Part shown: positions 1-64,000 of the stretch, piece by piece
Numbering within the stretch: position 1 is the stretch's first letter
How the letters are laid out: each line of letters opens with the position of its first letter
Source of the DNA: Fulvia fulva
Lineage: Eukaryota > Ascomycota > Dothideomycetes > Mycosphaerellales > Mycosphaerellaceae
Assembly: GCF_020509005.1 (NCBI RefSeq)
Contig: NC_063018.1
Span: 3,162,001 to 3,226,000, forward strand
Direction: 5' to 3'
DNA length: 64,000 nucleotides
The notes under the pieces: model-generated
Told to the model about the DNA's origin: nothing
Databases searched by the model: none
What the model saw: only the letters and a program-made list of their open reading frames with translations
Position numbers and translations under genes: made by a program

Positions 1-1175
1 TATAACGCAGCTTCTCATTCCTATAGATAAGACAGAAGGTGCTTCGCTACATTAAGAAATACGTATACTACTAACAGAACAAAGCTACAAGACATACTAA
101 ATATAGTCACCTACAATTTAGGACACTACCGATAAAACTATAGGACGAAGTCATAATAGACTTTATTACGAAACTCCCTTTGTCTAAGGATCAAGTCACA
201 GAACAAATATACGACATAATACTAGTTATAGTCGATAGACTTACGAAATACGTACACTTCATTCCTATATTAGAGACATATATAGTAGAGTAGCTCGGAT
301 ACCTCGTACTAGACAGATTAATCCAATACTACGGATTCCCGGAAACCTTCATTACGGACAGAGATAAGCTCTTTACGTCAAATTATTAGAAAACACTTAT
401 AGGAACGATCGGAATCAAGTATAAGCTGTCTATAGTATACTACCCGGAGACCGATAGACAGACAGAACGAACGAATCAAACACTAGAACAATACCTACGG
501 CACTACATTAACTACGTATAAGACAACTAGGTCTTACTACTACTAATAGCGTAAATTGTACTGAACAACTACAAATTAGAGACAACTTCAACGACGCCAT
601 TTTATACGAACTTTAGTAAAGATCCTAACCTATTCGGAATACCTAGATCCCACCTACAAGCCGAAAGAGCAATCGTAACGACGGAAACTCTTAAGGAAGT
701 GCATAAAGAAGCACGTAAAGCGATCGAAGATATATAACAAAAACTGTCTTAATAACGGCAAGACGAAAGAAAAATGGCACCTCTACTAAAAGAGGGGGAT
801 AAGGTCTATCTCCTCGCAAGGAATCTTAGAACAAGGAGAAAGACTAAGAAGCTAGATCATGTTAAGGTCGGACCATTTCTTATTAACAAAGTCGTAGGAC
901 TAGTCAACTCCCGACTACGACTACTACCCGACGCGAAAATTCACCTAGTCTTCTATATCTCTAAGTTAGAACCCGTAGACGCTAAAACACCTTGCTAGGA
1001 GAACTTCCACTTTGAGCCGGAAGTAGAAAACGAATTCGAAGTCGAAAAAATCCTAGATAAGAGAGGTTAGCGATACCTCGTTAAATAGAAAGGATACGAC
1101 GAGTCGGAAAATACCTAGGAACCAAAACGAAACCTACAAAACTATTAGTAGAAAATCTAGGAATACTACTATAAA
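1..1175 (+). pseudogene. GypA pol 3' part: integrase and chromodomain (Ty3/gypsy chromovirus)
   Basis: This is the 3' end of a Ty3/gypsy polyprotein; the rest lies left of the window. Reading the fragments in order gives the integrase core, with a DRLTKYVHFIP-like stretch near 230-265 and a FPETFITDRDKLFTS stretch near 335-380 that holds the second catalytic Asp. The integrase C-terminal GDKVYLLARN module follows at about 795-960. A chromodomain (EVEKILDKR ... RYLVK-KGYDESENT-EP) sits at about 1008-1150. The frame is cut mainly by TAG codons at Gln or Trp positions, as RIP produces. In chromoviruses the integrase inserts the cDNA and the chromodomain guides it to marked chromatin. This copy is dead. 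Confidence 0.9.
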
Positions 1176-2071
1176 AAAGAAAATAGGAGAGTATGTCTAC
1201 CACGGACTACGAGATCTATGTCAAACATACTCGCTAGAAGCTAAGGAAAGAATCGAACCCTCGACCTTTAGGGAAACTATCGATAAACTATTGCTCTAGG
1301 GGCAAGGCAAATTTATCGACACCTAGGTTATTACCTAACGCGCTACCGCTACGCTACCTAGCCGGATTTCTTATAACGGAAAAAGGAATAACGTAAATAT
1401 ATACCTTAATAACCGGACCTGTCTACTATAAAAGATTTCGACAAAAAATTAGGAGGTTATAGGAGGCTTAACGCCTAGAGAATCTATCTATAGCTCCGCC
1501 CTAGAGATAGCGGCCTAGTCGTTTACGGGCATCTCGAGGATGTCTAAGAACGAAGCTAATAAAGGCGACGCCTCTACCCCGGACAATTGCTCGAGAGACG
1601 CTAACTCCTTACGCGCCTCTTCCTCCTCTAGTTTATCTAACTCCTTAGCTATAGCATCGTCGGTACGACGTTCCGCTAACCGTAGCTACTTTCGAAGACA
1701 AATTTTGCGCATCTTTAGACGTACCTCCTCCTCTTCGATCCTTTTAAGCTCTAGTTTAAGCTTGTCGCGCGAATCATAAAGACGTTCCTACTCCGGACGG
1801 GAAAGACGAACATCGTAATCCTTATAGCCCTTACGAATATACGCCGAACACTTCCTAGACCGAGAGCCTACGATATACTTTACTACCGTACCCGACGATC
1901 GCGCCTTCTAACAATTCGTATACGGAGCTATTTCGAGACCGGAAGCTTCGGTATCTAGAGCAAGTCGTTAACGGCGTTTATAGGAAGAAGAAGATATAGT
2001 TGATCACTACTATAAGAACTAGGTAATAGCTTATAAAGCTTCGGGACGAAGCTAGGCTAAGAAGGGGATAG
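1176..2071. other. GypA 3' untranslated stretch with antisense coding remnant and polypurine tract
   Basis: This stretch lies between the chromodomain and the 3' LTR. No sense-strand domain is recognisable. A polypurine tract (GAAGGGGATAG) lies directly before the LTR at about 2060-2070, as expected for plus-strand priming. The middle (about 1500-1960) reads as a charged protein on the minus strand and is listed separately. Confidence 0.6.
1500..1960 (-). pseudogene. Antisense coiled-coil protein remnant inside GypA
   Basis: Read on the minus strand, about 1960 to 1500, the sequence gives a largely open, charged protein. A short SRSRKCSAYIRKGYKDYDV-like head is followed by a stretch rich in Lys, Arg and Glu (LELKRIEEEE, then RTDDAIAKELDKLEEEEAR), which suggests a long coiled coil. 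The plus-strand reading of the same DNA is a low-complexity Ser-rich frame and is probably its shadow. Similar Cys-containing head plus coiled-coil proteins are, from memory, common in repeat-rich fungal genomes, but I cannot name a function. It lies between pol and the polypurine tract of GypA, so it moved with the element. Family assignment is open. Confidence 0.4.
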
Positions 2072-2318
2072 TGTTACGGAATGATTCTAGGAGACCCTAA
2101 ATTATAGGAACAAGAGCTAGTACGTAACTAATCCTACCTAAGCGCTTATACTTAGGGTGATTAGACTACTTATACTTAGAGTGATCAGACTGCTTATACT
2201 TAGACTAATTAGACTAATTACCGAGATCTACGAATCTCCTTTATATTTAGTAACGCTAAGAAACCGCTATAGCTTCGAGGCGTTCAACTTACTATTCAAT
2301 ATTACTATTTAGAATATA
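2072..2318 (+). repeat. GypA 3' LTR, left part
   Basis: The LTR begins with TGTTACGGAATGATTC right after the polypurine tract at 2060-2070. It is interrupted at 2318 by LINE-A copy 1, whose target-site duplication tttagaatata lies at 2308-2318 and again at 7321-7331. The rest of the LTR should resume at 7332. Confidence 0.75.
2145..2216. repeat. Three imperfect 24-bp tandem repeats in the GypA LTR
   Basis: Units start at 2145, 2169 and 2193. Each begins CTTATACTTAG and ends in a GACTA/GACTG-like motif. They sit early in the LTR, where the U3 promoter region would be, so they could be repeated transcription-factor sites. The function is inferred from position only. Confidence 0.7.
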
Positions 2319-2389
2319 GATAGATAGATAGATTTGTCATTCCCCTGTTCTAGGACCCTATCCGGCCTATGTAGGTATATATCTATTGT

Positions 2390-5300
2390 TATATACAAAG
2401 GGAAACCCGAATAGGTAAAAACCCTTCCCGCCCCCGACTACTCCTTGTCTAGATTAGCTTTCCCTCTAAACGTACGTAGTCTATGTCACTACCCCGTTAG
2501 CCCCCGCTCCTAGCCGGTCTCGTCGCGCTACGTCGTGTCCTCTCTTCCTACACTGCTCCTACTAGGCGGTACTGTTCTAGCTAGCCCTTCTCTAGTATCC
2601 AGTTCGTAATGCGCCGTAGGTCTTTAGCGTTGTTAAGAAGTGCCCCAATCGTCCGGTTCCTCGCCTTTGCCATCTACTCCCCCCTTCCTAGCGACCACCT
2701 CGGACAGACGAGGAGTACGTACCGTACGTTCTAGGAGCGATAGCCGCAGGGGCAGCTAGTATTCGTGTATCCTAGAACCTTCCTCTATAATAGGTACCCC
2801 TAGAGGCCGATGTGTTCGCTTCGTAGTTGGGTTGCTATGCTACTCTATGCCCTCGTAAGGCGGTAGTAGATGAGCTTCGGGGGGTGCTTGACCGCGGATT
2901 TTGTAGCTGACTATTCCTTAGGTTGTCCCGCTAGCTAAGGGCGTCCACTATGCCCTACAACCTGGTTGTTCCACCTCTCTTTCTATAGTTGCTCTATAAA
3001 CGATTTCTCACCTTCCTATTATGTTGCTAGCTGTTCGTCCCTTGCCCGGTAGTTCGGCTCGTTTCCGGGTCGAATGCCCTTATACGCTAGTACTAATTCG
3101 CGGGCCCTTACGACTATACTAGCGATGACCTTCTATACTAGGTACTGTGCCGACTTGCCTAAGTAGGAGGTTCGTAGTCCCTAGATGTATAGGTCGATCG
3201 GCGGTATAGCGGTCTCGTGCTTAAGCATCCTCGTTAGTGTCGACTTATATGCCCCGGTGACCTTCCTTAGGCATTAGTTTTGGATCTTCGCTAGCGGCGC
3301 GACGAGTCCCTTCGATAGGCAGGCCCTCTTGCCTAAGGACTACACTTGGCTGCTATAGGTAAGGACTGGCCGTATAATAGCCGTATATAGAAGTCGTAAC
3401 TGCCGGAAGTCCGCCCCCTATATAGACGTAGTGAGCCTCTAGCATAATGCTATATTCTGTTTAGCTTTCCGTAATATTGCCTATACGTACTTCCTCTACC
3501 GTAGCGCCGGGTCCACCTATAGTCCGAGGATCCTAAGCTGATTTGCCGGGTTAGTCGTGTACCCCTATATCTAGATAGAAGCTTATATATTGTGGAACCG
3601 TAGCCGGCGCGTAAAGTGTATCAGATTGTACTTTTCTAGGGCAAACCGAGCCCCGTGCCTCCTAGCCTAGTCCTCGTAGATCTTGTGCTTCTCTTCTAGT
3701 AGCCTATAGTTCTCCTTAGTCGAGGAAGACTACGCTAGGATGTTTGTGTCGTCTACGAAGCCGCTCGTAGCGGTGTTCTGGGATTCTAGGGCTGGGAGTA
3801 GCGTCGCTATAAAGAAGAGGAACAGAATAGGTACTAGCGTTAAGCCTTACGGGATTCTAGTATAGACTACTTGAAATAGGCTTCTGTACTAGCCGACTAG
3901 GATCGACGTACTGCGGTTTTGGAGGTAGGACCGTACGAAGTTAACAAGCCACTTAGGGAGTCCTTTCGACCTTAGGATGTAGAGAAGCCGCGGGTGTGAC
4001 ACGTAGTCGAAGGCTCCCGATATGTCTAGGCTAAGTAAGGAAGCCACCTTGTCCCTATTCTTATACTAGATAGCCTTTACCTGAGAGGTAATAAGTTCTA
4101 TCGCGGATAGCGTCGATCGCTATAGGCGCGTACCTATCTAGGTGTCCGGGAGTAGGGAGTGTTCCTCTACCGCCTCGGAGAGTCTCGTTATAACTAGCTT
4201 CTCAAGCGCCTTCCTAAGAGTGTTAAGGAGCGTAATTGGGCGGTACGACTTCACCTACGTATAGTCTTCCTTCTACGGCTTACGTAGGACCACTGTCGTC
4301 GATTGTTTAAAAGCTATCGGGTAGTATCCGGTCTGTAGGCAGGCGTTAAAGATCGCTATAACTGCTAGGGCTAGTTGATCTCTATACTTCTTTAGTAGCT
4401 CGTTTAGGATCCTATCCGGCCCCGGGGCTTTCTTCGCCGGCAACTTCCTTAGTATAGCGGTAACTTCTCCCTCGGACACCTCCTATTAGACCGCGATGCT
4501 AGGGGCTAGGGGAGTAGAGCTGTTTATGTCGCTTAGATTAGCCTCGACTAGGGGTGGGAAGAACTTGCTAGCTAGTAGACGCGCCTTAGCCTCGGGGTCG
4601 CTAACCGGGCCACTAGGCGATTGTAGCGCTAGGATAGAGAAGGAGGGGCCCTGTGTAGGGTCCTGTCGGGCCCATTTCGCTAGCTTCTATATCCTCTCTA
4701 GCTTGCCGGCGATTTCTTCTACTATGGCCCTCTAGCCGACTGCTTTCTCCCTCCGTATTATAGCTTTCTTCTATTGGCATGCCTCCCTATATACGTTCTA
4801 GGCCTCCTCGCTATAGCTGCTCGTCCACACCCGGCGGGCTCTCCTTGCTTCTCTTACTACCGTAGTGTACTCCGGCGTCCAGTATAGTTTAGACTATGTC
4901 GTTAGTTAGGCAAGCGGAACGTGAAGTGAGGTCGCTTTTCTTATTTCGTCTATCAACCCCTAGACTGCTTCGTCTATCTCGTCTTTACTGTTGTATTGCT
5001 ACTGCGCGATCTGGACTAGCCTCTTAGAGTCATCGAGGTACGCCTAGATGTTAGCCCAGTAGGCCTTTCCCTAGTTTAGCTTAGGGGTTCTCGCTAGTGT
5101 GCGTTGTATCTGTGTCGTAATAGAGGTCCTGACTAGCATGTGGTCTAACGACGCCTCGAGTTTATGTTCGATCCTATAGTAGGTTACCGTATAGTAGTAG
5201 CTATCTAAGATCTAGGAGAGGTCGATTGTGCCTTAGAGTCCCCCTCTCTTCTAGGTGCCTAGGTCCTTTGGGGTATTGAGGGCAATTGCGTTGCTCGCTA

Positions 5301-5814
5301 TTAAGTCGAGTACTTCGTCGGCTATAGGGTGCGGCTATATAAGGCTTTCCTAGGAAGGGTAGTGTATATTAAAGTCTCCTACTACGATGTGGCACCCTTG
5401 TCTCTTAAGCGCACTGTCTAGGTGTCTACAGACCCCTAGGTCGCGGCTAGACCTCGAGGCTAGCGGTTGTATATATAGGTTGTGTATCTAGGTACTACCT
5501 ACGTGGAGGGAGGTAATATCGCCCCCGCCTTCTTCGTCTACGTAGTATACTACCTCCCAGTCGGATTCTAGTATGTCCTTGCTAATATAGAAGCACGTGC
5601 GGGGTCTGCCGTCGCCTCGTAGGTATGTCGTGTAGCCTAGTGACTTATAGGTCGTTAGTCTCTTATAGTGCGGGTTAATCTATAGCTCCTAGATTGTAAG
5701 GACGTAGTAGACGCGCGGGTCCGCCTCGTGTAGGAAATGGTTCTAGACTATATCCTTGCTATAGTTAACGTTATACTAGATGATGCTAAGCGTGTCGAGG
5801 CTAGTCATCGGCAT
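2390..5814 (-). pseudogene. LINE-A copy 1 ORF2 (endonuclease and reverse transcriptase)
   Basis: ORF2 starts at an ATG at 5814-5812 and codes for an apurinic-type endonuclease (nicks the target) followed by reverse transcriptase. A 68-residue stretch at 4273-4479 reads without a stop and contains the RT segment KKAPGPDRILNELLK. It is the same as the corresponding stretch of copy 2 at 34142-34348. The RT catalytic FVDD box is at about 3741-3765. A Cys/His motif lies near the C-terminus at about 2740-2790. The frame is interrupted by TAG codons in conserved Gln/Trp positions, so no full protein is made. Confidence 0.88.
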
Positions 5815-6940
5815 CGACAATCATTTCCTCTATATCGTCCTGTGTCCTACTGCCCTATACGTCCTAGTCTACGCCTATCGGCTATGTACTAAAGGGGAGC
5901 CGGGCCTAGTTAGATTCCCTCGCCGTAGCTAGTAGAGTACGTGGCCTCCCGTACGCCCTAGGCTACGCATCCTTTATATCGTTCTCGGCCCTAGGGCGCT
6001 TATGCCCGACCGCCGCTAGTTAGTTCCGGTGTAGGCTAGCCTTACGGTCGCCGTAGAATCTTAGGGCGACGGTTCTGTTTATGATTGCCTTGATTTTCGC
6101 TAGTTTCCGCTATAGGCATTCCGTACTATACGATAGGTAGTGCCCCGGACAGTTCGCGTACCGTCTCGTAGTCGATGTACAGTCCCTAGACATATAGTCT
6201 CCTATACAGTTCGAGTAGGCCTACTTGTTTGTGCACGTGTAGGTTTGGTGTCTATACTGTTAGCATTTGAAGTATTAGAGGACACGAAAGGATAAGGAGT
6301 GCTTTTCTACTATCTTGAGGCTATATTGCTAGACTAGGCCTTGTTCTATCGCTAGATCCGCCGCTTTCGCGTCTTATAGCTATACTATTAGCGCCGAGGC
6401 CTTCTTGCCTTCTGGCCATTTCCTATAGAGCCAAGTCGCCTTCTAGATTAGAGAGTTAAGAGTGACCGGGTTATCCTCTTAGAGAGCGCGTAGGTAACCC
6501 TAGTTGGTTAGGTCAAACTCCTTAGGCATGTCGTGGACTAGGATCGTGAATTGTTTCGTTAAGACCTTCGCTAATGCCGCAACCTTAGATGCCTACTGTG
6601 GCTATGCCTCTAGGTGCCTCCTAGCAGTAGTAGAGCTAGTATAGATCTGTAGAGTGCCGTTAGACTATTGGTTCACTACGACCACCCCTAGTTGGTTAAT
6701 ACGTTAGGCGAGCTCCTTGTTCGATAGCTTCGCAACTTCGGCCTAGTCTTCCTTTACTGCAATGCGGATCGTAACTACATCGTGCGTTAGGCGGGGGCCT
6801 AGTGTCGATGCCGCGACCGATGCCTAGCTATAGGGGTGTTGATTCCGGGTGGCCTTGCTAATCGCCTAGGACGTCGTCCTCATTTCTTGTTGCCCTCGGT
6901 GATACGACAGTACAAGCGCCGTGCGTAGCTGAGTGATCAT
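5780..6940 (-). pseudogene. LINE-A copy 1 ORF1 (gag-like, zinc knuckles)
   Basis: ORF1 of Tad-like LINEs encodes an RNA-binding protein that packages the element transcript. Limits are transferred from the collinear copy 2. In the same order as there, the reading contains an N-terminal segment, a central region and C-terminal Cys/His knuckles near 6180-6250, several of whose Cys residues are lost to mutation. TAG codons interrupt the frame. The 3' end overlaps the start of ORF2 at 5814. Confidence 0.7.
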
Positions 6941-7331
6941 TACCTATAGAGACCGGTAAGGGAGCTGATCGTTAGTTTCTATACTTTTTGCGTCCTCTAT
7001 AAGTTGCTGCCAGTTGTCTTAGGGGGGCTTCGCCTATAGGGCCGTAGGCGCCGTTAGTACCGTAGCCTAGGCTGCTATTGCCTAGGAGTTGCCTAATATA
7101 GCTAGGCACCTCCGCGGCGTTTGGAGCTGAAGAAACAGGGTGAAGAGAGCTTCAAGCTGTCCAGATTGAATGAGGTAGAACTCCCTCAGTCCTAGGGGCA
7201 GTGGCCTGCTTTTTATGTCGTTAGAATGGCCTTGATAAGAGCTTTCGAATATGTCGTGTTTTGGCGTAGAGATCGATCCTCTTAGTATAATACCCTTATC
7301 GTTAAAAGACTATCGTTCTGTTTAGAATATA

Positions 7332-7463
7332 CTATAACCTAACCTCTGCCTCACTACTACTTAGTCTTTACGAGATAAGACAGCTACTGCTTCATTACTC
7401 TCCCTTAACTTCCTATCGGCCCGAGAACAAACCCGATTAAGCTTAGTCTTCTAATCTTATGAT
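7332..7463 (+). repeat. GypA 3' LTR, remainder after LINE-A copy 1 (right end uncertain)
   Basis: This resumes the GypA LTR after the second copy of the target-site duplication. I see no coding signal. The right end is uncertain because the left LTR is outside the window; a TTATGATA near 7456-7463 would fit a mutated TGACA-type end. GypB coding begins by about 7485. Confidence 0.4.
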
Positions 7464-7484
7464 ATTATTAGGTTATACTAAACC

Positions 7485-9117
7485 TAATATAAAATCCCGG
7501 TACGTACTCGCATCGTATAGGCTTTCTACGACTATATAGTAGCTAGTTACTTAGGGGACGAGAAGACGTATAAGTTAGTAGCTCGTACCTATACCTAGCT
7601 AGGTATCGTACGATTTATTAAGAGCTATATACGTACCTACCGCGCTTACCGTACGAACAAGAACACTAATATCTAGTACCTAGGGCTATTAAGACCGCTA
7701 CTAGTACTATTTAGCGCTTAGGAGGATTTTTCTATTAACTTCGTAGTCAAACTACTAAAGGGAATAAGCGTAGTCGACGGACAAACGTACGAGAACATTA
7801 TAACCGTTATATACCGCTTAACTAAGGAGCGACATATCATTCCTATCACCTTAATAATAGTAGAGTATTACGTACTAGTATTCCTTAAGTACGTACTTAG
7901 TAGACATAGGCTCCCGAAGTCTATTGTCTCGGATCGTAGTACGTAATAGGTCTCCGTATTCTAGCGTAGGATATACGCGCTACTTAGTATTAGTCGAAAG
8001 CTATCTTCGTCGTTCTACCTAGAATTAGATAGACAGTCGGAGAATACGAACAAAGTAATAGATTAATACCTACGTATCTTTATTAACTATGTCTAGGACG
8101 ACTGGCTAGATTAGACTCTATTAGCTAAGTTTATAGCAAACAATATAGTGTCCGTAATAATAGGCGTCTTACCGTTCTATACTAATACTAGGCGTAATCT
8201 AAGGTTCTCTAAGTTCGACTCAGACTTACCTATACTACTAATACTACATAAATAGCGACTAGACGCCGAGTCCGCGGACAAGTTTACGGCTAAGATATAA
8301 GAGATATACTAATACTTACGATAGTAGATAGCCTTAGTATAAGTAGTCTAAGCTAAGTACGTAAACTAGACGCGTACGCCTATACTACGGTACGCCGAAG
8401 GCGACGAAGTATAGGTAAGCACTAAGGACTAGACGATAGAGAGACCTTCTCGTAAGATAGACGTAAAGTAGTCTAGACCGTACGTAATTACGGAGGTACT
8501 ATCGGGTAATACTTATAAAGTAGAGCTCCTACCTACTTTAAATATCGATAATCGCTTCTACTTATACCTTCTTATACTAGTTTATCCGCCGGTTATAGGA
8601 CAGACACAACCCGTACTACTACCGATCCGAATTGTCGACGACGAATAATACGAAACCGATCCCGCCGAACCCGATTAATAGGAAGTTAAGCAAATTCTAG
8701 ACTATAAGAAGAGATGGCCGCGAGGACTAACACCGGTAGGAGGTAAATAGCTATATTAGGAATACTTAGTACAATATATTAGATATAATAAGCTATCCTA
8801 TAAAGCTATAAACTAGGTTATCGAGACCGCCGCCGCCTCCGTAGCCGACTTTTACTATAACTATCCGAGAGCGACTAAGCTACCTAGTTTTTAACTACCT
8901 ATAAACTAGATACCGAATAAGAATACTATAGGCATACGTATAGCGCGCTAACTAGTAAAAGTAGCAATGACTCTAATACCGGTAGAACGAGGCCTCCGAG
9001 CTTATAAGAAAGAGAGTAATACGTATAGTCTAATAGATAATAAGGTGTTCGCGAAGGCAATAAAAGATATAAGAGGAGAGGAGAGTACTCCGGAGCGTAC
9101 TCTAAGAGGGGGGGTAG
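7485..9117 (+). pseudogene. GypB pol 3' part: integrase and chromodomain (Ty3/gypsy)
   Basis: This is a 5'-truncated gypsy pol. It opens in the integrase zinc-binding region (YRAYRTNKNT, its Cys residues mutated). The core follows with VIYRLTKERHIIPI near 7805-7850 and LPKSIVSDRS near 7910-7945, then LDRQSENTNKVID near 8020-8065. A chromodomain-like module is at about 8690-8870 (EVKQILDYKKRW ... YLVQYIRYNKLSYKAIN). After it come about 250 bp of 3' untranslated sequence ending in the polypurine tract AAGAGGGGGGGTAG at about 9104-9117. Stops are mostly TAG. It is a different gypsy family from GypA by sequence. Confidence 0.88.
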
Positions 9118-9317
9118 TGTTACCGTACCGGCGTATATTTACTTAAACCCGCGGGTACGTACCTAGACCTCGCGCCCGCTAACTAATCCGACTAGCGGCT
9201 TAGCGCCCGTATATAACTCTCGCGCCCTCCGCGCCTCCCTTAAATAGAATATCTATTCGACTTATACCTTACCTAACTACGTACTTATACCTACTTATAA
9301 TAGATAGGCCCGTTACT
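9118..9317 (+). repeat. GypB 3' LTR (right end uncertain)
   Basis: It starts TGTTACCGTACCGG directly after the polypurine tract. Its likely end is near CGTTACTA at 9310-9317, which would be CGTTACCA-like before CpA mutation. Length is about 200 bp if this is right. No second LTR is in the window for comparison. Confidence 0.5.
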
Positions 9318-10543
9318 AAGGAGGAGGGAGTGACCTATTAGATTGATTAAATCCTTTAGACTACGTTTTTAAATGTTAATACCCGGGACTAGTTTTAGTA
9401 TAGTCGCTAGTTTAAGACTACCTTGTTTAGGAGAGTAGTAAATACCCCTAATCTATAGTCTAAGCTTACTACCGTCCGTAAGTTAGCTAGCTAAGAAGGG
9501 ACTAAAGTCCGTACGAGTTATGTCGCTACCTATAAAGACGAGGAAGAAGAGGCTAATAAAGAAGTCTTTCGGGATAATTATTAAGCTCGCTTTATAGGTG
9601 TGTTCTTAATAATATTATATAGTAAGGATACTATCCCTACCGCCGAGTTATACGAGAATATTAAAAAGATCGGTCTCTCTAGTATACTAGACGATTTTAT
9701 AATAGTACCTAGCCCTTAGGTAGTTACTAAGCTTAGGACTAGTAAAGGTTAGACTCGAGCCCTACTTAACGAGGGATCTAAAGTCAACATTATTAGCCCG
9801 AGGATAGTATATAAGTTTAGCTTACCTATCGTACCTAGCGCCTACTTATCCTTTTAAGGAGCGGGTAGAAAAGCAAAGTTTAAGGGGGTAATTTCAAAGC
9901 TTAATACTAAGGTGTTTAGTATATACTACTAGATCGATATGTTTGTCTCCGCTAATCTCTCCTAATAGGCATTAATAGAGCTACTACACTTCCGGAACTA
10001 GAATCTAAGCCGACGAGACTATAGGTACGGCCTTATAACCTTACTACGGAGGAGATAGCTAAATTCTAAGGATTTAGGTCAAAGGAGAGATAGGATTTCA
10101 TTGTTTCTTTTTTTAGGCGTAAGGAGTTCCCTAACTTATAGTTTACTAGCACGATAGATATATATTAGCCTTTAGAAAAATGCTTAGAAGGAGGCTCTTA
10201 CTTCCTAGTCGTACCTCCTTTACTACGGAGTTTACTTAGTGGTTTTGATTTTTGACCTTAATTTAACTAGCTTCTAGTTCTAGTACCTAGTTTCTAGCGT
10301 GCTTGACCAATTTCTAGGCTATATCCTTAATTTAAGAGTAGGCTTACTACGAAGACTAGACCTTGACTTAGCCTCCTTAGCCCCTAATAGAATAAACTTA
10401 TGATCTCCTTAATATCTCTAGACTAACTACTTAACTAGACGCCGGATCCGCCTTCCTTACGTATAACTTATAGGTATAGTTTCTTAGTTTATATTAGCGT
10501 AGCGGAGGTGAAACTAGGGACAGTTTCGTAATAGGGGAGGATA
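9318..10543 (+). pseudogene. GypC internal region: gag/protease remnant
   Basis: From about 9530 a long plus-strand reading is visible (DEEEEANKEVFRDNYQARF, then LYENIKKIGLSSILDDF), followed by ALLNEGSKVNIISPRIV near 9765-9815. The last stretch resembles a retropepsin active site (D-[ST]-G-S-x-V-N-I-I-S), with Asp changed to Asn, a change RIP can cause. I see no reverse transcriptase or integrase before the LTR at 10544, so this may be a non-autonomous or internally deleted LTR element. The stretch 10100-10530 has no recognisable coding signal. Confidence 0.5.
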
Positions 10544-11368
10544 TGTTAACGAGCTAAGGGCCCCCTTTAGACCCTGAAATTTGCGCGTCGAATCTCGTTA
10601 ACCTTTAACGGTTAATTACGTAGTAGGGGTATATAGGGGTACTACTGAGATATATATAGTTAGGAGGCGACCTTAGTAGGAAGCTAGGATTTACGAAGAA
10701 TTTCTCTATAAGGCGAAGATACGGGAATCTGAAAATTTCAGATTTATTATCTTTTTTTAGGATTACTATATATATTTTACGGCCCGCCGACCGATAAGTA
10801 TATATACCTACGCGTAAGCTATCCTAAGGTTACTAGGCGCGCCCTTACTTACTAGGGTAGTTGGTCGTCTATAGTATATTCGTCGGCTCGGGTAAAGAGT
10901 TCTAAGTTTCGAGTTAGTCTAGCTAGGCGACTAATACGTTAAGTATCGTCGCCGCTATAGTCGTTTACTCTAGCTATAATATAAGTTACGCCTTAAGCGG
11001 CGGCTTTAAGAAGAGAGCACTACGCTACCTATCGCTAGTACTAAGGAAGTCGCTATATATCGCGACTTCCGAAGATACGCGATGTCGCGGCTTCGAGTAC
11101 GCGGAGTCGCGGCTTTTTTCGTAAGCGGCGCTATATATAGTAGCGTCCTTATTATCGAGCTATCGAAGTGTTACGAGGCTATAGTAGGCGAGTATAGTAG
11201 TAGTTTATTGACGAAGTCGATAGCTAAAGAGAGAAGGTAGTTCTAAGAGAGAGAGGGCTTCTTAAGGGAAGCCGAGGTCGCGCTCGGGCCGAGCTTAGTT
11301 ATCGATATTACGTAATTACGAGTTACGTAACTCGATCCGAATCCTTTACTTACGGAGCTACCGTAACA
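10544..11368 (+). repeat. GypC 3' LTR, 825 bp
   Basis: It starts TGTTAACGAG after a purine tract (AATAGGGGAGGATA) and ends GCTACCGTAACA, giving TGTTA/TAACA terminal inverted repeats. Inside are a perfect 19-nt palindrome at 10726-10744 (AATCTGAAA-A-TTTCAGATT) and repeated TCGCGGCTTCG-like motifs at 11053-11120. It ends inside a CopA LTR, which therefore was the target. The matching 5' LTR was not found. Confidence 0.6.
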
Positions 11369-11491
11369 ATATCTATCTAGAATAGACAAGTGTTACTCTT
11401 AAAGAGGCTATAGGTAACTAATAAGTTACCTAATTCTTAGCGTACGTAGCCTTAAGTTTTAATAATAGGCTATTACCTATATATACGCTCG
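11369..11491 (-). repeat. CopA LTR fragment
   Basis: This aligns with CopA LTR positions 75 onward (20420-20543 of the full copy), differing by CpA/TpG transitions and a few others. The first 74 bp are missing on the left, where the GypC LTR ends. The last bases (ATCGCGACA) are missing on the right, where the W unit begins. Confidence 0.85.
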
Positions 11492-12544
11492 GGTCGACGA
11501 CGAGAATTACCTATACGTAGTATCGGCTACGAACCTCTCGTCTTGCTACGAGAGAGCTAAGTATTTTTACGCTAGAGCGTCGTAGGCGCGACGGGCGCGT
11601 AACGTAGGCGAAGCCGCGGCGAATAGAGGACTACTAGCAAAACGGGTATAAAAACTATCCGACGAGCGTGTACTCGTGTCGGGAGCGAGTCCCTCTTCTT
11701 TTATAAGAAGGGCGCGGAACCGTGGCCTATACGCTCGATAGGACACCTCTAGTATAAGTATAGAATTTTCACCTCCGGAGACCGTAAACTAAGCGGGCTA
11801 AGCGACGAATATTAGACGAGCGGACTATAGAACAATAACTAAGCGGACTATACGACGGCGTCGAGCGGACTACGAAATAATCTAGTGTTTACTAGCGGGC
11901 AATACGGTAGGTAGGTAGATACGCGACGAAGCCTATAAGGGCCTATTAAGTACCCGGTATAGGAACGAGGGTTTTACCTAAGGTACTACCTATTCCGCTA
12001 TATAACGTACCTAGTCTAATATAGTAGATTACGACAAGGAAAAGACGGCTATTAGGACGGGGAAAAGACGTATAATACGAGTAGATTAGTTCTATAATCG
12101 GGGAGGATCGAGGGTAGGGTAATAAGGAACTCTATATTAGTTAGTAGGCAGAAACGTAAGGAGTACGCTACCCGGCGTAGTATATGTCCCGAGCAAACCT
12201 ACGAGGTATAGACGGCCGCTTTCTAGAGATAGGCTACGGTAACGCGAAGGGCGTTAAAACCTAGGGCGTAGTATATACTAGTAGCGACGGCTAATACTAT
12301 CTATATAGCCCGAGAGGACGGATACGTATATCGGTTAATAGAGAGTACTAAAGGGCTTAGGCCTATAGAGGTAGATATTAGCTTAAGGAGTAAATAGGGA
12401 GGGAGGGCGTAGAGGAAAGCTTTTGCTCCGGGCTAACCTCTCGAAACGAGGCTATACGGTAGTACTAGATAAGTAGGAAAGCGCGGTTAAGACTTATTAC
12501 CTTATCTCGTAGCTAGCTTACTAAATACAATTCCTTCCTTACTA
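11492..12544 (+). repeat. W unit copy 1: 1,053-bp module at the 5' end of a LINE-B fragment
   Basis: A 1,053-bp sequence with the same length and almost the same bases as 45976-47028; differences seen are a handful of transitions. It begins GGTCGACGACGAG and ends CTTACTA. I recognise no protein domain or open frame. Internal features are a stem (CTCTCGT/ACGAGAG, about 11538-11557), a hairpin around TCTTCTTTTATAAGAAG, and four imperfect AGCGGRCTA repeats at about 11790-11875. In both places it is followed directly by a 5'-truncated LINE, here LINE-B, in copy 2 LINE-A. It resembles in layout the WEIRD part of Magnaporthe MINE elements; homology was not tested. Confidence 0.85.
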
Positions 12545-14901
12545 AGAGACGAAGGAGTAATACTGTCGCGCGACATAAGAGAAGAAGGTATAGATAAGAC
12601 GCGATAAGCTATAGGACTAGAGAGCGACGATCGGACTCGTTATAGAAAACCCGGAATAGATATAGAGACTAGCTAAATAGGCACGACTACCTAAAGAGCA
12701 ACAAACCCCTTACTTCCCTCTAATTGTAGACCGCGAAGGAATTGCCTAGACTACGCCCCGGGGTAAGGCAAAAGTATTAGCCGACTATTTCTTTTTGACG
12801 TAAGTAGAGGTAGATCTTACGGATATCGACCCGAGTATATACCCGGAACCCCTAGACATAGATTAGGCGGTTAGCTCTAATATAGTAACAGGAGTTATAA
12901 GTAAGCTAAAAGGACGAAAAGCCCTAGGCCTAGACAGGATACTAAATATACTACTAAAAGAGTATAGAGAAGAGATCGCGCCGAGCCTTATAAACCTATT
13001 TACCGCGTACCTACGGCTAGGGTATCACCCGAAGCCGTATAGAGAGTCTATAATAGTAGTGCTACGTAAGCTATAGAAGGAGGACTATACTTAGCCTAAA
13101 TCGTATAGACTAATCGTACTTCTAAACACGATAGGGAAGGTCCTAGAAGAGATAGTAGCCTAGAGACTTACGTAGCTAGCCGAGGACAACTACGTACTCC
13201 TAGTAATATAGATAGGGGGAAGAAGCTAGCGATTAATACTAATAGTAATAGAGCTAATTACGGAGCAAATTCAGACCCTCTAGTACTACGGTAGGAACTA
13301 AGCGGCATCCTTACTATCCCTCAACATCGTAGGAGCCTTCGATAACGTCTTATACTATAGGCTAATATATATCCTATAATAGAAAGGCATCCCCTAGTAG
13401 GTAACGAAGTTCGTCTACTCCTTTCTCTAGGAATAGACGACATACCTAGTCCTAGGGAGGTATACGTCCGACCCGGTAAAGGTAGAGGCTAGAATACCTT
13501 AGGGATCTACTCTCTCCCCTATCCTATTTCTAATATTTATGTCTAATCTAATCCCTCTACTTACCTCTCCGTAAACCTTAGTATCGGGATTCGTAGATAA
13601 TATAAACATTCTAGCCTAGTTAGACTCGATAGAGGAGAACTGTCGCCTCCTTAAAGATAGGCACAAGAAATTCGAGGAGTAGGTAAAGAAGTATAGTACC
13701 CGGTTCGCCCCTAAAAAGTACTAACTTATATACTTTAGTAAAGCGAGAATATACTATAATATAAAGGCGGCGGTAGAATCTAAGGCTACGAGACTAAGCT
13801 ATTAGCGGAGCTACGAGTACTAGGGATCTAGCTCGACCTAAAGCTAAGCTAGAATATATAGATTAAGAAAGCCTAGAGTCGAGCGTAAGTTAACGAAGCC
13901 TCGATAAAGAGGCTTACGGCGTCTATATAGGGAGTAATATTCGATAAGGTAAGAGTAATATATAAGGCGATCGTTAGACTAGCTATATTATACGGGGTAT
14001 AGATCTAGGGGATAGGAGGCGTAGGTAAGCCGATCCCGAAACGGATAGAGCAACCCCTAAATAGGATATAGGTAGGTAACCTATATAGGATACTAGGCGT
14101 ATATAAGATAACGTTAATAAGCACGGTAGAAATAGAGACAGGAATACTACTAATTGGCCAATATATCCGGGGAATAAGAATTTAATACACGGTAAAGACA
14201 ATAGATTACCTAGTATAAACTACGATCTAGGAGGCAAAGAATAAGATAGAAAGCTACTACCGGAGAGGGGCCGGACATAGGACAAGCTAAAAAGAGGATG
14301 ACCTTACTACCTTTACGGCCGTATAGACAAGTACCGAAAAGCTAGTACGAAAAGAGGAGGAGCGTAGGACTCGCTAGGCCGGCGGGAGTAAGGCTAAGAC
14401 CTAAAGCCTAGCGGAATAGATAGCGAGCTACCTATAGGAGTAGGACTAAAAAAGGAAGGTCCCTAAGACAATAGGCCCGATAGTACTCCGAGCCTTCTAG
14501 AGACATAATTACTAGCTATATAGGGACCTAATAAGGGCCGAAGTAAGCATAGCGATCCAAATCAGGTCCGAATATATTAGATTAAGGGCCTACCTAATTA
14601 GGAGACGCGTACTAAACATCTATAGCCTAGCCTACTAGTGTAGCTACCTATCGTAAAACCTAGAATATATACTACTACGATGCCCGTAGTAGGCGAGAGG
14701 TAGGGGGAATTAGAGGTACTAAGCGGGAAGGAGAGACTATAAGTTAATTATTAGGGATAAAGGTAACATTCGCCGAATCTCTTAGTAGATACTATAGTAG
14801 GGATACCTCTAGTAGTTTAGCCTCGCTAGCGAGACGGAGGAGTAGATAGATAAGAGGCGGAAGCTAGGGGGGTTATAGATAAGGTAGTTATTAGGGTAGG
14901 C
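12545..14901 (+). pseudogene. LINE-B fragment: reverse transcriptase and C-terminus
   Basis: This is a 5'-truncated LINE ORF2 without the endonuclease. The RT reads KLKGRKALGLDRILNILLKE near 12900-12960, VLLNTIGKVLEEIVA near 13115-13160, and SLNIVGAFDNVLYYRL near 13320-13365. The catalytic box is GFVDNINILA near 13588-13617, where the second Asp is now Asn. The C-terminal Cys/His region is near 14580-14690 (YLIRRRVLNIYSLAY). It resembles LINE-A, C and D but is a separate family. It is joined on the left to W unit copy 1 and cut on the right by the CopB LTR before any tail is seen. Confidence 0.85.
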
Positions 14902-15135
14902 TATTAAATAGGTACGAGTTACGTAGTAGTAGAAGACGGCGGATTATATAAAAGACGAAGAAGGACCTAATAGGATAGCGTATATCTATATATAGTATCG
15001 CTAGTGTTAGTATAGGTAGATACTAGGTGTCCGGATGTTTGCTAGCCTATAGGCTAGCAAACCCTAGTCACGTGATCTAGTCACATAACACACCTACACC
15101 TATATACTTGTCCTACGGCCTATATGTTCTTAACA
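14902..15135 (-). repeat. CopB 3' LTR
   Basis: In the element's sense direction it runs TGTTAAGAACATATAGG to a TTTAATA end (TTTAACA before mutation). It contains a perfect 24-bp palindrome at 15038-15061 (half-site TTTGCTAGCCTA) next to a CACGTG at about 15066. A purine-rich AAGTAGGAG just outside its start (15136-15144, minus strand) is the polypurine tract. Confidence 0.88.
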
Positions 15136-15169
15136 CTCCTACTTAGGCCACATAGTCTCCTACAATCCC

Positions 15170-18100
15170 TTTACGTAAGCTAGAGCTACCTTATAAAGTC
15201 TTAGAACTACTAGCTATTAAGGGGCTTTATTAACCTATTAGTAGCTATATCCTTTATATAGTAGTAGTCTACTACAATCTTCTTCTACTACTAGAGATGT
15301 CTGATATAGTTATATATAACATCAATATGCTTTGACCTTTTATATATATAGGCATCTTTAACAAGTGTTAAAGCGGCTTAGTTATTACCTATAAGCTTAA
15401 CTAACCTTAGCTCGTTAATAGTGCCCTTGCTTGCCCTTATACTCGGCTAGAAAGAGCTCTTTCCTACTAGTTCTAGGCACCCCATTTCCCTAAGGACAGT
15501 AGCAAGAAATTGTGACTACTTTGCGGCTACGTTTATAGCTATGAACTTAGCTTCTATTATTAATATTATAATAGACTTCTACTTCCTACTTATCTAGGAC
15601 ATAGGTGATCTATAAAGGAACTATACGTATCCTAGAATTGAGACTCTATCCACTTTGTCTATAGCGTAGTTAGAGTCCGAGTATCCCTAGAGATTGCCCC
15701 CTCCCTTTCTATATATAAGACCTAGGTCTAGGTACGACCGTAGGTATCGGGAGAGCTTCTTTAAAGCCTTTATATACTACTACGAGGGATCAGTAACAAA
15801 TAAGCTAATTCTTCTAAGGGGGAATGCTAAGTCTGGCCTTGTCATTGTCATTAGCTATATCTAGGTACTATTATAGCCCTAGTAATCCTGTTTGTTACAC
15901 CTCTTATCTATAGGTACCGTAGGTACTAAATGCTCGTAGCTCTCTATAGGTAAGTAGGTTAGCGTAGCCTTCTCTCTAGCTATATTCATCTTGGCTAAGT
16001 TAGCGTAGACATAGTGCCCTTGATTAAGCTTTAAAGTGCCTTAGGACCTATCTCTTATAATCCTTATTCTAAGGATCTTCGTAGGTTCACTAAGATCTTT
16101 AATCTTAAACACTTTTCTAAGCTTAGCCTTAAACTACTGAACATCTAATAGCTTCGGAGCTACAATAGGTATATCATCTATATAGGTAAGGACTATAAGG
16201 TCTCTATCCGTATAGACAAGTAGGTATAGATCTACCTAGGACTAGGTAAATCCAATCTTCTCTAGCTTCGTAACATAGAGCTTGTTCTAGTCTCTAGCTA
16301 CTTACTTAGCCTATAAAGGCTTCGTAGGACCTTGAATACTATGTTTAGAGGTGCTTTAACTCCTAGGGGTGGAATTATATAGATGTCTTTAAGAAGGCTA
16401 CTTTAGGTAAAAGCATTATTCACATCTACTAGGTATATCTCGAGATCTCTCCTATACACTACTACTATGAATACTCGGAGAGTATTATATCTAATAGTAG
16501 GTATAAAGGTCTCTTCGAAGTCAACCCTATATTTCTATAAAAACCATCTTATAACTAATCTTGTCTTGAACTTCTTAATAGCTCTACTAATCATTCTTTT
16601 CATATCAAAGACCTACCTAGAAGTAATTAGATTCGACCCTTTGGCGGTACAACTGCTTCCTAGGTGTTGTTATTTACTAAGGCAATAAGTTCGTTCTCGA
16701 TTGCCTCTCTCTATATATATCCCTATTCGGGGTCTCCTACGACTACCTTATAGGACTTTGGGATTGGTACTTCCTACTAATAGGCTATAGCCTGCCTAAT
16801 AGTAGCAAATGTATATTCTTCTACGTCGTTCAGAATCTCCTCTACCTAGCTTATTATAGGGTCTAGATAGAACATCTAGGCGATAAGAGCCTTATAGTGT
16901 TTAGCCTTATACTCTTTAGAGTTATTATCTCCGTCCCCCCTTAACCTCTTATTACCTACAACCTAAGGTGGCGCTAGGTGTTCGGATAGGTCGAACTGAA
17001 CGACATCTTCTTTTTCTTTTATTAGAGTACCCTAATCTCTAAACTTCTAGTATTCCCTAATATCCTTTAGGGGAGGGGGAAGTTGTATAAATAGCGGTTG
17101 CTATAGTGTTAATAACTTAGGTAGGTTCTGTATAGATCTACCGTTATCGGCCTTCGATAGTATTAAAACCGCCTTAATATTTTCTCCTAGCCTTCGTAAC
17201 GGTGTCTCTAATAATCCCCTATCGGAAAATTTCGCCCTAAAGGGCTTCCTCCTAATAGGATTGCGCTATAGCGCTCGACTCGGCTAGTTAGTAAAGGTAA
17301 TACCAAGATCTATATCTTCCCCCTTCTTATTCTTAAACTAGTCGACGTGACTATAAGCTTTTATTGCTTTTATATCGGGATCCTAGAACAGCTATTGTTT
17401 TGTAGTGTTTTCTAAGTAGCCTATAAACACGGCTTCTTTTCCTCGGTTTATTAACTTGTCTCTCCTTAAGCCTTAAGGTTAGGCTCTTAGGTCTATATAG
17501 ACTATAGCTTTATATCCCTAGACGCGGAAATAGTCGACTAATAGTACTTAGCTAGTAAAGGCTTCTTCTAGTAAAAGAGTAATACTATTATTGATCGGAC
17601 TATTAGGCAGTCTGTTTCTAATTATAGTCTGTGCTTATAAAGCTTCTGGCCAGAACTTAACTAGTATACTAGAGTCTTTAAGTATAGCCCTGACTATGTT
17701 CTTAGAGGCTTGAATTGACCTTTCTACAGGTCCATTTTAAAGAGAGTTGTAGGCATTAGTTGTGTCTATCTAAGTGCCAAACTCCTTCTCCTACTCTTTT
17801 AGTAAGGCGAGAATTTCCTTTGTACTATTACTACGGATCGTAGACAGAAAGTACCTTGACTACCGTTCTACCTAGACCTTCTAATCCCGTAGGGCTATAG
17901 GAGCGTCGCTCCTAGCCTTCAAAGGGATTACCCACTTCTTCCTAGAGAAGTTGTCTACAATCTCAAGCCAATATTTGTATCCTAGCCTAGAGACTACGCC
18001 CTAAAAAGGCCTATAGATGTCAATAGAGATGAGGGCTAGCCTCTCCCCTTTCCTCTCTATAGCAGGTCCTTTGAACTTCCTTATATTTATAAGGGAGCAG

Positions 18101-19760
18101 ACCTTACAGTTCTAGTGTTTAGAAGGAATAGGATTAGGATCTTTCTTATTAGTAACTCTATATAGGTTTCTTAGCAGTCCCTTACTAAGGTGTGCACATC
18201 TTCTATACTATAGCTCCTACTAATCTTCGGACTTAGTGTTAGCTATAGCGGTACCGTCACGTTCTTAAGAGAGTATACTAGTTTACTATAGCTTAAGAAT
18301 TTCCGAGATCGAGTAGATAAACGGTACTCCTCCTCGAAGTTTGGTCTAGACAACGGGTTTACTAGACAAGGATTTTAGGGTGAAACTAGGTAGTTAGATA
18401 GTAAACTATTAGCTAAACTAATTCTACGAAACAAGACTAACTCTAAGGCTAGGAACAAACAGGACATTTTCTAAGACAATTTGCTTTCTAGAAGGACTAC
18501 CTATTACTGTACTTCCTATATATATAGCTTATAGATAGCCACCCCTAACCTTGATCTACTTCCTCTTTTAAAGAGGCTTTCGTGTCCTAAATAGTAAATC
18601 TTAGTCCGTTATATATAATAAAGCATAAGAGTTAAATAACTACTCGGACGAGGGGTACTTACCCTTAGCTTCTATAGTAGAATAGGCAACCTCATTAATA
18701 TTATTATCTTCTAATAGTATCTTAGAGTCTAGTAGGTCTTCCTAGGTCGTATAGGCCCTTATAGGCTTACTAGAGGAGGCCTTTGGCTTGCGGCTCTCCT
18801 TTATCTACTTTGTAAGGTCCGTTATTACCTTAAGGACATCACGAAGGTTTAGTAATAATAACCTCCTACGAGGTAGTAACGGTTGTCTCTTAGTAGGGTA
18901 GGTAACCCTAGCTAGTTTGTCCTTGTTCCTAACAGCCTACTAAGCTGTAGAAAGGTATAGGCACTTGCTTATAAAATGGTCACTACCGTAGAGATAGTAC
19001 GTAAGCTTGCCCTAGAAACCCTTCTTAGCGAACATAGCTATCCCTTAATAAATCATTGATTGTTGCTTCTCCCTCAGAATTGTAAGAATGTCTTATAGTA
19101 AGAGATTTACCTAGGCATCAATTGTATCGCGAATTGAGCCAAATGAGTCTAGTAGAGCTACTAAGAGTTGCTAGATCTTTCTATCCTTAGTCTTAATGTC
19201 TTAGAACTAAGGCGAGATTAAAACAGTCCTCCTTACAATTGAGCTAAGCTCCTACTAGGCGTCATCTATTAACTAGTCCTCTGTTATTACGAAATTGATA
19301 TATTGCTAAAGCAAACTTATTCTAGTAGCGAGAAGTCTTCTCTTATATTTAGCTTTAGCCTATTCCTACAACTCCTTTGTACACCGGATCTCGTATATTA
19401 TCTCTTAGTTATCTATCGATAGACAGATGTACATCTTATATAGGGCCGTTACATTATGCCGTCTATACGATGCCTTCCTTATCGCTTAATCTAAAGGAAG
19501 GGATGACTCCGATGATGTAGAGGGTGTCGCTATAGATAGGGTTGTAGCGAGAATGTCCGTAATAATGTCTTCGAGGACCTAGTTAACCTGCTTTAATACT
19601 AGGTATATTCTTATTAGCTTGAACTATATTTCGTGGTTCTCTCTTATTAGAATAGGTGCTACTCTGTTTCTTATAAACCTAGTCTCGTTCTCTATTTTTT
19701 TTGTAAGTTAAGGGATAGGTTAGCTACCCTTAGGTAAAAGGATATATTCGTTCGTACGCG
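15170..19760 (-). pseudogene. CopB gag-pol polyprotein remnant
   Basis: Read from right to left: a gag region (about 19760-18900) with a zinc-knuckle-like FYLYGSDHFISKC near 19000; then protease and integrase, with NGPVERSIQASKNI near 17700-17740 marking the integrase Glu. Next come connecting sequence and reverse transcriptase (AIENELIALVNNNT-EAVVPPKGS near 16620-16700). RNase H ends it (SDSNYAIDKVDRVS near 15640-15690, EAKFIAINVAAK near 15530-15565, SKHIDVIYNYIRHLQ near 15290-15335). This order, integrase before RT, is typical of copia. It is a different family from CopA. Numerous TAG and TAA codons make it inactive. Confidence 0.9.
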
Positions 19761-19764
19761 ATTA

Positions 19765-20223
19765 GATCGATAGGAGGTGAACCGAACGCGAGGTTAATAG
19801 TAGAGAGAATAGCTATCTACTAGAAAGCGAGGAAAGTCGGTCGTAAGGATCGTGTTTCTAAGACACTGTCTCGTATTAGTACTAAGACACTATAGTGTAA
19901 CTCTCTTAGTAGAGGGGGTTTCTAAGACACTACGGCTCTCTTAGAATGAACAGTTAGTCGATACGAACGCGATGTCCGGAGAGCGACTCTTCTTAGTAAG
20001 CTCGCCTACTTGTCTAAGGTATTAGTATAGGCTCCCTAACTCGGAGTCTAATAGTACCTTACTAGGCTCTTTTACGTCTTATATACACCTATAGCACGGC
20101 TATAGCTTCCTATATAATACGGGTGCGGCCTCTAGTCTGCCTTCCTTTTATTCTAGAGAGGAATAACTCTAATACGACTTTGTCGAGGGTGAAACACCGA
20201 GTTACTAACTCGGGCTTATAACC
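19765..20223 (-). promoter_or_regulatory. CopB leader with primer binding site matching an initiator tRNA-Met half
   Basis: This is the untranslated leader between the 5' LTR and gag. Directly after the LTR, in the sense direction, is GGTTATAAGCCCG (20223-20211). With one RIP-type change reverted (ATA to ATG) it complements the anticodon arm of eukaryotic initiator tRNA-Met, the internal priming site used by copia-type elements. The rest of the leader holds repeated CTAAGACAC-like motifs (19860-19930) and no coding signal. Confidence 0.65.
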
Positions 20224-20345
20224 TATTAAATAGGTACGAGTTACGTAGTAGTAGAAGACGGCGGATTATACGAAAGACAAAGAAGGACCCTATAGGATAG
20301 CGTATATCTATATATAGTATCGCCGGTATTAGTATAGGTAGATAC
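20224..20345 (-). repeat. CopB 5' LTR, part 1 (122 bp)
   Basis: This matches 14902-15023 of the other CopB LTR. CopA copy 1 interrupts it after GATAC (20341-20345), which is repeated at 27149-27153. Part 2 continues at 27154. Confidence 0.9.
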
Positions 20346-20552
20346 TATTATATTAGAAGTGTAGGAAGTTATTATACGGGCTTATATAGGGTGTTTTAAA
20401 AGTAGGTTGTGTATTGTATATGTCTATCTAGAATAGACAAGTGTTGCTCTTAAAGAGGCTATAGGTAACTAATTAGTCACCTAATTCTTAGCGTACGTGG
20501 CCTTAAGTTTTAATAATAGGATGTTGCCTATATATACGCTCGGATCGCGACA
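20346..20552 (-). repeat. CopA copy 1 3' LTR
   Basis: 207 bp; in sense direction TGTCGCGATCC to CGTGATA-type ends (here TATAATA). It is followed on the right by the mutated polypurine tract (sense CTAAGGGGGTG). The LTR ends pair imperfectly as TGTCGCG/CGTGACA before mutation. Confidence 0.92.
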
Positions 20553-21630
20553 CACCCCCTTAGCTCGTGCGCTAGAGTGAATAAGCTAATTCCTATATAA
20601 TCGCGTACACCCTGTCATAACTACCCCCCCTATCTATAGTAGTGACGTTAGGCCCTCGGTATTACTACTACTATAGTAAGGGTAAGTTAGCTATTTCAAG
20701 TGAAGTGAGGTGAGGTGAGTAAGGTAAGCTTTGTACCCCTTCCCTCATTCCTCACTTTCACTACTGCCATTATTACCTATATAATAAAGTATAGAATATG
20801 TAACTATTACCGGTAAGATAGCTTAGGTAATAGTCCCGTTATACAGACTTTCACTTAAGTATATAATTATCTTACCTACTAGTAAACATTAGAGGTCCTA
20901 AGTTTGATCTAGGGGTAGCCTTAGTCCTATCGTATGCTTAAACATATATTATCGTCCGCTTAACTTATTAAATTGTCCGATAATTACTCTATACTAAGTT
21001 ATTTCGCTCCGGCGAATAGTAAGAGAGCTCGCTCTACCCCTAGGGAGTATAAGGTACTAGTTAGTAGCGTAATACACTAGGCTATCTACGACAGAGCTTG
21101 TACTATATAAGGTGTAATAGGGCTCTAATAGGTAATACCGGAGTAACGAATCGGAAAGTTAAAAAGGCACCTTTGGGGTGCCTTACTTTCTACACTTTTA
21201 AAGGTCATTACCTTAGGGTAGTGACACTTTTTTGTTTTAGGCAAGTGTGTGCTATATATAAGGTACGAAAGTAGCGGATGATATAGTAATAAGATAGTAG
21301 TATTGTTACTAGTAGTAAGTTAGAGGCGTTTCTCGCTTTCTAATTAGACGCGCTACTTTTGTTGCGCGTATACGCTACTACTAGTAACAGGGGTGTTTCT
21401 CGCCCTTGCGCTATTAGCTAATAGGAGTCCGAGAAACACCTATTAATAATAGTGCTAGGGCCGTACCGGTAAATAGTAGATGCTTTGCCCTAGCTTCGTC
21501 GTCGTCTATAGCATTAGTAGCTACTAGTAGCCGTGTTTTACGCCTACTAGCGCTTCTCGAGAGGTGTCCGTAAAGATAAAGCCGTTCGGTGTTCGTTTCG
21601 AGATAAGGTAAGGCCGCTACTACGGGCTTC

Positions 21631-24600
21631 TTAGGTGTCTATTAGCCCGTTACCTCCTAATACGGCTATAGAGGGTACTAAGGTACGTAGGTCTACGCCT
21701 TCCTTAGCTATATTAAGCAGCTTAACGAAGTGCTTATGCTTCTATAGTAGAAGCAGCTTAGTCAGCCCGTCTATAGGTATGTCGTTAGTACTAAGATACT
21801 TAATCTTAATGTCTCCGCGCTAGTCTCGCTATTGGAGCTAGTAGTAGTAGATATTAACGTGGCGTAGCTTCGTATTAAGCTTTTACCCTTGTTAGTTAAT
21901 AAGGCGGATAGTCTACGTGTTGTCGTAGTATAAGTAGGTGCGCTGATTAAACTAAAGGTATATCTTAGCGAAGACTCGTTCCTACTATATAAGCTCTAAG
22001 GCGGCTTACGAAAGCCCGAGTAGCTCAGCCTCTATTAAGGACTTGGTAATAGTGATTTGTTTAGATACCTTATAATCTACTAGTCTACCGAACAGTATAA
22101 AGACCTAGCTATTTAAGCTAGTCCTATCATTATTTATACCGTAGGACGCGTCCGATGCTCTAAAGAACTCGTAGTTACTACCGAGGTGCTCTAGTTAGCT
22201 ATAAAGGCTAGTGATATGTTTGCTAGCGCTATATATAAGGCAGAGGTTCTTAGTCTCTAGGAGATAGCGTAAGCACTAATGTATAAGCTTAAGGTGTGTC
22301 TCAGTTAGCTTAGTTAGATACTACGATAGTATAGATAAGGAAAAGGCGATATTAGGCCGCGTATATATAGCGGCGAAGTTAAGGGATCCTATACGTTATT
22401 AGTACGTAAGGATGGCGATAGAGGTGGGTTAATGACCCTCTAGAACGGTCTGATCAAGGTGTTGATCTACTAGTACTATCGTTTTACGTATATTCGTAGA
22501 TATACTAAATTTGGCGGCTAGCTTCTTAATATAGTCTTCTTAAGAGAGCTATAGCAAGCGCTTGTTTCTATCGCGCGTAACCTTGATTCCTAGGAACTAG
22601 GAGAGATTACTGAGCTCCTATATCTCGTACTTAGTAAGTAGCCGCTACTTAATGTTAGTAGTATAGGCCTTATACTTACGGTAGTAGAGCATAACTAGGT
22701 CGTTACCGTAAAAGAATAACATAACCTTATTGTTATAGTAGATATATTCGGAGTCCGATAGGGGTACTAGTTTAAGTAAGGCTAGCGTCTCGGTTAGGGA
22801 GTTGTACTATAATAAAGGGAACTCCTTTAGACCGTAGAGGGCCTTAACTAGCTTAAGGGCGTGTCTATAGGATGGCCTATCGATTCTAGGAGGTAGTTAC
22901 AGATATATAGTATATAGTAGGTCCGAGTTTAGGAAGGCGTTAATAATATCGAATTGTTCGGCTTCTAGGTCGAAGCTCGCGGCTATAGTATAGTAGAGGC
23001 GGAACATACTTACTAGTAGTATAGCGGCGTATATGTCTAAGTGTGTTCCTTATAAATCGCCTCTTACGTATAGCCTAGCCTTAAAGCTCTTTAGTATACC
23101 GTACTCGTCTAGTTTATATTTATATACCTACTTAAGCGGTAGTAGTAGCTAAAGTCCCTCCTCTTACTAAGTATCCTGATCCTTCTCTTTCTTTATTACC
23201 TATCTAAATGTGCCTGTTACTAGGGCTTTAGCAAACTCCTTAGCTATAGCTTCGATCTACTATTAGGAGAAGCGGAATTTTATAGCGGCTCGGTAGTTAG
23301 AAGGTTTAGGCGGAAGGTTATCGCGATGTATAGAGGTAGTAGTGTTGATACGCCTTAGAGGGCTATTGCCTCTTCGTGAAGGGCTTCGATCGCTCTTATC
23401 GCGATAGGTGCGTGTTCTAGGTTATATACCGGACATCTAGCCGATAATTATATTAGCGACTATAATCTAGTATACTATATAGTAGAAGTAGGCCCTTTAT
23501 AGGCGCTTTCTATTCTCTATAACTATATAGTTAGACTCCTCTAGTATATAAAGCTCTAGCTCTAGGGGGAAGAGTAGTATATTAGACGCGTTATATATTA
23601 ACGCTTCTTCTAGTAGTATAAATATAAATAGATATAGCTCGCGATTAGGGTCCGTATTACCTATAATCTCCTTACGGTCTTCTACGGTAAGGGCATCTAT
23701 TATCTACTACTATAGGGTGTCGTAGTAGTTAGTAGTGTTGTGTACTAACTACTATATATTGTCTTAAGTCACGTGATCTGTTACGTGCTCGATTTGCCGG
23801 TCCTTTTAGTTATATATTACTAACTCGCGGTATTACGGCTAGTATAGTTCTTACCTAAGGAGCTTTTAGTCGGCGTCTCGAGGTTATTAGGTATACGGCT
23901 ACTAAGCCTATTCTTCTACTCCCTCGGCCTATACTATATCTTGCTCGTAATAAGCGATTTATAGGTCGTAGTATTGTTTAGGCTCTCTAGCCGGTTCCGG
24001 TATTACGATGTTCTCGATAGGGGTTATATACCCTACTATTAGGCGTAATAGGTTATAGAACGTAGTCTTATCGAAGAGGACGTCCTTAACTCGTATAACC
24101 CTATCTTTTAATAGGTCCTATACGCGGTAGATATTAGTAGAGTCGTATCCTATAAGGTAGCCTATAAGCGCTCTCTCTTAGAGTTTCTTACTCTTACTAG
24201 GCTAATCTAGTCTATAGATAAACACGTATACAAGGGAGCTATATACTACTATATAACCTACGTTCGGAATTCGTCCTATTACTAATTCGAATAGGGTCTT
24301 CTAGCCCTTTGACTAGATAGGGGATTGCTAGAGGATATACACCGCTACTATAGTACATTCTAGCTAAAGCTTTTCCGGCAATTGTACGTAGATACGAATA
24401 GTTCTACTTATAGTAATAATTAGAGCTCTAGCTCTTTCTACTAGGTCCTACGTAGGCGCGTATTCCGCGGTTACGTGCTATTTAATCTTATTGTTATTAA
24501 TGACTAAGCGAAACACCTTCCTAATAGCGGGCTCGTTATTGCTATAGAAGTATACGAACCTACGACTAATAAAGTTGATGAAGCTTAGTAGGCTATTAAA

Positions 24601-26880
24601 GCAAGCTAATACCGATTGCTGATCCCTATTCTTAATAGTGAACTAGAAGTGTCTATAGGTATCTAGATCGTAGAAGTAGACAAGGTACCTATTACCGTTA
24701 TAGGCGATAGTGAATTCTGCTAAGTCTATAGCTATATAGCCGTATAGGGTTGTTACCCTAATAGGCTAAGACCGATTATATACCTTATAAGCTTTGCTAA
24801 GCCTATATACTCTATATTATATAGTAAGGGGTACGCTTAGACTATCGTTAATAATTACCCCCTTAACTCTAAGCGGTAACTACTTAATACGTTTAGCGCT
24901 AATATGACTAAAGATTTGATACTACTAGCGGCTAGAGAGCTTTCGGTGTTTAATAGGGGTCCTACTAGACGTAGCTATACCTTTAGTGCCCCTAGTACTA
25001 TTTATGACTACGAGAACGGTGCGGTTACTATCCTCTTAAGTAGTTAGAGATACTACGCTATTAGTAGGTTCATCGCCGATATTTATATCCCTACTAATAG
25101 TACTAATAAAGTACGCGTTACGTATCTTTTTAGTGATCTTCGGTAGTACTAGGCCCTCTTTTATAGGCTATTAGTAAATGATAGGTGACTTAGGTAGTAT
25201 GACCACCTTGAAGAAAGGGATTGTACTAGTAGGGCGGTATAGGTCTATTAATTTAGTATCGTTATACTATAATGAATTGCTACATCCGTACTACTAGAGT
25301 CCGGCTCTTTCTATACGTATATAAGAGATGACGGTTATATAAAAGCCTAGGTAGTAAGCCACATCTAGTAAGGTGAATAAATGGCCCCTAATTAATATAT
25401 AAACACGCCCTAACGCTACAATTAGAAAGGTGGTTATTCTAGCCTAGATTTCTAAGGAAGTAAGGCCCTCTATAATAAACTCTATACCCTCCTAGTTATA
25501 AAGATAGACTACATAAGTGTCTAAACAGTTATTATATACCTAGTAATCCCTAAAGTTAATGCTCAACTTGCTAATTAAGCTAGAAAGAACAGTAAGGCCA
25601 ATAAAGCCCTTATCGCTTAGTAATGCCTTCTTCGTATTAGTACTAGCCTTGTCACGTTCCTAGTCATTACGATTATTACGATTCAATACGCTAAGTAGAC
25701 GCTCGCCGTCGTCGCTTAAGTAGTAGTTAATAAAGTTTTTCTAGTACTTCTTCTACTACTCTAAGCGCTAATCCTTTACTAGGCGCTTATCGGGGTTAAT
25801 CACATCGTATAAGAACAGGCCCTTATAACAGGTGTCCTTAGGCTCGCCGGTAATGTTCTAGTAGCCGCTTAGCCTATTATTATCCTTGTCTTTATTCTTG
25901 TCGCCGCGGCTACTACTACGACCCTTATTACCGCGGCTATTACTACGGTTATTACTACGGCTACTACTACGGTCACCCTCCTTTTAACTATCACCTATAG
26001 GTGCTGTTTCATCCTCTACTAAGATTTCTCCGGAGAAGGTTACGAAGACTAATCGACCGTTAGTTATTACTAGTACGGTGTCGCGTATCTATTCGAGGTA
26101 ACGCTTAGTAAGCTTTTATAGTAATATTTTGTTACGCTTCTACTCGTTATATAGAGAAGCACCGTAGGCTAGAGCCTACTTCTACTAAATAGTAAGTAGG
26201 AAGTATCTACTAAGGTCGTCGTACTTAGCGTAGTTATACTTAAGCATCTTAGTCTATAAAACTAACTAGTCTAAGTACTAGTTATTGATTCTACGTACGA
26301 TTGCCTTCTAAAGCCTAGACAGCTTAAGCGTAAGCTACCGCTTACGTAGTATATCGTCTAGACTATACTGATCCTTAAGAGCCTAGTATTTTGCTCTAAG
26401 GGTGTTCTAGCCGTATATTAGCTCTTGCCCTAGCTCTATTGTCCTACGGATAAGGTAGGTAGTGAGCTTTAATCGCGTAGTAGCAAAGATATCGTATATC
26501 CGTTACCTTCGGTCTACGTCTATTTGTCGTAGCTTAATAAGATCTCTTAATATAGCGTCTCCTACCGTATACGCTTATTAGATTTCCTTAAACGTTAAGT
26601 AAGTAGGCTCTATTAGCTCGTTACTTAGTTAGTAAGGATCTATATACTTCTAGACATTCAAAGACTCTACGTAGAGCTCTAGCTAACGGTCAAACTTGTC
26701 CTATTAGTTATAGCTCTTTAGAACTACAGTACCCTAAGGTAGGGCACCGGTAGTTACCGGCGTCTCGGTAGTAGCTATAACTACAAAATAGGTTATAGGC
26801 TAGTAAAGGTTCTACGCGGGTTCACTAGGCCTAGGGGATACTACTATACTAGTTATAGTAGTAGTGCTATAACGATATAA
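21631..26880 (-). pseudogene. CopA copy 1 gag-pol remnant
   Basis: Collinear with the open frame of copy 3: position 21631 aligns with 60381. It continues further upstream into gag, which copy 3 loses at the window edge. RNase H is at about 21750-22350, reverse transcriptase at 22650-23300, integrase at 24250-24950, protease near 25450-25650 and gag at 25850-26880. The gag C-terminus has a run of Ser, Arg and Asn codons (25905-25985). The CpA/TpG changes create many TAG codons, so it is inactive. Confidence 0.92.
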
Positions 26881-26928
26881 ACTCTACTTTAGGGCTTCCT
26901 TATTATAGCAAATGTTAGTAAGCGCTAA

Positions 26929-26941
26929 CCGGACTTATAAA
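26929..26941 (-). promoter_or_regulatory. CopA copy 1 primer binding site
   Basis: Sense-strand sequence just after the 5' LTR reads TTTATAAGTCCGG. With copy 2 (GTTATAAGCTCG) it points to an ancestral GTTATGAGCCCG, complementary to the anticodon arm of initiator tRNA-Met, so priming by a tRNA half is likely. The first base differs from that match. Confidence 0.6.
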
Positions 26942-27148
26942 TATTACGTTAGAAGTATAGGAAGTTATTATACGGGCTTATATAGGGTGTTTTAAAAGCA
27001 GGTTATGTATTATATATATCTATCTAGAATAGACAAGTATTGCTCTTAAAGAGGCTATAGGTGACTAATTAGTCACTTGATTCTTAGCGTACGTAGCCTC
27101 AAGTTTTAATAATAGGATGTTACCTATATATACGCTCGGATCGCGACA
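26942..27148 (-). repeat. CopA copy 1 5' LTR
   Basis: 207 bp, same ends as the LTR at 20346-20552, with independent CpA/TpG changes between the two. It abuts the target-site duplication GATAC at 27149. Confidence 0.92.
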
Positions 27149-27153
27149 GATAC

Positions 27154-27265
27154 TAGGTGTCCGGATGTTTGCTAGCCTATAGGCTAGCAAACCCTAGTCA
27201 CGTGATCTAGTTATATAACATACCTACACCTACATGCTTGTCCTACGGCCTATATGTTCTTAATA
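27154..27265 (-). repeat. CopB 5' LTR, part 2 (112 bp)
   Basis: This continues the CopB LTR after the nested CopA (with the duplicated GATAC at 27149-27153) and matches 15024-15135. It holds the same perfect 24-bp palindrome (27168-27191). Confidence 0.9.
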
Positions 27266-27299
27266 TCTATCTTCGTTAGTCCGGTATTATATTTGTTAA

Positions 27300-30200
27300 T
27301 CTTAGTATTATCGTATCCTCCGCGGTAGCTAACCTAGCCTATACGAGTCGTAATTTCGTTTCTATTGTAGCGATGTACAAACTCCGCGAAGGAGTCCGTT
27401 ATAGTAGCTATTACTTAAGTCGAGGAAGAGCTACGGTACCTATTACTAGCTTAAGCTAGCGGTATATCCGTAGTTACCGAGTTAAGGGAAGTATACTACT
27501 TCTATTAACGTATATCCGGTACTTACCTACTAACGGTTATCTTTCTTAAAGTAGCCGCCTACGGACTATTATAAGTACTAGTATTAGGTTCGTAATACGT
27601 AACTACCGGAAGAGCTATAGGTATCTACGCGAATAACTTACGTAGCCTACCTATAGTTACCGGATTAGACGTAACTATTAACGAAGCGTTTACGGCTAAA
27701 GCGTTTATTACTTCGCCGATTATAACGTCTTCGGGTATATCCTTATTAGAAATCTACCCTAGTAGCGGCGTAAAGCTAGCTAGCCTATCCTTCGTAGGAT
27801 AGTTATAGTAGAAGTCCGCGATAGAGGCGGTAGTAGTATCTATTAACTCCTTAGCGGGCTCCTAGGTAGGCTTACTATAACCTACCTATTATATAAGGTA
27901 TTTATACCTTCGTTCCTTCCTCCTACCGCGTAGCGCTAGGCCTAGCGGCAATATACTCTTTACGTTAAGCACTATATCTAGAAGCTAATACGTACTTTTA
28001 TCTCCGTTATTATCTTCTACCTCGATTGGGCCCGGAGGTAGCTATACTTATCCTAGTATTAGTACGTATATAGGCATTAGTAAGTCAGCGTAAAAGCCGT
28101 TATAGAGATTACTTAGGGACTAAGGGAGGTCTAGACGGTACGTATCGTATAGTAGCACCTTAGTAACTACGTATAGTCTAGTATAGCGGTAATTAAGTTT
28201 CTTTAATAGGCGCTTAGTACGCTAGTTACGTATACTAAGGTATACTAGGTCTCCGACTTCGTACCGTAGTATAATCGTTCTATACTTATTAGTATATTTA
28301 GCTTACGATACTTATACTATTACTATAGAGTCTCGTAGCTTATACCTAAGGTCTGTTATACGTTATACAAATGTATTTATAGACTCTACGTCTAATCGCT
28401 ATTTATACAGAAGTAGTTATATAGGGAGATTAAGTTTAGTATCTATATAACGTAGGTTCTTACTAATGTTTACTATAAAAGGACTTACGCTAGTCGTTTC
28501 GGAGACGTAGCCGTTTATAGTAAACTCTATAAGTAGGAGCCAATCTGGCTAGTTATCCTAAGCGTAACTAGTAAACGTACGTAGGTACTATTCTATTATC
28601 TTGTTAGTATTCTCGCTTTAACTATTAGTCTTAGGGTAATAGCCGGTCAAGATCTTACGCTTAATTTGTAGTAACTCGTAGAGGCGTCCCTAGAAGGCTA
28701 ATACCTATTAAGGACCACGATCCAATATAATTGTCTTTAGTAGACTATATAAGGAGAAGATATACTTTACGTAGATATATATAATATACTCCGCTATTAT
28801 TTCTAATACTAGGATATAATGCCGCTCCTTACCTAAACGGTCTATAACTATAAGTACGTTCTTATAGTACTGACTATCTACCGTATACTTGGCCCTTAGT
28901 AGTTCGATAACGAAGTCTAAGGCAACGTCGTCCTACGTATCGAAAAGGACTAGTAGTAGAGCAAGTAGTCTATATTAAGGTTCGTTAATCCTACGGCTAT
29001 CACGGTATATACGGTATACTCGTACGAAAGATCTAATAAACCGTGTTATTCGTAGCTATATATAGTAACGTAATACTAACCGGCTCGTAGTTATCTTACT
29101 AGGGTGTCCTAAAGTAGGTATATTATAGAAGGCCTTAACGATACGTATACGTATAGTGTTTTTCTTATCTTTGGTAGGTAGGATAAAGAGACTATAACCG
29201 CTATATCTATTCTTAATATAGATTATCCTATCGACTAGTGTCGCGTACTTATCGTTAATCTTGTTCTTTCGTAGTAGTTTAATAGGTTCGCCTACTACTA
29301 ACTAGGTCGTAGCTTCGATTATATCGTCCTGTTCGTATAGCTTACTAATGTTAGCTAATAGCGCTTCGTCTATTACTACTCCTTCGACTTCGGAAACGCT
29401 TAGCCATAGGATTTAGCTAGCGCTAATAAATAAGAAGTGTTCTAGTTTAAGTAGTATACGATCCTACTATACGTACCGCGGATCTCATTTGTTATATAGA
29501 ATCGCGTCCTATAAACGTCTAGTAAGGCTGTCTAGTTTAGCTCCTTAAATACCTAGACGATATATAATCTTAAAGAAGAATTATAAGAGGAACTCGGCCT
29601 ATCTTACTTGTTGTCTATTTAGATACTTAGAAGTTATAAAGTATTCGAGGTATTTATAGTCGCTATATACTAGTACTAGGTAGCCGCTTAGATTAGTGAA
29701 GTTCTTAAAGTCTAGTTCGTCGATATCGCTAGCTATAAGTTTAGGCTTCTACTCTTTAAATACTTTAACGATAGTAAGTAGTTCCTTGTTATAAATGTCG
29801 TAATTATACTCCTACGGGCTCATCTTCTTAGACAGGTATACGATTGGCCTTAGGATGTTATCCTTATCGTATTACGATAGGACCGTAGCCGTAATAAAGT
29901 TACTCGTATCCGTTCTAAGTACTGTTCTACGACCTAGGACAAACATCGCTAATATAGTGCCTTTAGTATTAGTAAAAGCTTACTTTAGTCCGTCGAATAC
30001 CTTCTAACATTCCTCTGTCTATTACTAAGGGCAGTCCTTCTTAGTTAGCTTTACTATAGGTAATACTATCTTACTATAGTCCTTAATAAAGCGCCGATAG
30101 AACCCGGAGAACCTATTGAATATAAGGACATCTTTTACGTTTACTAGTATTCCCTATTCCCTTATAGCTTATACCTTAGCTAGGTCTATTAAGACTCCGT

Positions 30201-31236
30201 CCTTACCGATAATAAGGCCTAGGTATTTAGTAGATTAGGTATAAAACTTATATTTAGTAATGTCGAGTTATAGGCCGGCTTCACTACATTTACGAAGTAC
30301 CTTCTTAATATGCTCTATATACTCCTTAAGAGTGTCGCTAAAGATAAGTATATCATCTAGGTATACCGACGTAAAGTCGTTAAGGAACTCTTATAGTATG
30401 TCGTTAATATAAGACTAGAAAGTACTAGGGGTATTATATAACCCGAATGGCATTACTAGGCATTTAAACTGTCTATATCGTGTTATGAATGCGGTTAGCT
30501 ATTCGGAGCCCTCTACTATTCTAATACGATTGAAAGCGGCAATAATATCTAGCTTAGTAAAGTACTTCTTACTAGTAATACGATTGAGTATGTCTTATAT
30601 TAAGGGTATAGGATACCTAGACTTGATCCTGCGTTTGTTAACTTGTCTATAGTTAATATAGACTCTTAATCCACCTCCTAGTTTCTTAATAATAAGTACG
30701 GGTAATAAAGTATCTACTCTACCTTCGTATCTACGAATACCCTTCTAGGCTAACTACTCTTAGACCTAGTACGCGATGACTTCGTCCTCCTAGTTTAACA
30801 TCCGGTAGGGCCTACTAAAAGGCGGTATAGTTCCTAGCTTTAGCTTGATCTCGTAGTTAAAACTAGGCCTATATAGTAGAAGCTCCTTCGTATCTTATTT
30901 AGAGAAGCAATATGCGAATTCGTGATATATAGGGAGAAGGTGGTCCTTTAGATCGATAGTCTCCTCCTTCTTACGTATAAATTTGTCTATATCGGCTTAT
31001 ATATATATCTTGTAGGTAGAGAGAGTTAGACTAACGCGTTACGCTACTAGTACGAACGCCGCTATATATATATCAAGTCGCTCGATAGTCTTGTTATTAG
31101 AAAGTATCCTATAGCCGGTATTAGGCGAGTATATCACTATATTACGTATATTACGGGCGCTTATAGCGTAGGTAGTAAGTAGGTCTATAGTACGTATATC
31201 GCTAGGTTACTATAGCTCGTTCTTATTAAAGATGAA
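27300..31236 (-). pseudogene. GypD pol remnant: protease end, RT, RNase H, integrase, chromodomain
   Basis: Read right to left. The protease end and linker are at 31236-30900. Reverse transcriptase follows, with FTKLDIIAAFNRIRI near 30560-30520 and the catalytic SVYLDDILIFSDT near 30380-30340. The RNase H start is at RTVLRTDTSNFITATVLS near 29930-29880, with KELLTIVKVFKE near 29790 and YLEYFITSKYLNRQ near 29650-29610. Integrase is at 29300-28400, including TTSRLVLRYYI and a SQSENTNKIIEQYLRTF-like block near 28620-28570. A chromodomain-like module ends in ADFYYNYPTKD near 27850-27810. A C-terminal extension continues to about 27300. TAG codons cut the frame throughout. Confidence 0.92.
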
Positions 31237-31680
31237 GATTAGAGTACCCTAATCTCCAAACTTCTAGTATTCCCTAATATCCTTTAGGGGTCCGAGTAGT
31301 TACTTAACTCTTGTGCTTCATTATATATAACTAGAGATACTCGATCGATCTCTGCGCCAAAACACGACACATTCGAAAGCTCTTATCAAGGCCATTCTAA
31401 CGATATAAAAAGCAGGCCACTGCCCCTAGGACTAAGGGAGTTCTACCTCATTCAATCTGGACAGCTTGAAGCTCTCTTCACCCTGTTTCTTCAGCTCCAA
31501 ACGCCGCGGAGGTGCCTAGCTACATTAGGCAACTCCTAGGTAATAGTAGCCTAGGCTACGGCACTAACGGCGCCTACGGCCCTATAGGCGAAGCCCCCCT
31601 AAGACAACTAGCAGCAACTTATAGAGGACGTAAAAAGTATAGAAACTAACGATCAGCTCCCTTACCGGTCTCTATAGGTA

Positions 31681-32832
31681 ATGATCACTCAGCTACGCAC
31701 GGCGCTTGTACTGTCGTATCACCGAGGGCAACAAGAAATGAGGACGACGTCCTAGGCGATTAGCAAGGCCACCCGGAATCAACACCCCTATAGCTAGGCA
31801 TCGGTCGCGGCATCGACACTAGGCCCCCGCCTAACGCACGATGTAGTTACGATCCGCATTGCAGTAAAGGAAGACTAGGCCGAAGTTGCGAAGCTATCGA
31901 ACAAGGAGCTCGCCTAACGTATTAACCAACTAGGGGTGGTCGTAGTGAACCAATAGTCTAACGGCACTCTACAGATCTATACTAGCTCTACTACTGCTAG
32001 GAGGCACCTAGAGGCATAGCCATAGTAGGCATCTAAGGTTGCGGCATTAGCAAAGGTCTTAACGAAACAATTTACGATCCTAGTCCACGACATGCCTAAG
32101 GAGTTTGACCTAACCAACTAGGGTTACCTACGCGCTCTCTAAGAGGATAACCCGGTCACTCTTAACTCTCTAATCTAGAAGGCGACTTGGCTCTATAGGA
32201 AATGGCCAGAAGGCAAGAAGGCCTCGGCGCTAATAGTATAGCTATAAGACGCGAAAGCGGCGGATCTAGCGATAGAACAAGGCCTAGTCTAGCAATATAG
32301 CCTCAAGATAGTAGAAAAGCACTCCTTATCCTTTCGTGTCCTCTAATACTTCAAATGCTAACAGTATAGACACCAAACCTACACGTGCACAAACAAGTAG
32401 GCCTACTCGAACTGTATAGGAGACTATATGTCTAGGGACTGTACATCGACTACGAGACGGTACGCGAACTGTCCGGGGCACTACCTATCGTATAGTACGG
32501 AATGCCTATAGCGGAAACTAGCGAAAAACAAGGCAATCACAAACAGAACCGTCGCCCTAAGATTCTACGGCGACCGTAAGGCTAGCCTACACCGGAACTA
32601 ACTAGCGGCGGTCGGGCATAAGCACCCTAGGGCCGAGAACGATATAAAGGATGCGTAGCCTAGGGCGTACGGGAGGCCACGTGCTCTGCTAGCTACGGCG
32701 AGGGAATCTAACTAGGCCCGGCTCCCCTTTAGTATATAGCCGATAGGCGTAGACTAGGACGTATAGGGCAGTAGGACATAGGACGATATAGAGGAAATGA
32801 TTGTCGATGCCGATAACTAGCCTCGATACGCT
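31681..32832 (+). pseudogene. LINE-A copy 2 ORF1 (gag-like, zinc knuckles)
   Basis: An ATG at 31681 opens a frame reading MITQLRTALVLSYHRGQQEM, though the frame may begin further upstream. The middle contains LVHDMPKEFDLTN near 32085-32120. Near 32345-32515 are three degraded Cys/His knuckles (YFKC-QYRH..., YSNCIGDYMSRDC, YANCPGHYLSYSTEC). These parallel the three intact knuckles in LINE-C and LINE-D, so the protein was an RNA-binding partner of the element transcript. TAG codons interrupt it. Confidence 0.75.
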
Positions 32833-35800
32833 TAGTATCATCTAGTATAACGTCAACTATAGTAAGGATATAGTCTAGAACCATTTCCTACACAAGGCGG
32901 ACCCGCGCGTCCACTACGTCCTTATAATCTAGGAGCTATAGATTAACCCGTACTATAAGAGACTAACGACCTACAAGTCACTAGGCTACACGACATGCCT
33001 ACGAGGCGACGGCAGACCCCGTACGTGCTTCTATGTCAGTAAGGACATACTAGAATCCGACTAGGAGGTAGTATACTACGCAGACGAAGAAGGCGGGGGC
33101 GATATTACCTCCCTCTACGTAGGTAGCACCTGGATACACAACCTATATATGCAACCGCTAGCCTCGAGGTCTAGCTACGACCTAGGGGTCTGTAGACACC
33201 TAGACAGTGCGCTCAAGAGACAAGGGTGCCACATCGTAGTAGGAGACTTTAATATACACCACCCTTCCTAGGAAAGCCTTATGTAGCCGCACCCTATAGC
33301 CGACGAAGTACTCGACTTGATAGCGAGCAACGTAATTGCCCTCAATACCCCGAAGGACCTAGGCACCTAGAAGAGAGGGGGACTCTAAGGCACGATCGAC
33401 CTCTCCTAGATCTTAGATAGCTACTACTATACGGTAACCTACTATAGGATCGAACATAAACTCGAGGCGTCGTTAGACCACATGCTAGTCAGGACCTCTA
33501 TTACGACACAGATACAACGCACACTAGCGAGAACCCCTAAGCTAAACTAGGGAAAGGCCTACTGGGCTAACATCTAGGCGTACCTCGATGACTCTAAGAG
33601 GCTAGTCCAGATCGCGCAGTAGCAATACAACAGTAAAGACGAGATAGACGAAGCAGTCTAGGGGTTGATAGACGAAATAAGAAAAGCGACCTCACTTCAC
33701 GTTCCGCTTGCCTAACTAACGACATAGTCTAAACTATACTGGACGCCGGAGTACACTACGGTAGTAAGAGAAGCAAGGAGAGCCCGCCGGGTGTGGACGA
33801 GCAGCTATAGCGAGGAGGCCTAGAACGTATATAGGGAGGCATGCCAATAGAAGAAAGCTATAATACGGAGGGAGAAAGCAGTCGGCTAGAGGGCCACAGT
33901 AGAAGAAATCGCCGGCAAGCTAGAGAGGATATAGAAGCTAGCAAAATGGGCCCGACAGGACCCTACACAGGGCCCCTCCTTCTCTATCCTAGCGCTACAA
34001 TCGCCTAGTGGCCCGGTTAGCGACCCCGAGGCCAAGGCGCGTCTACTAGCTAGCAAGTTCTTCCCACCCCTAGTCGAGGCTGATCTAAGCGACATAAACA
34101 GCTCTACTCCCCTAGCCCCTAGCATCGCGGTCTAATAGGAGGTGTCCGAGGGAGAAGTTACCGCTATACTAAGGAAGTTGCCGGCGAAGAAAGCCCCGGG
34201 GCCGGATAGGATCCTAAACGAGCTACTAAAGAAGTATAGAGATCAACTAGCCCTAGCAGTTATAGCGATCTTTAACGCCTGCCTACAGACCGGATACTAC
34301 CCGATAGCTTTTAAACAATCGACGACAGTGGTCCTACGTAAGCCGTAGAAGGAAGACTATACGTAGGTGAAGTCGTACCGCCCAATTACGCTCCTTAACA
34401 CTCTTAGGAAGGCGCTTGAGAAGCTAGTTATAACGAGACTCTCCGAGGCGGTAGAGGAACACTCCCTACTCCCGGACACCTAGATAGGTACGCGCCTATA
34501 GCGATCGACGCTATCCGCGATAGAACTTATCACCTCTCAGGTAAAGGCTATCTAGTATAAGAATAGGGACAAGGTGGCTTCCTTACTTAGCCTAGACATA
34601 TCGGGAGCCTTCGACTACGTGTCATACCCGCGGCTTCTCTACATCCTAAGGTCGAAAGGACTCCCTAAGTGGCTTGTTAACTTCGTACGGTCCTACCTCC
34701 AAAACCGTAGTACGTCGATCCTAGTCGGCTAGTACAGAAGCCTATTTCAAGTAGTCTATACTAGAATCCCGTAAGGCTTAACGCTAGTACCTATTCTGTT
34801 CCTCTTCTTTATAGCGACGCTACTCCCAGCCCTAGAATCCCAGAACACCGCTACGAGCGGCTTCGTAGACGACACAAACATCCTAGCGTAGTCTTCCTCG
34901 ACTAAGGAGAACTATAGGCTACTAGAAGAGAAGCACAAGATCTACGAGGACTAGGCTAGGAGGCACGGGGCTCGGTTTGCCCTAGAAAAGTACAATCTAA
35001 TACACTTTACGCGCCGGCTACGGTTCCACAATATATAAGCTTCTATCTAGATATAGGGGTACACGACTAACCCGGCAAATCAGCTTAGGATCCTTAGACT
35101 ATAAGTGGACCCGGCGCTACGGTAGAGGAAGTACGTATAGGCAATATTACGGAAAGCTAAACAGAATATAGCATCATACTAGAGGCTCACTGCGTCTATA
35201 TAGGGGGCGGACTTCCGGTAGTCACGACTTCTATATACGGCTATTGTACGGCCAGTCCTTACCTATAGTAGCTAAGTGTGGTCCTTAGGCGAGAGGGCCT
35301 TCCTATCGAAGGGACTCGTCGCGCCGCTAGCGAAGATCTAAAACCAATGCCTAAGGAAGGTCACCGGGGCATATAAGTCGACACTAACGAGGATGCTTAA
35401 GTACGAGACCGCTATACCGCCGATCGACCTATACATCTAGGGACTACGGACCTCCTACTTAGGCAAGTCGGCACAGTACCTAGTACAGAAGGTCATTGCT
35501 AGTGCAGTCGTAAGGGCCCGCGAATTAGTACTAGCGCATAAGGGCATTCGACCCGGAAACGAGCCGAACTACCGGGCAAGGGACGAACAGCTAGTAACAT
35601 AATAGGAAGGTAAGAAATCGTTTGTAGAGCAACTATAGAAAGAGAGGTGGAACAACCAGGTTGTAGGGTATAGTGGACGCCCTTAGCTAGCGGGACAACC
35701 TAAGGAATAGTTAGCTACAAAATCTGCGGTCAAGCACCCCCCGAAGCTCATCTACTACCGCCTTACGAGGGCATAGAGTAGCATAGCAACCCAACTGCGA

Positions 35801-36230
35801 AGCGAACACATCGGCCTCTAGGGGTACCTATTATAGAGGAAGGTTCTAGGATACACGAATACTAGCTGCCCCTACGGCTATCGCTCCTAGAACGTACGGC
35901 ACGCACTCCTCGTCTGTCCGAGGTGGTCGCTAGGAAGGGGGGAGTGGATAGCAAAGGCGAGGAACCGGACGATTAGGGCACTTCTTAACAACGCTGAAGA
36001 CCTACGGCGCATTACGAACTAGATACTAGAGAAGGGCTGGCTAGAATAGTACCGCCTAGTAGGAGTAGTATAGGAAGAGAGGACACGACGTAGCGCGACG
36101 AGACCGGCTAGGAGCGGGGGCTAACGGGGTAGTGACATAGACTACGTACGTTCAGAGGGAAAGCTAATCTAGATAAGGAGTAGTCGGGGGCGGGAAGGGT
36201 TTTCACCTATTCGGGTTTCCCTTTGTATAT
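32806..36230 (+). pseudogene. LINE-A copy 2 ORF2 (endonuclease and reverse transcriptase)
   Basis: The ATG at 32806 opens MPITSLDTLSII, the start seen in related ORF2 proteins, and overlaps the end of ORF1. The endonuclease carries VVGDFNIHHPSWES near 33238-33280 and the SLDHMLV His motif near 33470-33490. RT spans about 34140-35030: KKAPGPDRILNELLK in the 68-codon open stretch 34142-34348, SLDISGAFDYVSY near 34580-34625, and FVDDTNILA at 34861-34888. A C-terminal Cys/His motif (CPYGYRS-NVRHALLVCPRW) is near 35865-35925. Stops are mainly TAG. The opposite-strand frame 33886-34125 is a shadow. Confidence 0.9.
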
Positions 36231-36302
36231 AACAATAGATATATACCTGTATAGGCCGGATAGGGTCCTAGAACAGGGGAATGACAAATCTATCTATCTA
36301 TC

Positions 36303-39045
36303 TATTAAAGATGAACATTATATATGCCTCTACTCCTTTCCGCCTTGCTATCTTCTTAATTGCCTCCGCGCTAACTTCCTAGATATCGATATCCGGTAGT
36401 GTCGGCGTAGCTAGTTTCTTTTCGAATAATAGTTTAGCGGTTCGCGGGCGTTCCTTTATAAGTATATTAGAGGTTATAGTCTAGATAAAATCTCTATCGT
36501 CGTCTTCTTCGATAGTGGCTTAATACGCTAGTCGGGTCTTTAGGGTAGGTTCGAAGGTCTACTTAGTAATTACCGGTTCCTACTTATCGTTAATACTCTA
36601 TACCTAGACTAGCTCGCTATCCTATAGGTAATACTCCTTATAGTGCTCCGAGTCGAGAGTTATAGTACCTAACGTAAAGTAGATACCTAGCTAGTATTTA
36701 TTATACTAGGGCCTGCCTAGCACGATGTTATACTCTAGATATATAACCTAGAAGGTTCTAGTCTCCTTATAACTATTGCCGAGTATAAGATCTAGACTTA
36801 TACGGTATTCTATTATTTCCGCGGCTATCGAGCCGTTTACTAACCTGAGGGCTAGTAGGTTATTAAGCTTAATTAAGGGCAGATTGTGTTTTTACGTATA
36901 GGAGAAGTCGACATACTTAGAATTAGTACCGTTATTAAGGAAAGTAAATACATTTTGCCTATTAGCTATCCCTAGTATTACGAGGTATAAGCCGATAATA
37001 GGGTTGTATTCTATTTCTACTATCCTAAGAATATATAATAACAGCTTAAGCCCTTCGGGTGGCTTTGCTAGTAGTGCCTCTTTATTATGTCTTACAATCT
37101 CCTTTTTATGTCTACTAGTTATTACGCTTAAGTAGTAGACTAGGCATTTTCCGCCGGTAGTATAACGGTAGTGCCGCTAGCGTTAGTACCTAGATATACT
37201 AGTATCTCGTACTCGAACAGCTCGTAAGTACGCTACTATAGGCGGTGACCGGGCTTACGACACTTCTTATAGAGGCTCTTACGTATATAGCGAGTACTCT
37301 TAGCTTCGTCTATAGTCTTACTAAGGCTACTCTTAAATCGTTTAGGTCGGGTAGACTAAGCCTTACGGGTCGGCTTATTAGAGCCTAAACCTACTAGCTT
37401 GTCGTCCTTATTATCCTTATTACCGTCCTTCTTATCGTCCTTCTTATTATTCTTTAGCTTCTCGGAGCGTAGGTAGAGAGCGTCGAGAATCCTAAAGTCC
37501 TTATTAACCTAATAGAGATTGTCGATCATCTCTTATAACGATTCGGGACGGAAGTTAAGATACTTATTAAGATAGCGGACAGTTAGCTTACGTTATAGGT
37601 TATCTATCGCATCTTTACCCTTAAGGCCTAGGATGTTAGCATTCTAGCGCTACTTAGGGAAGAAGGTCTAGAAGCTGTCCTTATTATCTATCTTAAGGTT
37701 ACTTAGGCGATTACGAGCCCTACTAATTAGGTTACGGTCTCCGTATCGCTTAGCGAGTTCCTTAATAAGGTCGTTAATACCCTTATACGTCTTCTTACTA
37801 CTAGTTAGGCTACCTAAGATAGTAGGGATCTTTAGTCTAACTAGTTCCTAAGTATTACCTAGTAAGGCTAGCAAGTCGTATACGAACTTAAGTACTACCT
37901 TCTTATCGCGAAAGACCGTATAGTCGATAATAGTCTCTAACTCGGAGAAGAACTTCTCGAGGGAGGGTCTAGATAGCTTACTATCGATAGTACCGACGAA
38001 CTTCTCTAGCTTATCTATACTACGCTAAGTCTTAAAGGGCTGGCTAAGGTCTAGATCGTACTTAACTAGAGACTCGAAGTCGTAGACTAGCTTCTTCTTC
38101 TTAGAAGAGCGGCGATAAGTACGAGCATCGCTATCCGACTCTAAGTCCTCCTCTAACTCCTTAGATAATAGATCGGAGTCGTTACTATTATCCTTACGTA
38201 TAGACTTCTTAGCCTTCTTTCTAGTAGTACGGCGAGCTACCTTATCCTCCTCGTCCTTATTACTAGCTCTATTATTATCCTTATTATTATCCTTAGATAG
38301 GGTTCGGCCGTTCTATAGGCTACGACGCTATAATATAGCGCGAGATAGTAAGGATCGTACTTAAGAGCGGCCTCGGCGGTCTTCGAGTTACTTCTTAAGA
38401 TTATCTACCTAAGTCTACTACGACTTATTAAGCTACTTAATATCGTTCTAGTAGGTTTAAACTTCTATCTTATACGTATCGAGATTGAATTTGAGGGTCT
38501 TAATCTTCGAGTTATTATTAGACAACTACTAAAGTGCCTCCTTAGCTTACTTCTTTAGGGTGTCGTTCTTCGCGGTAAGTATACTGATCTCTATGGACAT
38601 TACTATATTCGATAATACCTTAGGTCGGGCCTTTAGGTTATCGAGTTCCTACTAAACCTAGATAAGCTATTACTTAGCCTAATCTATTTCTCCTCGTACC
38701 GTACTAAGGTCCTTCTAATAAGCGTTACGGTACTTAGTAGCATTATCCTTCTATACCTTTAGCGTGTCGCGGTCCTTAACTAGGGTGTCGTATTTATTAC
38801 GTATCTATTAGTCGTAACTCTTCTATCTCCTAAGCTCTTACCCTACTTTACCTAACTACTCGTAGAGGATAGTCGCTATCTATATTACGTTCCTATACTC
38901 TTACTTAGCGCGTCGTAGGATAAAGTAGATAGCCGCGGCGGTCTCGGGCTCTACTAGGAGCTTGACGAGCTAGTTAATATCGAGTTAAAGGAGGTCGTTC
39001 GCGGGAATTCGGAGGGTTTTCGCGACTTATTATATATCCTCGCCC
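36303..39045 (-). pseudogene. GypD gag and protease region
   Basis: The upstream continuation of GypD beyond LINE-A copy 2. A zinc-knuckle-like KCRKPGH box lies near 37255-37235. To its right (gag N-terminal side) the minus-strand reading is charged and rich in Lys, Asp and Glu (37400-38300), then more regular to 39045. The protease lies between 37100 and 36303. The frame is interrupted by stops. LINE-C splits the upstream end at 39045; it continues at 44012. Confidence 0.7.
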
Positions 39046-39231
39046 AACTACCTAGGCTACACTCCTTAGGAGCGCTAGTCTACCTACTATAGTTGCTAGT
39101 ATATAGCGTATGTCTATGATTGTTACTAGCTATATCTAAGTACTAATAACCGATATACTTAAGTACAACGGATTGAAAAATGGCGACGACGACGGCAGTA
39201 GACGACCGAGAGCAGAGTACTAAAAGGAGTA

Positions 39232-40395
39232 ATGAGCGAACTGCTCGGGGGACTGAAGGCGCTCAAACTACAAACAAGCACTACGATCAACATGGCAATC
39301 GAGGCAGCAACACGAAACGTAAGAAACAACCCTCAAAGAGACCCGAGACAGACCTAGGGCCTAACGACCTAGGCAACAATCGCGAGCCAACCCACCCCCC
39401 CTCAAAGCACAGTACTACGAGTCTATATTACGGACCAGAAAGAGAAGGAAGAGATAGGAAAGATGACCGGGAGGGAGATAGTCGAGAAGATCGGAGTAAA
39501 GGGAATAGTAGGGGCAAGGGCAGACAACAAAGGGGTCAAGCTGTTTATAGCACACGTACAGGACAAGAAGGCCCTCGAAATAAATAAGGAGTAGACACTG
39601 AAGATCGGGAGCACAGCGAAAGTCTCCCATCAACAGTACATAGTAATTGCGTATAGGGTCCTACGAACCTTTGATACACAAAGGGATACACCAAACCTCT
39701 AGAGGCAAAACTAGGTAACAGCACCAGGACTATAGATCACAAAGACAGCGTGGGTTAAGAAGAAGATAGAGGAGGGCAAGAGGGCCTCCTCGCTGATCTT
39801 ATAGGTTGCAACACCAGAGCAAGCGAACAAGGTCTTAGACTAAGGGTTGTACTAGGACTTTGAGAGGCTGGATGTAGAAATCTATTAGAGCAACCACAGA
39901 ATCCTTCAATGTTTCAACTGTCAACAGTACGGACATATTGCCCCAAAGTGTAGCAAAGCCACACTAGTCTGCTCACACTGTGCTGGTGATCACGCGACCC
40001 AAGAGTGCCAAAAACGGAAGGAGGACACAAGATGCGTAGCATGTAGGAGAAAACACCCGGCATGGTCAAACCAATGCCCAGTTAGACTATCAGCCCAGTA
40101 GAGAGCGCGGGAAGCAAGGGTAACAACACCAACCAGGTTCCTAGTAGGTGAACAGAAACAACCAGAGAGAACCACCCACCCGAATAAGAGACCCCGGCCA
40201 CAAGAGGAGCCACAAATAGTGCTAGCAATAGGGAGACCAACGTTCTTGTACAAGGCAGCGCAGAGCAATGGACAAATGAGAATCAACCAAATGATAGGGA
40301 GCCAACCCCAAAGGGAAGAACAGGAGGAGGGACGGGAAAACCAACAGCAAGACTAACAGCAAGACCAAACGGACCTAGACACAAACATGTCCTGA
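39232..40395 (+). pseudogene. LINE-C ORF1 (gag-like RNA-binding protein)
   Basis: The true frame reads MSELLGGLKALKLQ from the ATG at 39232 and passes through STVLRVYITDQKEKEE, GKRASSLIL and three intact zinc knuckles near 39905-40080: CFNCQQYGHIAPKC, CSHCAGDHATQEC and CVACRRKHPAWSNQC. These bind the LINE RNA. It is broken by TAG codons and one TAA at former Gln or Trp positions. A neighbouring 135-codon open frame starting at 39180 is out of register and not the gene. The stop at 40393-40395 overlaps the ORF2 start in TGATG, which suggests termination-reinitiation. Confidence 0.88.
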
Positions 40396-43300
40396 TGCCT
40401 CACACTAACAGACTATCAATCATTCAGTATAATGTGAACAGAAGCAAAGACAAGGTCCAAAGGAGCTTTCTACAAGCCTTAGACCCGGAGGAACACCACA
40501 TTATAGCAATACAGGAACTATAGATCAACCCACACTCTAGGATTCTATCAACTGTACGAGACCCGAGATACTACGTAGTAATAAACAGAACCGAGGGAGT
40601 CCCACGAACTTGTATCTATGTCAGTAAGAAGGTACTAGCAGAGGACTGGCAGGCCTGGCCGAGAACCGATAGGGATATCACCACAGTGCAGCTCAAAACA
40701 ACTCAAGGCCAAGTCCTGATCTATAGCGTATACAACCCACCTCTAGAGTCCAGAAGCAGCACACAACTACACACGCTAGGAAGGCTCCCGGAAGCAATGA
40801 ACCAACAAAACCACAACATCGTGATAGGAGATTTCAACCTCCACCACCCAAAGTGGGGATCGGACTTCACCCTAGCACACCACTTCTTAGCAGGGAGGCT
40901 CATTGGTCAGATGGAAACAGCCCAAATGGACTTGATCACGCCAAAGGGAACAGAAACTTGGGCTAGAAACAACAGTTCTAGCACGCTAGACCTATGCTTT
41001 ATGTCCCACGCCTTAACACGACGGGTAGAAAGCTGCACAGTCAATGACCAACTAGAGTCCTCATCAGACCACTATCCAATCCAAACCGACATCCAACTCA
41101 CAGTTGAGGAGGAGAGGGAACCTGAGAGGAGGCTCTGCTAGAAGCAGGCCGAGTGGACACTAGTATAGCAGCGGCTAGAAGGCGAACTAGAACAGGTGAA
41201 CATTGACAACATACACACAACGGAGGGGATTGACCAAGCAGTGGAGCAGCTGATAGAAGCTATGCAAAGGGCAGCCTAGGCCCATATACCTAAGAAGAGA
41301 TGGTCGCTATACCAGAAGCTATACTGGACACCAGAGTGCACAGCCAAAGTCAAGGAGGCAAGGAGAGCAAGAAGGAGATAGGAGCAACGACGTACCCAAG
41401 CAAACTGGGAAGCCTATAACAACGCGTGCAAAGCAAAGAAGGCGCAGATCAGAAGAGACAAGACGTAGGAGTGGAGGTCAACTGTAGGGATGATCACAGA
41501 ACACCCGGAACAAATCTGGAGACTAGCAGAATGGGCTAGGAAACTAGACGAGGAACGAAACTCCCCGCCCCAGTTTCCCTCAATATAGGACCAAGACGGG
41601 GAAACGCAAACCACTCCGATAGGGAAAGCGAAAGCATTCGTAGACCACTTCTTCGGGACTCAGGTAGAGGCAGACCTAAGCAACATCCTAGGAACACACA
41701 TTCCTCCGCTAAGGGAGGCTAACTGGCAAGTGTCTGCTATAGAGATCGGAAACATTATCAAGAAACTGAAGGGCAACAAAGCCCTAGGCCCAGACAAGAT
41801 CCCTAACTGTTACCTAAAAGCTAGTAGCAGCCTTATCACTCTAGTGCTTGCGCCAATCTTTACCTAGTGCATGAAGCAGGGGTATTGCCCAAAGGCCTTT
41901 AGGCAATCACTGACTTGCGTCCTAAGGAAACCCCAAAAGGAAGACTATACCAAGTTGAAGTCATACAGACCAATTGCGTTGCTGAACACACTAGGGAAGC
42001 TCCTAGAGAAGGTCGTGGCTATAAGGCTCACCGGAATAGTAGAAGAACACAACCTCCTCCCGGCAACGCAAATAGGGGGGAGACAAAAGAGATCTACCCT
42101 CACAGCAGTCGAACTGATCACAGAGCAAATCAGACACATCTAGCACTATGGCAACAACAAGGTAGCCTCACTGCTTTCACTAGACATATCAGGGGCTTTC
42201 GACAATGTGTCCTACGCAAGGCTCCTACACATCCTCAGAATGAAAAGCATCCCAGCCTGGATAGTACACTTTGTGTAGTCATTCCTTAAGGACAGAACAA
42301 CCCAGATCCTCCTAGGGTCCTTTAAAGCCCCGTAGACCCCAATTGCGAACACGGGCATCCCATAGGGCTCTACACTCTCCCCAATTCTGTTCCTCCTCTT
42401 TATGGCCGACCTGACCCCACTCCTAGAAACAGCAAACACCTTAGCATCGGGGTTCGTGGATGACACAAATATCCTAGCGTGGTCGGGGTCTATAGAGGAA
42501 AACTGCGCACTCCTAGAGGAGAGACATAGACAATGCGAAAAGTGGGCAAGAGAGCATGGGGCAAAATTCGCACCGGACAAGTACCAACTTATCCATTTTA
42601 GTAAGGCAAAGACAAAACACAACTTGGCAGCACTAGTAAAAATCCAGGGGTTCGAGACCCATCCTACAAGGGAACTCAGAGTCCTTGGGATATAGCTAGA
42701 CCCGAAACTTAGCTGGGGACCACAAGTGAAGAAGGCGCAAGCGAGAGCGGACACCAACAGATAATCAATCGAGAGACTCACTACGTCAACCTAGGGGGCG
42801 ACCTTCATAAAGGCCTAGACTATGTACAAGGCCATTGTCAAGCCCGCAATGCTATATGGAGCAGCAATTTGGGCAGCGGAAAAACACATCCCGAAGAGAA
42901 TTGAGGACCCCCTTAACAGAGCGCAGGCAGCCTGCCTAAAGAGAGTACTAGGGGCATACAAGTCAACCCCTCACAGGACAATAGAAATGGAATCAGGTAC
43001 AGCCCCCATCAGGGAGTACCTCCAGGGCATGAGGTGTCAATACGTAGAGAAGACATCAGCATACCCAGCCCAGGGAACCATCTAAGCAGCTACTCAAAGG
43101 ATAAGAACCCAGTGGGAGAGGAGGAGAAGACCCAACCGGCCACATATGATCCTATAGAAGGAAGCAGACCTAAAAACATCACAGGAAATCCTAGCAGCCC
43201 TTGAACAGAGAGAAGCTCTGAGGGAGCAAGCTAACACAGGGGACAAAGGGAAAAAGAAGCAAAGCCAAGCAGAAAGGATCGCAGGTCACCTATAGGAAAC

Positions 43301-43796
43301 GCGTTGGAACCAAAAACCGGTGAGGCCAGGAGCCCCACTAGCGGCCAGGACCTTCGGGAGGTATAACTACCTTATCTATAAAGACCTGAAGAGGGCGGAA
43401 GCAAGCATAGCTATCCAGATTCGCTCTGAGCACATTGGGCTGAGAGCATACTTGCACCAAAGAAGAGTCCTAGGATACGATTCCAAACATTGCCCCTGTG
43501 GCTACCTATCCCAAAACCCGGAGCACATGGTGCTGAACTGTACTAAGTGGGTAAAAGGGAGAAGCCAGTGGAGGGCGAAGGCAAGAGACAGGCAATACCA
43601 GGCCATCATCCAGGACAGACAAGATATAAGGAGAGTGACAAGATGGATCCTTAACGAGGACTACCTAGAGCAATTCTCCCTAGCAGTAGAAACGGAAAGG
43701 TGGATAGAGAGGAGGGAGAGAGAGAGAAGAGCCGGGGAAACAGAAGGGAGAAAGGGAATCGAGAGGAGGACATCACTAGGGTTACGGGCAAGGTAG
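40395..43796 (+). pseudogene. LINE-C ORF2 (endonuclease and reverse transcriptase)
   Basis: ORF2 starts at the ATG in TGATG (MPHTNRLSIIQYNVNRSKDK). Endonuclease: IVIGDFNLHHPKWG near 40820-40860, STLDLCF near 40980-41000, SSDHYPI near 41065-41085. RT: GNKALGPDKIPNCYLK near 41770-41820, QIGGRQKRSTLTAVELI near 42070-42120, LSLDISGAFDNVSYA near 42175-42220, and an intact FVDDTNILAW near 42453-42482. A C-terminal CPCGYLSQNPEHMVLNC motif lies near 43492-43542. I see no clear RNase H. The single frame runs to 43796 and is broken by a limited number of TAG codons, so it is nearly intact but not functional as read. Confidence 0.92.
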
Positions 43797-44011
43797 TCAT
43801 AGGGTAACAACCATGACACTAGCGTACCCTGAAGGAAGGAGAACAAAAGGACAAGACAGGAAAGAACGAGGAGGGCAAAGACGAGGAGGTTTTCATCCGT
43901 TAATCGGGTTTCCTACCTACACAAATAGACCTAAATAGCGAGAGACCTACATAGGCCATAGGGCACTAAAACAGGCGAATGAATAATCTATCTATCTATA
44001 TATCCTCGCCC

Positions 44012-44445
44012 TTACCTTCCTCGGTCGCGCCGTCGTCGTCGTAGTCGACTACCGCTATAGTAACGCCGTTCTCGTCTTAGATCTCGTCGTCGTTTAGAAG
44101 GTCGTACAAGTTGAACTTACTAGGTAGGTTAGTAACTAGGCGCTATAAGTTCTCGAGTTTCTACTATATAGCGTCGTTAGTAGTCTACTACTACTCTTAC
44201 GTTTGTCCTTAAGTCTATATATTAAATATAGACTCGCGCTATACTACTAGTCGTATAACTAGTAGCGAGCCTTGCTATCCTTAGGGTCGTACTATATTAG
44301 GTACTACTTAGCCTATAGTAGTCTCTTATACCGAGTCGCGTGTTTTTTGTCGTACGCCGTGATCTCTTATTACGGTTATTATTAATAATCTACGCTCTTA
44401 TAGATCCCGTCGTAGCTCTTCTACGGATATAGAGACCTAGCTAAG
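44012..44445 (-). pseudogene. GypD 5' leader and gag start
   Basis: This continues GypD after LINE-C. Joining 39045 to 44012 extends the gag region. The minus-strand reading is only weakly coding, and no clear start codon survives. The part next to the LTR should hold the primer binding site; I could not match it to a tRNA. Confidence 0.45.
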
Positions 44446-44606
44446 TGTAACGGTCTATAGTCGTATTAATATAAAGTAGCTAGGGACGTAGGAAAGAGGA
44501 GCGCGAGGTACGCCGAGGCTATATATAAGCCGAGGTACTATACTAGTACGCGCGGTCACGTAACCCACGTACTAGCTAGACATTTACTAGGCCTAGGGCC
44601 GTAACA
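44446..44606 (-). repeat. GypD 5' LTR (161 bp)
   Basis: In the sense direction it begins TGTTACGGCCCTAGGCC and ends ACCGTTACA, a TG...CA structure. It is short for a gypsy LTR. Its partner at the 3' end is missing, so the limits rest on the end motifs alone. Confidence 0.6.
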
Positions 44607-44689
44607 TCCCCTCTATATATACGAGAACAAGATAGTATAGCTATATAGGCTAAAGGGCACTATAATAGCTTAATGAAATATCTATCTAT
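44607..44689 (+). repeat. LINE 3' tail fragment
   Basis: About 80 bp that resemble the 3' ends of LINE-C and LINE-D (TATAGGCTAAAGGGCACTAT, then TCTA repeats). It lies between the GypD LTR and GypE coding sequence. It could be the missing 3' end of LINE-B, separated by the GypD and CopB insertions, or an independent truncated insertion. Confidence 0.65.
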
Positions 44690-45975
44690 CTACTTAGCCT
44701 AGCTCCGCGTACGATCCTTCTAAATAACTATATACTATATATCGTTATACCTAATCTTAGAATCTACTAGATCCTCTACTTCGTATTCCTCCGATACCTA
44801 GCCTTTACGTTCGACGATTACGGGCGCTAGTAGTAGTCTACGTTATGTAGGCATCCCTTCGGTTACTACGCGGCGTAACTTACTCGTATAGAATACGTTA
44901 TAGATTTATATCCTATCGCTAAGTTCGAGTTTATACGAGCGTCTACCTACGGCCCTAACGACTCGAAACGGTCTAAGGAACTTATAATCGAGTTTCTTAT
45001 TTAGGCGTATAGTCTTAATATTACGGGCATCTAGTAGAACTATATCGTTAGGCTAGTAGGTAGGCGCTAGCGCTCGCTAAGTGTTTACGGCGTCGGCCGT
45101 TTATACTTACGTAAAAGTATATACGTTACGTAGCTCGTCTAGGCGGTCGCGGCGTATAGACTCGAGCACCCGCTATATTTATACTTAAGTGTCTTATATA
45201 TTATTAACTAATGCGTTAGCGGCCTCGACGTTAGGTACTTCCCGAGCTATAACTTATAGTTTAGCTAGGCTACTAAACTCTATCCGCGGGTAGCGGCTAG
45301 AGTCGGCAAAGAATAGAGTCATTCCGGTACTTATAGACTCGTAATTATTAAGGGCGAACTCGGCGTCGGGTAGTAACTCGACCTAGTTATCTTGTTAATA
45401 GTTAGTATAGGCGCGGATATACTATTCGAGTACTTAGTTTATACGTTCTAATTGCCTATCCGTTTCTAGATAGAAGGCTATAGAAAGATTCTAGTAGATA
45501 CTAAGCCTTACGTAGAGTCTACGGAAGAGCGCGCTAACAAATTACGTACCTCTATCGCTTACGACTACCTCCGGTAGGCCGTATACGGAGAATATATACT
45601 TATAGAACAAGGTAGCGGCGTACTTAGCGTTTAAGTTATTAGTAGAGAGTAGCCGTACGCGTTTAGTTAGTATATTAGTAACTGTTATAATATATTAATA
45701 GGTTAGTCTAGTATTAGGATCTTTACTAGCGGGTAGGTCGACGATAAAGTCTACGGCGATATACTTCTATTCGTAACCGGGCGTATAGTATAGAAATAGG
45801 GTGCCTTACTTTATTAGTCTTAATAGAGTCGAGCGCCTATATATTAGATAGTATCGTACGTATCTTACGACGTTACTTACTATACTAGGCTAGAAGAGGG
45901 TTTGCCTCTATAGTAGATTAAAAGTCTTTACTTACCTTAGTAGCTAGCTACTCTACTATTATAGTATTTACGTAC
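44690..45975 (-). pseudogene. GypE pol: integrase and chromodomain
   Basis: Minus-strand gypsy integrase, read right to left: IAVDFIVDLPASKDP near 45760-45720, NILTKRVRLLS near 45680-45650, YGLPEVVVSDRGT near 45580-45540, ETDRQLERIN near 45470-45440, AEFALNNYES near 45370-45340. The C-terminal GPF-like module LDYKFLRPFRVVRAVGRRSYKLE follows near 45010-44930. A chromodomain start (EEYEVEDLVDSKIRYN) is near 44800-44750, cut off at 44690 by the LINE tail. The upstream part of this element lies beyond the composite insertion at 45976-47886. Confidence 0.9.
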
Positions 45976-47028
45976 GGTCGACGACGAGAATTACCTATAC
46001 GTAGTATCGGCTACGAACCTCTCGTCTTACTACGAGAGAGCTAAGTATTCTTACGCTAGAGCGTCGTAGGCGTAACGGGCGCGTAACGTAGGCGAAGCCG
46101 CGGCGAATAGAGGACTACTAGCAAAACGGGTATAAAAACTATCCGACGAGCGTGTACTCGTGTCGGGAGCGAGTCCCTCTTCTTTTATAAGAAGGGCGCG
46201 GAACCGTGGCCTATACGCTCGATAGGACACCTCTAGTATAAGTATAGAATTTTCACCTCCGGAGACCGTAAACTAAGCGGGCTAAGCGACGAATATTAGA
46301 CGAGCGGACTATAGAACAATAACTAAGCGGACTATACGACGGCGTCGAGCGGACTACGAAATAATCTAGTGTTTACTAGCGGGCAATACGGTAGGTAGGT
46401 AGATACGCGACGAAGCCTATAAGGGCCTATTAAGTACCCGGTATAGGAACGAGGGTTTTACCTAAGGTACTACCTATTCCGCTATATAACGTACCTAGTC
46501 TAATATAGTAGATTACGACAAGGAAAAGACGGCTATTAGGACGGGGAAAAGACGTATAATACGAGTAGATTAGTTCTATAATCGGGGAGGATCGAGGGTA
46601 GGGTAATAAGGAACTCTATATTAGTTAGTAGGCAGAAACGTAAGGAGTACGCTACCCGGCGTAGTATATGTCCCGAGCAAACCTACGAGGTATAGACGGC
46701 CGCTTTCTAGAGATAGGCTACGGTAACGCGAAGGGCGTTAAAACCTAGGGCGTAGTATATACTAGTAGCGACGGCTAATACTATCTATATAGCCCGAGAG
46801 GACGGATACGTATATCGGTTAATAGAGAGTACTAAAGGGCTTAGGCCTATAGAGGTAGATATTAGCTTAAGGAGTAAATAGGGAGGGAGGGCGTAGAGGG
46901 AAGCTTTTGCTCCGGGCTAACCTCTCAAAACGAGGCTATACGGTAGTACTAGATAAGTAGGAAAGCGCGGTTAAGACTTATTACCTTATCTTATAGCTAG
47001 CTTACTAAATACGATTCCTTTCTTACTA
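45976..47028 (+). repeat. W unit copy 2 (1,053 bp)
   Basis: Same limits and length as 11492-12544, from GGTCGACGACGAG to CTTACTA. Differences I noticed are transitions, such as GCGCGACGG to GCGTAACGG near 46070 and CTCGTAGC to CTTATAGC near 46990. It is non-coding as far as I can read. Confidence 0.9.
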
Positions 47029-47886
47029 GGGACTACGGATCTCCTACTTAGGCAAGTCGGTATAGTACCTAGTATAGAAAGTCATCGCTAGTATAGTCGT
47101 AAGGGCCCGCAAATTAGTACTAGCGTATAAGGGTATTCGACCCGGAAACGAGCCGAACTACCGGGTAAGGGACGAGTAGCTAGTAACATGATAGGAAGCT
47201 AAGAAATCGTTTATAGAGCAACTATAGAAAGAGAGGTGGAACAACTAGGGTGTAGGGTATAGTAGACGCCCTTAGCTAGCGGGACAACCTAAGGAATAGT
47301 TAGCTATAAAGTCCGCGGTCAAGTACCCCCCGAAGCTTATCTACTACCGCCTTACGAGGGTATAGAGTAGTATAGTAACCTAACTACAAAGCGAACACAT
47401 CGGCCTCTAGGGGTACCTATTATAGAGGAAGTTTCTAGAATATACAAATACTAGCTACCCCTACGGCTATTACTCCTAGAACGTACGGTACGTACTCCTC
47501 GTCTATCCGAGGTAGTCGCTAGGAAGGGGGGAGTAGATAGTAAAGGCGAGGAACCGGACGATTAGGGCACTTCTTGATAACGTTAAGGACCTACGGCGTA
47601 TTACGAACTAGATAGTAGAGAAGGGCTAGCTAGAATAGTACCGCCTAGTAGGAGTAGTATAGGAAGAGAGGACACGGCGTAGCGCGACGAGACCGGCTAG
47701 GAGCGGGGGCTAACGGGGTAGTGATATAGACTACGTACGTTTAGAGGGAAAGCTAATCTAGATAAGGAGTAGTCGGGGGCGGGAAGGGTTTTTATCTATT
47801 CGGGGTTCCCTTTATATATAATAATAGATATATACCTATATAGGCCGAATAGGGTCCTAGAATAGGGGAATGACAAATCTATTATC
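47029..47886 (+). pseudogene. LINE-A copy 3: 5'-truncated ORF2 C-terminus and 3' UTR
   Basis: This aligns with 35440-36302. It contains the end of ORF2 (TRS-like GLRTSYLGKS region, RTGNEPNYR-type stretch, Cys/His motif) and the 3' untranslated region. It has more CpA-to-TpA changes than copies 1 and 2 over the same stretch (for example GCACAG in copy 2 is GTATAG here). The junction with W shares a CTA with the LINE-A sequence at 35437-35439, a possible microhomology. Confidence 0.9.
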
Positions 47887-48420
47887 TATTTACGTACTAT
47901 CCGGGTACGGAGGTTCTAAAAGGCTAGGATATATAAGGCTTTATCGACGTATAGTCGATCCGCGATAATTTCGTAATCTAATACGGCAATCTTCTATTAT
48001 TATAGCTATACGTTAGCGATCCCTTACTAGAGATCGGACTTCAGTTTTAGTATACGTATCGTTATAGACCGGCTATTATATACTTCTATATATAGTTCTT
48101 CTTTATATAACTCCGTTTACTCCCGTTCTTCTAGTAGCGTAGGTTCGTCTAACGGCCCTATACTTCCTTCGACAGGTTACTCGTTACTAGGCGTCTCTTT
48201 AACTAGAACTCTACTATCTAGTTCCGAGTCGACGTCACTACCTACCTCGGCGTCGTTTAGTTCGAGTAGCGGCTATATTATGTCTCGCTAGGCAAGGCGG
48301 GTTAATCGCCGGGGAGTAGCGATATTACTAGTATAGTAGTCTTCTTCTTTATCGTCTAAGTCGTAAATTAATAGTACTTAATTATTACGGATAGTAATCT
48401 ATAAGACGATAGTATAGAGT
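47887..48420 (-). pseudogene. GypE pol: RNase H/integrase linker and integrase zinc-binding start
   Basis: Minus-strand reading from about 48420: VLLIYDLDDKEEDYY, then an acidic stretch (LELNDAEVGSDVDSELDS), then KIAVLDYEIIADRLYVDKAL and RTRIVRK at the left edge. The last part is the usual lead-in to the gypsy integrase zinc-binding domain, which continues at 45975 after the composite insertion. Stops are TAG. Confidence 0.75.
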
Positions 48421-48557
48421 TACCGTAAAACAAGCGTTATTTAGTAAGGCTACGAAAGAGAAGCGCAAAGCGCGCGAGATATATAGGGAAGCGCTAAGGC
48501 GCTAGTACGCGGGGAAGAGCCGCGGCGCGACGTTACGGTAGTAGTAAACCGAAATAG
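48421..48557 (-). repeat. GypF 3' LTR (left end uncertain)
   Basis: In sense direction it begins TATTTCGGTTTAC (TGTTTCGG before mutation) right after the polypurine tract AAAGGGAGGGGTAC. The distal end is uncertain; GypE coding starts by about 48420. It contains repeated GCGC-rich motifs (48460-48540). Confidence 0.5.
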
Positions 48558-48559
48558 TA

Positions 48560-50579
48560 CCCCTCCCTTTAGATCGCTATTTGTCCTCGGACGGCTCTAT
48601 CTCTATAGTAGTATATCTACGGAAACTATATTATCCTCTAGTCTACCTTATTTAGCTTAATGTCGATTACTATATCCGTCTGGCGGCTAAGCTAGTACGG
48701 CTATATAGAGGCTTAGGGTATATTACGATAAGACACTAACAGCGACTCCTTAGAGAAGCCCGATCCTTATAGAAGTAGGTATACGCGGTTCTATAGCAGC
48801 CCTAGCGTATTAAGTATCCTAGGATAAAACTCTATCGTACTCGTATTAAGTCTTATCGAGCGGCGTAACGTCCTTACTTATAGCTTAGACGCCGTTACGG
48901 GCGTATTAGTTTACGGTATAACTACCGGTATAGACGTACTCGCGTTCTCCGTAGGTACCTAGCTAGACTTAGTATAAGATCGTAGTATACTAGTAACTTG
49001 GTCCTTATTAGGTACCTAGTCGTACGGCGGCTTAAAGTCGGCGGGTATAGACTTCGTCGGAAAGTTATAGTAGAAGTCTATAATAGAGGCGGCTACTCCT
49101 ACTAATACTTCTAGTAGCTCCTAGCTCGGCTCGCGGTATCCTTTCTACTTTACTAGGTACTTATACTCGTCTTGCTTCTATAGTAAGTGTTTTAGTAGTC
49201 TTCCCTTTAGTTTGAAATATTTCCTATCGAGTATGTCCTCTACGAAGTACTCTTTAGATATTTCGCCGTCGTCGTCGTAGGTGATCTCGATTAGAGGCGG
49301 CGGTACTAGGATCTGTCTAGGTTCGGGGTTATTAGTAGCTAGTTATAGGAGCGAGGCGTAGAAAATGCTATAGAGATTGCCTAACTAATCGAGTATTATA
49401 ACGCGGTAAGCATTTTAATACGGAAGTACTACGGTGATCTCGTACGGCCCTACGTTCTTAATGTCGAGCTTTTTAGACGGGCGTATTATTAACTAGTTAG
49501 TAGTATTAATGTAAACTTCGTCGCCGATGTTGTAATTCGGAGGTAGCTAGCGATATACGTTTATAAAATCTACTTATAACGCTTAGGCTAACACAATTTC
49601 TTACCTTAGGTATATATATATCTAGTTTATACGCTTAGTAAACGTATTCGTAGATTCTATATCGAGTCGTTACTTATAGGGTATAAGCTTTATAGGGGTA
49701 GTTAGACTAGTATCCGTGAATTCTAGGTTACGACCGGTATTAGCGTAGAAGGGTAAGACTCTAGTAGTAGCTAATATATAATTGTTAGTAGTAAACTCGG
49801 TAAGTAGTAACTAATCAACCTAATTATCTTAGGCGTAGTTAATGTAGGCCCTAAGGTAACGTTCTATAACCTTATTCGTGTTTTTAGACTATCTATCGGA
49901 TTCTAGGTAAAAGGCCGTCGATAGTCGTTATTAAATACTAAGTAGGGAGTAAACTCGTCTCTAGAACGTAGACGTCTACTAGGAGCCCCGATCCGAGACA
50001 ATGCTCTTAGGAATGCTATAACGTACGAAGATGTAGCGGATAAAGATATATATAATATATAGGGCGTCTATCTATAGCACTAGAATTAGGTGTCTCTCCT
50101 TAGTAAGCCTATCCGTAACTATAAGGACGTTCTTATACGTTTGTCTATCGGTTAAGCTCTTACTTACGGGCAGATCTATAACGAAGTCAATAGCGATATC
50201 CTCCTATACTCCGAAGGGTGCCGGTAATAGTATAAGGAGGCCCTAATACTACTGACTTCACGGAACTGTTGTTCTATATATAACATAATTACGGACGAAT
50301 CTCTTAATCGTTTATACTATACGTAGCTAGCGGTAGTATCTACTAATTAACTCGAATGTCTTTTCACGGCCGGGATGCCTAGCCGCGGGTATGTCGTAGA
50401 AACGTTTCGTGATTAGAGTACGAAGTTCTAGTACGCTAGTAACTTCTAGGACAAACAAGCTATATCCTCTATAGGCGTTCTTTATATAGATTATACTATC
50501 TTCTACTTTGGACGCGCGATCGTCGATCTTATATTTACGTAATAGGGGTACTTACTAGTTCTAGGATAGCTATTATATA
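48560..50579 (-). pseudogene. GypF pol: integrase, chromodomain and C-terminal extension
   Basis: Read right to left: the integrase core with EDIAIDFVIDLPVSKS near 50190-50150, IVTDRLTKERHLI near 50120-50085, and YSIPKSIVSDRGS near 50020-49985. The second half follows near 49900-49500. A chromodomain (EYFVEDILDRKYFKLKGR ... YLVK-KGYREPSQELLE) spans about 49260-49110, ending in DFYYNFPTKSIPADF near 49060. A further C-terminal region reaches 48570. Stops are mostly TAG. LINE-D interrupts it at 50579; the upstream RNase H resumes at 55486. Confidence 0.9.
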
Positions 50580-50869
50580 GATAGATAGATGATTCATTTA
50601 CCTGTTATAGTGCCCTCCGGCCTATACGGGTTTATGTCTATATATGTTACTATATAAGGTAGGAAATCTATTCCTAGGTAAAAACCTCCTCTCCTTCTCT
50701 AATAGCTTCCTTGCTATGAGTTCTCAGTTTTCCTTCTATTAGGGTGTACTAGTGTTATAGTGGTTAGCCTCTAACTACCTTGTCTACAACCCTAGAATTG
50801 TCCCCCTCTTCCTGCTCTCCTCCTCCTTCTTTCTCTCCTTAATCTATCTCTCTGTTTCCCTAGTAAGAG

Positions 50870-53800
50870 AGAACTGCTCCAAAAATCCTTAGTAGATGAT
50901 CCACCTTGTAATTCTCTAGAGGTCTCCCTTATTACTAATTATGGCTTAGAAGTTTCTGTTCCTTGCCCTTGCCCTCCATTCACCTCTCCCTATACTCTAT
51001 TCTTTGCAAACCAGAAGTCTATTTTCGACATTCTAGGACAGGTAGCCGTATAGGCAACTCTTGTCTTCGATACCTAGGACTTTTCTCTAATATAGGTATG
51101 CCCTGACTCCGATGTGTTCAGAGCGGATTTGTATTACTATGCTTACTTCTGACCTGGTTAGGTCTGAGTACAGTAGGTAGTTATAGCTACCAAACTGTTA
51201 GAGTGCCTTTAGGGTTCCTAGCCTCTATAGGGTTCTTGTCCATTTAGTCTTCTAGAGGAGTCCTACTATCCTTTTAGCTAGAGACTGTTACTTCTTCCCT
51301 TGGCTAGCTACTGATCCTCTCCCTTAAGCCCTTCTGTCGCGTTCCTACTAGGCTAGGTATAGCTGTTCTGTTAGTTCTTTGAACTTCTATAGGTCCTGCT
51401 ACTTCTATAGGGCTAGATTAGGTCTTGCTTGTCTATGCCTTCTTGTGTACTAGCTCCTGATTTTGTTAACTGCCTTCTAGATTACTAGCTAGGCTGGGTA
51501 TATAGACGTCTTTCCTATATACTAGTATCTCAACCCTTGAAGGTAGAGCTTGGCTGGTAGGGAGCTAGACTCCATTTCGACCACCCTTATTAGAGTTGAC
51601 TTGTATGCTCTAAGCACCTTTTTCAGACAGGAGGCTTAGGCTCTGCTAATAGGGTCTACAATTCTCTTTAGGATCTTGTCTTGGGCTGACTAGATCTAGG
51701 CTCTATATAGCATAGCTGGCTTTATAATGGCCTTGTACATAACCTTTGCTTTCGCAAATGTGGCTCCCTATATAGAGGCTATAAGCCTGTCAATTGATTG
51801 CCTGTTGTTGTCTACTCTTGCCTATGCTTTCTTGACCTATAGTCCCTAGCTGAGCTTTAGATCTAGCCATATTCCTAGCACCTTTAATTCACTTAAGGGC
51901 TCTGTTGTGTGTCCCTGAATAGTGATTAGGGCTTGCATATTGTGTCTGTTTCTGGCTCTACTGAAGTGGATAAGTTGATACTTCTCTAGGGCAAATCTGG
52001 CTCTATATTTCCTAGCCCGTTCCTCACATTCCTTGTGTTTCTTCTATAAGATTCTGCAGTTCTCTTCTGTGCTATCTGACTAGGCTAGGATGTTTGTGTT
52101 ATCTACAAACCCTAAGGCTAATATGTTTCTGGAGTTTAGCTTTGCTAGCAGGTCTGCCATAAAGAGGAGAAACAGGATTGGAGACATTGTTGATCCCTAT
52201 AGGATTCCTGTCTCTATAGGCATGCTGTTAGATTTGTATCTGCCTAGTCTTAGTCTTATAGTTCTGCCTCTAAGGAAGGACTGGACAAACTAGACTGTCT
52301 AGTTAGGGATAGCCTTCTGTTTCAGGATGTAGATCAGCCTCTGGTGTGAGACATTGTCAAAGGCTCCTGATATGTCTAGTGAGAGGAGTGTGGCTGCTTT
52401 GTTGTTCCTAAAGTGCTATAGGGTCTTGATCTGCTCTGTGATAAGTTCCATAGCTGTTAGTGTTAATCTTTGTTTCCTGCCTCCCATCTGTTCTTCAGGA
52501 AGGATTCCATGTTCTTCAGCTAGGTTTGTCAGCCTTTCTGCTATGATCTTTTCCAGGAGTTTGCCTAGTGTGTTGAGCAAGGCAATAGGTCTGTATGCCT
52601 TTAGCTTTGTGTAGTCCTCTTTCTGTGGTTTTCTCAAGACCACAGTCAGTGACTCCTTGAAGTGTTTAGGGCAGTGTCCTTGGGCTATACACTGTGAAAA
52701 GATGTTTAACAGTGCAGGGGAGATCTGGTCCTTGCATGTCTTAATGAACAAGTTTGGAATCCCATCTGGTCCTGGGGCCTTGTTTCCTGAGAGTCTCTTA
52801 ATGATGCTCTTGATCTCTCCCTCTCCCACTATGCAGGATTGCTCTAGTGGTGTTGGATACACACTGCCCTCTAGATCCTGTAGGTCAGCTTCTACCTGTG
52901 TGCCAAAGAAATGTTTCCCCAATGCCTGTGCCTTTCCTAGGAGAGTATGTTGGATTACTCCTTCCTAGTCTTCACTGTTTGGAAACTGGGGCAGCATGTT
53001 TCTGTCCTATATAGGTTGTCTTGCCCACTTTGCTACTTTCCACATCTTCTCAGGATTCTGGGTAATAGATCCAACTGTTGACCTCCACTCCAGCATCTTG
53101 TCCCTCTTGATCTAGGCCTTCTTGTCTCTGGTTGCCTGGTTGTATCTGTCCTATGCTTCCTGGGAGTGACTCTGGGTAAGGGCTCTCCTGGCCTGCCTGG
53201 CTACCTTGACCTTCTCTGAGCATTCCTTTGTCCAGAATGGCTTCTGGTACAGTGACTGTTTCTTTTCTCTAGTGTAGGCTGCTGCAGTTTCCTGCATTGT
53301 TCTAACCAGTTCTGCTACTGCTTGGTCTATGTCTAAGGCTGTTTCCAGTCTCCTGGTCTCTAGTCCAGCTAGCTTCTGTTCCAGGTCTTGTCTGATCTGT
53401 TCCCAGTTGGCTGCCTTCCAGGCCAGCTGAGGTTCTAGGTCTCCTTCCTGCTGTGTCTGTGTTTCAAACTCCACCTGAATTGGGAGGTGATCTGATGAGG
53501 ACTCCAAGTCCTGGTTAACCCAGCATCTGGTGACCTTCTGCTGCAGGTCATGTGATGCAAAGCACAGGTCAATGGTGCTTGAGCTTGCTCTCTGTGACCA
53601 GGTAGTTAGGCCCTTTAGAGTAACTAGGTGCATGTTGTTGCTTTAGGTAGTGGAGAGGAGTCTGTTAGCTAGGAAGTGATGGGCAGGTGCAAAGTCTGAT
53701 CTCTATATAGGATGGTGCAAGTTGAAGTCTCCTAGCACGATGTGTTGGTAGTCACTCTACAAGATGTCTGGCAGCTGTTGTAGTGTGCCTAGCTAGGTGC

Positions 53801-54160
53801 TGCTTCTAGAGCTAGGGGGTAGGTTGTATATACTGTAGATGTGGATGCTGCCTTGGTTAGTGTTGAGTCTGACTGAGGTGATGTCTCCCCCTTCCTATTG
53901 GATTTGTTCCTAGCTGTCTGTTACTATCTCTTTGCTGATGTACATACATGTTCTAGGGGTGCCTTGTTTAGCTAGGAGTGTGTGATACCTTAGGTCGTTA
54001 GTAGTAGATAGTCTGTTAGATTTGCTGTTGATCTAAGGTTCCTAGACTGCAATGACTAGGTGTTTCTTTAGGTCTAGTGCTTAGAGAAAGCTTCTCAGAC
54101 CTTGTGCTGGCTTTTGTTGACATTGTACTGGATAGTGGTAAGATTGGGTGTCTTAATCAT
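50870..54160 (-). pseudogene. LINE-D ORF2 (endonuclease and reverse transcriptase)
   Basis: The ATG at 54160 opens MIKTPNLTTIQYNVNKSQHKV. Near 54090 one base is missing relative to LINE-C, so the reading shifts; the rest continues in the frame of two open stretches, 53151-53633 (endonuclease end: STIDLCF, SSDHLPI) and 52416-52922 (RT start: GNKAPGPDGIPN). GDFNLHHP lies near 53730. The RT catalytic box near 52110 reads FVDN instead of FVDD, which destroys a catalytic Asp. The C-terminal half to about 50870 is broken by TAG codons. Not functional. Confidence 0.9.
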
Positions 54161-55330
54161 GACTCATCTATACTGGTCTCCTGCTAGTCTTCTCGTGCTT
54201 CCTGCTGCTGGCTGCTATTTGGGATTGTGGTAAGGTTGAGCCTGCTTTGTGACGGGTCTCTTCCTGCAACCACAATTGATTTTGGTCTACCTATAGCAGG
54301 GTGGCCTTGAGCCTGTGTGGTCTCTTCTGTTCTGCCTCTTTTCAGAGGGTTGTAGACAGTCCTTAGGGGTTCTTGGGTGATTGTCCCTGTCTGGAATCTG
54401 ATAGGGGTGTTGATCCTGGCTTCTCTTGCCCTCCTCTTTGCCTCAATCCTAGCTGTGCAGTCTTGGGACCAGGAAGGGTGTTTCTTTCCACAGCATGCAC
54501 ATCTGGCTTCACTCTTTAGGGCTGTGCAATTCTGTACTTTGTGGCTACTAGCACAGTAGGAACAAGTGTCCTTTTGGCTTATGCATCTAGTAGAGATATG
54601 ACCATACTGTTGGCACTTGAAACATTATAGTAGTCTGTGGGTACTTCTATAGATTTCTGTGTCTATTCTTTCATATTCCTAGAAGATGCCCTTGTTAAGC
54701 ACGGTGTTTGCCTGTTCTACAGTGCCTATCTAGAGCACTAGAGAAGACTCTCTCTTTGTGTCCTTTGTCTTTCTATTGACCTATGCTGCTTTTGTGATCT
54801 GTAGCCCTAGGCATATAGCCTAGTTCTGGTCCTATAGCCTCTTAAGGTCTCCTTTAATGTCAAACTTTGTAGTCATCCTATAGGCAATAACCATATTTTG
54901 TTGGTGTGAGACCTTAGCCGTCTTGCCTAGTTTGACTGTCCACTCCTTCTGTGTCTCTAGCCTCTTCCTGTCTTGCTCCTATGCTATGAACAGCTTAAGG
55001 ACACCTCCCTTCTCTTTCCTGGCTCTAATAATGCCTTGTATCCCAATCTTCTGTATGATCTCCTTGCCTAACAGGCCCTTAATCTCTTTCTGCTCTTGCT
55101 AGTCGGAAATGTAGACCTTGATAGCTGTTTTCTAGGGGGGGAGGGTTTTGGGATGCAACTGCTGCCCAGGTTAGTTAGCTTAGTCTCTAGCCTTCCTATA
55201 TCCTCTTCTTTGCTGCTGCTACTACCGTCCTATTAATGATCTATCCTGTTTGGCTCCTTAGTGCCTTTAGCCCTCTAAGGAGCTCCAAAATTATCCCCTT
55301 AAGTACTCTTTCTAAGTGCTCGCCATCTCC
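54157..55330 (-). pseudogene. LINE-D ORF1 (gag-like, three zinc knuckles)
   Basis: ORF1 begins in the 5' part of LINE-D; the start is not certain. Its C-terminal half carries three intact knuckles near 54645-54455: CFKCQQYGHISTRC, CSYCASSHKVQNC and CACCGKKHPSWSQDC, the same layout as LINE-C. It ends DTSIDES-stop-like at 54159-54157, where the TGA overlaps the ORF2 ATG in ATGA. TAG codons break the N-terminal half. Confidence 0.8.
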
Positions 55331-55485
55331 TACCATTGCCATTGTTTCTACCTTCCTATAGACCTCCTTCTACTCGTTACTCTCCTACTCCTAGTCGTTT
55401 CCTACGATCGCTATTATCGTGTCTCTCTAATAGTAGTAGTAGGTAAATAATACCTAAGGCTTACGGTATCGATAGCTATTATATA

Positions 55486-55953
55486 GTAGCCTAAACGGTC
55501 TCTTTGTTATATAGAGCCTTAACTTATATAAGTAAATCCTACTATACTGCCTACTACGCTACCTCCCCCTCCCGTAGCTCGCTTGAATTAAGCTTGATAT
55601 CGAGGCGAGCGGGCGGTAGGATGACCTAGCTCTAATACTATAGACGTAGATCGCTTAGATCTGACGGTAGATCTTATAATCGTCTAGTAAGACTATTAGG
55701 CTTTATGCCCTATACACCTAGACGATAGGTGATTTTGAATACGAACTGTACTAGGAACTATACCTAGCGTACCTACCGTCTATTAAGTTATTTCGTACTT
55801 ATAAAGTATTCTAGGTTCTTATAATTAGAGTAGATAATAACGGGATTATTATCTATATCCTTCGTATTCTCGAAAGCGGTGTCTATATTATCGTCTAAGT
55901 TAACGGTAAGCTTAGGTCTCTATTCTTCGAAGGCGAGGACGATAGCTAATAGT
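55486..55953 (-). pseudogene. GypF pol: RNase H end
   Basis: Continues GypF upstream of LINE-D. The minus-strand reading starts LLAIVLAFEE-RPKL at 55950, then IIYSNYKNLEYFISTK near 55850-55800, ITYRLGV-GIKPNSLTRR near 55750-55700 and a linker. These are the RNase H/tether motifs of gypsy elements. CopA copy 2 interrupts it at 55953/55954, so the RT, protease and gag of GypF should lie beyond the right edge. Confidence 0.85.
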
Positions 55954-56160
55954 TATCGCGATCCGAGCGTATATATAGGCAACATCCTATTATTAAAACT
56001 TAAGGCCACGTACGCTAAGAATTAGGTAACTAATTAGTCACCTATAGCCTCTTTAAGAGCAACACTTGTCTATTCTAGATAGATATATACAATATATAAC
56101 CTGCTTTTGAAACACCCTATATAAGCCCGTATAATAACTTCCTATACTTCTAACGTAATA
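55954..56160 (+). repeat. CopA copy 2 5' LTR
   Basis: 207 bp, TATCGCGATCC (mutated TGTCGCG) to CGTAATA (mutated CGTGACA). It aligns base for base with the other CopA LTRs apart from CpA/TpG transitions. Confidence 0.92.
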
Positions 56161-56173
56161 GTTATAAGCTCGA
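56161..56173 (+). promoter_or_regulatory. CopA copy 2 primer binding site
   Basis: GTTATAAGCTCGA follows the LTR directly. Reverting RIP-type changes, with copy 1 as a second witness, gives GTTATGAGCCCG, complementary to the anticodon arm of initiator tRNA-Met. Confidence 0.6.
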
Positions 56174-56219
56174 TTAGCGCTCACTAATATTCGCTACGAT
56201 AAGGAAGCCCTAAAGCAGA

Positions 56220-59129
56220 GTTTATATCGTTATAGCACTACTACTATAACTAGTACAGTAGTATCCCCTAGGCCTAGTGAACCCGCGTAGAACTTTTACT
56301 AGCCTATAACCTATTTTGTAGTTATAGCTACTACCGAGACGCCGGTAACTACTAGTGCCCTATCTTAGGGTACCGTAGTTCTGAAGAGCTATAACTAATA
56401 GGACAAGTTTGACCGTTAGCTAGAGCTCTTCGTAGAGTCTTTAAATGTCTAGAAGTATATAGATCCTTACTAACTAAGTAACGAGCCAATAGAGCCTACT
56501 TACTTAACGTTTAAGGAAATCTAATAAGCGTATACGATAGGAGACGCTATATTAAGAGATCTTATTAAGCTACGACAAGTAGACGTAGACCGAAGGTAAC
56601 AGATATACGACATCTTTACTACTACGCGATTAAAGCTTATTACCTACCTTATCCGTACGACGATAGAGCTAGGGTAAGAGCTAATGTACGGCTAGAACAC
56701 CCTTAGAGCAAAATACTAGGCTCTTAAGGATCAGTATAGTCTAGACGATATACTACGTAAGCGGTAGCTCACGCTTAAGCTGTCTAGGCTTTAGAAGGTA
56801 AGCGTACGTAGAATCGATAACTAGTGCTTAGACTAGTTAGTTTTATAGACCAAGATACTTAAGTATAACTACGCCGAGTACTACGACCTTAGTAGACACT
56901 TCCTACTTACTATTTAGTAGAAGTAGGCTCTAGCCTACGGTGCTTCTCTATATAACAAGTAGAAGCGTAATAAAATATTACTATAAAAGCTTACTAAGCG
57001 TTACCTCGAATAGATACGTAACACCGTACTAGTAATAACTAACGGTCGATTAGTCTTCGTAACCTTCTCCGGAGAAACCTTAGTAGAGGATGAAATAGTA
57101 CCTATAGATACTAGTTAAAAGGAAGGTGACCGTAGTAGTAGCCGTAGTAATAATAACCGTAGTAATAGCCGTAGTAATAAGGGTCGTAGTAGTAGCTACG
57201 GCGATAAGAACAAAGATAAGGACAATAATAGGCTAAGCGGCTACTAGAATATTACCGGCGAGCCTAAGGACACCTGTTATAAGGGCCTGTTCTTATACGA
57301 TATAATTAACCCTAATAAGCGCCTAGTACAGGATTAGCGCTTAGAGTAGTAGAAGAAGTACTAGAAAAACTTTATTAACTACTACTTAAGCGACGACGGC
57401 TAGCGTCTACTTAGCGTATTGAATCGTAATAATCGTAAGGACTAGGAACGTAACAAGGCTATTACTAATACGAGGAGGGCATTACTAAGCGATACGGGCT
57501 TTATTGGCCTTACTGTTCTTTCTAGCTTAATTAGCAAGTTGAGCATTAACTTTAGGGATTACTAGGTATATAATAACTGTTTAGACACTTATGTAGTCTA
57601 TCTTTATAACTAGGAGGGTATAGAGTTTATTATAGAGGGCCTTACTTCCTTAGAAATCTAGGCTAGAATAACCACCTTTCTAATTGTAGCGTTAGGGCGT
57701 GTTTATATATTAATTAGGGGCCATTTATTCACCTTACTAGATGTGGCTTACTACCTAGGCTTTTATATAACCGTCATCTCTTATATACGTATAGAAAGAG
57801 CCGGACTCTAGTAGTACGGATGTAGCAATTCATTATAGTATAACGATACTAAATTAATAGACCTATACCGCCCTACTAGTACAATCCCTTTCTTCAAGGT
57901 GGTCATACTACCTAAGTCACCTATCATTTACTAATAGCCTATAAAAGAGGGCCTAGTACTACCGAAGATCACTAAAAAGATACGTAACGCGTACTTTATT
58001 AGTACTATTAGTAGGGATATAAATATCGGCGATGAACCTACTAATAGCGTAGTATCTCTAACTACTTAAGAGGATAGTAACCGCACCGTTCTAGTAGTCA
58101 TAAATAGTACTAGGGGCACTAAAGGTATAGCTACGTCTAGTAGGACCCCTATTAAACACCGAAAGCTCTCTAGCCGCTAGTAGTATCAAATCTTTAGTCA
58201 TATTAGCGCTAAACGTATTAAGTAGTTACCGCTTAGAGTTAAGGGGGTAATTATTAACGATAGTCTAAGCGTACCCCTTACTATATAATATAGAGTATAT
58301 AGGCTTAGCAAAGCTTATAAGGTATATAATCGGTCTTAGCCTATTAGGGTAACAACCCTATACGGCTATATAGCTATAGACTTAGCAGAATTCACTATCG
58401 CCTATAACGGTAATAGGTACCTTGTCTACTTCTACGATCTAGATACCTATAGACACTTCTAGTTCACTATTAAGAATAGGGATCAGCAATCGGTATTAGC
58501 TTGCTTTAATAGCCTACTAAGCTTCATCAACTTTATTAGTCGTAGGTTCGTATACTTCTATAGCAATAACGAGCCCGCTATTAGGAAGGTGTTTCGCTTA
58601 GTCATTAATAACAATAAGATTAAATAGCACGTAACCGCGGAATACGCGCCTACGTAGGACCTAGTAGAAAGAGCTAGAGCTCTAATTATTACTATAAGTA
58701 GAACTATTCGTATCTACGTACAATTGCCGGAAAAGCTTTAGCTAGAATGTACTATAGTAGCGGTGTATATCCTCTAGCAATCCCCTATCTAGTCAAAGGG
58801 CTAGAAGACCCTATTCGAATTAGTAATAGGACGAATTCCGAACGTAGGTTATATAGTAGTATATAGCTCCCTTGTATACGTGTTTATCTATAGACTAGAT
58901 TAGCCTAGTAAGAGTAAGAAACTCTAAGAGAGAGCGCTTATAGGCTACCTTATAGGATACGACTCTACTAATATCTACCGCGTATAGGACCTATTAAAAG
59001 ATAGGGTTATACGAGTTAAGGACGTCCTCTTCGATAAGACTACGTTCTATAACCTATTACGCCTAATAGTAGGGTATATAACCCCTATCGAGAACATCGT
59101 AATACCGGAACCGGCTAGAGAGCCTAAAC
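56220..59129 (+). pseudogene. CopA copy 2 gag, protease and integrase remnant
   Basis: Gag runs about 56220-57330 (KFDR-LELFVESLNV near 56410-56450, PTYLTFKEI near 56495-56525). It ends in a Ser/Arg/Asn-rich run (RSSSRSNNNRSNSRSNKGR, 57128-57190) and a GEPKDTCYKGLFLYD region. A protease-like stretch is near 57560-57650. The integrase zinc-binding part is near 58150-58340 and the core at 58370-58700 (LAEFTIAYNGNRYLVYFYD; YSNNEPAIRKVF, where the catalytic Asp is Asn; LVERARALIITIS). The frame is broken by TAG codons. It supplies the gag sequence missing from copy 3. Confidence 0.9.
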
Positions 59130-59336
59130 TATCACGTTAGAAGTGTGGGAAGTTATTGTACGGGCTCATATAGGGTGTTTCAAAAGCAGGTTGTGTATTG
59201 CATGTGTCTATCTAGAATGGACAAGTGTTGCTCTTGAAGAGGCTGCAGGTGACTAATCAGTCACCTGATTCTTAGCGTACGTGGCCTCAAGTTTTGATGA
59301 TGGGATGTTGCCCATGTGCACGCTCGGATCGCGACA
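59130..59336 (-). repeat. CopA copy 3 3' LTR
   Basis: 207 bp; sense TGTCGCGATCCGAGCG to CTTCTAACGTGATA. The outermost CA now reads TA, one RIP-type change. Inside is a 9-bp stem-loop at 59246-59267 (CAGGTGACT, loop AATC, AGTCACCTG), which is broken in the mutated copies. In the sense direction the polypurine tract GCTGAGGGGGTG (59348-59337) precedes it. Confidence 0.93.
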
Positions 59337-60380
59337 CACCCCCTCAGCTCGTGCGCTGGAGTGAATGAGCTGATTCCCATGTGATCGCGTGCACCCTGTC
59401 ATAACTACCCCCCCTATCTATGGCAGTGACGTCAGGCCCTCGGTGTTGCTGCTGCTGCAGTGAGGGTAAGTCAGCTGTTTCAAGTGAAGTGAGGTGAGCT
59501 TTGTACCCCTTCCCTCATTCCTCACTTTCACTGCTGCCATTGTTACCTATATAATAAAGCATAGAATGTGTGACTGTTGCCGGTGAGATGGCTCAGGTGA
59601 TGGTCCCGTTGCACGGACTTTCACTTGAGTGTGCAATCATCTCACCCACCGGCAAACATCAGAGGTCCTGAGTTCAATCCAGGGGTAGCCTTAGTCCTAT
59701 CGTGTGCTTAAACATATATTGTCGTCCGCTCAACTTATTGAATTGTCCGATAATTGCTCTGTGCCAAGTTATTTCGCTCCGGCGAATGGTGAGAGAGCTC
59801 GCTCTGCCCCTGGGGAGTATGAGATACTAGTCAGTGGCGCAATGCACTGGGCTGTCTACGACAGAGCTTGCACCATGTGAGGTGTAATGGGGCTCCAATG
59901 GGTAACACCGGAGCAACGGTATCGGAAAGTTGAAAAGGCACCTTCGGGGTGCCTTGCTTTCTGCACTTTTAAAGGTCCATCACCTCAGGGTGGTGACACC
60001 TTTTTGTTTTGGGCAAGTGTGTGCTATGTGTGAGGTGCGAAAGCAGCGGATGATGTGGTGACAAGGTGGTAGTGTTGTAGCTAGCAGCAAGTTGGAGGCG
60101 TTTCTCGCTTTCTGATTGGACGCGCTGCTGCTGGTGACAGGGGTGTTTCTCGCCCTTGCGCTGTTAGCCAATGGGAGTCCGAGAAACACCTGTTGATGAT
60201 GGTGCCAGGGCCGCACCGGTGAATGGTGGATGCTTTGCCCTGGCTTCGTTGTCGTCTATAGCATTGGTGGCTGCTGGTGGCCGTGTTTTGCGCCTGCTGG
60301 CGCTTCCAGAGAGGTGTCCGTAAAGATGAAGCCGTTCGGTGTTCGTTTCGAGATGAGGTGAGGCCGCTGCTGCGGGCTTC
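59337..60380 (-). other. CopA 3' untranslated region (1,044 bp) with hairpins
   Basis: A long non-coding stretch between the pol stop and the LTR, also present in copy 1 (20553-21630). It contains an 8-bp hairpin AAGGCACC/GGTGCCTT at 59935-59955, kept in copy 1 at 21164-21184, and an 11-bp inverted repeat GGTGTTTCTCG/CGAGAAACACC at 60142-60152 and 60180-60190 around a CCAAT. Relative to copy 1 it lacks a GTGAG-repeat segment near 59490 and about 22 bp near 60130. A 78-codon frame at 59980-60216 has no support as a gene. Confidence 0.8.
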
Positions 60381-63300
60381 TCAGGCGTCTGTTGGCCCGT
60401 TACCTCCTGATGCGGCTGCAGAGGGCACTGAGGTGCGTGGGTCTACGCCTTCCTCAGCCATATTGAGCAGCTTGACGAAGTGCTGGTGCTTCTGTGGTGG
60501 AAGCAGCTTGGTCAGCCCGTCTGCAGGCATGTCGTTGGTGCTGAGATACTTGATCTCAATGTCTCCGCGCTGGTCTCGCTGTCGGAGCCAGTGGTGGTAG
60601 ATGTCAACGTGGCGTAGCTTCGTGTCAAGCTTTTGCCCTTGTTGGTTGACAAGGCGGATGGTCTGCGTGTTGTCGCAGTACAAGTGGGTGCGCTGATTGA
60701 ACTGAAGGTGTATCTCAGCGAAGACTCGTTCCCACTGTATGAGCTCTGAGGCGGCTTGCGAAAGCCCGAGTAGCTCAGCCTCTGTTGAGGACTTGGTGAC
60801 AGTGATTTGTTTAGATGCCTTATAATCCACTGGTCCACCGAACAGCATGAAGACCCAGCCATTTGAGCTGGTCCTGTCATTATTCATGCCGTAGGACGCG
60901 TCCGATGCTCCAAAGAACTCGTGGTTGCTACCGAGGTGCTCTGGTTGGCTGTGAAGGCCAGTGATGTGTTTGCTGGCGCCATATACAAGGCAGAGGTTCT
61001 TGGTCTCCAGGAGATAGCGCAAGCACTGATCTGCAAGCTTGAGGTGTGTCTCAGTTGGCTTGGTCAGATACTGCGATAGCATGGACAAGGAAAAGGCGAT
61101 GTCAGGCCGCGTGTGTGTGGCGGCGAAGTTGAGGGATCCTATACGTTGTTGGTACGCAAGGATGGCGATAGAGGTGGGTTGATGACCCTCTGGAACGGTC
61201 CAATCAAGGTGTTGATCTACTGGCACTGTCGTTTTGCGTGCATTCGTGGATATGCTGAATTTGGCGGCTAGCTTCTCAATGTAGTCTTCTTGAGAGAGCC
61301 ACAGCAAGCGCTTGTTTCTGTCGCGCGTAACCTTGATTCCTAGGAACCAGGAGAGATCACCGAGCTCGTGCATCTCGTACTTAGCAAGCAGCCGCTGCTT
61401 GATGTTGGCAGCATGGGCCTTGTGCTTGCGGTGGTAGAGCATAACCAGGTCGTCAACGTAAAAGAAGAACATAACCTTGTTGTCATGGTAGATGCATTCG
61501 GAGTCCGACAGGGGTACTAGTCCAAGGGAGGCCAGCGTCTCGGTTAGGGAGTTGTACCACAATAAAGGGGACTCCTTCAGACCGTAGAGGGCCTTGACCA
61601 GCTTGAGGGCGTGTCCATGGGATGGCCTGTCGATTCCAGGAGGTGGTTGCAGATACATGGTGTATGGCAGGTCCGAGTTCAGGAAGGCGTTGACAACATC
61701 GAATTGTTCGGCTTCTAGGTCGAAGCTCGCGGCCATAGCACAGCAGAGGCGGAACATGCTTGCTGGCAGTGTGGCGGCGTATGTGTCTAAGTGTGTTCCT
61801 TGCAAATCGCCTCTTGCGCATAGCCTAGCCTTGAAGCTCTTCAGCATGCCGTGCTCGTCCAGTTTGTATTTGTACACCCACTTGAGCGGCAGTAGTGGCT
61901 GAAGTCCCTCCTCTTGCTGAGTATCCTGATCCTTCTCTTCCTTTGTTGCCCATCTGAATGTGCCTGTTGCCAGAGCTTTGGCAAACTCCTTGGCCATAGC
62001 TTCGATCCACTGTTGGGAGAAGCGGTGTTTCATAGCGGCTCGGTAGTTAGAAGGTTCGGGCGGAAGGTCATCGCGGTGCATAGAGGTAGTGGTGTTGACA
62101 CGCCTTGGAGGGCTGTTGCCTCTTCGTGTAGGGCTTCGATCGCTCTTGTCGCGATAGGCGCGTGTTCTGGGTCGTATGCCGGACATCTGGCCGATGATTA
62201 CATTAGCGACCATGATCTGGTGCAGTGCATGGTGGAAGTAGGCCGTTCGTAGGCGCTTTCCATTCTCTGTGACTGCATAGTTGGACTCCTCTGGTGTGTA
62301 GAGCTCTGGCTCTAGGGGGAAGAGTGGTGTGTTGGACGCGTTGTGTGTTAACGCGTCTTCTGGTGGTGTGAATGTGAATGGATATGGCTCGCGATCAGGG
62401 TCCGTGTTGCCCATGATCTCCTCACGGTCTTCTGCGGTGAGGGCATCCATTATCTGCTGCTGCAGGGTGTCGTAGTAGTCAGTGGTGTTGGGTGCTGACT
62501 GCTGTGTGTTGTCTTGAGTCACGTGATCTGTTACGTGCTCGATTTGCCGGTCTTTTTGGTTATACGTTGCTGACTCGCGGTGTTGCGGCCAGTGTGGTTC
62601 TTGCCCAAGGAGCTTTTGGTGGGCGTCTCGAGGTTGTTGGGTGTGCGGCTGCTGAGCCTGTTCTTCCACCCCCTCGGCCTGTGCTGTGTCTTGCTCGTGA
62701 TGAGCGACATACAGGTCGTAGTATTGTTCAGGCTCTTCAGCCGGTTCCGCTGTTGCGATGTTCTCGACAGGGGTCGTGTACCCTGCTGTCAGGCGTGATG
62801 GGTCATAGAACGTGGTCTCATCGAAGAGGACGTCCTTGACTCGCATAACCCTATCTTTTGATGGGTCCCATACGCGGTAGATGTTAGTGGAGTCGTATCC
62901 CACAAGGTAGCCTATGAGCGCTCTCTCTTGGAGTTTCTCGCTCTTGCCAGGCTGATCTGGTCCATGGATGAACACGTATGCAAGGGAGCCATACACCACC
63001 ATGTGACCCACGTTCGGAATTCGTCCTGTTGCCAATTCGAATGGGGTCTTCCAGCCCTTTGACTGGATAGGGGATCGCCAGAGGATGTACACCGCTGCTG
63101 CAGTGCATTCTGGCCAAAGCTTTTCCGGCAATCGTGCGTGGATGCGAATGGTTCTGCTCATGGTGATGATCAGAGCTCCAGCTCTTTCTGCTGGGTCCTG
63201 CGCAGGCGCGTATTCCGCGGTTGCGTGCCATTCAATCTTGTTGTTGTTGATGACTGAGCGAAATACCTTCCCAATGGCGGGCTCGTTGTCGCTGTAGAAG

Positions 63301-64000
63301 CATACGAACCTGCGACCAATGAAGTTGATGAAGCTCAGCAGGCTGTTGAAGCAAGCCAACACCGATTGCTGATCCCTGTTCTTGATGGTGAACTGGAAGT
63401 GTCCATGGGTATCCAGATCGTAGAAGTGGACGAGGTACCTGTCACCGTTGTAGGCGACACTGAATTCTGCCAAGTCCATGGCCATGTGGCCGTATGGGGT
63501 CATCACCCTGATGGGCTGAGACCGATTGTGCACCTTGTGAGCTTTGCTAAGCCCACATGCTCTGCAATGTGCAGTGAGGGGTGCGCTTGGACCATCGTTA
63601 ATGATCACCCCCTCAACTCTGAGCGGCAACTGCTTGATGCGTTCAGCGCCAATGTGACCAAAGATTTGATGCCACTGGCGGCCAGAGAGCTTTCGGTGTT
63701 TGATGGGGGTCCTGCTGGACGTAGCTGCACCTTGAGTGCCCCCAGTGCTGTTCATGACTGCGAGAACGGTGCGATCACCATCCTCTTGAGCAGTTGGAGA
63801 TGCTGCGCTGTTGGCAGGTTCATCGCCGATGTTTGCACCCCTGCCAATAGTGCTGATGAAGTGCGCGTTGCGCATCTTTTCAGTGACCTTCGGCAGTACT
63901 AGGCCCTCTTTTGTAGGCCATTGGTAAATGATGGGTGACTTAGGTGGTGTGACCACCTTGAAGAAAGGGATTGTACCAGTAGGGCGGTGTAGGTCCATCA
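60381..64000 (-). CDS. CopA copy 3 pol: integrase, reverse transcriptase, RNase H (partial at 5')
   Basis: Open for 1,205 codons to the window edge and continuing beyond it; the Met at 63998 is internal by comparison with copy 1. Residue numbers count from there. The integrase zinc finger uses H110, H115, C145 and C148. The integrase core has D175, D237 (YSDNEP) and E271 (PAERAGA), a D-x33-E spacing. A Gln- and Pro-rich linker spans about 410-650. Reverse transcriptase is about 700-910 with D767 (FDVVNAFLN) and the FFYVDD box at 846-850. RNase H has D1033, E1073, D1109 (YCDN) and H1130, with ADGLTK at 1159-1164. The product makes and integrates element cDNA. No stop, frameshift or lost catalytic residue is visible, so it may be active. 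Confidence 0.96.
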   Translation of the reverse strand, partial: MDLHRPTGTIPFFKVVTPPKSPIIYQWPTKEGLVLPKVTEKMRNAHFISTIGRGANIGDEPANSAASPTAQEDGDRTVLAVMNSTGGTQGAATSSRTPIKHRKLSGRQWHQIFGHIGAERIKQLPLRVEGVIINDGPSAPLTAHCRACGLSKAHKVHNRSQPIRVMTPYGHMAMDLAEFSVAYNGDRYLVHFYDLDTHGHFQFTIKNRDQQSVLACFNSLLSFINFIGRRFVCFYSDNEPAIGKVFRSVINNNKIEWHATAEYAPAQDPAERAGALIITMSRTIRIHARLPEKLWPECTAAAVYILWRSPIQSKGWKTPFELATGRIPNVGHMVVYGSLAYVFIHGPDQPGKSEKLQERALIGYLVGYDSTNIYRVWDPSKDRVMRVKDVLFDETTFYDPSRLTAGYTTPVENIATAEPAEEPEQYYDLYVAHHEQDTAQAEGVEEQAQQPHTQQPRDAHQKLLGQEPHWPQHRESATYNQKDRQIEHVTDHVTQDNTQQSAPNTTDYYDTLQQQIMDALTAEDREEIMGNTDPDREPYPFTFTPPEDALTHNASNTPLFPLEPELYTPEESNYAVTENGKRLRTAYFHHALHQIMVANVIIGQMSGIRPRTRAYRDKSDRSPTRRGNSPPRRVNTTTSMHRDDLPPEPSNYRAAMKHRFSQQWIEAMAKEFAKALATGTFRWATKEEKDQDTQQEEGLQPLLPLKWVYKYKLDEHGMLKSFKARLCARGDLQGTHLDTYAATLPASMFRLCCAMAASFDLEAEQFDVVNAFLNSDLPYTMYLQPPPGIDRPSHGHALKLVKALYGLKESPLLWYNSLTETLASLGLVPLSDSECIYHDNKVMFFFYVDDLVMLYHRKHKAHAANIKQRLLAKYEMHELGDLSWFLGIKVTRDRNKRLLWLSQEDYIEKLAAKFSISTNARKTTVPVDQHLDWTVPEGHQPTSIAILAYQQRIGSLNFAATHTRPDIAFSLSMLSQYLTKPTETHLKLADQCLRYLLETKNLCLVYGASKHITGLHSQPEHLGSNHEFFGASDASYGMNNDRTSSNGWVFMLFGGPVDYKASKQITVTKSSTEAELLGLSQAASELIQWERVFAEIHLQFNQRTHLYCDNTQTIRLVNQQGQKLDTKLRHVDIYHHWLRQRDQRGDIEIKYLSTNDMPADGLTKLLPPQKHQHFVKLLNMAEEGVDPRTSVPSAAASGGNGPTDA

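Follow-up and report, generated by a model that had tools for sequence, protein, structure and literature searches.

A non-coding repeat, W, joined to the 5′ side of LINEs of at least six lineages in Cladosporium fulvum

Introduction

The closest described counterparts of the structure reported here are the MINEs of Magnaporthe, in which a 1,113-nt sequence, WEIRD, heads 5′-truncated MGL LINEs; the sections of the source drawn on here count 31 MINEs and 33 chimeras in all, with one LINE plus a SINE as partners, a junction motif of GCC*A/U, one chimera with two partners in a row and no solo WEIRD found (PMC2104539). The same sections record WEIRD RNA measured in mycelium, spores and infection; their verdict of 2007, for want of any solo copy, was that WEIRD might be a housekeeping RNA rather than a transposable element (PMC2104539). 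Mammalian LINE-1/non-coding RNA chimeras occur, in the part of a second source used here, at a few to 21 loci per new type (PMC13174262), and the relevant portion of a third describes template jumping by the R2 non-LTR reverse transcriptase, shown in vitro (PMC8857657).

Here we describe W, a ~1.1-kb non-coding repeat with ~600 copies in the genome of Cladosporium fulvum (Fulvia fulva). Like MINE, as its published sections present it, W is a full-length non-coding ~1.1-kb unit at the 5′ end with a truncated LINE directly downstream, and it shares with MINE target-site duplications, junction hotspots, a chimera with two partners in succession and the lack of any solo unit found. By the same sections the two differ in copy number (31 MINEs against ~600 W, about 20 times more), in partners (MGL and a SINE for MINE, at least six LINE lineages for W) and in junction (GCC*A/U against a native pyrimidine|C). 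On the side of W there are further W–W joins, a burst of copies almost identical in sequence and, at the loci examined, no solo W, the assembly being free of gaps. A MINE primer printed in PMC3978060 matches W at best at 13/20 bases. W works like MINE, its closest known kind, but is not filed as MINE because partner range, copy number and junction motif differ.

The mammalian LINE-1 chimeras, so far as the part of their description used here goes, resemble W in carrying a non-coding RNA 5′ of the LINE and in inserting as one unit with target-site duplications; in chimeras of the U6/LINE type the 5′ part is a known RNA, small nuclear or otherwise named, whereas W has no Rfam family and no identified host gene. 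R2 jumping resembles our model for W in that a single enzyme passes from one template to a second, unlinked one once non-templated nucleotides have been added at the end of the cDNA; as its source portion presents it, it is known in vitro for R2, and in Tad1-type fungal LINEs it would be a predicted ability. SINEs are non-coding, are moved in trans by LINE machinery and reach hundreds of copies, and W is like them in all these respects; a SINE shares its 3′ tail with its partner LINE, whereas W lacks such a tail, ending ..CCTTG(C) before internal LINE sequence, has no pol III A or B box on either strand (consensus scan of the least-mutated W) and rides at the LINE 5′ end. None of the papers listed by our literature search appears to describe such chimeras in C. 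fulvum, and a passage search of the main text of PMC10823647 did not return the word ‘chimeric’.

Results

Two W–LINE units in one window

Within the window, the whole 64,000-nucleotide stretch analysed here (NC_063018.1, positions 3,162,001 to 3,226,000), W matches two places only. The first copy (11492..12541, plus strand) is complete at both ends and abuts a 5′-truncated LINE-B with a reverse transcriptase (RT) domain (12542..15017, plus strand; RVT_1 E 2.9e-14, stops read as X), the 3′ end of which is approximate, at about 14985-15017; other loci carry native LINE sequence running across the W|LINE-B junction point. The second copy (45976..47025, plus strand), 99% identical to the first, abuts a LINE-A 3′ part with an ATCT-type tail (47026..47886, plus strand; 92.6-92.8% identical to window LINE-A copies), and an 11-bp target-site duplication, TATTTACGTAC (left copy 45965..45975, right copy 47887..47897, both plus strand), encloses the whole W+LINE-A unit. 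No target-site duplication was found at the first locus, the flanks of which match near-continuous sequence at 27016-27263, as if the chimera had interrupted such a site.

The original prediction had placed W at 11492-12544 and 45976-47028, with the LINE-B stretch running to 14901. The common starts, the near-identity and the adjoining LINE-B hold, but the real W ends lie at 12541 and 47025, at ..CTTA (the CTA that follows being also native LINE sequence), and the LINE-B part extends to about 15,017. Nor is W a fixed unit of 1,053 bp, as had been proposed: its usual length is 1,079 bp, with both ends fixed and partners varying (57 distinct loci). Stretches of 5 bp and 23 bp that most copies possess are missing from the two window copies alike. 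Among 59 aligned copies the 5-bp deletion recurs in 7 others, and a 22-bp deletion is common to one other copy, the window pair having lost one further base.

The window is dominated by sequence marked by RIP (repeat-induced point mutation), with CA and TG depleted and TA enriched. It also holds, on the minus strand, a second little-mutated LINE (LINE-F, 51001-55598) with RT and endonuclease domains and a tRNA gene above the Rfam gathering score (1238-1363), and a likely LTR element (20344-27148) bounded by 207-bp repeats, which recurs, in part in inverted orientation, at 55956-63995.

Intact LINEs in the same window begin without W: a LINE-A copy (31343..36305, plus strand; RVT_1 E 3.8e-23), its inverted twin (2316-7278, minus strand), which shares the same 5′ end, and a LINE-E (39180..43997, plus strand) with an ORF1 start, endonuclease and RT domains, and few mutations. 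That LINE-E has few RIP mutations, ORF1 CCHC zinc knuckles (identified by eye) and an (ATCT)n-type tail. Since the LINE-A twins and LINE-E start without W, the W 3′ end is not a LINE 5′ boundary, and intact LINEs do not regularly carry W as their 5′ portion, an objection that the original prediction had raised against itself. A fixed W–LINE boundary was not seen in intact copies of LINE-A or LINE-E; at one locus, L091, W is joined about 44 bases upstream of the LINE-A start common to the window copies and the first 29 bases after W match no other sequence compared.

It is scarcely credible, in our estimate, that W is a LINE 5′ UTR and the chimeras internal deletions or splice products. W does lie 5′ of sense-strand LINE sequence at the loci that align to window LINEs, and the L091 junction just upstream of the LINE-A start would suit such a reading, but the window LINE-A and LINE-E copies begin without W, junctions range from the LINE 5′ region (L097, L098, L117) to at most 0.9 kb from the 3′ end (L002), and the native LINE sequence ends, before the junction, in pyrimidines where a splice acceptor would have AG; on this last ground we rejected splicing of W to LINE acceptors.

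W across the genome

The original prediction had proposed a whole-assembly search with W, and this took the two window loci to ~600 copies: over 67,169,167 bases in 14 contigs, a 23-nt pattern from the W 3′ end gave 617 matches at up to two mismatches and a pattern from the 5′ end 581 at up to three, the reversed controls of both patterns giving 0 matches genome-wide, so that the recurrence of W goes well past what chance would produce. The Cladosporium fulvum Race 5 assembly is reported, in the sections of its description used here, to be without gaps and to consist of Tad1-type LINEs for 16.3% of the genome (PMC9453070). In the 3′-end sample, 9 of 30 loci have a W that is itself 5′-truncated; such truncation is frequent in LINE copies and is expected if copying proceeds from the LINE toward the W 5′ end.

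W was rejected as protein-coding after searches that returned nothing (its ORFs do not exceed 91 aa, and no Pfam family passes the cut-off, the best E being 0.36), and no Rfam family matches it, two sub-threshold matches falling outside W. Its suggested character as a structured donor RNA did not survive folding: mean z-scores range from -0.2 to 0.6, those of L080 are spread around 0, and W is on this showing not unusually structured, with one folding window in L077 reaching -2.8.

We examined the 3′ side of 118 W loci, a non-random sample of the ~600 copies made up of 57 found by likeness to the window W (L001-L030) or as the first 30 places of the 3′-end pattern (L031-L060, all on C1), from which L038, L045 and L054 were dropped as repeats of other loci; 12 reached from the W 5′ end (L061-L072, C1); L073 and L079; eight from the LINE-F junction (L080-L087); and 39 picked by likeness to L080 (L088-L126). 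W is joined at its end to a LINE in 113 of these and to another W in 3, the remaining 2 (L063, L069) being interrupted inside W by later insertions. Solo W was met at none of the 118 loci (116 readable), the ten with full self-score included, so that the unmutated solo parent for which the original prediction had proposed a search is absent from the loci examined. Of 48 W 5′ ends listed on chromosome 1, 12 had no exact 3′-end partner and were not otherwise sampled; 10 of these reach the W 3′ end and 2 are interrupted by later insertions.

The partners belong to at least six LINE lineages (A-F), 57-72% identical to one another over 450 bp of RT, against 92% within lineage C in the same stretch. 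Only lineages A-F were compared in one common RT stretch, and groups G-K, which were told apart by alignment or by motifs such as the zinc knuckles of ORF1, may represent the 5′ or 3′ portions of some of these; lineage labels were assigned by hand from alignments and motifs, and the loci called LINE by eye (ORF1/RT motifs) include L011, L012, L016, L035, L036, L043, L050 and L053. With stops read as X, LINE-A, LINE-E and LINE-F show RT and endonuclease domains (the LINE-A endonuclease match lying below cut-off) and LINE-B an RT domain. The earlier view that two LINE families serve as partners was thus right that the families differ and too low in its count, and its observation that W stays constant while LINE partner and truncation point vary extends to 57 loci, with fixed W ends at many LINE positions.

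Some loci have more complex arrangements. At L079 (C2:2704500-2709300) a W+LINE-B chimera stands in perfect tandem repeat with a period of 3,318 bp, five W ends following one another at this spacing in C2:2705819-2719113, and a comparable spacing of about 4.67 kb is seen at C1:8826063-8835429. L041 has, besides its full W, a further piece of W in the opposite orientation, the two meeting head to head at 96% identity over 446 bp, possibly a product of twin priming. We rejected the C2 array as a W gene, the repeated unit being the chimera itself, and likewise W as an rDNA spacer RNA: the ten copies with full self-score (L088-L096, L080) are dispersed and all joined to LINEs. Five rDNA copies are assembled on Chr4, according to the sections of the genome report used here (PMC9453070).

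Insertion as one unit and the junction rule

Of the 7 loci examined for target-site duplications, 5 have the chimera between direct repeats of 11-16 bp, within the 10-20 bp of direct repeats around the whole chimera by which the published MINE sections recognise such elements. The W 5′ flank is repeated exactly after the LINE tail (ATCT)n over 15-16 bp in L074, L076 and L078; in L077 the duplication measures 7 bp by exact search and, compared by eye, 15 bases with a single mismatch (14 identical), and L075 has no clear duplication. Across 61 full-length W loci a C-T-A-T-A-like motif lies in register ~15 bases before W (T in 49/61 and A in 48/61 at two positions), as expected from a single endonuclease site preference.

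In the 81 loci that allow comparison with native LINE sequence, the break follows a native pyrimidine in 80 and precedes a native C in 75, set against a background of 9-12% pyrimidine-C among dinucleotides. The rule is common to the 31 young loci with a native window counterpart (pyrimidine before in 31/31, C after in 29/31) and to the 50 of 57 older loci that have a native counterpart (49/50 and 46/50, respectively). Genome-wide, C follows ..CCTTG at 179 of 197 unmutated W 3′ ends, and the LINE-F hotspot CCTTG|TCAC accounts for at least 9 of the 18 non-C cases. No poly(A) lies between W and LINE. Junctions also concentrate at RT motif A (codons S-L-D), where those of lineages A, B, C, D and F fall no more than a few bases apart; the LINE-B hotspot holds 56 W junctions at one nucleotide against 495 read-through copies, and one junction nucleotide is common to 12 LINE-F loci.

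We lean, with somewhat better than even confidence, towards the reading that W stands at the 5′ side of LINEs because the LINE reverse transcriptase goes on from a broken LINE RNA to a separate W RNA. The pyrimidine|C rule is explained equally well by RNA cleavage followed by ligation, whereby a nuclease would cut LINE RNA at pyrimidine|C, a ligase would add the W 3′ end, and the fused RNA would be reverse transcribed and inserted. The native context, with a pyrimidine at -1 in 80/81, resembles an RNA cleavage rule, and the portion of the source used here gives ligation before copying as the way in which human LINE-1/non-coding RNA chimeras form (PMC8857657); against it, W–W–LINE chains would need two ligations. 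Ligation first is the main rival, which we hold to be less likely than jumping but leave a substantial share because an RNA ligase joining W to broken LINE RNA would leave the same DNA.

The W–W joins themselves consist, in L073 and L066, of a full W followed by a second W from position 168 or 165, and in L108 of a second W from position 297; the two W parts of L073 differ at 33/912 bases. Such joins indicate that the acceptor end works whatever template is being copied.

Near-identical W copies at many junctions

The least mutated W found, L080, has 119 CA+TG sites, and the 15 other listed W copies differ from it almost only by C-to-T or G-to-A; L050, for example, shows 88 forward changes, 0 backward and 0 transversions, and in the five copies checked the changes sit in RIP context. 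With L080 as query, 40/40 scored copies fall at bit scores 1920-1943, ten with full self-score; the near-identity of about 99.5-100% is derived from these bit scores, the printed identity value being 100. The 39 near-identical copies besides L080 have 38 LINE partners and 1 W partner at 31 different junctions (L121, among the 38, being placed through its shared junction). These 39 copies with 31 junctions are the strongest evidence that W RNA has been captured again and again, and they support the original prediction that one W RNA is repeatedly joined to LINE copies of different families.

Recurrent junctions, 56 at one LINE-B nucleotide and 12 at one LINE-F nucleotide, would also arise if each junction had formed once and the chimeras had then multiplied as units, and the 12 LINE-F loci could be copies of one chimera. 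As an account of W as a whole this is very improbable, in the face of 31 junctions among 39 near-identical copies and of a hotspot present in five lineages. The LINE-B and LINE-F hotspots moreover hold different W alleles (the 5-bp deletion; T/A at column 53). These variants, which RIP did not cause, are spread over several lineages as well as inside a single hotspot, a mixture that could also come from gene conversion between W copies. At nine loci of the LINE-F hotspot, where the LINE parts differ at 3-43/1,750 and the W parts at 23-69/1,077 positions, the W and LINE distances are uncorrelated (Mantel r 0.03, p 0.42), again in opposition to multiplication as units.

The two halves of the LINE-F chimeras differ in their mutational state. 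W in eight of them carries 22-68 RIP-type changes relative to L080, with 88 and 108 in L084 and L087, and the first 250 bp of the adjoining LINE are free of private RIP-type change in 9/11 of the set L074-L077 and L080-L087. Either W, as the higher-copy repeat, was hit first, or some donors were already mutated; a donor already RIP-mutated, as the more RIP-like W half had suggested, is a candidate weakened by the 40 near-unmutated W copies.

Among 1,711 pairs of 59 copies, the most similar W pairs show 4, 6 and 10 differences, the next lowest 26, and all three are neighbours with different LINE partners: the window pair L001/L002 (34 kb apart), L015/L046 (40 kb) and L022/L028 (2.6 kb). Nearby W pairs are in general not more alike (permutation p 0.60), and general local clustering of W similarity was rejected on this result, with the three extreme pairs remaining; these suggest local gene conversion or a local RNA donor, and it is probably gene conversion between neighbours that has made the window copies so unusually alike. 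That segmental duplication or gene conversion made the two window loci what they are is nevertheless very improbable. The three most similar pairs do all lie within 40 kb, window pair included, and gene conversion limited to W would explain the likeness of neighbours, but it would account for that extra likeness only and not for W joined to LINEs, and nearby pairs are generally no more alike. The LINE parts of the two window loci differ and their flanks are unrelated, so they are not one segmental duplication, a second objection foreseen in the original prediction.

Discussion

On the template-jumping account, LINE RNA would be broken at pyrimidine|C, target-primed copying of that RNA would reach its broken 5′ end, and the LINE reverse transcriptase would continue onto the 3′ end of a separate W RNA, so that the join would be the work of the reverse transcriptase, with no part for an RNA ligase. 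The putative W RNA would be free and end ..CCUUG(C), and would be non-polyadenylated, given that no poly(A) lies between W and LINE. As no solo W was seen among the loci examined, the chimeras are its likely donors: W copies inside them may serve as the source of new W RNA, which would need 3′-end formation inside W. If chimeric copies donate new W RNA in this way, W would be a self-spreading non-autonomous element. Taken to its full extent, this describes a “5′ hitchhiker” that lacks a reverse transcriptase, a priming tail and any gene outside chimeras. It would spread only when the 3′ end of its RNA is joined to whichever resident LINE RNA has a broken 5′ end, and the copies at chimera fronts would be the next donors; we offer this fuller picture tentatively, as plausible but short of probable.

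W makes C. fulvum a second fungus with such chimeras, here in ~600 copies, with numerous LINE partners, with a recent burst from one W sequence and, at the loci examined, without any solo W. The strict pyrimidine|C rule gives a handle on template jumping versus RNA ligation, and the system makes testable the idea of a non-coding RNA that lives as a transposon by capping LINE insertions.
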